Positions 1-38,867 of a DNA stretch of 38,867 bases are shown here, piece after piece (positions within the stretch are counted from its first letter, which is position 1; each line of letters begins with the position of its first letter). The notes below the pieces were generated by a model, which worked only from the letters and a program-made list of their open reading frames with translations, was not told where the DNA came from and ran no database searches. This stretch comes from Lachnospiraceae bacterium (GTDB lineage Bacteria; Bacillota; Clostridia; Lachnospirales; Lachnospiraceae): contig JAFTPO010000037.1 of NCBI GenBank assembly GCA_017463225.1, forward strand, positions 1 through 38,867. Reading direction: 5' to 3'. The translations under genes and the position numbers were made by a program.

Positions 1-2340
1 CTGGTATTGCATACGAGGTGAGAGTGGCTTGTCCCTTCTGTCACTATCAACCTTAAACAGATTAAGTCTTAAAGCATTGGTTACCACACAGAAGCTTGAC
101 AAGCTCATAGCTGCAGCGCCTATCATAGGATTTAGCAATAAGCCTGTAAAATGATACAGTGCCCCTGCTGCCACAGGAATTCCTATTATATTGTAGATAA
201 ATGCCCAGAACAGATTCTCCTTTATATTCTTAAGCACCTGTCTGCTAAGTCTTATAGCTGCCGCTACATCCATCAGGCTACTCTTCATAAGCACCACATC
301 AGCCGCATCTATAGCGATATCTGTTCCTGCTCCTATGGCCATTCCTATGTTAGCCTTCGTAAGTGCGGGAGCATCATTAATTCCATCGCCAACCATGGCC
401 ACCTTATTCACTCCATCTGCCTGTAGCAATTCTATAACCCCGTCCTTATCCTGTGGACGCATTCCTGCAATAACCTTATCCACACCTACCTGCTCTCCTA
501 TTGCCTTAGCAGTAACCTCATTGTCACCGGTAAGCATTACAACATGGATACCCATATTTTTAAGCTGCCTTACTGCCTCCACACTATCTGGCTTTATAAC
601 ATCCGCCACGGCGATAATTCCCAAGAGGTTTTCTCCACAGCTAAAATAAAGTGGGGTCTTTCCTTTGCCTGAAAGAAGAGCTGCTTTTTCTCTTAATTCC
701 TCAGTAATATTCACCTTAAGACTTATAAAAGACTCATTTCCACCGGCAAGCTCTACACCCTCATAGCTTGCCTTAAGTCCATTACCCGGCAATGCTTCAA
801 AGTCCTCCACCTCAAGAGGAACTATCTTTGCGCCTATTCCTTCACTTATGGTAGCACAGTAATCTACCACTGCCTTTGCCAGGGGATGCTCGCTTTTAAT
901 CTCAAGACTTAGAGCCAGCTTGAGAAGCTCCTCCTCATTAACACCCTCTGCAGTCACAATATCTGTAACCTGAGGACAGCCCATAGTTATGGTTCCTGTT
1001 TTATCAAGAGCAACTGCACATATTCTACCAGTCTCTTCTAATGAAGCCGCGGTCTTAAACAGTATACCGTGCTTGGCTCCTATACCATTTCCCACCATTA
1101 TGGCAACCGGTGTGGCCAGTCCTAATGCACATGGGCAGCTTATAACAAGCACCGATATTCCTCTGGCTAGCGCGAAGCCAAACTGCACTCCAGTGGCAAG
1201 CCATATTATAACTGTAACTACTGCAATAGCTATAACCACAGGAACAAATACTGCCGACACCTTATCTGCAAGCTTTGCAATCGGTGCCTTTGAAGCAGCT
1301 GCATCGCTTACCATCTGAATTATCTGGGATAAAGTTGTATCCTGTCCTACTCTTGTAGCCCTGCACTTGATAAATCCTGTCATATTGATGGTGGCTGCAG
1401 AAACCTGATCATCTATAGTCTTATCCACCGGTATGCTCTCACCTGTTAAGGCTGACTCATCTATGGCAGTATTTCCCTCAACAACTACACCATCCACCGG
1501 TATACTCTCTCCCGGACGGACTATAAATATATCATCTACTCTAACCTGTTCTATAGGTATCTGTTGCTCCTTGCCATCACGTTCCACTGTGGCAACCTTT
1601 GGAGCCAGCTTCATAAGTGACTTTATGGCATCTGTGGTCTTTCCCTTGCTATAAGCCTCCAGAAGCTTGCCTAAAGTTATAAGTGCAAGTATCATGGCCG
1701 CAGACTCAAAATACAAATTATGCAGATACCCATGAGCCCTTGTAAGATTCCCTTGAACCACATAGTGACTCATGGCAAATAATCCATACACACTGTACAC
1801 AAAGGATGCACCTGAGCCAAGAGCCACCAGGGTATCCATGTTAGGTGCCCTGTGAAGAACACCCTTTAATCCATTTACGAAGAATTTTTTGTTAATTATC
1901 ATAACTGTTATGGCAATAAGTAGCTGTATCAGTCCCAATGCCATAGGATTACCCGCCAAAAGCTCAGGCAGTGGCCAACTCCACATGCTGTGCCCCATAG
2001 ACACATACATAAGTGGAATCATAAGTATTATAGAAGCTATAAACCTTCTCTTAAGCACAGGTGTCTCCATATCCTTTAGAGAATCCTCCATATCCTTTAT
2101 GATGTCCTTTCCCTGTATTTCATCAGAGCTATCCTGGCCTGCAAAAACCCGGCTGGCACCATATCCTGCATCTGACACCGCTTTTATTATATTGTCAGAT
2201 GTAGCAACTCCCTCAACCAACATAGTATTGGTCAGTAAGCTTACACTTACACTGTATACACCCTCTAACGAGCCCACCGCTTTCTCAACTCTGGCGCTGC
2301 ATGCGGCACAGCTCATACCTGTCACATTATACTTTGTCAT
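1..2340 (-). CDS. copA: Copper-translocating P1B-type ATPase, 3' end outside the window
   Basis: P1B-type ATPase that exports Cu(I) across the cytoplasmic membrane. The first 780 codons are visible and the stop lies beyond position 1. In order: an N-terminal heavy-metal-associated domain with GMSCAAC (residues about 9-15), membrane helices, the actuator TGES motif, the ion-binding CPC motif (C402, C404), the phosphorylation site DKTGT (D446), and the hinge GDGINDAP. I place the start at 2340 because GGAG lies 6 bases upstream. In-frame ATGs at 2352 and 2346 are possible, but 2346 abuts the GGAG and 2352 has only a distant AGGA. A TTGATA-16-TATATC promoter candidate lies upstream. No copper chaperone or CsoR/CopY gene is visible next to it. 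CPC with the single N-terminal CxxC makes copper or silver by far the likeliest substrate. Confidence 0.93.
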   Translation of the reverse strand, partial: MTKYNVTGMSCAACSARVEKAVGSLEGVYSVSVSLLTNTMLVEGVATSDNIIKAVSDAGYGASRVFAGQDSSDEIQGKDIIKDMEDSLKDMETPVLKRRFIASIILMIPLMYVSMGHSMWSWPLPELLAGNPMALGLIQLLIAITVMIINKKFFVNGLKGVLHRAPNMDTLVALGSGASFVYSVYGLFAMSHYVVQGNLTRAHGYLHNLYFESAAMILALITLGKLLEAYSKGKTTDAIKSLMKLAPKVATVERDGKEQQIPIEQVRVDDIFIVRPGESIPVDGVVVEGNTAIDESALTGESIPVDKTIDDQVSAATINMTGFIKCRATRVGQDTTLSQIIQMVSDAAASKAPIAKLADKVSAVFVPVVIAIAVVTVIIWLATGVQFGFALARGISVLVISCPCALGLATPVAIMVGNGIGAKHGILFKTAASLEETGRICAVALDKTGTITMGCPQVTDIVTAEGVNEEELLKLALSLEIKSEHPLAKAVVDYCATISEGIGAKIVPLEVEDFEALPGNGLKASYEGVELAGGNESFISLKVNITEELREKAALLSGKGKTPLYFSCGENLLGIIAVADVIKPDSVEAVRQLKNMGIHVVMLTGDNEVTAKAIGEQVGVDKVIAGMRPQDKDGVIELLQADGVNKVAMVGDGINDAPALTKANIGMAIGAGTDIAIDAADVVLMKSSLMDVAAAIRLSRQVLKNIKENLFWAFIYNIIGIPVAAGALYHFTGLLLNPMIGAAAMSLSSFCVVTNALRLNLFKVDSDRRDKPLSPRMQYQ

Positions 2341-2373
2341 AGTCATCTCCATATTCTTATTATTCCTGTATAT

Positions 2374-2401
2374 GATATACCTGTAATATGTGTTTTATCA
2401 A
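2374..2401 (-). promoter_or_regulatory. Candidate promoter of copA
   Basis: On the minus strand TTGATA (2396-2401) is followed after 16 bases by TATATC (2374-2379), about 35 bases upstream of the chosen copA start. The short repeats TACAGG on both sides of the -10 could be part of an operator, but they do not match a CsoR or CopY site that I recognise. Confidence 0.4.
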
Positions 2402-2457
2402 GATTTTTTATTGATAAAATTTCTCTTGAAACCGATTACAAATTTTTTCCAAATGAA

Positions 2458-2486
2458 TTGCAAAATATGACACAATATGTCATAAT
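2458..2486 (+). promoter_or_regulatory. Promoter with overlapping inverted repeat, upstream of the EAL gene
   Basis: TTGCAA (2458-2463) is separated by exactly 17 bases from CATAAT (2481-2486). A 7-bp inverted repeat with a 5-base centre, TATGACA/TGTCATA (2466-2484), fills the spacer and touches the -10, the usual place for a repressor operator. The start codon follows 45 bases later. Confidence 0.55.
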
Positions 2487-2531
2487 AAGGGTGTGTAGAT
2501 TAAAGAAAGGACAGCCACAGGCGATATTTGT

Positions 2532-4472
2532 ATGGAGAAATTACTTGCATTTGATTTTTCTGCATTTCTTGTTATGTTTGTGCTTTTGTCCACAACCATT
2601 TCAAGACGTATGATTCACGGTAAGGAAAATAGGATTTTTCTTGCCACTTTAGCTTGTGCTTTTTTAACTACGGTATTCGATGTATGGAGTATAGTGCTTG
2701 ATGTATACGCAGAGGGTGCACTAACCTTAAAATACATTTCTCACTCGCTATATCTGTTTTTCCATAGTTTGATGGTTGTTATCTATATATGTTACATAGT
2801 TTCCCTGGCTGACATATGGCATAGACTTAAGAGAAACATACTGCACAAGATATTGCTTCCTCTTCCTATGATAATTGTAACCATTTTGCTTATCAGTAAC
2901 TTCTTCACCCATAAGGTGTTCTATATGAATGCTGAGGGTCACTATACCAGAGGCTCACTGTTCGCATTCATATATTTAGCAGGCTTTGCCTATGCTATCT
3001 ACGGAATTTTCTTTATATTAGCCAACAAAGTATTATTTAAGAGAAGTCGATTCTGGGCTCTTATGTCTGTATTTCTGTTAGTTTTCGCAGCTACCTTCCT
3101 GCAGATGTTTATGCCGGGAATAGTTATCGAAATGTTTGCCACAACCATAGGTCTTCTATTCATATCTATGATTATCCAGAAGCCTGAGGAAAATATTGAC
3201 CTTACAACAGGCCTGCAGAATGCCACAGCCTACAGCATAGACATCAAGAGAAACTTCCACAACGAAAAGGTTTTCGATATCATTATGATTAATGTGGCAA
3301 ACTTCCACTCAGTGAGAGATATAATCGGCTTTGATGCTGCAAACGACCTTTTGGTTGAGGTTGCAAATAAGCTTAGGGCAGTAAATAAATCTTCTAAGCT
3401 AAACTCAGATTTATACTACCTCGGCAAGGGTAAGTTCAGACTGACCATTGACGAAGATATGCGTGAGCGAAGCTTAGAAATCGCTGAACTGGTTAACACC
3501 ACACTCCAGAAGAATTTTGATGTTAATCACATCAATCTCAACCTAATCTGCTACGTATGCATTACAAGATGTCCTTACGACGTTGATGATTATGAGATTT
3601 TAATGCACTTCGGAGAAAGATTTACGGACAACATAGAATACTCCGGCAATGTACTTTTAGCCAGAGAGTTATTCTCCAAGGAAAGATATGATTTGTTCAA
3701 CAAGCTTGACAGCATTATAGAAAACGCTATTACAAACCACAAGTTCCAGGTTTACTATCAGCCTATATACTCCACTGAGGAGAAGCGTTTTAATTCTGCT
3801 GAGGCATTGCTTAGACTTAAGGATGACACCTATGGATTTATACCTCCGGATGTTTTTATCCCGGCGGCAGAGAAAAGCGGTGCTATCCACCGAATCGGAG
3901 CCTACGTTTTAGAGGAGGTTTGCGACTTTATAGCAAGCTCAGACTTACCTAAGCTTAATATTGATTACATAGAGATTAACCTTTCAGTTGCACAGTGTAT
4001 GCACCAGGATTTATCAAAGCAGGTGCTTAATATCTTAGATAAATATAAGGTTTCTCCTGACAAGATTAATCTTGAGATTACAGAGACCGCAACCTCTAAT
4101 CTCCACAGCATTATGCTAAAGAATCTTCAGGAGCTTACAGAGGCCGGTGTAAGCTTCTCACTGGATGACTTTGGAACAGGATATTCTAATATGCAGAGAG
4201 TTGCATCTCTTCCACTTAAGATAGTTAAGCTAGACAGAACCTTTGTTAATCACGAAGAGAATCCTAAGCTTTCCATCGTTCTTGAGAATACTGTTAAGAT
4301 GATTAAGGACATGGATATGCAGATTGTTGCAGAGGGTATTGAAACGGAGCAGCTTGTAACCAGATTCGCCGATATGAAATGCGAATACATCCAGGGCTAC
4401 TACTTCTCCAAGCCAATTCCTAGAAATGACTTTATCGTATTTATAACAAAGCATCTTAACTCCAATAAATAG
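2532..4472 (+). CDS. Membrane c-di-GMP phosphodiesterase (degenerate GGDEF-EAL)
   Basis: 646-aa membrane protein predicted to hydrolyse cyclic di-GMP. The N-terminal ~220 residues form about seven hydrophobic segments of the kind found in membrane sensor modules. A GGDEF-like domain follows, but its signature reads GKGKF (residues 298-302), so it should not make c-di-GMP and may only bind a nucleotide. The EAL domain looks catalytically complete: EALLR (E424), EINLS, EITET, DDFGTGYSN (D545-D546), VKLD, VAEGIET and QGYYFSKP. The gene is monocistronic: its own promoter precedes it and a strong terminator follows. The SD is weak (AGG about 10 bases upstream), which suggests low expression. The phosphodiesterase call is confident; the sensed signal is unknown. 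Confidence 0.9.
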   Translation: MEKLLAFDFSAFLVMFVLLSTTISRRMIHGKENRIFLATLACAFLTTVFDVWSIVLDVYAEGALTLKYISHSLYLFFHSLMVVIYICYIVSLADIWHRLKRNILHKILLPLPMIIVTILLISNFFTHKVFYMNAEGHYTRGSLFAFIYLAGFAYAIYGIFFILANKVLFKRSRFWALMSVFLLVFAATFLQMFMPGIVIEMFATTIGLLFISMIIQKPEENIDLTTGLQNATAYSIDIKRNFHNEKVFDIIMINVANFHSVRDIIGFDAANDLLVEVANKLRAVNKSSKLNSDLYYLGKGKFRLTIDEDMRERSLEIAELVNTTLQKNFDVNHINLNLICYVCITRCPYDVDDYEILMHFGERFTDNIEYSGNVLLARELFSKERYDLFNKLDSIIENAITNHKFQVYYQPIYSTEEKRFNSAEALLRLKDDTYGFIPPDVFIPAAEKSGAIHRIGAYVLEEVCDFIASSDLPKLNIDYIEINLSVAQCMHQDLSKQVLNILDKYKVSPDKINLEITETATSNLHSIMLKNLQELTEAGVSFSLDDFGTGYSNMQRVASLPLKIVKLDRTFVNHEENPKLSIVLENTVKMIKDMDMQIVAEGIETEQLVTRFADMKCEYIQGYYFSKPIPRNDFIVFITKHLNSNK

Positions 4473-4487
4473 ATAGACAAATATAAC

Positions 4488-4517
4488 AAAAACTCACCTA
4501 AAAAAGGTGAGTTTTTG
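4488..4517 (+). terminator. Intrinsic terminator after the EAL gene
   Basis: A 12-bp perfect stem AAAAACTCACCT (4488-4499) / AGGTGAGTTTTT (4505-4516) with an A5 loop runs into a T tract. Confidence 0.9.
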
Positions 4518-4520
4518 TAT

Positions 4521-4549
4521 TTAACAATTCTTTAGTTTTATGCTATGAT
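4521..4549 (+). promoter_or_regulatory. Promoter of the hydE-nadA-mnmA operon
   Basis: TTAACA (4521-4526), 17 bases, TATGAT (4544-4549), lying between the preceding terminator and the hydE start codon. Confidence 0.6.
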
Positions 4550-4583
4550 ATATCTTAATTTTAAAGTATTTTAAGGAGCTAGT

Positions 4584-5633
4584 ATGTACCAAGATCCTAC
4601 CACCACAATTGAACATCTGTATTCAGGCACTCATGTCCATAAAACTGAGCTTGTAAACCTGCTTAGATGTGAGGATCCATACATTGTAGAGCTACTTAGA
4701 AGGCGGGCAGATTCCCTTAGACGCGAAAGCTATGGAACAGAGGTGTATATCCGTGGTCTAATCGAATTCACAAACTATTGTAAAAACAACTGCTACTACT
4801 GTGGCATTAGAAGAGATAATGGAAATGCCCTTAGATATAGATTAACCACCGAGGACATTATGAGCTGCTGCCATGAGGGTTATAGGCTGGGCTTTAGAAC
4901 CTTCGTGCTTCAAGGTGGAGAGGACGGCTTTTTTAACCGAGAAAAAATATGTGACATAGTCTCATCCATAAAGCAAAAATATCCGGATTGTGCAGTTACA
5001 CTTTCTGTTGGAGAGTGGTCTAAAGAAGACTATCAGGCATTTTATGATGCTGGTGCCGACAGATACTTACTGAGACACGAAACTGCGTGCAGTGAGCATT
5101 ACAGCAAGCTTCACCCAGAAGGCATGAGCCTTGATACACGCAAGGAATGCCTGTTTAACCTAAAGGATATAGGCTTTCAAGTGGGGTCAGGCTTTATGGT
5201 TGGTTCACCATTTCAAACCTTGGATAATCTGGCTGAGGACATTCTCTTTTTGGGCCAGCTTAATCCTCATATGATAGGCATAGGGCCATTTATCACTCAT
5301 AAGGATACGCCATTTGGTGACAGAGAAAGCGGAAGTCTTGAGCTTACCTTAAAGCTAATTTCCATCCTGCGATTAAGACACCCTAAGGCACTTATACCTG
5401 CCACCACAGCCTTAGGAACCATTCATCCTAATGGAAGGGAGCTGGGGTTAAAATATGGTGCCAATGTAATTATGCCAAACCTGTCCCCGGCCAGTGTGAG
5501 AGAAAAATATACACTCTACAACAACAAGCTTAGCACCGGTGAAGAGGCTGCCGAAGGCTTAGATAAGCTTAAGGAAGCTGTTATTAAAGCCGGATATAGC
5601 ATAGTTGTGGATGTAGGACACGCAAAAATGTAG
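4584..5633 (+). CDS. hydE: [FeFe]-hydrogenase H-cluster maturase HydE (radical SAM)
   Basis: Radical SAM enzyme that helps build the organometallic 2Fe subcluster of [FeFe]-hydrogenases together with HydF and HydG. The 349-aa length is normal for HydE. The radical SAM cluster motif CxxxCxxC is C66, C70, C73 (CKNNCYYCG). The segment GPFITHKDTPFG, with the GPFIxHKDTPF signature, separates HydE from its relative BioB. AGGAG sits 7-8 bases before the ATG. It is the first gene of an operon with nadA and mnmA; hydF and hydG are not in the window, so maturation genes are scattered. A likely client, the sensory hydrogenase at 13.4-15.3 kb, is in this window. Confidence is high for HydE over BioB or PylB. 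Confidence 0.92.
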   Translation: MYQDPTTTIEHLYSGTHVHKTELVNLLRCEDPYIVELLRRRADSLRRESYGTEVYIRGLIEFTNYCKNNCYYCGIRRDNGNALRYRLTTEDIMSCCHEGYRLGFRTFVLQGGEDGFFNREKICDIVSSIKQKYPDCAVTLSVGEWSKEDYQAFYDAGADRYLLRHETACSEHYSKLHPEGMSLDTRKECLFNLKDIGFQVGSGFMVGSPFQTLDNLAEDILFLGQLNPHMIGIGPFITHKDTPFGDRESGSLELTLKLISILRLRHPKALIPATTALGTIHPNGRELGLKYGANVIMPNLSPASVREKYTLYNNKLSTGEEAAEGLDKLKEAVIKAGYSIVVDVGHAKM

Positions 5634-5693
5634 CTTTAATTATAAAAGTTAATGTACAAGAACATATATGGAGAAAATATAGGAGAAAATAAT

Positions 5694-6608
5694 ATGAATA
5701 CCAGAGAGCTTCAAGAGGAAATTATAAGATTAAAGAAGGAAAAAAACATCTGCATATTAGCCCACAGCTATCAGTCAAGACCTATCGTTGAGGTTGCTGA
5801 CTTCGTGGGAGATTCATTTCAGCTAAGCCAGATGGCTACTACCGTTGACGCAGATACAGTTATTATGTGTGGAGTTCGTTTTATGGCGGAAACTGTTAAG
5901 ATACTTTCCCCGGAGAAAACTGTTCTTATGCCAAATACCACTGCAGGCTGTCCTATGGCAGAGCAGATGAGCCCTGAATATATTGAGTCTGTTAAGAAGG
6001 AGCATCCAGGTGCAAAGGTTGTTGCCTATATCAATACAACTGCCGCGTTAAAGACTATTTGCGATGTGTGTGTTACATCCGCGTCAGCTGTTAAGATTGT
6101 TAGTCAGCTTCCGGATAAGGATATCCTTTTTATCCCTGACATAAACCTGGGAAGCTACGTGGCTAAAATGGTACCTGAGAAAAATGTAATCCTGTTAAAT
6201 GGCGGCTGCCCGGTTCACGCAGCTATGACTGCTCAGGATGTTATAGAGGCGAAGAAGCTTCATCCTAATGCCCTATTCTTAGTTCACCCTGAGTGTAAGC
6301 CGGAGGTTGTAGAGCAGGCGGACTTTGTGGGCTCCACTTCAGCTATAATGAAGTATGCACAGGAATCTGAGGCAGATGAATTTATCATAGGAACTGAGAT
6401 TAGCATCGCAGAGCATCTGGCCTGCGATATACCGAATAAGAAGTTTTATCAGCTTTCATCCAGACTTCTATGTAACGATATGAAAGCTACCACTCTTGTA
6501 GATTTATACAACACACTACTTGACGGTTCAGGCAAGGAAATCATTTTAGATGATGACACCATAACCAAAGCCAAGGCTTGCATAGACCGTATGCTTGAGC
6601 TGGGTTAA
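5694..6608 (+). CDS. nadA: Quinolinate synthase NadA
   Basis: [4Fe-4S] enzyme that condenses iminoaspartate with dihydroxyacetone phosphate to give quinolinate in de novo NAD synthesis. The product is 304 aa, the usual length. The three cluster cysteines are recognisable and spaced as in the family: C86 (AGCPMAEQM), C172 (NGGCPVH) and C260 (RLLCNDMKATTL). Start 5694 is chosen because AGGAGA (5681-5686) lies 7 bases upstream; an in-frame ATG at 5652 would add 14 unconserved residues without an SD. It is 60 bases after hydE and 31 before mnmA, so probably one transcript. Unusually, nadB and nadC are absent beside it; either they lie elsewhere or an aspartate dehydrogenase supplies iminoaspartate. 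Confidence 0.93.
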   Translation: MNTRELQEEIIRLKKEKNICILAHSYQSRPIVEVADFVGDSFQLSQMATTVDADTVIMCGVRFMAETVKILSPEKTVLMPNTTAGCPMAEQMSPEYIESVKKEHPGAKVVAYINTTAALKTICDVCVTSASAVKIVSQLPDKDILFIPDINLGSYVAKMVPEKNVILLNGGCPVHAAMTAQDVIEAKKLHPNALFLVHPECKPEVVEQADFVGSTSAIMKYAQESEADEFIIGTEISIAEHLACDIPNKKFYQLSSRLLCNDMKATTLVDLYNTLLDGSGKEIILDDDTITKAKACIDRMLELG

Positions 6609-6639
6609 TTATGATTTTAGACACTAAGAGGTAAGAAGT

Positions 6640-7713
6640 ATGTCTAACAAAGCACTGATTGCCATGAGTGGCGGTGTTGATTCCAGCGTGGCAGCCTATC
6701 TTATGAAGGAAAAGGGCTACCACTGCATCGGCGCCACTATGAAGCTTTTTCAAAATGAAGATATAGGACTTTCCAAGGAGCACAGCTGCTGCTCTATAGA
6801 CGATGTGGAGGATGCACGACGTGTAGCCTCCGCTCTTGATATGCCCTTTTATGTGCTTAATTTCTCTGAGAATTTCAAAGAGAAGGTAGTAGACAAATTT
6901 GTAAGCTGCTACGAAAATGGCATGACTCCAAACCCTTGTATAGAGTGTAACAGACATTTAAAGTTTGACCACCTGTACAACAAAGCCAGAGAATTAGGCT
7001 ACGAATATGTAGTTACAGGACACTATGCAGGAATAAGCTTCAACGAAAGCACCGGCCGATATCAGCTTCACAAGGCCAAGGATTCAAGTAAGGATCAAAG
7101 CTATGTACTCTACTCCATGACTCAGGAGCAGCTGTCTCACACCTTATTTCCTCTTTGGGATATGAATAAGGAACAGGTTAGAGAACTGGCAGAAGCAAAC
7201 AGCTTTATCAATGCAAACAAGCATGACAGCCAGGACATATGCTTTGTAATAAATGGAAAATACGCAGATTTTATAGAGCAATATACAGGCAAGAATTATC
7301 CTGAGGGTGACTTCGTAGATATGGAAGGAAACGTATTAGGTCGTCACAAGGGAATTATCAGATATACCATAGGTCAGCGACGTGGCTTAGGACTCTCCCT
7401 TAAACAATCCATGTATGTGGTAAAGGTAGACCCAATAAGCAACACCGTTGTCCTAGGCTACAACGAAGACTTATTTACCACTACCCTGCAAGCAAACAAC
7501 ATAAACCTTATATCAATTCCTGAGATTAAGGGAGAGCTAAGATGTAAGGCAAGACCAAGATACAATGCAAGGGAAGCATGGGCAACAGTAACCCAGCTTG
7601 ACAGTGATACCATTCAGGTAGTCTTCGATGAGCCACAGCGCGCCATAACCAAGGGTCAGGCAGTGGTACTCTACGACGAAGACCTAGTAATCGGCGGCGG
7701 AACTATAATATAA
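6640..7713 (+). CDS. mnmA: tRNA-specific 2-thiouridylase MnmA
   Basis: Puts sulfur on U34 of tRNA(Lys/Glu/Gln). The 357-aa protein begins with the ATP-pyrophosphatase P-loop SGGVDSS (about residues 10-16). The two catalytic cysteines are C100 (NPCIECN) and C201 (DSQDICFV), followed by the central and C-terminal beta domains (IGQRRGLGL; LYDEDLVIGGGTI at the end). A purine-rich SD (AGAGGTAAGAAG) precedes the ATG. It is the last gene of the hydE-nadA-mnmA operon, in which two partners are Fe-S enzymes and this one is a sulfur-transfer enzyme. Downstream transcription meets the 7793-7915 hairpin. No cysteine desulfurase gene lies alongside. Confidence 0.95.
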   Translation: MSNKALIAMSGGVDSSVAAYLMKEKGYHCIGATMKLFQNEDIGLSKEHSCCSIDDVEDARRVASALDMPFYVLNFSENFKEKVVDKFVSCYENGMTPNPCIECNRHLKFDHLYNKARELGYEYVVTGHYAGISFNESTGRYQLHKAKDSSKDQSYVLYSMTQEQLSHTLFPLWDMNKEQVRELAEANSFINANKHDSQDICFVINGKYADFIEQYTGKNYPEGDFVDMEGNVLGRHKGIIRYTIGQRRGLGLSLKQSMYVVKVDPISNTVVLGYNEDLFTTTLQANNINLISIPEIKGELRCKARPRYNAREAWATVTQLDSDTIQVVFDEPQRAITKGQAVVLYDEDLVIGGGTII

Positions 7714-7792
7714 GAAGATAAGTCGGTAAAAAGATACAGAGCCTTAGATAAAAGTATAAAACAGACATACTAAGATAGATATAAATAATAAA

Positions 7793-7915
7793 AGAGGGCT
7801 GTGCCAGTTCACTTCCTTCCGACCGCGACAGGGTAAAGCGGAGCTGACCGTTTTAGTGTCAGCGAAGCTTTATCCCTAGGCAGGTCGGCCAAGAAGTAAA
7901 TTTGCACAGCCCTCT
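7793..7915. repeat. 123-bp multi-segment hairpin between convergent mnmA and ddh
   Basis: This fills most of the 212-base gap. The outer stem is a perfect 12-bp repeat, AGAGGGCTGTGC (7793-7804) / GCACAGCCCTCT (7904-7915). Inside it, further stems nest in register: ACTTC/GAAGT (7811-7815/7893-7897), CCGACC/GGTCGG (7819-7824/7883-7888), AGGG and AAAGC with their partners (7830-7839/7867-7877), and GCTGAC/GTCAGC (7843-7848/7858-7863). T-rich DNA follows on both strands, so it can terminate both convergent genes. It is much larger than a normal terminator and GC-richer than its surroundings; it may be a MITE/REP-like repeat or a structured RNA. Confidence 0.75.
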
Positions 7916-7925
7916 ATATTATATT

Positions 7926-8912
7926 TTATAGCAGATTCTTTCTCAGCTCTGCTCCACTTGCGCTACTTAGGTATGCCGGTGGAATATCAAAGATTGTCTT
8001 ACAACCCTTCATACCCTCCTTCTTCATACGAACTGCAGCTCTGGCACAGGCTACTATTACAGAAGCTGTAAACTCAGGATTAGAATCTAACTTCAAACTA
8101 TACTCGATAATGTGAGTATTCTCACCATTCCATCCTGTCTTTCCACTTCTTATTACAAATCCACCATGTGGAATACCTGCATGGTCACGCTGAAGCTCTT
8201 CCTCAGTAATAAATGTAACTGTAGTATCATAATCTGCAAAATAGTTAGGCATATTCTTAATCTCCGCCTCTATCTTAGCAAGATCTGCACCTTCCTCAGC
8301 TACAACATAGCACTCTCTTAAGTGCTTCTCTCTGGTTGTAAGCTCTGGATTAGCTCCACTTCTAACTGCCTCAAGCGCAGCATCTATAGGTACTGTGTAC
8401 TGCTTTCCATTTGCAACACCTTCTACTCTACGAATTGCATCTGAGTGTCCCTGGCTAACACCCTTACCCCAGAAGGTATAATCCTTACCCTGTGGCAGAA
8501 TTGCATTGCCGTATAATCTATTGATAGAAAACATTCCAGGATCCCAGCCTGCTGAGATAACTGCTACATTTCCATTCTCAGAAGCTGCTTTATCTACATT
8601 GTCAAAATGCTCAGGAATCTTCGCATGAGTGTCAAAGCTGTCTACCACGGTAAAATACTTAGCATACTCCTTGGTCTGCTCTGGAAGGTCAGTAGCACTT
8701 CCTCCACAGAGAATCATAACATCTATATCATCCTTCATCTTCGGTGCATCATCCACATGGTATACCTTAACACCTTCAGTTAAAATCTTAACTGTGTCAG
8801 GATTTCTTCTGGTAAATACTGCTACCAGCTCCATATCATCGTTCTGCTTTAATGAGCACTCTATACCTCTTCCAAGGTTACCATAGCCCAATATTCCAAC
8901 TCTAGTCTTCAT
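7926..8912 (-). CDS. ddh: meso-Diaminopimelate D-dehydrogenase
   Basis: NADPH-dependent enzyme that makes meso-diaminopimelate from tetrahydrodipicolinate in one step, feeding peptidoglycan and lysine synthesis. The 328-aa length is typical. The N-terminal Rossmann nucleotide-binding motif GILGYGNLGRG (residues 6-16) and the segments SAGWDPGMFSINR, GKGVSQGHSDAIRR and HGGFVIRSGKTG are characteristic of Ddh. AGGAGG lies just upstream of the ATG. It is monocistronic, reading towards mnmA, with its own good promoter. No other lysine-pathway gene is nearby. Two TTTCTTTGACA copies lie upstream and might be operator sites. Confidence 0.95.
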   Translation of the reverse strand: MKTRVGILGYGNLGRGIECSLKQNDDMELVAVFTRRNPDTVKILTEGVKVYHVDDAPKMKDDIDVMILCGGSATDLPEQTKEYAKYFTVVDSFDTHAKIPEHFDNVDKAASENGNVAVISAGWDPGMFSINRLYGNAILPQGKDYTFWGKGVSQGHSDAIRRVEGVANGKQYTVPIDAALEAVRSGANPELTTREKHLRECYVVAEEGADLAKIEAEIKNMPNYFADYDTTVTFITEEELQRDHAGIPHGGFVIRSGKTGWNGENTHIIEYSLKLDSNPEFTASVIVACARAAVRMKKEGMKGCKTIFDIPPAYLSSASGAELRKNLL

Positions 8913-8993
8913 GTTTTTCCTCCTATATAATCAGCATATTTTGTCAAAGAAATATCTCCTCCCAAAGATTATCCTTTAACAGTTTACTGCACC

Positions 8994-9022
8994 ATAATAT
9001 CACTACATATATTAGATGTCAA
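8994..9022 (-). promoter_or_regulatory. Promoter of ddh
   Basis: Minus-strand TTGACA (9017-9022), 17 bases, TATTAT (8994-8999): a near-consensus vegetative promoter. The 11-mer TTTCTTTGACA that contains this -35 occurs again closer to the gene, near 8942-8953. Confidence 0.7.
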
Positions 9023-9046
9023 AGAAAAATCTGTGTCAAAAATGCC

Positions 9047-11317
9047 CTAATCTCTATTCTTTCTTATGTCATCCACAATAGTTTCCACAAGCTTCTCCTC
9101 AGAAGTATCATCCTCTCCAACGATCTGGTTTGAATATTTTTTCTTAGATACCTCAATCCACTTACTTAAAAGTTCATGTAACTGAACCTTTTCAAATGGC
9201 TTCGCCAGAAAATCCTGGAAACCGTTGCTAAGGTACATTTCCTTCGCACCCTCTATAGCATTTGCAGTTAAGGCTATAACCACTGTGTTGTTATTAAGCT
9301 CACTTTCTGAGCGTATTATACGTGTGGCCTCAACGCCATCCATCTCCGGCATCATATGATCCATAAGAATCATATCATACTGATTCTCCTTAGCTAATTC
9401 TATGGCCTTCTTGCCACTATCAGCCTCGTGAATATCAAACTTATATTCTGTCATCATTTTAACAACAACCTTGCGGTTAATGATGTTATCATCCACAACA
9501 AGCACTCGAAGACCTTGGCATTCAAACATCCTCATATCCGTTTTCTTAAGTGCCTCTCTGGTAATCGGATTGTCCTTAATGGTATCTCTTGTTACCACCT
9601 TCTGAATTATAACCACCGTAAATGTTGTTCCCCTGCCATACTCACTTTCTACCTGAATATCACCATCCATAAGCTGAACCAGATTCTTAGTGATAGCCAG
9701 TCCTAAACCGGTTCCCTCTACCTTACGGTTTATATTCATATCAAGCTGCTGGAAGGACTCATAAATATGGTCCAAATCCTCCGGCTTAATGCCAATACCT
9801 GTATCCTCAACCTCAAAGCACATTCTATAATTCTCATCATCCACAAACTCACCGAAAGCCTTCAAACTGACACTTCCCTGTCTTGTGAATTTCAAAGCAT
9901 TGTTTAGAAGATTAATAAGTACCTGCCTAATCCTCACCTCATCACCATTTAACTTATAAGGTATATCCTGTGCTACGTCTACATTCACCTTTAGTCCCTT
10001 CTGCGCCGCAGCTACCTTTATCATATTTACAGTATCCTGCACCAGAATCTGTACATAATAATCACTGTTAATAAGCTCCATCTTGCCAGCTTCAACCTTA
10101 GAAAGGTCCAGGATGTCATTGATTATTCCTAAAAGATTAAGAGCTGCCGACTTGATATCGCAGGCAAAATCGTACATTTTTCTGCCACGACTTTCCTCGA
10201 TAATAAGCTCGCTTAAGCCAACTATGGCATTCATCGGTGTTCTAATCTCATGAGACATATTAGCTAAGAACTGGCTTTTGGCCTGGTTAGCCGCCTCAGC
10301 CTTCTCTCTCATCAGATTTACATTCTTGATATATTCAACAGTGTCAGTTACATCTGTAAACAATATGGTATAACCACGTACATCCCCATCTAAATCCTTA
10401 AGTCTGCTGATGTGTCCCTCGTAGTTTCTGCCATCTACTATAAACTCATTCTTATCTTCTTCCACAAGAACCTGTAGTGGGAACTCCGATATTTCTCCTA
10501 TGGTTTTATAGGTGGATATGCCAGGAAACACCTTCTCTGCAGTCTTATTATAGCTTATTACCTTGAAATGCTCATCCAAGGTAATAACACCGTCATTCAA
10601 GGCCTGGAGTACGTTATTTGCCGCAGCCTTAGTAAGGTTGTAATCCTTACGATTCCACACAAATATGGTCATTATAGATAGCATAGTCGCCATAGTTACA
10701 GGGGTTGGATCATAGCTATTGAATACGCCCAAGGTGTAAATCACGAACACAAAGAAGGCTATAAAGCTACCTCCGATTATCATAAAAAGGTTCCTACGCT
10801 TTTTCTTCTCCTTTTCCTTCCTGACACTGTCAAATAATGTCCATGCCACAACTGCCCACGGAATAACTATTGCTATCAAACAATGAACATAGAAATATGG
10901 ACCATACTCAAGCACCAAACGATAATTAAAGTCTACCACCTCAAAGGCAATAGATTTGTAGAACACAGTATGCATAGGTGTTGTCCAGACTATAATCACA
11001 CCCACCAATGCCAATATCAAAAGACTTCTCTCAAACAGTCTTCTTTCTTTACATCCACAATAATGCCTTATAAACATCATATAAAATATTGCAACTACAG
11101 AAGAACCCAGATACTCAAATTTCACCGCTATCATAGCTTCTTCCTTTGTTTTAGAAAACAACTCAAGAAGATATCCTGAACTGTGAACCAACTCCGCTAT
11201 CATAAAGTAGCTTAATAGCTTCTGCCCATATGTAGCTTCTCCCCTAAACATTACTATAAGCGAGCTTAACACCATAAATATGGAAAGCACGTGCAAAACA
11301 ATCATAATATCGAACAT
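9047..11317 (-). CDS. Membrane hybrid histidine kinase (7TM-PAS-HisKA-HATPase-REC)
   Basis: Sensor kinase with a fused receiver. With the start at 11317 the product is 756 aa. The first ~225 residues contain about seven membrane helices of the histidine kinase N-terminal 7TM type. They are followed by a PAS domain, HisKA with SHEIRTPMN (phosphorylated H356), HATPase boxes NLLNNALKF, DTGIGI and GTGLGLAIT, and a receiver with VVDDN and phosphoacceptor D653 (LMDHMMPEMDG), ending in a short acidic tail. I chose 11317 because GGGGGA lies 7 bases before it; the ATG at 11332 has no SD. No partner response regulator with an output domain lies next door, so the phosphorelay partner (perhaps an HPt protein) is elsewhere. 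A leader hairpin (11342-11369) may affect its expression. Confidence 0.9.
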   Translation of the reverse strand: MFDIMIVLHVLSIFMVLSSLIVMFRGEATYGQKLLSYFMIAELVHSSGYLLELFSKTKEEAMIAVKFEYLGSSVVAIFYMMFIRHYCGCKERRLFERSLLILALVGVIIVWTTPMHTVFYKSIAFEVVDFNYRLVLEYGPYFYVHCLIAIVIPWAVVAWTLFDSVRKEKEKKKRRNLFMIIGGSFIAFFVFVIYTLGVFNSYDPTPVTMATMLSIMTIFVWNRKDYNLTKAAANNVLQALNDGVITLDEHFKVISYNKTAEKVFPGISTYKTIGEISEFPLQVLVEEDKNEFIVDGRNYEGHISRLKDLDGDVRGYTILFTDVTDTVEYIKNVNLMREKAEAANQAKSQFLANMSHEIRTPMNAIVGLSELIIEESRGRKMYDFACDIKSAALNLLGIINDILDLSKVEAGKMELINSDYYVQILVQDTVNMIKVAAAQKGLKVNVDVAQDIPYKLNGDEVRIRQVLINLLNNALKFTRQGSVSLKAFGEFVDDENYRMCFEVEDTGIGIKPEDLDHIYESFQQLDMNINRKVEGTGLGLAITKNLVQLMDGDIQVESEYGRGTTFTVVIIQKVVTRDTIKDNPITREALKKTDMRMFECQGLRVLVVDDNIINRKVVVKMMTEYKFDIHEADSGKKAIELAKENQYDMILMDHMMPEMDGVEATRIIRSESELNNNTVVIALTANAIEGAKEMYLSNGFQDFLAKPFEKVQLHELLSKWIEVSKKKYSNQIVGEDDTSEEKLVETIVDDIRKNRD

Positions 11318-11341
11318 AACAAATTCCCCCATATAATAATT

Positions 11342-11369
11342 AAAAGGGGAAGCATTACTCCCCCATTTT
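11342..11369 (-). promoter_or_regulatory. Leader hairpin upstream of the histidine kinase
   Basis: Read on the minus strand, GGGGGAG and CTTCCCC form a 7-bp stem with a 5-base loop, followed by TTTT, within the roughly 65-base leader. The CTTCCCC arm can alternatively pair with the SD GGGGGA at 11325-11330, so the leader could switch between SD-free and SD-paired forms. Weak terminator activity is also possible. Confidence 0.45.
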
Positions 11370-11391
11370 ATAATCCAAGTAACCTACCTAT

Positions 11392-11419
11392 ATTGTAGCA
11401 AAAAATGAGATTATTACAA
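11392..11419 (-). promoter_or_regulatory. Candidate promoter of the histidine kinase
   Basis: Minus-strand TTGTAA (11414-11419), 16 bases, TACAAT (11392-11397). Just beyond it, two direct copies of GTTACC (11440-11445 and 11451-11456) are spaced by one helical turn between the two divergent genes. Confidence 0.5.
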
Positions 11420-11491
11420 TAATTCTTTAGCTCAAAAAGGTTACCTAAAAGTTACCATTTTTTCTTTACCATTTCTTAACCACCTGTTTCA

Positions 11492-11520
11492 TTGAATTTA
11501 TTATGGCATTATGCTATTCT
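11492..11520 (+). promoter_or_regulatory. Promoter of the riboswitch-CaCA transcript
   Basis: TTGAAT (11492-11497), 17 bases, TATTCT (11515-11520). The aptamer begins about 11 bases after the -10, as expected for a transcript starting with the riboswitch. Confidence 0.65.
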
Positions 11521-11530
11521 TTCCTTAGTA

Positions 11531-11670
11531 TAAAGGGAGTAGTGAGCGCGTAATACGCGTTGCATCGTTCGTCATCACGTCCCATTGGGTCCGGGCTATG
11601 CACTTACACTTTTTTGTATGTTACGAGACTTTTACTGCATTTTTTGTTGTGCAGGAAAGTCTTTTTCTTT
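11531..11670 (+). promoter_or_regulatory. yybP-ykoY-type manganese riboswitch with terminator
   Basis: The hallmark 5' aptamer strand AAAGGGAGTAG (11532-11542) is followed by a GC-rich arm, CGTCATCACG and the 3' strand ending in GAGACTTTT. The same 3' strand (from 11627) can instead form a terminator stem GACTTT..CTGCA with TGCAG..AAAGTC (11650-11661), followed by TTTTTCTTT (11662-11670). This mutually exclusive layout is the published logic of this class: Mn2+ stabilises the aptamer and lets transcription continue. The riboswitch at 21.6-21.8 kb repeats the layout in front of a cation ATPase. The class assignment rests on motif recall and context, without a covariance-model search. Confidence 0.8.
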
Positions 11671-11705
11671 GCACAGATTTAAAACTATTAGAGGAGGGCA
11701 TCGTT

Positions 11706-12623
11706 ATGATGTATTTACTGTTAATCGTCGGCTTTGTATTGCTTGTTAAGGGAGCTGACATGTTTGTAGATGGTTCTTCATCCATCGCTGGAATCCTTAA
11801 GGTTCCTTCACTTATTATTGGACTTACAATCGTTGCTATGGGCACCAGTGCTCCAGAGGCTTCAGTTAGTATCACCGCAGGACTTGCAGGTAACGCTGAT
11901 ATTTCTCTCGGAAATGTAGTTGGTTCTAACATCTTCAACATCTTGTTTGTAGTTGGTCTTTGCTCTATTATTTTCCCAGCAGAGACACCAAAAGATATTA
12001 TGAAGAGAGATGTTTGGTGGAACATCGCAGCCAGCGTTGGTTTACTTCTCCTTATCTTAGACAAGAAGCTTAGCCGTCTGGATGGTGTTATCCTTTTAGT
12101 TGCATTTGTTACATATATTGGTCTTATGATTAGAAGCGCATTAAAGAATCGTGTTGAGAGCGACGCTCAGGAAACTATGTCAGTTCCTAAGAGTATTATC
12201 TTCGCCATCATCGGCTTAGCTATGATTATCTTAGGTGGCAATCTTGTAGTAGACAATGCCAGTGAAATCGCCATCGCTTGGGGTATGAGCGAGGCATTAG
12301 TTGGTCTTACCATCGTAGCTATCGGAACTTCTCTCCCAGAGCTCGTTACTTCAGTTACAGCTTCAAAGAAGGGTGACTCAGGTATCTCTCTTGGTAACGC
12401 AGTAGGTTCAGATCTATTCAACATTATGTTCATCCTTGGTATTGCAGCAGTATTAGCACCTATCACAGTTGCTCCAGAGCTTATCATCGATACAGTAATC
12501 ATGATTGCAGTAGCTGTCCTTATCACTATCTTCTGCAAATCATCAACCAAGATTAACCGCATCGAAGGTATCATCATGCTTGTGGGATACATCGTATACA
12601 CAGCATACATCATAATGAGATAA
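11706..12623 (+). CDS. CaCA-family cation exchanger (YrbG-like), probably Mn2+ or Ca2+ efflux
   Basis: Integral membrane antiporter of the Ca2+:cation family, 305 aa with about ten helices. The two inverted alpha repeats are clear: GTSAPEASVSITAG with SLGNVVGSNIFNI in the first half, and GTSLPELVTSVTAS with SLGNAVGSDLFNI in the second. These GTSxPE and GNxxGSxxFN motifs bind the cation. The start at 11706 has GGAGGG 7 bases upstream; the frame stays open upstream to 11598, but that would run through the riboswitch terminator and is rejected. The Mn2+-type riboswitch in the leader argues for Mn2+ export, or Ca2+/Mn2+ exchange, as the physiological role. A terminator follows immediately. Confidence 0.9.
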   Translation: MMYLLLIVGFVLLVKGADMFVDGSSSIAGILKVPSLIIGLTIVAMGTSAPEASVSITAGLAGNADISLGNVVGSNIFNILFVVGLCSIIFPAETPKDIMKRDVWWNIAASVGLLLLILDKKLSRLDGVILLVAFVTYIGLMIRSALKNRVESDAQETMSVPKSIIFAIIGLAMIILGGNLVVDNASEIAIAWGMSEALVGLTIVAIGTSLPELVTSVTASKKGDSGISLGNAVGSDLFNIMFILGIAAVLAPITVAPELIIDTVIMIAVAVLITIFCKSSTKINRIEGIIMLVGYIVYTAYIIMR

Positions 12624-12639
12624 ACAACATTATAGGAAG

Positions 12640-12961
12640 TTGAAGCAAAGTCAACCCTTCCGCAGCTTGCGGAGGGGTTTTCTCTTTGTATGAGAGGGGA
12701 CATAGCTGACACCACTACACACTCCGTCGTGCTGATTTTCTAATACCCGGGTAAATGTATCTAAACATTTCGCCACCGCCCCATAGTCACCGTCCATGGT
12801 TCCTATGGGGCTCGCGCTGACATCCGTGTCATCGCGTGGCTGAATAACTCATTCCGGGTATAAGAAAATCTGGCACTCCTACGTAAAAGTAGCGGTGGCA
12901 GCTATGTCCCCCTCATACTCAAAAGTATATCGGCAAGCTGCGAGAAGGTGACTTGCTTCAA
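12640..12961. repeat. Palindrome I: 322-bp branched imperfect inverted repeat
   Basis: The arms pair in order: TTGAAGCAA (12640-12648) with 12953-12961; CGCAGCTTGC (12661-12670) with 12933-12942; GGGGACATAGCTG (12696-12708) with 12899-12911; and GATTTTCTAATACCCGG (12734-12750) with 12854-12870 at 16 of 17. At the tip GCCAC/GTGGC closes a junction bearing two hairpins, CCCCATAG/CTATGGGG (12779-12810) and CGCGcTGACA/TGTCAtCGCG (12813-12836). No protein-coding signal was seen. Its plan matches Palindrome II although most stem sequences differ. Confidence 0.85.
12655..12687 (+). terminator. Intrinsic terminator of the CaCA gene
   Basis: CCCTTCCGC (12655-12663) pairs with GCGGAGGGG (12669-12677; one G-T pair) and is followed by TTTTCTCTTT. 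It lies inside the left arm of Palindrome I, so terminator and long-range fold compete. Confidence 0.85.
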
Positions 12962-13004
12962 TGCCTTCGGCATATGTAATATGAAGGATATCGCCATAGG
13001 CGAT

Positions 13005-13338
13005 GAAGTTGATTTGTGCCCTGAGCATATGTGCCAATCTACATATGTGTAAGGTATAAGGTGTTACCAGACTGACAAGCTGACATTACAACGAGGAGAA
13101 TGATTTTCTTATGTCCAAGATTCATTAAACAAGGGGAGCGCTGGCACGGATGCCAGCGCAGTTCCCTCCCGTGCACGGACGCACGGTAGGGAACGAGCCC
13201 CGTAATGTAAGAATATTTATACTTGGACATTAGAAAATCACTCCGCAGTTGTACGGAAGCTGTCAGTCTGGTAACACCTTATACCGAGGCACACAAAAAG
13301 CCCTGGCACATATGTGCTAGGGCTTTCAAATCAACTTC
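13005..13338. repeat. Palindrome II: 334-bp branched imperfect inverted repeat
   Basis: The outer arms GAAGTTGATTTG (13005-13016) pair with 13327-13338. A perfect 25-bp stem joins 13053-13077 and 13261-13285. GATTTTCTTATGTCCAAG (13102-13119) pairs with 13222-13239 at 17 of 18. At the tip GGGG/CCCC (13133-13136/13198-13201) closes a three-way junction with CGCTGGCA/TGCCAGCG (13139-13158) and TTCCCTcCCGTGC/GCACGGtAGGGAA (13162-13193). It shares the GATTTTCTwAT stem and the two-hairpin tip with Palindrome I. Confidence 0.87.
13295..13326 (-). terminator. Intrinsic terminator of the hydrogenase-chemoreceptor gene
   Basis: On the minus strand AAAGCCCT (13319-13326) and AGGGCTTT (13297-13304) pair, extended by GCAC/GTGC around an ATAT loop, with T residues following. 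It lies inside the right arm of Palindrome II. Confidence 0.85.
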
Positions 13339-13359
13339 CTATAATGTTGTTTATGTATT

Positions 13360-15288
13360 CTATACGCCGGCTACCAGCTCGTCCATCATCTGTTTGATGT
13401 TGTTACTGATGTCCATAACGTTAGTTGAGGATGCTGCAATCTCCTCTGTTGATGCTGCTAAGTTCTGGGTTCTATCGCAAACCTTCGCAACTACCTCAAG
13501 GAGGTTCTGAGCCTCTGCGTTAATAGAGCGCATAGCCCTTTCTATCTTCTCCTGGCCCTGGTTAGAGCTCTCCACTGTATCTCTTGAATTCTTTGCAAGC
13601 TCATTAATCTCAGTTGCTACTACCGCGAAGCCTCGTCCTGCCTCACCTGCACGGGCTGCCTCTATGGAAGCATTCAGCGCAAGCAGGTTAGTCTTAGATG
13701 ATATAGCTACTACCTGATTATTATTCTCTCTAAGCTCTGAGAGAAGGTCATAAATCTCAGTAAGAGATGCCTCAAGCTTCTGACAGAATTCTGTAACTGT
13801 CTGAATCTCCTCTGATATACCTGTACTCTCTGATGCGTTGGAGTTGTTACCTGACTCCATATGCTCAACTGCCACATTAAGTCCTTCGAACTCAAGATTA
13901 ATGCTCTCAACTGCTGCCACGATACCGGCCTTCTGAGCGTTAATCTCATCCATAAGAACTGTAATCTCAGCTCTCTCCTTCTCTGCTAAGTCCTTAATGA
14001 AATGGATACAATTCTCCTTAACATTAAAGCCATTGTGAATAGCTGTAGCCATATCCTTACAGCTATCATATCCACAGCATGAACAGTCGATGCATCTCTT
14101 CTCTGCAGTAGTTTTACCCATGCTGTCAAAGATATCATCAAGCTCTGCACGTGATGGCTCACTAATCTTTACACTCTGTGAGCGGTCAGTATATCTTCTG
14201 ATAAAGTCATCTAAATTAAGCTTCTCAAACTGCTTATTTAACCACTTTAATCTATCCTCAGGAGTAAGCATCTTGCCCCATGGATCCTTTTTAGCATCCT
14301 TGGTTGTCTTCTTTCTCTCCTCACGAATTCTAAGCATCTCGTAAAGTGGATCCTCAGTCTCATTCTTAATGCTCTCTGTAGCTGTACCGTACAGACAACC
14401 CTCGCCACAATTAAGTGCATCAATAAAGAGATATGGTGTCATACTCTTTGCGATGCGATCCTTATTCTTCTCAAGGTAGTGATACATATGCTTCTCACCC
14501 TCAACCTGACGGATAAGAACACTGTCACCACAGAACCAGTATACATTTTCCTTAAGTCCACCTGGCATAGGATAGATTGAACCAAGACCGTAGTCAATCT
14601 CATCTGAGCAAGGTGTACCTGTAAGGTTATTCTTTCTAATATATCTCATAAGATGATCAAATGTAACGTTATAGCTTATGTATCCGTTACAGTTTGGATC
14701 ATCAATCTCCATCTTCTTAGCTATACATGGGCTGATAAATGCAAGCTTATCAGTAATACCCATATACTTCTTTGCGTAGATTGCTCCACACATCATAGGG
14801 CTATGTACAGGGAAAAGCTTTGGTATAAGCTCCGGAATATATCTCTCAATATATCCGACTACTGCAGGACATGGCTGTGAGATACCGCCGGTAAAATTAT
14901 ACTTAGTCACATAGTTTAGATATCCCCAAGTTGTGATATCTGCTGCAAATGAGATACTAATTATTCTATTTACTCCTGCAGCCTTAAGTGCTCCTAATAC
15001 TCTCTCATACTCGTTAGGGTAATTAGCCTTAAATGCAGGGGCTATAAGAATAGATATTCTCTCGCCTCTTCTAAGTGCCTCGAAGAACGCCTCTGTATCG
15101 TCATTAAACTCTCTGGCGTCATGCTTACATACATCAAAGCAGGCTCCACAAGCAACGCACCTGTCCCCATCTACCTGAATCTTTGAAATACCATCTTCCT
15201 CTACGTGCACATTAGCTCCCATACAGCTACAGGTGCTAATACATTTGTTACAACCAACACAGTTGTCATTAGTATATACTAAAGACAT
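13360..15288 (-). CDS. Soluble [FeFe]-hydrogenase-chemoreceptor fusion (putative H2/redox sensor)
   Basis: 642-aa protein without signal peptide or membrane helices. The N-terminus carries two 4Fe-4S motifs (C10, C13, C16, C20; C44, C47, C50, C54). An H-cluster domain follows with all four cluster cysteines: C140 (QPCPAV), C188 (SPCIAKKME) and C294/C298 (NCGEGC). The proton-relay cysteine of catalytic HydA is proline (P139), as expected of sensory group C/D enzymes rather than H2 producers. Next is another Fe-S domain (C399, C402, C405, C410; [10 protein letters not shown]). The C-terminal ~180 residues are a methyl-accepting signalling hairpin with the tip [22 protein letters not shown] lies 7 bases before the ATG. 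It is 54 bases downstream of the Mrp gene, probably co-transcribed. Reporting to CheA/CheW is inferred. Confidence 0.88.
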
Positions 15289-15342
15289 GTAACCACTCCC
15301 TTCTCTTTTTTGTACCTCGGATAAGATTGTCCTACGCTTTTT

Positions 15343-16170
15343 CTAACATTTTTCTATGGCCTCAAAAAGCTCATCTAACCACTGTCCGTCAAAGTCCTCA
15401 ATATCTCCTGTATCAACCAGACTTCTTAGCTTCTTCTCTATAGGAAGCTTAGCTATGGTCTCTATGCCGTATGACTTTGCCAGCTCTTCAATATTACTCT
15501 GTCCATAGATGTAATGCTTTTCGTCACACTTATCGCACACAAAGTATGACATATTTTCTACTATACCTAAAATAGGGACATTCATCATATCCGCCATCTT
15601 AACTGCCTTCTCCACTATCATGGAAACCAAATCCTGCGGGGAGGTGACAACTACTATACCATCTACAGGAAGTGACTGAAATACAGTTAAAGGTACATCT
15701 CCAGTTCCCGGAGGACAGTCCACAAACATTATATCTACATCCTGCCACATAACATCTGACCAGAATTGCTTTACAGTACCTGCAAGTATAGGTCCTCTCC
15801 ATATTACAGGCTTTGTCTCATCCTCAAGCAATAAATTGATGGATATCATCTCTATGCCGGTCTTAGTGCAAACAGGAAAAATTGCCTCATCTGTAACCAG
15901 TGCCTTTTGGTCAATCTTAAATGTCTTAGGTATAGATGGGCCGGTAATGTCTGCATCAATGATAGCTGTCTCATAACCCTTTCTTCTGGATAAAACAGAA
16001 AGCAATGAAGTAACCATTGACTTTCCTACGCCGCCCTTGCCACTGACAACTGCTATAACCTTCTTTATATTAGAAAATTCATTGGCAGGTACCTCTAAGC
16101 TCTGAGCCGTCCTATCCTTACACCCGCTTACGTTGCAGGTTTCGCAATTATGTGTACAACCTTCACTCAT
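15343..16170 (-). CDS. Mrp/NBP35-type Fe-S cluster carrier ATPase
   Basis: 275-aa P-loop ATPase of the Mrp/NBP35/ApbC family that binds and transfers 4Fe-4S clusters. The deviant Walker A GKGGVGKS lies near residue 44. DADITGPSIP and DCPPGTGD are family signatures, and a CxxC near residue 216 (CDKC) holds the bridging cluster between subunits. It also has an N-terminal cysteine cluster (CTHNCETCNVSGC) like that of eukaryotic NBP35, which many bacterial Mrp proteins lack. AGGAGA precedes the ATG. The gene has its own near-perfect promoter and sits directly upstream of the hydrogenase-chemoreceptor gene, so loading Fe-S clusters into that protein is a reasonable inference. Confidence 0.92.
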   Translation of the reverse strand: MSEGCTHNCETCNVSGCKDRTAQSLEVPANEFSNIKKVIAVVSGKGGVGKSMVTSLLSVLSRRKGYETAIIDADITGPSIPKTFKIDQKALVTDEAIFPVCTKTGIEMISINLLLEDETKPVIWRGPILAGTVKQFWSDVMWQDVDIMFVDCPPGTGDVPLTVFQSLPVDGIVVVTSPQDLVSMIVEKAVKMADMMNVPILGIVENMSYFVCDKCDEKHYIYGQSNIEELAKSYGIETIAKLPIEKKLRSLVDTGDIEDFDGQWLDELFEAIEKC

Positions 16171-16257
16171 GACTAATCTCCTAAACTGTCTGTTATGTTA
16201 CTGTGCTTAATTATTTGACCTAAGTCTAATACTCATCACAGCTGTTAAAGTGTAAAT

Positions 16258-16286
16258 ATTATACCATTTTTGAGAAATATTATCAA
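16258..16286 (-). promoter_or_regulatory. Strong promoter of the mrp-hydrogenase operon
   Basis: Minus-strand TTGATA (16281-16286), 17 bases, perfect TATAAT (16258-16263), about 90 bases upstream of the Mrp start codon. Confidence 0.8.
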
Positions 16287-16350
16287 TTATTTTCCCAAAA
16301 CAACAGCTTTATTCTTCCATATTTGTGTATATTTTGACAAAAATCATCAA

Positions 16351-17406
16351 TTAAATCAAAATTTCATTCAATCTGCTATCTGTATAAAGCAGTTCCTTGG
16401 CCATTTTTCTATACTTTTCCTCATGAAGATATACATGTCTATGTGGCTTTATGGATGGCGCCATATCTATAGCTGCCTCAAAATCAGCCTTCTTCATACC
16501 AAGAGTTTTAACGTAATCCCAGAAGCCTGTATCTGTAAATACCTTATCTATTCTAACGTATCTGTGGTCGTGGACCTTAGCCATAAGGTATGTTGCGATT
16601 CCAACCTGTACTCCGTGAAGCTGTGGCTGCTCTAAAAGCTTATCTAAGGCGTGAGATATAAGATGCTCACTGCCACTGGTAGGTGCAGAGCTTCCTGCAA
16701 TCTCATTGGCGATTCCACTCATGGCAAGGGAATCAACCAGCTCTCTTAGGAATATATCGTCAGTTATACTTTCGTAAGGCGTTCTCACAAAGCTGTTTAC
16801 AGCTTTCTTTGCAATCATTACTGCAAAGTCATTTACAGTTGTGTAGCCCATTTTATCCTCGTATACCCAGTCATATATTGCAGTAATCTTTGATACTAGG
16901 TCTCCGATTCCTGAATATAAGAATTTAGCAGGAGCGCTCTTAAGCACGTCTGTATCCACTATAATTCCGTAAGCAAGCTTAGCTGGAACTGAATTTCTTC
17001 TGCCATTCACAATAAGTGACGCAGAGGCTGATGAAAAGCCGTCACTGGAGGATGAAGTTGGAACACTTATAAATGGTAGCTTTCTAAGATAGCCCATGTA
17101 CTTTGCCGCATCTATAACCTTTCCACCGCCGATTCCAACTACTGCCTGAGTCTTAACATCCAGAGAAAATGCAATGTCAATAATGTCATCTATGTCCACT
17201 GTATCCAGCTCACAGTACTGCAATACTTCAACACCTGCATCTTCAAAGGATTTCATAACGGTCTGTCCAAACATATCTATGAGACCATTTCCAAAGTAAA
17301 CAACCACATTGCTTATTCCGCTGGACTTTAACAGTCCTCCTATCTCTCCTAATACACCCTTTCCTATCTTAAGTATGGAAGGGATAGATATCTCCTTATC
17401 TAACAT
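16351..17406 (-). CDS. sn-Glycerol-1-phosphate dehydrogenase (EgsA/AraM-like)
   Basis: 351-aa metal-dependent dehydrogenase of the iron-ADH/dehydroquinate synthase superfamily, predicted to reduce dihydroxyacetone phosphate to sn-glycerol-1-phosphate. The NAD(P)-binding GGGKVIDAAKY motif is near residue 93, and the family stretch FISVPTSSSSDGFSS follows. Metal ligands are expected in GIGDLVSK (Asp), SEHLISH (His) and PQLHGVQVG (His). G1P is the archaeal lipid backbone; in Bacillus AraM the product feeds heptaprenylglyceryl phosphate. No prenyltransferase gene is alongside, so the end product is unknown. AGGAGG is 9 bases before the ATG but is locked in a hairpin (17411-17455). It lies 66 bases downstream of the Q-rich membrane protein gene and may be co-transcribed. 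Confidence 0.85.
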   Translation of the reverse strand: MLDKEISIPSILKIGKGVLGEIGGLLKSSGISNVVVYFGNGLIDMFGQTVMKSFEDAGVEVLQYCELDTVDIDDIIDIAFSLDVKTQAVVGIGGGKVIDAAKYMGYLRKLPFISVPTSSSSDGFSSASASLIVNGRRNSVPAKLAYGIIVDTDVLKSAPAKFLYSGIGDLVSKITAIYDWVYEDKMGYTTVNDFAVMIAKKAVNSFVRTPYESITDDIFLRELVDSLAMSGIANEIAGSSAPTSGSEHLISHALDKLLEQPQLHGVQVGIATYLMAKVHDHRYVRIDKVFTDTGFWDYVKTLGMKKADFEAAIDMAPSIKPHRHVYLHEEKYRKMAKELLYTDSRLNEILI

Positions 17407-17410
17407 AATA

Positions 17411-17455
17411 AAGCACCTCCTAATATACTAATATATAGTATACCAAAAGGTGCTT
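17411..17455 (-). promoter_or_regulatory. SD-sequestering hairpin before the G1P dehydrogenase
   Basis: On the minus strand AAGCACCT (17448-17455) pairs with AGGTGCTT (17411-17418), and TATACTA with TAGTATA nearer the loop (17436-17442/17424-17430). The stem buries the AGGAGGTG SD of the next gene. It could act as an RNA thermometer-like or protein-controlled translation gate, or as a partial terminator for the upstream gene. Confidence 0.65.
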
Positions 17456-17472
17456 ATAATTATCAACTTTCT

Positions 17473-18843
17473 TTACTGTGTTAATCTGTAGGATGACTCA
17501 ATATTTTGAACCACAGCCGAGCCTGCCTGGTCTACAGGAAACTCAACTGCCACATAATGTGTCTTTCCATCCTCAGCCTCAAAGAAATATGTTACAAAAT
17601 ATGAATCTGAATATACTGCATAAACCTGATATGCGTCATATATTCCGATAGTTGCAGTAGCTGAAACTAAGTCTGATGTATTTCCATCTGCTACTAAGCC
17701 ATTATACATATTAGTAGCTGCATCATATGGATCTATACCACTATATACACACATAGTAACGATGGTTTTCATATCAGAGCTTGTTACCTGATATGACGCG
17801 TCCACACCATCTATTCCACCAATCTCTGAAAATTCCATCCAGTCTGTAGGAACGTCTATATATCCACATTCATCGCTTCCCATAGTCTTAGTGTCACCAA
17901 GCTCCTGTGTTGTTGTAGTTGCCGGAGCTGTTGTATCTCCTGCTGAAGTACTTACTATCTGCACATCAACCTCCTGCATAACAGAAAGATACCATCTCTC
18001 GTTATCAAGCTGGTAGATAGTTCCCTCGTAGATATCAATTATCTCATAGGTTACTCCGTCAACCTCCTGAGTCATAGGCACCTCACAGCGATACTGCTTA
18101 ACCTGGAGTACGTCTCTGTCATCGATATCTTCTTCCACCAGACCCATCTCACCATACACATCATACTCTGCAATCATATCATAGTAATGAACCTCTACAC
18201 TGTCAGCCTTTGCTAAAGCGTTATTATAATTATTCTCTGCAGCCTGTGCTGACTCCGCATTTGGCATATAGAAGCACTGATTCATCAATTCCTCATCACA
18301 ATACTCAAATGCCTCCCAGAAGCTTGGAAGAAGATCCTCATAATCCTCAAATCCACCCTCTTCATCTAAAATAGGATCCGGATTCTCATTTGTTACTATC
18401 TCTGGCACAAATTCTGTAGTTATTTCCATTGTAGACTCTGTAGTTTTCTTATCATCTGAGCCAAATATCTTATCCTTAAATATAAGCAATATAGCACCTA
18501 CTATAAGAGCTACAACTGCAATCACAATACCCACTATAAGTCCTGTCTTAGACTTCTTAGGCTGTGGTGGTCTGCTACCACCTGCAGGCTGCTGATAGCC
18601 CTGCTGTGGATAGCCCTGTGGCTGTCCTCCCTGCATATAACCCTGCTGGTACATATTTTGATTTGGCTGAGCTCCCTGCTGTGGGTAGCCCTGTGGATTC
18701 ATCTGCTGGTAACCCTGAACCTGCTGCTGATATACCTGCTGATTCATCTGTCCCTGTTGCTGATAATACATTTGCTGATTAACCTGCTGCTGTGGATATC
18801 CATTCTGTACATATCCCTGCTGATTGTTATTTTGTTCTGACAT
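17473..18843 (-). CDS. Membrane-anchored protein with Q/G/P/Y-rich cytoplasmic tail, function unknown
   Basis: 456 aa. Residues 1-~96 are low-complexity, rich in Gln, Tyr, Gly, Pro and Asn (repeats such as QQGYPQQGYQQ). A basic stop and one membrane helix (about 101-122) follow, then an acidic, Thr-rich extracellular part with two domains. The last ~120 residues (from about GSDECGYIDVP) resemble the body of the lipoprotein at 34410-35036, including a GY(I/V)xVPxxW opening and a Tyr/Phe-rich C-terminal half; a PsbP/DcrB-like fold is a guess. I chose the start at 18843, after GGGGGAG; an in-frame ATG at 18864 would add seven residues. It lies between the cation ATPase and the G1P dehydrogenase on the same strand. 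No enzymatic motif was seen. Confidence 0.75.
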   Translation of the reverse strand: MSEQNNNQQGYVQNGYPQQQVNQQMYYQQQGQMNQQVYQQQVQGYQQMNPQGYPQQGAQPNQNMYQQGYMQGGQPQGYPQQGYQQPAGGSRPPQPKKSKTGLIVGIVIAVVALIVGAILLIFKDKIFGSDDKKTTESTMEITTEFVPEIVTNENPDPILDEEGGFEDYEDLLPSFWEAFEYCDEELMNQCFYMPNAESAQAAENNYNNALAKADSVEVHYYDMIAEYDVYGEMGLVEEDIDDRDVLQVKQYRCEVPMTQEVDGVTYEIIDIYEGTIYQLDNERWYLSVMQEVDVQIVSTSAGDTTAPATTTTQELGDTKTMGSDECGYIDVPTDWMEFSEIGGIDGVDASYQVTSSDMKTIVTMCVYSGIDPYDAATNMYNGLVADGNTSDLVSATATIGIYDAYQVYAVYSDSYFVTYFFEAEDGKTHYVAVEFPVDQAGSAVVQNIESSYRLTQ

Positions 18844-18947
18844 AGTCTCCCCCTTATCTGACATTTTCTTTTGTCTTCTAAATTTATATTGAAATAATAC
18901 TATCACACATATATACGATTAACCAACCTATTTTTATTGCACAATTA

Positions 18948-21554
18948 TTATTTTTTTGAAATCTTCTTTGAAAACTGAATAATAATCATAGGCACAAGGG
19001 CTAAAATTACTATAGTCTTAAGCTGGCCTATGGTAAGCTGGGCTATCATAAACAGCTTGCCTAAGAATGGTATTGTCAATACAAAGCCTAAAAGCAGCAC
19101 GCCAACAACAAATGCCCACACACTCCACATATTGCTTCTAAAGCCTACAGATAATATAGTTTTATCACTTCTACAGTTAAAGCCATGTAGCAATCTAGCC
19201 AGTGTAAGTGTAGCAAAGGCCATAGTGCTGGCCTTCATGGCCGATTCTTCATATCCCACGTAAAATGCTGCCAATGTAACCACCGCTATAGGCAGTGCAT
19301 AACAGATTAAACGGATTAAAAAGCTTCTGTTCAAGAATCCCTGCTTCGGATCCCTTGGCTTATTCTTAAGCAGACTTCTGTCTGTAGGCTCCATACCGAT
19401 GGCAAGTGCAGGCAAGGAATCTGTCAAAAGATTTATAAACAGAAGATGCACCGGTTCAAAAGGTGTAGGTAGTGCCATAAAGGAGCAAAACAGTACCACA
19501 AGAATAGCCGCCAGATTACCAGACAAAAGGAACATAATGGCATTCAAAATATTCCTATATACATTTCTACCATTTAAAACTGCCTTAATTATAGTAGCAA
19601 AATTATCATCCGACAGTATCATGGCTGCAGCATCCTTAGACACCTCTGTTCCTGTAATGCCCATAGCTACACCTATGTCAGCCTTCTTAAGGGCCGGAGC
19701 GTCATTTACACCATCTCCCGTCATGGCTACTATGCGTCCCTTCTTCTGCCAGGCATCTACTATACGAATCTTATTTTCCGGTGATACTCTGGCATACACA
19801 GACACCTTTTCCAGCACGTCATCCAGTTCTCCATCACTAAGACTATCCAGCTCCTGGCCGGTAAGTGCCAGGTCACCATCCTCATATATGCCGATTTGCC
19901 TTGCTATGGCTCTGGCAGTTACCTTGTGGTCCCCCGTAATCATAACCGGCTTTATGCCGGCACTCTTGGCATCTGCAACAGCCTGCTTAGACTCTTTTCT
20001 TGGTGGGTCAACCATAGCGCATAGTCCGATAAAGGTATAGTCCTTCTCTCCATCAAGAGCAAGCTTTTCCCCTTCATCAAGCTCCCTATAGGCAAAGGCT
20101 AATACTCTCAGACCTGACTCTGAAAACTTATGATTCTGCGCCTTAATTCTCTCCACATCCTCAGCCTTTATAGGTCGTTCGCCCTCACTGGTCAATATGC
20201 TTACAGTTCTATCTAAAAGCACATCTAAGGCTCCCTTGGTAAATAAGGTTGGCACTCCATGAACTCTATAGGTTGAACTCATCAGCTTTCTGTCAGAGTC
20301 AAATGGTATCTCCTCCAGCCTCTCCATAGCTGTTCTAAAGTATTCCTCATCTATCCCTTTTTCATCAAAGCAGGCTTCCCTTGCCATAGTCAGCAAACAA
20401 TACTCTGTAGGGTCCCCGATTCCTTTTCCATCTCTTATGGATGAGTCGTTGTTTAGCATAGCATTGTACAGGAAATATCTATGGCTTCTTTCCCCAAGCT
20501 CAAGCTGTGTTGGAGCTATGCAGGTATGGTCTATGTAAAGCTCCTCTACAGTCATCTTATTTTGAGTGAGAGTTCCGGTTTTATCTGAGCATATAACAGA
20601 AACTGAACCCAAGGATTCCACTGCCTTAAGCTCCTTAATTATGGCATTCTCCGAGGCCATCTTTCTGGTTCCCATAGCCTGAACTATGGTTACTATAGAG
20701 CTTAATGCCTCCGGTATGGCAGCCACGGCTAAAGCCACAGCAAACATCAGAGAATCAATCAGCTTCTCACCCTGCCACAATCTTACACCAAACACTATCC
20801 CGGATATTATCATTATAATTATGGCAAGCTTCCTGCCAAAGTCATCTAAGCTTATCTGAAGTGGTGTTTTCTTCTGGCTGGTAAGATTCATAAGCTGAGC
20901 AATCTTTCCCATCTCCGTATCCATTCCCGTAGCTGTTACCAAAATCATAGCTCTTCCATAGGTAACAAGACTTCCCGAATATACCATATTCACTCTGTCT
21001 CCAAGAGGCATATTTTCCCCAATTTCTATGTCTTTCTTGTCTACATTTAAGGATTCTCCGGTAAGGGAGCTTTCATTCACCTGCAGGGAATAATTGCTAA
21101 CGATACGACCATCAGCTGCAATCATATCTCCAGCCTCGAGAAGCACCAGGTCTCCCTTAACCACATGCTTAGAATCAATCTCCTGTTTGACTCCATCACG
21201 GAGCACCTTAACATGAGGTGATGAGAGTGCTTTTAAGGCCTCTAAGGATTTCTCTGCCTTTACATACTGAACTGTTCCAAGGACTGAGTTTAGGATTATT
21301 ACTGCAAATATTACTATGGTACTTTCCACGTTCCCAGATATCATAGATATGATAGCCGCTACTATAAGTATAATTACCAGCAAATCCGCAAATTGACTTA
21401 GGAATACAGCCATCACGCTCTTTCTCTCTGATTCCCTAAGTACGTTTTCTCCATCCCTCTCTAAGACCTCCCCTGCCTTATCTGAGGTTAATCCTACCTT
21501 TAAGTCAACTCCCTGAAGCAGCTCCTCCTTACTGATTTGATAGATTTCTCTCAT
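18948..21554 (-). CDS. P2-type cation ATPase (Ca2+/Mn2+ exporter), riboswitch-controlled
   Basis: 868-aa P-type ATPase of the PMR1/SERCA-like calcium-transporting group. Visible are the actuator motif SLTGES, the phosphorylation site SDKTGTLTQNK, KGALDV and TGDHKVTAR in the nucleotide-binding domain, and the hinge GDGVNDAPALKKADIG. Membrane helix 4 reads AAIPEAL where most Ca2+ pumps have PEGL, and helix 6 reads NLLTDSLPALAIG. Start 21554 has GGAG 8 bases upstream; an in-frame ATG at 21578 would overlap the SD. The leader holds a yybP-ykoY-type Mn2+ riboswitch, so Mn2+ detoxification is the likely role, in parallel with the CaCA exchanger at 11.7 kb. Substrate choice between Ca2+ and Mn2+ is inferred from regulation, not sequence. 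Confidence 0.92.
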   Translation of the reverse strand: MREIYQISKEELLQGVDLKVGLTSDKAGEVLERDGENVLRESERKSVMAVFLSQFADLLVIILIVAAIISMISGNVESTIVIFAVIILNSVLGTVQYVKAEKSLEALKALSSPHVKVLRDGVKQEIDSKHVVKGDLVLLEAGDMIAADGRIVSNYSLQVNESSLTGESLNVDKKDIEIGENMPLGDRVNMVYSGSLVTYGRAMILVTATGMDTEMGKIAQLMNLTSQKKTPLQISLDDFGRKLAIIIMIISGIVFGVRLWQGEKLIDSLMFAVALAVAAIPEALSSIVTIVQAMGTRKMASENAIIKELKAVESLGSVSVICSDKTGTLTQNKMTVEELYIDHTCIAPTQLELGERSHRYFLYNAMLNNDSSIRDGKGIGDPTEYCLLTMAREACFDEKGIDEEYFRTAMERLEEIPFDSDRKLMSSTYRVHGVPTLFTKGALDVLLDRTVSILTSEGERPIKAEDVERIKAQNHKFSESGLRVLAFAYRELDEGEKLALDGEKDYTFIGLCAMVDPPRKESKQAVADAKSAGIKPVMITGDHKVTARAIARQIGIYEDGDLALTGQELDSLSDGELDDVLEKVSVYARVSPENKIRIVDAWQKKGRIVAMTGDGVNDAPALKKADIGVAMGITGTEVSKDAAAMILSDDNFATIIKAVLNGRNVYRNILNAIMFLLSGNLAAILVVLFCSFMALPTPFEPVHLLFINLLTDSLPALAIGMEPTDRSLLKNKPRDPKQGFLNRSFLIRLICYALPIAVVTLAAFYVGYEESAMKASTMAFATLTLARLLHGFNCRSDKTILSVGFRSNMWSVWAFVVGVLLLGFVLTIPFLGKLFMIAQLTIGQLKTIVILALVPMIIIQFSKKISKK

Positions 21555-21611
21555 ATTCATTTCTCCTTCCTGAAACATAAAGATTTACCATATGTAACGT
21601 GCGGGCAATAT

Positions 21612-21758
21612 AAAAAGACTTTCCGCGCACTATCTCCCAGCACGCAAAAAGTCTTGTTCAATACATTGCCTATTCCCCGGTTCCCACTTTTGGCTCAAAT
21701 AAAAGGAACGTGATGACGAATAATAGGACACACCACCGTGTGCAACTACTCCCTTTTT
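21612..21758 (-). promoter_or_regulatory. yybP-ykoY-type manganese riboswitch with terminator (second copy)
   Basis: Minus-strand AAAAAGGGAGTAG (21746-21758) begins the aptamer. CGTCATCACG (about 21709-21718) and a long arm follow, and the 3' strand AACAAGACTTTTT (to 21646) can close P1 with the 5' A/G run. The same AAGACTTTTT alternatively starts a terminator: it pairs with GGAAAGTC (21617-21624), with GCGTGC/GTGCGC extending the stem, and a T tract at 21612-21616. Layout and key words match the riboswitch at 11531-11670. The 304-base gap before the ATPase is filled by this element and its promoter. Confidence 0.8.
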
Positions 21759-21786
21759 GTTTTAGCATTTGCTTTATGTTTTCCAT

Positions 21787-21815
21787 ATATTAACACAAGC
21801 TGCCTCTTAATGTAA
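21787..21815 (-). promoter_or_regulatory. Promoter of the riboswitch-cation ATPase transcript
   Basis: Minus-strand TTACAT (21810-21815), 17 bases, TAATAT (21787-21792), about 30 bases upstream of the aptamer. Confidence 0.6.
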
Positions 21816-21858
21816 ATGAATATTCAGTGAAGATTTAGTAAAGGATTATTGAGTTTTC

Positions 21859-22545
21859 TTACTCTCTCGACACTCCTATACAGGTTCCGACACATTCAAC
21901 CACTTCCAGGTCCTCAAGTATAATATCCTCCCTGTGTCCGGCCACGCATCTTAGTATATACTTTCCATCCTCTTCTAAGAATTTTCTAATATAGCCAACT
22001 CCCTCTTTCACAAACACAGCCTTCTCTCCATGGTCAGGGTACCTGTCCTCTAAAAGCAGAATATCTCCCTTTAAATATGCAGGGGCGTAGCTGTTGCTTA
22101 TAATCTTTATAGCCACGTATGCGTTTGGCTTAGTGGTACTTACCTCAACAACCTCGCTGTCTGTATATGCAAAGCCATGATTTATTCTTCCTGCGGGTAT
22201 AAGACAAGGCACCATATGTCTATCTGTGTGCTCTCTATCCAATTTGGAAACTGTTGCCTCGTGTCTGGCAACCAGCTCTACTAAGCTTCTTCCGTGATTA
22301 CCGCACAGACGATAGTACTGCAGAAGTCTCTTCTCCTCGTGAGTGTGGGGACAATGCCCCATAAGGCAGTTAACACTTAGGTTAAATGCATCTGCTATAC
22401 TCATAACCGTAGATATCTTTGGGTCACCCGTCTTTCCATAATATACATTTTTAACCGTCTCTATAGGAAGATTGGCCTTGTCAGCCAGCTGCTGTATGGT
22501 CATTCCCTTTGAATTCATGATGTCTCTTATTCTTGTGCAAAGCAT
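21859..22545 (-). CDS. XRE-family repressor with S24/LexA-like C-terminal domain
   Basis: 228-aa regulator. Residues 1-~65 are a Cro/CI-type helix-turn-helix (MTIQQLADKANLPIETVKN; STVMSIADAFNLSVNCLMG). A linker follows, then an S24-like domain with ISNSYAPAYLKGDILLLE, in which the Ser equivalent to the LexA nucleophile is present. The general-base lysine position reads GYIRKF, so Lys may be replaced by Arg and self-cleavage is uncertain. The start at 22545 has AAAGGAGG 8 bases upstream; the in-frame ATG at 22584 would run through the operator palindrome. It is divergent from the Spo0A-like gene and reads towards the cation ATPase. Autoregulation through 22569-22584 is inferred. Confidence 0.88.
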   Translation of the reverse strand: MLCTRIRDIMNSKGMTIQQLADKANLPIETVKNVYYGKTGDPKISTVMSIADAFNLSVNCLMGHCPHTHEEKRLLQYYRLCGNHGRSLVELVARHEATVSKLDREHTDRHMVPCLIPAGRINHGFAYTDSEVVEVSTTKPNAYVAIKIISNSYAPAYLKGDILLLEDRYPDHGEKAVFVKEGVGYIRKFLEEDGKYILRCVAGHREDIILEDLEVVECVGTCIGVSRE

Positions 22546-22568
22546 ATGTATTCCTCCTTTAAACACCG

Positions 22569-22604
22569 ATGTCAAATTTGACATTTCATTACGACATTTT
22601 TCAA
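22569..22604 (-). promoter_or_regulatory. Promoter and 16-bp operator palindrome of the XRE repressor
   Basis: ATGTCAAATTTGACAT (22569-22584) is a perfect palindrome. It covers the -10 (TCAAAT, 22576-22581) of a promoter whose -35 TTGAAA (22599-22604) is 17 bases away. Extra ATGTC half-sites lie next to it. Further palindromes in the same divergent region are CAAAATATTTTG (22635-22646) and TGACGTCA (22655-22662), near the Spo0A-like gene. Confidence 0.65.
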
Positions 22605-22681
22605 AAACAAAATGTTAAAAATAATATTTCTCGCCAAAATATTTTGTAATATTATGACGTCACAGAAAGGGGATGAAATTT

Positions 22682-23044
22682 ATGTATCAAGGAGAAATGT
22701 GCGATGTAATGGTAGATGATATTCAGGATGTACTTTTAGATATTGGCATCCCTTCAAGCTTACTTGGCTTTATGTATATCACCTACGCGGAGCAGCTGGT
22801 TTTAGCTGACCCAAGCTATATGAGAAAGATAACCAAAGGGCTTTACAAGGAAATCGCCTCAAAGTACGATTCTACGCCTACTAGAGTGGAGCGTTGCATA
22901 CGCCACGCCATCGAGGTGGGATGTACTCAGGGCAATACCGAAAGCATCTATAGGTTATTCAGACACAGTGTTAATCCACTTAAGGGAACACCTACAAATG
23001 GTCAATTCATAGCAAGAGTTTACTATCACCTAGCCAACCGTTAA
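22682..23044 (+). CDS. Stand-alone Spo0A C-terminal DNA-binding domain protein
   Basis: 120 aa, essentially all of it a Spo0A effector domain. The segment STPTRVERCIRHAIEVG matches the recognition-helix region of Spo0A (TASRVERAIRHAIEV), and GNTESIYRLF and PTNGQFIARV follow as in the family. The receiver domain of genuine Spo0A is absent, so binding cannot be controlled by phosphorylation of the same chain. ATG 22682 is chosen because AAAGGGG lies 9 bases upstream; the ATG at 22673 directly abuts it. The gene is divergent from the XRE-S24 repressor and ends in a strong bidirectional terminator. It may bind 0A-box-like sites, modulate Spo0A targets, or control the neighbouring genes; all three are inference. 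Confidence 0.88.
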   Translation: MYQGEMCDVMVDDIQDVLLDIGIPSSLLGFMYITYAEQLVLADPSYMRKITKGLYKEIASKYDSTPTRVERCIRHAIEVGCTQGNTESIYRLFRHSVNPLKGTPTNGQFIARVYYHLANR

Positions 23045-23046
23045 TT

Positions 23047-23089
23047 AAAAAACAGACGCTGCAAAATAATATTGCAGCGTCTGTTTTTT
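23047..23089. terminator. Bidirectional intrinsic terminator
   Basis: A run AAAAAACAGACGCTGCAA (23047-23064) pairs with TTGCAGCGTCTGTTTTTT (23072-23089), with A and T runs on both sides. It sits between the Spo0A-like gene and the 3' end of the four-gene minus-strand operon. Confidence 0.92.
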
Positions 23090-23248
23090 ACACACTATAA
23101 GACACATATTTTCGCCTTAATATTATTTTTATGGAGGGAATTTTACAGCTATCGATTTTTACTGTCAATATTTTTTAAGTGTCACAAACGACATCTTATC
23201 CATTTCTTTACCGACAAATATCTTCAAGCTGAATATGATTCCTAACCA

Positions 23249-24928
23249 TTAGGTGCAATGAGCTAACAGACAGGCCACCTTGTCTCCATTAAGCTTTACC
23301 TTAGTAGCGTAGGCAATTGCTCCTTCGAAGCAGGCTTTATCAGCAAAGGCTCCCTTTTTAATAGCCATAATAAACAAATCCATAGCACAGTAGTCTATCA
23401 ACTCTCGCTGAAGAGTATTTAGAGCTCTATCCCTATAATACGGAAGCGTCATATCAGCCACCTTTACTCTAAACTCATCCACCTGTTTAACCCACTTAAA
23501 GCCCTCCGACATAGCCTCCTCTATACCAACCATAACATAGTCATAGTTCATCACCATTATGGCGCCGTTTTGGTCCTTCATATACTCCTGTTCATCAAAG
23601 TCATAAAGACCTTTTCCATCACTTATAAGCTGGCATACGGTATTGTCCAATATAATCCTATTCCCTGTAAGGCTTTTATAGGCATAAAGCAGCACCTCCT
23701 TATCAGGATATACCACTGACATATTGTTTATACAATCACTTTCAACTAAGCAGCTCACATCTAAAAAGGCACTTAAGGATACCCCTTTTGGAGTCATTGT
23801 TCTGGCATAGTCTCTCAATTCATTTATAAATCTGTGGTCATATACAGCATTTTTCTTAGCTACACTATAATTGCCTTTTTGAATGTCTTCTACAGTTCCC
23901 ACCTTTGTACATACAAAGTTGTGAATCAGGCTGACATAAGCTCTTACCACTCCCTGAGAAAATATTTGCATCATTTCCTTATCTGACCTACACATCTTCT
24001 CTACAAGCTTTAGCTTGTCAACACTGTACCACCTACTAATTCTATCCGGAATATATGCAACAGTATTACACTCTTCAAAATAATAGTATAGAAGCCATAA
24101 TCTGTCTCTTTGCTCCTTGTACCTATGCTTCATCAGTATTAGAATAACTCTCTCTGCAAAACCATCATGGCCACTTAAAATATCAAAACTATGTTTCCAT
24201 TCCTTAACACCTGTCCTACTAAAGTATCTTTTTCTTCGCTTAAGGATAAGCTCTAATGTAGATATGCTCTGTTCCCTATAATACTTTGTCTCAGTAGACC
24301 AATCCATATTTTTCCTGTTCATAGGAAAAACATGTCCGCTAGTAATATTCCTTGGCTCTAACAATCTTCTTAAGGAATGTGGTTTATCCATGCCGTAAAA
24401 TTGTTTCCTCTCCCAGCTCATCTGAGTGAAGATATGAAGCCTTAGGTCATCCGGCATCTTGGGGTCTGCTATGGCATAGTTGAGTATATCACCGGAGCCT
24501 TTGCCGAAAAGCTGTGCTTTACCCTTATTTTTCCGCTCCTCGTATAAGTTCAAGTAGCAATGCATACATACGGTCTTGCTTGGGGATACATAGGTAAGAC
24601 GCGTATTCTTATCCTTAATTAGATTTCCGGCCAAGGCATATTCTCCTAAAAATATGGCCATAAGCACAGGCTGAGCCACTACACAGATGTTTCCATCCTC
24701 AGGATCATCACTGTCATATCCTAAAGCCTCGTACTCCCTCCCAAACTTAGACATATACTCTTTGTGTGTCATACGAAGCCCCATATTTCCTCTACTATTA
24801 AGTATAATTGTGTCAGGATCCCTCAGTTGCTTTAACACAGTCTTTAAGGACTGGAAGCTACAATCCTTTAAATCTTCCTCATGGCCTAGTTTAACATCCC
24901 TATGAGAATTTACAACAGATAATCCCAT
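23249..24928 (-). CDS. Unrecognised 559-aa protein, last gene of the MoxR-vWA operon
   Basis: I do not recognise this protein. It is soluble, with no signal peptide or membrane helix, and rich in Tyr, Arg and Lys. Much of it looks helical. Segments such as MAIFLGEYALAGNLIKDK near residue 90 and LFIMAIKKGAFADKACFEG near the C-terminus look like ankyrin-type or other helical-repeat units, so a solenoid scaffold is plausible. A pair of cysteines in VCMHCYLNLYEER (about residues 121-133) might bind metal. GGGGGGA precedes the ATG and the upstream MoxR stop is 12 bases away, overlapping the SD, which implies translational coupling. It may be the substrate, adaptor or effector of the MoxR-vWA pair. 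No terminator is evident after its stop. Confidence 0.8.
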   Translation of the reverse strand: MGLSVVNSHRDVKLGHEEDLKDCSFQSLKTVLKQLRDPDTIILNSRGNMGLRMTHKEYMSKFGREYEALGYDSDDPEDGNICVVAQPVLMAIFLGEYALAGNLIKDKNTRLTYVSPSKTVCMHCYLNLYEERKNKGKAQLFGKGSGDILNYAIADPKMPDDLRLHIFTQMSWERKQFYGMDKPHSLRRLLEPRNITSGHVFPMNRKNMDWSTETKYYREQSISTLELILKRRKRYFSRTGVKEWKHSFDILSGHDGFAERVILILMKHRYKEQRDRLWLLYYYFEECNTVAYIPDRISRWYSVDKLKLVEKMCRSDKEMMQIFSQGVVRAYVSLIHNFVCTKVGTVEDIQKGNYSVAKKNAVYDHRFINELRDYARTMTPKGVSLSAFLDVSCLVESDCINNMSVVYPDKEVLLYAYKSLTGNRIILDNTVCQLISDGKGLYDFDEQEYMKDQNGAIMVMNYDYVMVGIEEAMSEGFKWVKQVDEFRVKVADMTLPYYRDRALNTLQRELIDYCAMDLFIMAIKKGAFADKACFEGAIAYATKVKLNGDKVACLLAHCT

Positions 24929-24940
24929 AATATCCCCCCT

Positions 24941-26431
24941 TTAAGCCGAAACTCCATAGTTAGCCTTGCACAGTCTAACATAATCCGGATTTCTGGTAGT
25001 TGCTGCCACTGACAATATATCTCTGTTCTCATTGATAAGCTGATAGCATCTGTAGCATATACTACAAGCTCCCTCATCAATATCCTCAGCAAAGCTAATA
25101 AAATTAGAGATATTTCCGGAGATTTCAAGTTTTAGGAGCTGAATACTTCTATCCGTCTCACCAATAATCTCATCCAATCTGTCCATAATATCCTGATTAC
25201 ATATCATTTCAGTCTCTTCCACATCATAAAAATCATCATCCTCTACAGGAACTATCAGGTCATACAACAATCTCTCCTCTATTTCATCCAGCTCCTTATA
25301 CTCTACATCCTCCTTATCCCATCTCGGTATATCTCCACCATCCTGGTAACCAAATACATTCCCCGGACCCATACCAGCCAGTCTGTTGCTTATAGCCTGA
25401 TAAAGATTATTTACAGTATCAAAATAGCCCTTAAAATACTGAGCAAGATCCCTTCTTTCATCCAAGACTACTAATTCCTTAGCCTTATCACCTATTACTC
25501 CTGCTATAACCTCCAAGGAATTCCACTTAGAAAACAAGCTTCCACCCTCGAAGTATTTCACATAGTATTTTTGATTGCCATTTATCAAATCAACTATTTT
25601 ATCCCTGCTAAGCCCTATACAGTTAAGCTTGTAGTGTCCTAAAAAGCCTGCTGCTATCTTCTCATCTCTTATAAACTGAGTTACCAGTGACAGAGATATA
25701 GGCTTATCCAGCTGTTCCATGCCATATATGGCGTGACTTAGATTCTCCCAGCCTCTGCAGGTAACCAAGGTCTCCTCCTTAGAATTTACAACACATTTAT
25801 ATACATAATTCTCATGCTTCTCCAGGTAATCACATATAGTTGGATGAAATCCTTTCTCACGGGCATAGCTTATAAATACCTTTGGCTCGAATCTAACCTT
25901 AAGCTTTCTCAGTCTGTCCAACACCGCAGCATCGAAGCTTCTGACATTCTTGTTATACTCCTTAGGATTACCACAAAGCACTATAACCCAACCCTCCGGC
26001 AAGCTGTGAGCTCCAATATTCTTAGTCTGAAGGAAGGCCAGCATAGCCGGCATAATACTGTCTGATACACAAGAAAACTCATCTAGCAGCAGGATTCCCT
26101 CTTTGTATCCCTGCTCTTTTTTCTCCATAACCTTTGCAATTATCTCAGACATAGTGTACTCAGTGTACTTGCCACACTGAAGCTCCTCTATAACAGGTAA
26201 TCCCAATAGAGAATTTCTGGTGTGATGGGTTAAGCTAAAGCTTACAAAGCCTATTCCCAGTTCCTCTGCCACCTGTGCCACCACCTCAGTTTTTCCTATA
26301 CCCGGTCCTCCCTCCAAATAAAAGGGAAGTCTGTTAACCTCCTTCATTATATAATTATCAGACATATCCTTAAGCAGATAAACCCTGATTCCATCTATAA
26401 GATTCTCCTTAGCCTCAGCCACTGTATACAT
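24941..26431 (-). CDS. MoxR-type AAA+ ATPase
   Basis: 496-aa AAA+ protein. Walker A is GGPGIGKTEVV (near residue 45). SLTHHTRNSLLGLP matches the MoxR/dynein-related pore region, Walker B is ILLLDEFSC, and sensor 1 falls in VLCGNPKEYNKNVRSFD, with candidate arginine-finger residues in LDRLRKL. The C-terminal ~200 residues are family-specific, acidic and helical, ending in ICYRCYQ. MoxR ATPases act with vWA-domain partners as chaperone-like machines that remodel or activate a third protein. The vWA gene is 19 bases upstream and an unknown gene 12 bases downstream, the classical ternary layout. Start supported by GGGGGAAG about 6 bases upstream. Confidence 0.9.
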   Translation of the reverse strand: MYTVAEAKENLIDGIRVYLLKDMSDNYIMKEVNRLPFYLEGGPGIGKTEVVAQVAEELGIGFVSFSLTHHTRNSLLGLPVIEELQCGKYTEYTMSEIIAKVMEKKEQGYKEGILLLDEFSCVSDSIMPAMLAFLQTKNIGAHSLPEGWVIVLCGNPKEYNKNVRSFDAAVLDRLRKLKVRFEPKVFISYAREKGFHPTICDYLEKHENYVYKCVVNSKEETLVTCRGWENLSHAIYGMEQLDKPISLSLVTQFIRDEKIAAGFLGHYKLNCIGLSRDKIVDLINGNQKYYVKYFEGGSLFSKWNSLEVIAGVIGDKAKELVVLDERRDLAQYFKGYFDTVNNLYQAISNRLAGMGPGNVFGYQDGGDIPRWDKEDVEYKELDEIEERLLYDLIVPVEDDDFYDVEETEMICNQDIMDRLDEIIGETDRSIQLLKLEISGNISNFISFAEDIDEGACSICYRCYQLINENRDILSVAATTRNPDYVRLCKANYGVSA

Positions 26432-26450
26432 ATCATCTTCCCCCTTTCCT

Positions 26451-27866
26451 TTATATGTCTATCAACCTCACCCACTCAGGCAGGTCTACACTGTAATAAT
26501 TCTCTCTTGAATCCCACTCCTTAGGAACCACAAAATACACCGGATAATCCGGCTTATAATCAGGAAACTCTCCACAGGCGTCAGTCAGATATATCAATCC
26601 TTGAACATTTTCTCCCTGATCCTTTAACTGAGCAATCCTATCAAATACCGGCACAAAGCTGGTTCCACCAAAGCCCTTAAACTCCATATCTTCTCCTAAA
26701 AAATCTATATCATCATGGTTTAAGCAAAGCTCCTCCTGTATCTCATAGTCGCATTGAATCAAATGCACATTTCCAAATCTCACTGTCTCCTTAAGCTCCC
26801 TAAATAGCTCATAGGTCTCCCTCAAAAACATACTGGCTATATCTCCGTTACATGAACCACTTGTATCAATAGCTATTACCAGAGAATCTATGTAGCTTAC
26901 CTCATTATCCTCTCTAGGCTCTACAAGTGGCATATCACCATACATATCCATACCATAGGTATACAACATAGAATCAATGCTATCCTCATCCAAAACCACC
27001 AGCTCCCGTTCTCTAATAAGCTCCTTTATAACCTGCTGATAGGATACACCTCTATCTCCTTCCTCTTTAGGTGTAACACATACATTCAGGTCTCCTGCCT
27101 GATGTCCAAATGCAATTTTAGAACCTCCCAGCATTAGCAAAGCATTCCTCACATCTGAGACACCTGTTATCTGACATATGGTCACTCTGGCATTCTCCCA
27201 CATTTCCTTAATAGCATTCTCAAGATTATCCATACTTGCTTTCTCAGTGGAACCTAAAACATCCTTACCCCAATATCTGTGGTCATCTGCTCTCACACCC
27301 TTTTCTCCGGTCAAAATATCCAGTGCCAAAGCCCTGCTTCCCTTAGCCACATGATACAGGGAATCTCCCTGCAGCTTATCTTTATACAGAGGCGAGTATA
27401 CTATTCTGCCAAGAGCCTGCTCCACCCCGTCGTTAGAAACCATCCTATGTCCACTATAATAAGACGAAAGTTTACTTATCATATCAAAGGCCTGTATATC
27501 CATAAGCCCCCACATCAACCTTTTACCGGAATACATTATGCTCCTCTCAAAATGTCCCAGTATTCCATGAATAAGCATATGTAACAATCTGTACTCTAAC
27601 TCATAGCAAGAGCCTCTATTGTACTTAAGCATCAATTTGACAGGATTGTAATAAACCTTTAGCCCATCTGTGACCATCAGTACTTTTTCCTTTACCGGAA
27701 CAAAATCAAAGCTGTTCATAATAGGAATCAACTGTGGCAGGTTGGTTCTTAGGTTGCTTTTCAACAGATTTATAACTGCTTTTGTCTCCTCAATCTGAGG
27801 AGTACTCCTCTTATACTGTGTGAGATGATAATCAAATTCTCTATTATTCCTCTCCTTTATAGCCAT
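26451..27866 (-). CDS. vWA-domain protein with degenerate metallopeptidase-like N-terminus
   Basis: 471 aa. The C-terminal half is a von Willebrand A domain with the MIDAS motif DTSGS (SLVIAIDTSGSCNG) and a later LIYLTDACG acidic site. The N-terminal half resembles the metallopeptidase-like domain found in vWA proteins of the DUF2201 type: HMLIHGILGH gives H-x3-H-x4-H, but the catalytic Glu of HExxH is Met, so peptidase activity is doubtful. An SD (GGGGGGA) lies 7 bases before the ATG. It is the second gene of the operon, 28 bases after the CbxX-type ATPase and 19 before MoxR. It probably forms the metal-dependent adhesion partner of that MoxR ATPase. Confidence 0.9.
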   Translation of the reverse strand: MAIKERNNREFDYHLTQYKRSTPQIEETKAVINLLKSNLRTNLPQLIPIMNSFDFVPVKEKVLMVTDGLKVYYNPVKLMLKYNRGSCYELEYRLLHMLIHGILGHFERSIMYSGKRLMWGLMDIQAFDMISKLSSYYSGHRMVSNDGVEQALGRIVYSPLYKDKLQGDSLYHVAKGSRALALDILTGEKGVRADDHRYWGKDVLGSTEKASMDNLENAIKEMWENARVTICQITGVSDVRNALLMLGGSKIAFGHQAGDLNVCVTPKEEGDRGVSYQQVIKELIRERELVVLDEDSIDSMLYTYGMDMYGDMPLVEPREDNEVSYIDSLVIAIDTSGSCNGDIASMFLRETYELFRELKETVRFGNVHLIQCDYEIQEELCLNHDDIDFLGEDMEFKGFGGTSFVPVFDRIAQLKDQGENVQGLIYLTDACGEFPDYKPDYPVYFVVPKEWDSRENYYSVDLPEWVRLIDI

Positions 27867-27894
27867 GTTGATTCCCCCCTTTGAATGTAAAAAT

Positions 27895-29580
27895 CTAGTT
27901 GGTATCCTGGAGAGCGAAGCCTATGGTTCGCTTCTCCTCTCTTATACCCTTGAGCTTGACTGTGGCATTGTTAACGTCCGCAAGTCTTATACCTCTGTCC
28001 TTTGAGTCAGACTTAAGGTTTCTTAAGCTTACCTGAGTTATCATAGCCTTTACCAGCTTTCGCATGGTTCTGGCATTTCCGAATTCCTCCTCGTCATCAT
28101 TCATAGCGAAGTCAACGTAGTCAAGAATTGCCTGCTTAGCACCCTTTCTAAGGATATAGCCATTCTCCTTAACCATTTCCACAGCTATATCAAGAAGCTG
28201 CTCTCTGGTGTAATCCACGAACTCCACCTCTCTGGTAATTCTGGATCTTAAACCTTCATCCAGCTGGAAGAATTCTGTGGCCTCTCTAGGATACATAGCG
28301 AATATTACGGTTACGTCATCGTACTCCTCCATGTATCGAACAAACTCCTTAATAGCCTCGTTAACAAAGTCACCGGACTTGTTATTAAGGAAGAAACCAG
28401 CCTCATCCACGAAGAGAATGCCTCCTCTGGCCTCATTGAATTTTCTGGCAACCTGATTTGCAGTATGTCCCACAAACTTACCTATAAGGTCCTTACGGGT
28501 GGCCATAACAAAGTTGCCGTTTCCGCAGCCTGCCTCATCAAATATAGATGAAATAAGCTTGCCGCAGGTGGTCTTTCCGGTTCCGGGATTTCCGAAGAAT
28601 ACCATATGCTCTCTGGTATTCTTTAATAGTGGATTGCTCTTGCTCTCCACCATCAGAGCGGTAATCTCATCCACAACCTCCTTAACATTGTCAAGGCCAA
28701 CCATGGACTTAAGCTTGTCTGTTGCGTTACGGCTATCCACCACCACCGAAACCTCAAAATCAGAAGATCTAAGCTCTAGGCGGTTTCCATCCATCTCAGC
28801 ATTGTCTCTGGCAAGGTCAAGAAAGGTGGCGATATCCTCCTCGCTCATATACTTGCCTCTTTTCTTTACGAGGCTTCTAACCATAGCTGTCTTGTCGCAA
28901 TCCTTAGAGAGCTCAAACATCTCTCCATCCAACAAGACATCCATAACATGTGTCTCGTAGTAATCCTTAGGAAATTCCGGAAGCTCCAATACCTCGAAGC
29001 CGAAATCGTAGATTAGCCTTTGAACTGCCGGAGTCTTGATAAGCTTAGGGGATATCTGAATGTACTGACAAGGTGTCTTACAGTAAGATATACATCTAAA
29101 GAAATCCTCCCAATCATTGAACACATCCACGGAGCTTATGAAGATTGCGCTCTCGTTGTTATTATTTATGTTGGCAAGGGTGACTCCTAAGTTTAGCTCC
29201 TTCTTCTCTCTGTCGCAGAAGGTTATAAGATCCAAATCAACAGTTGTAACACCACAGCAGCTGTCCTCATAGCTCTCGTAATCGCAATCCCACTCCCAGT
29301 CATCCACCTCGTAGGATGCTGAGCCATATCCACCGAATACCGCTGCAGTCTTAAGAGCCATATTTCTATCATCAGTTGCTAGGATTATTCGTCGAAAACC
29401 ACCCTCGCCTCTTCTATCAATATAGTCTCTAACCACCTTCATATAAGGACCTGAAAGTCTATCTCTTGCATCGAAGTTGCTCCAAAAGAAGGTAGGCAAC
29501 GGCTGAGTGTTCTTAATATACGCTGTACCTCTTGAAATATTTACGTAGTTGCTATTAAACTTGTTCCTAAAATAATGCAT
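27895..29580 (-). CDS. CbxX/CfxQ-type AAA+ ATPase with a long N-terminal extension
   Basis: 561 aa. The C-terminal ~270 residues are a CbbX/SpoVK-like AAA+ module: Walker A GNPGTGKTTC (about residues 331-340), Walker B ILFVDEAGFF, sensor region VIFAMYPRE and arginine-finger candidates RSRITRE, then a helical lid. The first ~285 residues have alternating strand-helix segments (RRIILATDDRN; AIFISSVDVF) and a helical end but no P-loop; they may be a decayed first AAA domain, giving a tandem ring like ClpB or SpoVK relatives. AGGAGA precedes the ATG. It is the first gene of the four-gene operon. CbbX-type proteins remodel partner complexes; the partner here is unknown. Confidence 0.88.
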   Translation of the reverse strand: MHYFRNKFNSNYVNISRGTAYIKNTQPLPTFFWSNFDARDRLSGPYMKVVRDYIDRRGEGGFRRIILATDDRNMALKTAAVFGGYGSASYEVDDWEWDCDYESYEDSCCGVTTVDLDLITFCDREKKELNLGVTLANINNNNESAIFISSVDVFNDWEDFFRCISYCKTPCQYIQISPKLIKTPAVQRLIYDFGFEVLELPEFPKDYYETHVMDVLLDGEMFELSKDCDKTAMVRSLVKKRGKYMSEEDIATFLDLARDNAEMDGNRLELRSSDFEVSVVVDSRNATDKLKSMVGLDNVKEVVDEITALMVESKSNPLLKNTREHMVFFGNPGTGKTTCGKLISSIFDEAGCGNGNFVMATRKDLIGKFVGHTANQVARKFNEARGGILFVDEAGFFLNNKSGDFVNEAIKEFVRYMEEYDDVTVIFAMYPREATEFFQLDEGLRSRITREVEFVDYTREQLLDIAVEMVKENGYILRKGAKQAILDYVDFAMNDDEEEFGNARTMRKLVKAMITQVSLRNLKSDSKDRGIRLADVNNATVKLKGIREEKRTIGFALQDTN

Positions 29581-29805
29581 AACAATCTCTCCTTTACAAA
29601 GCTAGTTAATATATAATCATCCAGGATTAATACAATGAGTATCCAATAGTGCTACTGCATCAATATAATATTAGCAACGATGCAATCCTATAAAGCGGAT
29701 CAAATGGCAATATTTTCAACCCCTATTTCAATACATATATCAATCCGGAAACATCTAAATATAGAATAGAACATTTCCGGCAAAATATCTCTCAACCCGT
29801 AGTTT
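29581..29805 (-). promoter_or_regulatory. Upstream region of the AAA-vWA-MoxR operon
   Basis: This 225-base AT-rich stretch separates the two minus-strand operons and contains no gene. It holds two inverted repeats that might be operators: CCGGAAA/TTTCCGG (29745-29751/29774-29780) and TGCATC/GATGCA around 29655-29683. Several TTGAAA- and TATATT-like hexamers are present, but none has clear spacing, so I do not name a promoter. Confidence 0.4.
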
Positions 29806-29836
29806 AAAAAAACAAGGTGGAGTATTCTCCACCTTG
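29806..29836 (-). terminator. Terminator of the recQ-dprA operon
   Basis: A perfect 10-bp stem CAAGGTGGAG/CTCCACCTTG (29813-29836), followed on the minus strand by seven T residues. It separates the recQ-dprA operon from the AAA-vWA-MoxR operon. Confidence 0.93.
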
Positions 29837-29837
29837 C

Positions 29838-30830
29838 CTACTTGTTATTTATTATGTTCATAAAGTTCAGCTGCTGTCCTTCTATCTCCTCAGCATTACC
29901 AGATTTGATAATGGGTTGGGTGATAATATCATACAGCCTTCTGTTGTCCTCTATGGAATATGGTATTCCTCCTTGTTCTATAAGCTTTTGATTCCCCTGG
30001 CAGTCCGTATCCTTCCATACAAACACCTTGCCATAGTCATGCTTCATAGCTTCAGTAGCGCCTGACCAGGTTCCACCGGTACCAAAGTCAGATTCCGCCA
30101 CAAAGGTTCCATAAGCTGAACCGTATATATACTTGTTTCTATTCATGGCTCTGGCTGCGGAAAAGCCCGCTACCGGAAGGTAATCTGACAAAAGAAGCAT
30201 ATTACCTGAGAGAATTCTTTGGCTTACTTCTTTCTTCTTAATCTTACTTGCCAGAGAATCTGCCAAAAATTCCACTGCAGCTCCACCCTTTGCCATAGCA
30301 ATATTTTCGGCTATAGAATCCGCTCCTTTTGCTCCTCCGGAGTATATCATAAGATGTTCTTCAACCGCCTTATCCACCAGTTTGCTTACAAAATCAGCCC
30401 CTGCAACACTTAAGTTTCTGGAGCCTACCACTCCTATTCCAACCTTACTTGCCAGCTCAATATTTCCTGCATAAAAAAGCACTGGTGGCTTCTTAGACTT
30501 TAGCTTTGACTTAAGCATAACCGGATACTTATCATTAAGCATAGTAATGGTATGTATTCCTCTTTTCTCATAGTCATCTAAGGCAAATGCTACAGCAGCT
30601 CCTCTGTCTGCCAGTCTTTTAATGCGCTCAAGCTCTAGGTCATCATAGCCCATATTCTTTATATCCTGACAGTTCTCCAAAATCACCTTAGGCTCCAATC
30701 CACATTTTATCAAATTATCCAGAAATGTATTCCACTGGCCTAAGGAGAGGGGCTTTACGCCAGCCTCCCCATCCAGCCCAAGCTGTGAGCAAAGAAGTAT
30801 TATGCTCATCTCATTGTCTGTATATCTCAT
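29838..30830 (-). CDS. DprA/Smf-like Rossmann protein
   Basis: 330 aa. The core matches the DprA/Smf nucleotide-binding fold: GIGVVGSRNLSVAG (GSR motif), YSGGAKGADSIAENIA (the SGGAxGxD motif) and EFLADSL, with a further GTGGTWSGATEAMKH segment. An N-terminal helical region is present, but the C-terminal winged-helix of many DprA proteins is not evident. Canonical DprA loads RecA on incoming single-stranded DNA during transformation. This diverged copy follows a RecQ-phosphoribosyltransferase gene by only 14 bases and is terminated right after, so it more likely works with that helicase. A role in defence or DNA processing is inferred. Confidence 0.85.
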   Translation of the reverse strand: MRYTDNEMSIILLCSQLGLDGEAGVKPLSLGQWNTFLDNLIKCGLEPKVILENCQDIKNMGYDDLELERIKRLADRGAAVAFALDDYEKRGIHTITMLNDKYPVMLKSKLKSKKPPVLFYAGNIELASKVGIGVVGSRNLSVAGADFVSKLVDKAVEEHLMIYSGGAKGADSIAENIAMAKGGAAVEFLADSLASKIKKKEVSQRILSGNMLLLSDYLPVAGFSAARAMNRNKYIYGSAYGTFVAESDFGTGGTWSGATEAMKHDYGKVFVWKDTDCQGNQKLIEQGGIPYSIEDNRRLYDIITQPIIKSGNAEEIEGQQLNFMNIINNK

Positions 30831-30844
30831 AGTCTACTCTCCCC

Positions 30845-32905
30845 TTAGTTATCCCTGCCTGACGTATTTGCCAGGGCAAAGGGATACACTCTTCCATTTC
30901 CTGCGGCACGTAGCTTATAGCCACAGCAGGTAAATGTCCATCCTGAATCTATCATATCATCAACCAACAGTGTATTACCAGCCCTAGTGTTTAAAACTCC
31001 GAAGGAATTGTGTGCATTCTCCCACTGAGTATAGCTGTTATTAAGCTCCTTCTGACACACGGTAGCCTTGGTCTTCTCTAAACCGTCAAACAGCTCCAGG
31101 TCAAGCTTATCTGCCAGCTGAGTAGCCATATCCTTAACAAGCTTTGGACGATTTAAGGAAGGGACATAGGTTATATACTCTATATCATTTGCCTTAACAA
31201 AGTCCTTAAGACGATCAGTGGCTGCGTCAATAAGCTCTGGACTAAAGCTCTTTTTCTCATACTTGTCCTTTGCAACAACCGAGCCCCAACCGGCATCGCC
31301 ATAATTGCTTAGGCATAATCCCGGCTCAACCATATGGTCCACTCCAATCTTAGCATGGCCAAAGCATTCCTTGCTAGGCCACATCTTTCTAGGATTAATA
31401 ACCCTGCACTGATTATTGAGATAATCCTGTGCCTCAGATATCTCAGTGTTAGTAACAGAATCATCAAACAGCTTATGTCCTAAGCAGTTAGAGCACTTTC
31501 CACAGCGGTGGGCAGTCACGTCATCAAGCTCCTTTGCTACAGCCTCCATATAGCAGCCTGAGGTTCTACAGAAATCTCTGATTCTATCCAGCTCATCATA
31601 TCTCATATGGGTTATTCTATCGCTCTTGGCAATATCAGGAGCCCATATCTTTGCACTCTTAAAATACTGACGGTTAGACTTATATATGTCACCATTTACC
31701 TCCAGATACTTGAGACATTTTTCAAGTCTTCCCTTCTTTATGTTACTTCCATAAAGAATCTTGTAAAGTCCTGCTCCCGGATTATCCGTAACATAACGTA
31801 TTACGCTATTCATTTGTCCCTCTGTAGGAAAGGCCGAATCAATGAAGTGCTCATTGATAGTATCCTCAGAATCACCGTAAAGAAGTATGGCATAAGCCTC
31901 AGGTATACTTCTTCCGGCACGCCCTATCTCCTGATAATAGGATACCAGATTACCCGGCTTCTGGAAATGTATGACAAAGCCGATGTCACCCTTATCATAG
32001 CCCATACCAAAGGCTATGGTTGCCACCATTACCTTTATGTCATTATTCATAAAGTGATCTATGACAGCATCCTTTTGTGTCTGCTCAAGCTGTCCGTAGA
32101 AGGCCTCTGCCTTAATTCCTTTCTGATTAAGCCAGCCTGCTACCATCTCGCAATCTCGTATGGTAAGGCAATAGATTACTCCCGTACCGGGAAGCTCATC
32201 AATGTGCTTTGCCACCCAGGCAAGCTTTTCCTCGGTAGTCTCTAGATGAATGGTCTGTATAGCTATGGAGTCTCGTATAAGCTCGCCTCTTTGAACCACA
32301 ACATCTGTTCCCAGCTGGCTCTTAATGTCCTCCACCACTCTGTCGTTGGCGGTTGCTGTTGTTGCTATAACAGGCACATTCTTTGGAAGTAGGTTAATCA
32401 CATCGATGATTCGTCTATAATCCGGTCTGAAATCATGTCCCCAATCGGATATACAGTGCGCTTCATCAACTACAAAGCAGCCAATGTCCTGAGATAACTC
32501 CTTCTGAAGCATCTCTCTAAACTCTGCATTTGCCAATCTCTCAGGCGAGATAATAAGTCCGTCAAGCTGCTTGGCTTTCACTGCTTTGATTATATCATCC
32601 CACTCATCCTGATTCTCTGAGTTAATGGTTCTCACATCCAGATTGAGTCTCTTAGCCGAATCTGTCTGATTCTTCATGAGAGCCAAAAGCGGACTGATTA
32701 TAATGGTAAACTTACCGGTGTTGCGTCTAATTAGCTTGGTGGTTAAAAAGTATACTGCACTCTTACCCCAGCCTGTCTTTTGCACCACGAGTAATCTCTT
32801 ATTTGTCAGTGCTGACTCAATAGCCTCTAACTGACCCGGCTTAAATTCTGCCATAGGGCCGTATGCCTTCTTGAACTCTGCTACAATGTTGTCTCTGCTA
32901 TACAT
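30845..32905 (-). CDS. RecQ-type helicase fused to a phosphoribosyltransferase domain
   Basis: 686-aa fusion. The N-terminal ~350 residues are an SF2 RecQ helicase: QKTGWGKS (Walker A), VVDEAHCISDWGHDFRPDY (DEAH box and aromatic-rich loop), TTATAN, and VATIAFGMGYDKG with QEIGRAGR (motif VI). A zinc-binding segment CGKCSNC (near residue 475) follows, as in RecQ-CT. In place of HRDC, the C-terminus carries a type I phosphoribosyltransferase-like domain with the PRPP-loop motif LLVDDMIDSGWT (near residue 652). AGGAGG precedes the ATG. It is the first gene of a two-gene operon with the DprA-like gene. The fusion suggests unwinding coupled to nucleotide or PRPP binding; whether the PRTase is catalytic is unknown. 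Confidence 0.9.
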   Translation of the reverse strand: MYSRDNIVAEFKKAYGPMAEFKPGQLEAIESALTNKRLLVVQKTGWGKSAVYFLTTKLIRRNTGKFTIIISPLLALMKNQTDSAKRLNLDVRTINSENQDEWDDIIKAVKAKQLDGLIISPERLANAEFREMLQKELSQDIGCFVVDEAHCISDWGHDFRPDYRRIIDVINLLPKNVPVIATTATANDRVVEDIKSQLGTDVVVQRGELIRDSIAIQTIHLETTEEKLAWVAKHIDELPGTGVIYCLTIRDCEMVAGWLNQKGIKAEAFYGQLEQTQKDAVIDHFMNNDIKVMVATIAFGMGYDKGDIGFVIHFQKPGNLVSYYQEIGRAGRSIPEAYAILLYGDSEDTINEHFIDSAFPTEGQMNSVIRYVTDNPGAGLYKILYGSNIKKGRLEKCLKYLEVNGDIYKSNRQYFKSAKIWAPDIAKSDRITHMRYDELDRIRDFCRTSGCYMEAVAKELDDVTAHRCGKCSNCLGHKLFDDSVTNTEISEAQDYLNNQCRVINPRKMWPSKECFGHAKIGVDHMVEPGLCLSNYGDAGWGSVVAKDKYEKKSFSPELIDAATDRLKDFVKANDIEYITYVPSLNRPKLVKDMATQLADKLDLELFDGLEKTKATVCQKELNNSYTQWENAHNSFGVLNTRAGNTLLVDDMIDSGWTFTCCGYKLRAAGNGRVYPFALANTSGRDN

Positions 32906-32986
32906 ATGGAATCCTCCTATTTGTGATGATTTGTTCTACTCACAAAATAGTAAGAATTTTTGTTTTTAGCATTAAACCAGTGGTTT

Positions 32987-33013
32987 AAAAAAAGGTGCCA
33001 AAAACGGCACCTT
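32987..33013 (-). terminator. Terminator of the MerR-lipoprotein-ccdA-tlpA operon
   Basis: AAGGTGCC (32992-32999) and GGCACCTT (33006-33013) form an 8-bp stem, followed on the minus strand by a T7 run. It lies between the tlpA stop and recQ. Confidence 0.92.
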
Positions 33014-33017
33014 GTAA

Positions 33018-33716
33018 TTACTTAGTTATCATATCTATTCCCTTAATCAGTGTATCCATATCTATAGCTCCCATGGCGTAGGCTACGCCATAACCCTCTT
33101 CGTCTAAAAAGAAGGTTGTTGGCAATGCAGAAACCCCATACACATAAGCTGCGTTATTATCTGTGTCATAATATACCGGAAATGTATAACCACTGTCTTC
33201 TATAAATGTGGAAGCTGATTCTAAAGTATCCCAATATCCGTCAGTAACATTGACCATAAGAAACTGCACTTCATCTCCATACTGCTTATACATCTCTTCA
33301 AACTCCGGCATCTCTCCCTTACAAGGGCCGCAGTTGCTGGACCAAAAATTCATTACCACCGGCTTCCCTCTAAAATCCGAAAGCTTGTGGGCATTTCCCT
33401 CCAAGTCGTAAAATGTTATATCCGGTGCAGTAGTTAGCTCCTCGCTATCTTGGGCTTCAGCACCCGCACTCTCAGTCCCAGTCTGAGCATTCTCCTGCTT
33501 ATCTGCTGTAGACGTAGTATTATCAGTAGCTTCTGATGTGGTGGCTTCGGTTTTAAGCTGAGATACATCAACATCATCTCCCAACTTCTTATATAATATA
33601 GATGCACCTGCTATAAGTACGACCAAAGCTACCAATGTTATTATAAGACCTATGGGCTTACTTGAAGCTGTTTTTTGATTTTCAGTATTAACATTTGTCT
33701 CATCCTGTTTTTCCAT
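33018..33716 (-). CDS. Membrane-anchored TlpA/ResA-like thioredoxin
   Basis: 232 aa. One N-terminal membrane helix (about residues 22-44), then a Ser/Thr/Glu-rich linker, then a thioredoxin fold with FWSSNCGPCKGEMPEF; the redox pair is the two cysteines of CGPC. LPTTFFLDEEG carries the cis-proline. It should face the outside and reduce disulfides of exported proteins using electrons from CcdA, whose gene is 9 bases upstream. GGAGA precedes the ATG. A strong terminator follows. Confidence 0.92.
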   Translation of the reverse strand: MEKQDETNVNTENQKTASSKPIGLIITLVALVVLIAGASILYKKLGDDVDVSQLKTEATTSEATDNTTSTADKQENAQTGTESAGAEAQDSEELTTAPDITFYDLEGNAHKLSDFRGKPVVMNFWSSNCGPCKGEMPEFEEMYKQYGDEVQFLMVNVTDGYWDTLESASTFIEDSGYTFPVYYDTDNNAAYVYGVSALPTTFFLDEEGYGVAYAMGAIDMDTLIKGIDMITK

Positions 33717-33725
33717 ATTCTTCTC

Positions 33726-34388
33726 CTAGCTAAACAAATTTATAAATCTTCCCATAAGCCCTGTAGCCATAAGAATTCCGATTACAATAAGCAGACCTCC
33801 GCTTATTGTATTAATTACCTTATAGTTCCTCTTAATAAAATCAAAGGTGCTTTTCAGCTTGTCAATAAGCACTGCACTGATTACAAAAGGAATGCCTAAT
33901 CCTATGGAGTAAGAAAGCAGCATTCCCATCCCTATTAGCACCTGTCCCTGCTGTGAAGCCATTACCAAGGCTGAGCCAAGAAATGCTCCCACACAAGGAG
34001 TCCATCCCAAAGAGAATATTACTCCAAACAGCACAGCTGAGCCAAAACCCATACTTAAGCTTTTCAGTTCTCTGCCTGAGCCCTTAAATATATTTAGCTT
34101 AAACACTCCCAGGAAATTCAATCCAAATATTATAACTATTAGACCTGAGATAATATTTACAGCCATTTGGTATCTGCTTAGGAATCTTCCCAGAGTTCCC
34201 GCCAATGCTCCCATAGCTACAAAAACTGTGGTAAATCCCAGCACAAAGCCTAAGGCTCCTGACAATGTCTTTTTCACCGTTCTCTCTCCGCCACCTGCAA
34301 AGTAAGATATATAAATAGGTAGCATAGGCAAAAGGCACGGTGAGATAAATGTAATTATTCCCTCTAAAAATGATATTAAATATTGCAC
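33726..34388 (-). CDS. ccdA: CcdA-type transmembrane thiol-electron transporter
   Basis: 220 aa, about six membrane helices, DsbD-gamma/CcdA family; it passes electrons from cytoplasmic thioredoxin across the membrane. The two active cysteines lie in ISPCLLPMLPIY (helix 1) and GWTPCVGAFLGS (helix 4), each next to the family prolines. The start codon is GTG at 34388, supported by GGAG six bases upstream. It lies 21 bases after the lipoprotein gene and immediately before tlpA, a standard ccdA-tlpA pair. No cytochrome c biogenesis genes are nearby, so envelope disulfide reduction is the likelier role. Confidence 0.93.
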   Translation of the reverse strand: MQYLISFLEGIITFISPCLLPMLPIYISYFAGGGERTVKKTLSGALGFVLGFTTVFVAMGALAGTLGRFLSRYQMAVNIISGLIVIIFGLNFLGVFKLNIFKGSGRELKSLSMGFGSAVLFGVIFSLGWTPCVGAFLGSALVMASQQGQVLIGMGMLLSYSIGLGIPFVISAVLIDKLKSTFDFIKRNYKVINTISGGLLIVIGILMATGLMGRFINLFS

Positions 34389-34409
34389 TGCTTACTCCTT
34401 CATATGCTT

Positions 34410-35036
34410 TTATTGAAGCTGTAGTTTGCTTTCAGAGAAGCTTTCCTCTACTTTTATACTTATTTCAGATATGGCACCTAATTCTCCCTCTATCACTATG
34501 GTATAGAATCTGTCTCCTGTAAATGCAACATAGGTATATAAATAATAGTCATATTCTGCGTAGCTTCCTGCAGGGTAACAGTCTGTGGACTTATAAAATG
34601 TATATCCTGCAAGCTCAACAGTATCTGAGCCCATATGAGCACCACCCTGTGATTCATATTGTGCCACATATGCCTCCATAATATACTCCGCCGGCTCCTG
34701 ACTGTCATACTGTTTAGGATCGTAGCCATAATTATTCTCTATAAGAGAAACCATGGCATTACGCTCCGGACTAATTAACATAAGGGAGTAATTGCCCTCA
34801 AACTCGTATTCGTACTCTTCCTCCGCCCAATTGTAAGGAACTGATACGTAGCCGGTTCGGTCACTGCCGCGGAGAGTCCAGTAGGCTTGATCTGTGTCAG
34901 AAATATTCTCTGTAATTTCAGTCTGCTCCTGTGCTGTGGTTTGTGTGGACTCATGGAATTCATTTTTATCCTTTCCACAACCTGCTAGCATTATCAAAGT
35001 CATTATCATAATTTGTATTTTCAGTAAGCGTTTCAT
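34410..35036 (-). CDS. Lipoprotein in the thiol-redox operon, function unknown
   Basis: 208 aa. A signal peptide ends in the lipobox IMLAGC, with C20 the lipidated residue. The mature part opens with a short Thr/Gln/Glu-rich linker and then one acidic, Tyr-rich domain starting RGSDRTGYVSVPYNW. This domain resembles the C-terminal domain of the membrane protein at 17473-18843. Start 35036 has AGAGGAAAG upstream; the ATG at 35060 would add a non-signal tail. It is followed by ccdA after 21 bases and preceded by the MerR gene after 47. No cysteines beyond the lipobox were noticed, so it is more likely a sensor, adaptor or binding protein than a thiol enzyme. Confidence 0.82.
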   Translation of the reverse strand: MKRLLKIQIMIMTLIMLAGCGKDKNEFHESTQTTAQEQTEITENISDTDQAYWTLRGSDRTGYVSVPYNWAEEEYEYEFEGNYSLMLISPERNAMVSLIENNYGYDPKQYDSQEPAEYIMEAYVAQYESQGGAHMGSDTVELAGYTFYKSTDCYPAGSYAEYDYYLYTYVAFTGDRFYTIVIEGELGAISEISIKVEESFSESKLQLQ

Positions 35037-35083
35037 ATACTTTCCTCTACATCTAAACATCTTATAATAATGCCAAAGCTTGA

Positions 35084-35566
35084 TTATATATAAACTAAAA
35101 GCATTATTAACACTACAAAAAGCAAAAGCATTCCTGTATATATTATTAGTTTGATTTTTCCTCTATTCTTTATCACATCTGGATTCTTCTTACCTGCAAA
35201 ATATATTGGTATTCCCACGATAATTTCCAATATTATTATCGCCAGGAGCATTTTAAGACCCTCTGCGAAGGTTCTAATATTCCATACTCCATCAAAATAA
35301 CATTGCATAAGTCCGAATATCAGTACGCTAATAATCACTAAAAATATAGCTTTGGGAATACTAACCAGCCTATTTCCCTCAATATCAGCCACGGAAAAGC
35401 CAAGTTTTCTCAAAACAATTATCTTCTTGAGAATCAAAATATCATAGTCACTATATTCCCGATAACCATTTTCTCCTTTTTGGGGCTTTATCAAGCCTTC
35501 CTTTTCATAAAATCTTATGGTCGCTCTTGGAACTTGTAAACACTCTTCAACTTCTTTAATCTTCAT
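35084..35566 (-). CDS. Membrane-anchored MerR-family regulator
   Basis: 160 aa. Residues 1-~70 are a MerR winged helix (KIKEVEECLQVPRATIRFYE; GYREYSDYDILILKKI). The long dimerisation helix and ligand-binding tail of ordinary MerR proteins are missing. Instead, about three hydrophobic helices follow (about 72-94, 105-128, 137-159), so the DNA-binding domain is tethered to the membrane. GGGAGG precedes the ATG. It is the first gene of the operon with the lipoprotein, ccdA and tlpA, and a MerR-type promoter lies directly upstream. It may sense envelope or membrane state; that part is inference. Confidence 0.87.
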   Translation of the reverse strand: MKIKEVEECLQVPRATIRFYEKEGLIKPQKGENGYREYSDYDILILKKIIVLRKLGFSVADIEGNRLVSIPKAIFLVIISVLIFGLMQCYFDGVWNIRTFAEGLKMLLAIIILEIIVGIPIYFAGKKNPDVIKNRGKIKLIIYTGMLLLFVVLIMLLVYI

Positions 35567-35600
35567 AAGAAATACCTCCCATTTCCCTTTCTATGGGCTC

Positions 35601-35631
35601 ACTGTAAAGTATAAACAAGGTTTACAGTCAA
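35601..35631 (-). promoter_or_regulatory. MerR-type promoter and operator (19-bp spacer)
   Basis: Minus-strand TTGACT (-35, 35626-35631), a 19-base spacer and TACAGT (-10, 35601-35606). A perfect 8-bp inverted repeat ACTGTAAA/TTTACAGT (35601-35608/35621-35628) sits between the hexamers. An over-long spacer with a dyad is the hallmark of promoters that MerR proteins untwist. Confidence 0.75.
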
Positions 35632-35650
35632 GAGTTTTTATAAATTTTCT

Positions 35651-36496
35651 TTAAAATTCACACAAAGTATAATAATATGACGCACCTGCCACAGATGGAA
35701 ATGGAACGTATACATTTAACACGCCATTTTCATCTAAGTACATAGGAAGGTCTGCTGTTGTATCCTCTCTTGCTGGCTCCAGATAAAACTCTATTTCCTC
35801 TGGTTCTGTAATTCCAACACTATTTGCCATACTCATAAAATGCCCCTCTTCCATTCTACAAGCCTCTTCCACAAATCCATCAGCAGTCATGTTATTCATA
35901 GCAAGTAATTCCGTGTTAGTTACTTCCTTATCATTTTCAAAGTCATAGGTGTAAGCGTAATAATATTTACAATCATTTGGATATGGTGCTGTAGCTACTA
36001 TTGCAACTATGTCTCCATACTGAAATATCTCATAGGTTAGGCTATAGCATATCAGTGAAAACCCTCCATCCATATTTATAATCTCGTTTTCAACTATCTT
36101 GTACAAGTCAGCCTCTATCCTCTGATTCAAGGCTTTTGCGCTGTCAGAGGTAGCATTAAACTGCGGTATCTGATAGTGATATGTACCAGTATTATCTACA
36201 CTGTCTGTATATTCTCCAGACATATTAAGAAGCTCATTGACGTAAGGATTATCAGTTTCTGTAAGTTCATAAGCAACAAGTCTATCAGAATAATCAATAG
36301 CCTCAGTAGTTGCCTCAGCAGTTGTTGCGGATTCTGTTGTCATCTCTGATGTAGCCTCTGTGGTTGCTTCCGTAGCTTGCGTTGTAACCTCTGTGCTAGT
36401 TTGATTTGCCTCTGTACCTTTTCCTTCCTCTGATTTTCCACAAGCAGAAAGAGCCAGTAATGATATCATCATGATTATTAAAAGTCTTTTCCTCAT
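35651..36496 (-). CDS. Secreted lipoprotein with Thr/Glu-rich linker, function unknown
   Basis: 281 aa. A basic signal peptide with lipobox LALSAC (C19) is followed by about 45 residues of Thr/Glu/Ala repeats (TTEATSEMTTES), probably a wall-spanning linker, then a globular domain of about 200 residues. The domain contains YHYQIPQFN, LNQRIEADLYKIVENEI and YYAYTYDF, a pattern like the DUF3298/PdaC-type extracellular domains (low certainty). The start at 36496 has GGAGG 7 bases upstream; the ATG at 36517 lacks an SD. It is isolated, with a terminator upstream and the MerR operon downstream on the same strand. Confidence 0.8.
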   Translation of the reverse strand: MRKRLLIIMMISLLALSACGKSEEGKGTEANQTSTEVTTQATEATTEATSEMTTESATTAEATTEAIDYSDRLVAYELTETDNPYVNELLNMSGEYTDSVDNTGTYHYQIPQFNATSDSAKALNQRIEADLYKIVENEIINMDGGFSLICYSLTYEIFQYGDIVAIVATAPYPNDCKYYYAYTYDFENDKEVTNTELLAMNNMTADGFVEEACRMEEGHFMSMANSVGITEPEEIEFYLEPAREDTTADLPMYLDENGVLNVYVPFPSVAGASYYYTLCEF

Positions 36497-36596
36497 ATTT
36501 ACACCTCCAAAAAACATAAATCTATATAATAATTTTAGTTATTACAACAAATTAGTCAATATCTAATTATCCCTTTAGTAATCTTATAATTACAGT

Positions 36597-36626
36597 AAAA
36601 AATAGGCAACCTCCCACGGTTGCCTA
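36597..36626 (-). terminator. Terminator of the ABC transporter operon
   Basis: TAGGCAACC (36603-36611) and GGTTGCCTA (36618-36626) form a 9-bp stem with a T run after it on the minus strand. Confidence 0.92.
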
Positions 36627-36656
36627 CTTGTATATAATCTCTTATTCACATTTCCC

Positions 36657-37763
36657 CTAAAACTCTGTCACATCCGCCTTGCACATCATCCTACCCTTGC
36701 TTAAAACAAGTGGTATAACTACCAGCAGGTCACAGAGTAAAAATCCCTTTATGCCAAGGTCTGAAAAGTAAAGCAGATATCTTCCTGTTGGTATGTATAA
36801 AAGCTCATTGATAAGGTAGGTAAATATTGAGCTTATTCCAATTCCTACGGCACACGCCATTACATTCATACCGATTATCTCTGCTGCCACCTTGGTCTTT
36901 ACCTCTCTCTTACTTCTTCCTAAAGCTCTGTACACTCCAAACTCATAGATTCGCTTCATATACTGACCTGTCACAACTGAATTAACAGTAACTGCAAGCA
37001 CCACAGCTATAAGGATAACCACCGCATAGAATATTACAAAATATGCTCTAAACTGCTCGTCTATGTCCTCCTTAAAATGTCTTTTTATCTCTACCTGTCT
37101 GTCTCCCAACATATTTATTAGGTAAGCACGAAGCTCCTGCCCTTCCATAGTATCACTATAAATATATGCTCTGGCATGATTTGACTCATCATCCTCATAT
37201 ATGTAAAAGCTTGCAAATCCCCCACCGGGAATAATAGCATCCACTATCCACTCTGTACTCAAATCCTCATCAAACTCCGGTCCTATTATATCTCCAAGCT
37301 CTATGCCCTTATCCTTGGCAAACTCCTCGCTTAGTACCGCACTGCGATTCTTACAGTTAGAGAAATCTCCTTCTATGCCAACATGGGAAAGGACAGCTTC
37401 CATATCCTCCACAGAATTAAAGGTATAAGAATCGCCACCTATAGGAAGATTTAACACTGTGTTATGAAGCATAGATGAAAATCCTCGCCCTGTTCTAGTT
37501 ACACATTTTAGTTTTTCATCTGCTCTTACATCCTCTAAGAATGACTGAAAATCCTCTCCTGTTTCATCTATAGATAGATACTCTGCAGAAATCACCTTAT
37601 CATCAAACTCAATCTCCGGCTCAAAGGTCCAGTACAGAGAGTAAATATAATTTCCCGCAATTAACATTCCCACTGTAAGAAACATCATAAACATAGCTAT
37701 AAAGGCACGACCCTTATTTTCTCGTATATAATAAATTGACGAAAATGGTTTTATGTCCCTCAT
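36657..37763 (-). CDS. FtsX/MacB-type ABC permease
   Basis: 368 aa. One N-terminal membrane helix (about residues 21-43), a large extracytoplasmic domain, and three helices near the C-terminus, the first followed by YMKRIYEFGVYRALGRSKRE, typical of FtsX-like permeases (residues about 240-360). It probably pairs with the ATPase encoded just upstream: its ATG at 37763 comes one base after the ATPase stop (TAATATG). GGAGAGGA supplies the SD. The role may be lipoprotein or peptide export, or cell-envelope signalling; there is no RND/MacA partner in view. Confidence 0.85.
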   Translation of the reverse strand: MRDIKPFSSIYYIRENKGRAFIAMFMMFLTVGMLIAGNYIYSLYWTFEPEIEFDDKVISAEYLSIDETGEDFQSFLEDVRADEKLKCVTRTGRGFSSMLHNTVLNLPIGGDSYTFNSVEDMEAVLSHVGIEGDFSNCKNRSAVLSEEFAKDKGIELGDIIGPEFDEDLSTEWIVDAIIPGGGFASFYIYEDDESNHARAYIYSDTMEGQELRAYLINMLGDRQVEIKRHFKEDIDEQFRAYFVIFYAVVILIAVVLAVTVNSVVTGQYMKRIYEFGVYRALGRSKREVKTKVAAEIIGMNVMACAVGIGISSIFTYLINELLYIPTGRYLLYFSDLGIKGFLLCDLLVVIPLVLSKGRMMCKADVTEF

Positions 37764-37764
37764 A

Positions 37765-38457
37765 TTATTCCTCTCCTTCTTCCTTTTGGGATGCTGTTGT
37801 GACCTGGCTAAGCTTTCCATCCCACATCTCCACAGTCATATCCACATCACTAAGTATTGACCTGTCGTGAGTTACAACTATTACTAATCTATCCTTAGAA
37901 TATTTCTTAAGTATCTTCATAACATTAAATGCATTCTCATGGTCAAGGGATGCTGTTGGCTCATCTGCAAATATAACCTTTGGGTCGTTAATCATTGCCC
38001 TTGCTATAGCCACTCTCTGGCACTGTCCACCTGAAAGCTTGGCAGGCTTCTTCTTAAATTCTCGCTCCTTTAAGCCTAAAGTCTTAAGATACTCTGCAGC
38101 CTTCTCCTTAATATCCTTAACATTTCCTGTACCGGCTACAGCTACATTGTCCATAGCATTCATATATGGAACTAAGTAGTGCTTCTGGAATATGAAGCCG
38201 AATTCATTTCTTCTTAGATTTTCTCTATCCTTATTAGAAAGAGTGGTGAGCTCTCTGTCATTGTAAATTATACTACCTTCGGTAGGACTTTTAAGGGTTG
38301 ACATACAGTACATAAGGGTACTCTTTCCACTTCCACTAGGACCTATTACTCCTACCAAGCCTGTATCCGGAAGCTTAAGGTTAAAGCCATCTAAGGCGTA
38401 CATTTTCTCCTCTGTGTCCATATCATATATCATGCTAATATCATTTATCTCAAACAT
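37765..38457 (-). CDS. ABC transporter ATPase (LolD/MacB type)
   Basis: 230-aa ATP-binding subunit: Walker A GPSGSGKS, Q-loop region FGFIFQKHYLVPYM, ABC signature LSGGQCQRVAIARA, Walker B VIFADEPTASLD and H-loop VVTHD. It is flanked by two FtsX-type permease genes, the layout of MacB/LolD-like systems that work by mechanotransmission rather than substrate passage. Spacing to the upstream permease is 10 bases and to the downstream one is 1 base. The substrate cannot be told from sequence. Confidence 0.93.
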   Translation of the reverse strand: MFEINDISMIYDMDTEEKMYALDGFNLKLPDTGLVGVIGPSGSGKSTLMYCMSTLKSPTEGSIIYNDRELTTLSNKDRENLRRNEFGFIFQKHYLVPYMNAMDNVAVAGTGNVKDIKEKAAEYLKTLGLKEREFKKKPAKLSGGQCQRVAIARAMINDPKVIFADEPTASLDHENAFNVMKILKKYSKDRLVIVVTHDRSILSDVDMTVEMWDGKLSQVTTASQKEEGEE

Positions 38458-38467
38458 AATCTTCCTC

Positions 38468-38867
38468 CTACTCCTCTATCATATCTATGGTTTTAATCTT
38501 ATAAAGTGTGGCTAAAATCGGTATCTGAAGCACACCCACTATAGCTGCGAAAACAGCTATTATCTTCACAATCTGATCAGGATAAAACATCTTATAGCTA
38601 AGACCTAGGTAAGCCAGCAAATTCTCTCCTAAAAGTATCATAGCTACTATACTAATAATTGCTCCTATTACCATGCTTATACCAAATATCATCCCAAGCT
38701 CCCTCATCATCATGTAATAGATAGCTTTTCTGGAATATCCTATGGATGAGTAGAGACAGTATTCATTTACCCTGCTTCTCATAAATGATACATAAGCCAC
38801 TACGATTGCTATAGTAAGGAACACAGTTATAACTATAAGGATTCCTGAGATCATATCCTCTAAGACA
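38468..38867 (-). CDS. FtsX-type ABC permease, 5' part outside the window
   Basis: The C-terminal ~133 residues are visible, and the reading frame stays open to the window edge. They form three membrane helices with the conserved FtsX loop (MRSRVNEYCLYSSIGYSRKA) after the first, and end in IKTIDMIEE. It overlaps no neighbour and lies 10 bases upstream of the ABC ATPase. The Met encoded at 38854 is almost certainly internal, since the frame continues upstream (VLED before it) and the fold needs an N-terminal helix and extracellular domain. Confidence 0.85.
   Translation of the reverse strand, partial: VLEDMISGILIVITVFLTIAIVVAYVSFMRSRVNEYCLYSSIGYSRKAIYYMMMRELGMIFGISMVIGAIISIVAMILLGENLLAYLGLSYKMFYPDQIVKIIAVFAAIVGVLQIPILATLYKIKTIDMIEE

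Follow-up and report, generated by a model that had tools for sequence, protein, structure and literature searches.

Four tightly packed minus-strand genes in a Lachnospiraceae bacterium (GCA_017463225.1, contig JAFTPO010000037.1, positions 1 to 38,867; hereafter the window, the whole 38,867-nucleotide stretch of DNA analyzed) encode a vWA protein (B) and a MoxR-like ATPase (C) that, on sequence comparison, are homologous to a widespread Clostridia vWA(DUF2201)-MoxR pair. The same comparisons identify a subtype of this pair in which the LRR gene is absent and a CbxX/SpoVK-type AAA+ ATPase (A) and a fast-evolving protein in the D slot are present instead. We judge the chances to be about even that A-B-C-D represents an uncommon subtype of the Clostridia machine, equipped with a second motor and working along the lines proposed below. 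Its likeliest role is perhaps that of an anti-phage or conflict switch, a function to which the rapid divergence of D and the N-terminal region of A, the patchy distribution of the unit and the presence of PsyrTA and WYL genes as neighbors all point. The unit and its surroundings comprise the following features:

23046..23090, no strand assigned: 22-nt inverted repeat, each strand bearing a T run, probable terminator common to D (minus) and the Spo0A_C gene (plus)
23249..24928, minus strand: D, very fast-evolving protein without family match, 559 aa
24941..26431, minus strand: C, MoxR-like AAA+ ATPase, 496 aa
26451..27866, minus strand: B, DUF2201 vWA protein, 471 aa
27895..29580, minus strand: A, CbxX/SpoVK-type AAA+ ATPase, 561 aa
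29813..29836, minus strand: terminator-like hairpin with a trailing T run, 3' of PsyrA, separating PsyrTA from A-B-C-D
29838..30830, minus strand: PsyrA (DprA-like partner), PADLOC 1.4e-86, 289 bits, outside the four-gene unit
30845..32905, minus strand: PsyrT (RecQ-like), PADLOC 1.4e-250, 831 bits, outside the four-gene unit

The close packing reported in the preliminary description was recovered in full, with every open reading frame found at the ends and gaps claimed for it (28, 19 and 12 bases along A-B-C-D) and with a AAAGGGGG-type ribosome-binding site upstream of the ATG of B, C and D. A terminator scan likewise bore out that the gaps are free of terminators: no terminator-like site falls within them, and the two weak minus-strand hits lie within the coding sequences of B (26553-26539) and C (26342-26325), in a scanned stretch with 10 terminator-like hits against 5.8 ± 2.7 in shuffles. 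Searches for RNA families between positions 21500 and 35000 of the window yielded no match. Two distinct AAA+ ATPases had been described, and the Walker A and B motifs are indeed intact in both A and C; the MIDAS of the vWA protein, also described as intact, retains DTSGS, GGT and TD. The 559-aa protein regarded as unassignable gave nothing significant in family searches, Pfam and PADLOC among them.

Protein A carries the Pfam domains AAA and AAA_lid_6, and its best NCBIfam matches, spore_V_K (3.2e-55) and cbbX (4.7e-46), both fall under the equivalog cut-offs. The AAA domain occupies the C-terminal half (Walker A GNPGTGKT at 330, DEA at 392, SR at 446), and residues 1-285 constitute a fast-evolving N-terminal region. 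In profile comparisons A best matched CbbX (2.8e-74) and EccA1 (5.7e-62), with FtsH reaching merely 5.6e-13. From position 257, the full A profile aligns to p97 from about residue 385, before the second p97 ATPase core, which might hint at a lid-like region ahead of the active AAA domain. Reading the N-terminus as a second AAA domain would be a guess, since only the full A profile reaches the p97 region; profile comparison of the N-terminal region against the C-terminal AAA domain and MoxR gave no match, and its own profile gave no significant match among solved chains and Pfam families. Dodola (DolAB) pairs the AAA protein DolB with DolA. Assignment of A to DolB was rejected, its DolB match being just 3.5e-10 and DolA having no match in the six proteins scanned.

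Protein B matches DUF2201 vWA (5e-16), with MIDAS residues D334TSGS, T402 and D429, and its N-terminal metallopeptidase-like region keeps HxxxH (H96, H100) and H105 in a motif without Glu. Protein C matches Pfam AAA at 8e-7, with AAA_5 and AAA_3 under cut-off, and presents Walker A GGPGIGKT at 41, DE at 117-118, N155 and R173. Its MoxR-like label derives mainly from its relatives, of which the one in locus L046, alone in reaching the cut-off, matches bpMoxR PF20030 by a narrow margin (27.4 vs 27 bits). Relatives of B are present in 212 of 397 genomes of the bacterial family, and C lies at most 6 kb from B in 92 of 99 loci. The MoxR-vWA pair itself is ordinary in the family, and the second AAA recurs as a component.

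Besides the window, A adjoins B and/or C in at least eight further loci, five drawn from the best 80 of at least 587 confirmed B relatives and three from a survey of 37 genomes of the genus, in which loci were opened for the best B or D matches only; survey locus G802 lies on the L093 contig and was not taken as a separate locus. These A-type loci come from two or more families and show several gene orders: the parts of the arrangement persist in other genomes but their order is reshuffled. Every one of the eight has a divergent gene in the D slot, and six have an alignable A N-terminal region; L093 and L095 align in the AAA half only, and comparisons revealed no N-terminal homology in them. 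The occurrence of similar sets, in shuffled order, in several related bacteria indicates that the four-gene set is probably real and undescribed.

The partner of the common pair is usually an LRR_5 protein, found in 82 of 96 common loci (four of them fetched twice) but in none of seven A-type loci tested (L264 and L099 among them, on contigs of just 4.8 and 7.6 kb) nor in the window, where positions 20001-33500 gave no LRR hit (Fisher p 1.2e-6). Phylogenetic inference on B, in which long branches have an influence as they do for C, split seven A-type rows from 42 common rows with support of 100/99. A quick first tree of C placed six A-type rows on one side (support 98). Upon inclusion of L272, a 3.4-kb contig on which A status is unreadable, the 42 common rows still fell on one side (100/99), but the A-type C rows required two changes, because L272 falls among them, and keeping the seven together was rejected (p-AU 0.0099).

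Relatives of D proved extremely scarce. Among 37 same-genus genomes D was found in its own genome only, plus one weak relative; 200 family and 391 class genomes returned its own genome only, a search for close relatives in 84,980 species produced seven pattern hits and no confirmed one, and the open reading frames of the best 80 B-relative loci contained no match. A distant homolog (D'), 25% identical, is encoded at the same-genus locus L264. D-slot proteins of different loci are mostly unalignable, with ankyrin repeats in one locus and ankyrin-like sequence in some others. On its own sequence, window D was rejected as an ankyrin-repeat protein: it has no Pfam Ank hit, and on an ankyrin profile resting on two repeats only, 231 of 300 controls reached its score or more. 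On that profile just 10 of the 300 controls did as well as L264 D' or better, and window D may be weakly ankyrin-like solely through this 25%-identical homolog. Family searches of A-D detected no toxin or nuclease domain.

Comparison of related loci shows where change is concentrated. Two of the compared pairs show D outpacing A, B and C: between the window and G782, identity is 25% for D and 42% for A (86/282 in the N-terminal half, 146/277 in the AAA half), and between G802 and L095 it is 23% for D, 41% for A, 39% for B and 55% for C. In the G807 and G781 pair D is not the fast part, as it is 97% identical; here the A N-terminal half matches at 196/309 positions and the AAA half at 268/287, and DNA identity is 68-75% over most of the A N-terminal half vs 91.8% across an 11.6-kb alignment.

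A-B-C-D is an accessory unit. The cassette is absent from the corresponding spot in all three relatives read, and it is patchy among relatives rather than fixed in all of them. The XRE-Spo0A pair, taken in the preliminary description as a mark of an accessory region, is instead core, being conserved (about 80-93% identical) and syntenic in three of three same-genus genomes read. The RecQ/DprA genes named there do adjoin the unit, but their identity is that of the PsyrT/PsyrA defense pair. The spot itself is rearranged, with the block that relatives carry there sitting on another contig of the window's own genome. A gene named by eye as VirD4-like lies at one edge of that displaced block. G807 and G781 carry the locus at one chromosomal spot common to both. 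Elsewhere, the neighbors of L094 are a ZacC-like helicase and a WYL gene, and WYL genes also lie near L264 and L268/L269, the L268 gene being under the Pfam WYL cut-off. With a WYL profile built partly from A-type genes, the post hoc association amounts to three of seven independent A-type loci vs three of 94 common loci (p 0.004). PADLOC gave no hit for 13 of 20 chosen proteins of the relatives, and defense neighbors are anecdotal.

These observations bear on three other accounts of the unit. The first, which we consider rather unlikely, is a chaperone for complex assembly or metal insertion like NorQD, CoxDE or RavA-ViaA, in which B-C, with A as a second motor, would mature an enzyme encoded elsewhere and D would be the adaptor. 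Characterized MoxR-vWA pairs act in this manner (NorQD, in the available part of PMC13036017), and the histidines retained in the B N-terminus, the breadth of the common B relative and the shared spot in G807 and G781, as would befit a stable gene set, are consistent with it. The A-type loci listed, however, present by eye no recurring enzyme or cofactor gene, and the gene lists of the window and relatives none for the client enzymes of NorQD, CoxDE or RavA-ViaA; moreover, the partner is swapped between subtypes, the A-type distribution is sporadic, and the pace of D in two pairs is unlike that of an adaptor of a conserved enzyme. It is quite improbable that the unit is phage or mobile-element cargo serving the element rather than host defense, a proposal to which the rearranged spot and the displaced block with a VirD4-like gene at its edge would lend themselves. 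Against it, D has no match in phages or plasmids, and an IMG/VR pattern scan for D, reaching close relatives only, gave one unconfirmed hit; of 104 confirmed viral SpoVK-like loci, 80 were examined, none of which carries B, and a weak, distant C-like match turned up in one of them only. Furthermore, no integrase was recognized by eye among the 29 window open reading frames listed, no long direct repeats were found, and the XRE/S24 gene is core. Finally, the view that A, as an unrelated SpoVK-type ATPase, and D, as an orphan gene, adjoin an ordinary B-C pair by chance, compatible with the near lack of D relatives and with A-matching AAA genes being common (at least 226 of the 387 genomes of the family at E 0.001 among the best matches listed, with three candidates scored per genome for full-length A counts), is largely refuted by the eight further loci, the A N-terminal region alignable in six of them and the separation of their B from the rest, and is very improbable.

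On the reading of A-B-C-D as a two-motor subtype of the vWA-MoxR machine, C, a hexamer by analogy, and B, docked via its MIDAS, would hold or remodel a client, most likely D. D, jointly with the variable A N-terminal half, would sense a molecule that is foreign or has been altered, and A, as a threading ATPase of CbbX/p97 type, would pull client or sensor apart, turning the complex on or off; the effector would be D or an unrecognized part of A. We tentatively propose, as a prospect somewhat short of even, that the unit represents a new class of Clostridia anti-phage machine, combining a MoxR-vWA switch with a p97/CbbX-like threading ATPase, in which the invader would be recognized by a hypervariable ankyrin-like partner together with the N-terminal region of A. 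It would be the counterpart of the LRR-vWA-MoxR loci that gut Clostridia commonly carry, themselves then an unrecognized defense or surveillance family. According to the available part of PMC7159879, MoxR-vWA conflict systems are enriched in multicellular bacteria; if true, our proposal would extend them to anaerobic Clostridia and imply that machine parts stay constant while recognition candidates diversify. The partner swap, of an LRR protein for a CbxX-type AAA and a fast-evolving, partly ankyrin-like protein, together with the reshuffled orders and a pair of close relatives whose differences lie mostly in the A N-terminal half, makes recognition testable by domain exchange.

The arrangement had been called unfamiliar, and a literature search found no described system matching it. 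The window does place a MoxR-type AAA that has Walker motifs next to a vWA protein that has a MIDAS. The FtsH-class ternary systems of Kaur et al. (2020), in the portion of PMC7159879 available, share with it a MoxR-vWA core with a second AAA+ ATPase as third component, accompanied by alpha-helical proteins; that third component has two AAA domains, the first inactive, and the MoxR P-loop is often GXXXTAKS. In the window the second ATPase belongs to the CbxX/SpoVK rather than the FtsH type, the C P-loop is GGPGIGKT, the vWA MIDAS is intact and the host belongs to the Clostridia. None of the Pfam families named for ternary systems in that portion was hit in A-D, nor was any VMAP, iSTAND or beta-propeller component at E 0.1. 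The iSTAND2/TERNS3 systems, as far as covered by the accessible text of PMC8195603, likewise combine a MoxR-vWA pair with a class-defining third component, but a general Pfam scan of window proteins showed neither this component nor the vWA-L effector. In type III-A CoCoNuT (PMC11090510, in part), a predicted defense operon, a SpoVK-type AAA similarly adjoins vWA genes, but no McrBC-type GTPase/nuclease or TerY-P kinase/phosphatase triad was recognized beside A-D by Pfam on eight proteins and by eye on the remaining window open reading frames. NorQD, from the available part of its description (PMC13036017), shares the MoxR ATPase and MIDAS-bearing vWA partner, but the window locus has no recognized nitric oxide reductase or client enzyme and has two extra subunits. 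PsyrTA matches window genes 29838-32905, which are adjacent and align to PsyrT and PsyrA along most of their length, but it forms a unit apart from A-D, ending in a terminator-like hairpin of its own. Closest are the LRR_5-DUF2201 vWA-MoxR loci of Lachnospiraceae and other Clostridia, found in this analysis and with no paper on them in the literature search. Homology to the window proteins spans most of B and, for C, lies mainly in the AAA domain, MIDAS and Walker motifs are retained as in the window, and in 18 of the first 19 loci read B comes ahead of C; they differ in usually having a BspA-type LRR partner and in lacking A and D, and the window B and C fall outside the common group.

The four minus-strand genes A to D constitute a real, recurring and apparently undescribed MoxR-vWA subtype, in which a second AAA motor and a partner that changes fast join the pair. 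Their gaps of 28, 19 and 12 bases are exactly those first reported, and a strong ribosome-binding site precedes each of B, C and D. PADLOC identifies the upstream genes, taken for 'DprA' and 'RecQ' in the preliminary description, as PsyrA (289 bits) and PsyrT (831 bits).

Features of the window
23046-23090, 22-nt inverted repeat downstream of D
23249-24928, minus strand, D, fast-evolving protein
24941-26431, minus strand, C, MoxR-like AAA+ ATPase
26451-27866, minus strand, B, DUF2201 vWA protein
27895-29580, minus strand, A, CbxX/SpoVK-type AAA+ ATPase
29813-29836, terminator-like hairpin closing the PsyrTA unit upstream of A
29838-32905, minus strand, PsyrTA defence pair

Since the hairpin closes the PsyrTA unit and the inverted repeat follows D, A-B-C-D is probably a single transcription unit. 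A promoter scan returned 34 sites against 27.6 ± 5.6 in shuffles, which is not above the shuffled level. Directly 3' of D on the minus strand, a promoter-like site that agrees with the consensus at 11 of 12 positions is followed by a strong hairpin (23090-23046), making the stretch 23168-23046 a possible small RNA candidate.

A close orthologue of the nearby P-type ATPase (70-83%) is present in 4 of the 21 same-genus genomes searched, the window's own genome not counted. In three of them (G788, G784 and G778) it is syntenic with the XRE/S24 and Spo0A_C genes at ~80-93% identity, so that the XRE-Spo0A pair, which the preliminary description placed at the edge of a presumed accessory region, belongs to the core. 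A to D and PsyrTA are missing beside these genes in all three genomes read, and a different block, whose genes, an rRNA-methyltransferase-like one among them, were named by eye, occupies the spot; the far-side anchor (the window gene at 34410) was reached in G788 and G778, the G784 contig stops before it, and the contig of the fourth genome (G777) is too short for the spot to be read. The window's own genome carries this block on another contig, where it is bordered on one side by a VirD4-like gene. On these gene contents, the A-D cassette is accessory and located at a rearranged spot. Next to PsyrT, the window carries genes that by eye are thioredoxin-like and CcdA-like (33018-34388); they are not at the corresponding spot in two fetched loci (L259 and L261) and could be part of the rearranged stretch as well.

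Relatives of B are present in 212 of 397 family genomes. In all 19 other best-match genomes (9-16 kb fetched around B) a C-like gene lies near B, following it in 18 and preceding it in L052, and neither A nor D occurs in these 19 loci; two ORFs separate B and C in L051. A Pfam scan of four proteins neighbouring B-C assigned all four to LRR_5 (BspA-type). An alignment scan with B across 84,980 species confirmed at least 587 loci, of which the best 80 were kept. Overall, C lies within 6 kb of B in 92 of 99 B loci, and an LRR_5-like gene within 2.5 kb in 82 of the 96 common loci (those of the widespread B-C type; four fetched twice). Our search of the open-licence literature found no paper on the B-C pair or on the four-gene set, an arrangement that had likewise gone unrecognised in the preliminary description. 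At locus L103 (3307-12484), three LRR-like proteins (by eye) surround B, no C was found within 6 kb of it, and a PsyrT/DpdF-like helicase lies upstream. The putative metallopeptidase part of B (26451-27866) and 12 aligned relatives keep HxxxH; as none of the 13 carries Glu after the first His, this part probably binds metal without acting as a protease.

An A-like gene lies near B and C in five of the best 80 loci (of 587 confirmed): L093, L094, L095, L099 and L111. A survey of 37 genus genomes, in which only best matches were opened, added L264 (genome G782) and L268/L269 (G807 and G781). The G802 locus is the same contig as L093, equal in length and in ORF coordinates; the window therefore belongs to the same genus as a Lachnospiraceae MAG from sheep rumen. 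Parts of the set thus recur in these A-type loci, but the A-B-C-D order, whose conservation had been in question, is reshuffled among them.

Gene order at A-type loci (D', gene in the D slot, assigned by position and divergence, without alignment save in L264)
Window: A-B-C-D
L264: C end, WYL gene, A, D'; no B on its 4.8-kb contig
L268/L269: A-D'-B-C, WYL gene adjoining
L093, L095, L099: D'-B-C-A
L111: B-C-A, then three D'-type genes
L094: B-C, then two ankyrin genes; A and a third ankyrin gene, A on the other strand

The partner is swapped as well: LRR genes are absent from the surroundings of all seven A-type loci tested, a set without L269 (almost identical to L268), and from the window. 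G802 also carries an LRR-type locus (L273), so both types can coexist. In the B tree, seven A-type rows are separated from 42 common rows (support 100/99), and in the C tree the 42 common rows again fall on one side (100/99), but an unassigned row, L272, falls among the A-type rows; long branches were flagged in both trees. Grouping the seven A-type rows of C together was rejected (p-AU 0.0099). L272 (G782 contig 190, 465-3436) presents the B end and a C gene, then ORFs of 236 aa and 295+ aa without PADLOC matches, and is possibly another subtype. Upstream of the L093 locus (1403-3913), an AAA protein that weakly matches AbiO/Nhi-like and CARF3-like profiles is followed by a protein with an HExxH motif.

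The catalytic and docking motifs of the set are intact, including the Walker and arginine-finger residues of A. The C-terminal half of A is a CbxX/SpoVK-type AAA (NCBIfam spore_V_K, 3.2e-55), and profile comparison retrieved CbbX (2.8e-74) and EccA1 (5.7e-62) as solved relatives. Homology of its N-terminal half extends to six of the eight other A-type loci: window A aligns over 540-564 residues with A of L264, L268 and L269, and an N-half profile from L111, L099 and L094 alone matches the window N-half with 28.4 bits. For L093 and L095, convincing alignment is limited to the AAA half. Judged by sequence identity, the N-terminal half is the variable half, with 86/282 identical residues against 146/277 in the AAA half between the window and G782, and 196/309 against 268/287 between G807 and G781, whose B, C and D are 95-98% identical. 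Their DNA identity drops to 68-75% over most of the A N-half, compared with 91.8% over an alignment of 11.6 kb, a pattern suggestive of allele replacement or strong diversification. No other genome yielded a full-length A among the matches listed (391 class and 387 family genomes; three candidates scored per genome). In the window's own genome, a 663-aa SpoVK-like protein (G000 C86:53494-54702) matches the A profile from position 226, and so covers more of the N-terminal half than do most of the listed matches.

Like the N-half of A, D changes fast between most loci. It has no significant family match in profile scans, and none of the ORFs in the best 80 B loci (of 587 confirmed) matches it. 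The incomplete D' of L264 is its sole sequence relative, at 25% identity and a genome-search score of 24.8 bits (92% over 302 columns with hhalign). All three D-slot proteins of L094 are ankyrin proteins above Pfam cut-offs. Sub-threshold ankyrin matches were obtained for those of L099, L095 and two of L111, and none for those of L093, L264, L268 and the third of L111.

Ankyrin profile test (control ORFs, of 300, scoring as high)
L095, 0; L111 232-aa protein, 0; L111 663-aa protein, 3
L264, 10; L093, 15; L099, 21
L268, 79; L111 566-aa protein, 126; window D, 231

By these counts, an ankyrin-like label is sound for part of the D slot and suggestive for L264, and would reach window D only through its link to L264.

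For the function of A to D, we consider a role in defence or conflict evenly balanced. Counted in its favour are the adjoining PsyrTA pair, a ZacC-like helicase (2.1e-82) and WYL gene at L094, the WYL genes at L264 and L268/L269, and a protein matching the PADLOC pAgo profile (1.7e-30) ~2 kb from A in L268; WYL regulators often adjoin phage-defence loci (PMC9122601). Counted against it, 13 of 20 chosen proteins of relatives had no PADLOC match, and the G807 and G781 A-type loci share one chromosomal spot. That A to D instead form a chaperone-type maturation system seems to us unlikely.

Within this MoxR-vWA subtype, C and B would form a NorQD-like motor bearing a MIDAS docking site (PMC13036017); D would act as client or sensor, and A would thread or release it. 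In having a second AAA, the set resembles the FtsH class of Kaur et al. (PMC7159879), although window A is not FtsH-type, and none of the Pfam matches of A to D is named for their systems. Some type III-A CoCoNuT operons also present a SpoVK-type AAA adjoining vWA genes (PMC11090510).
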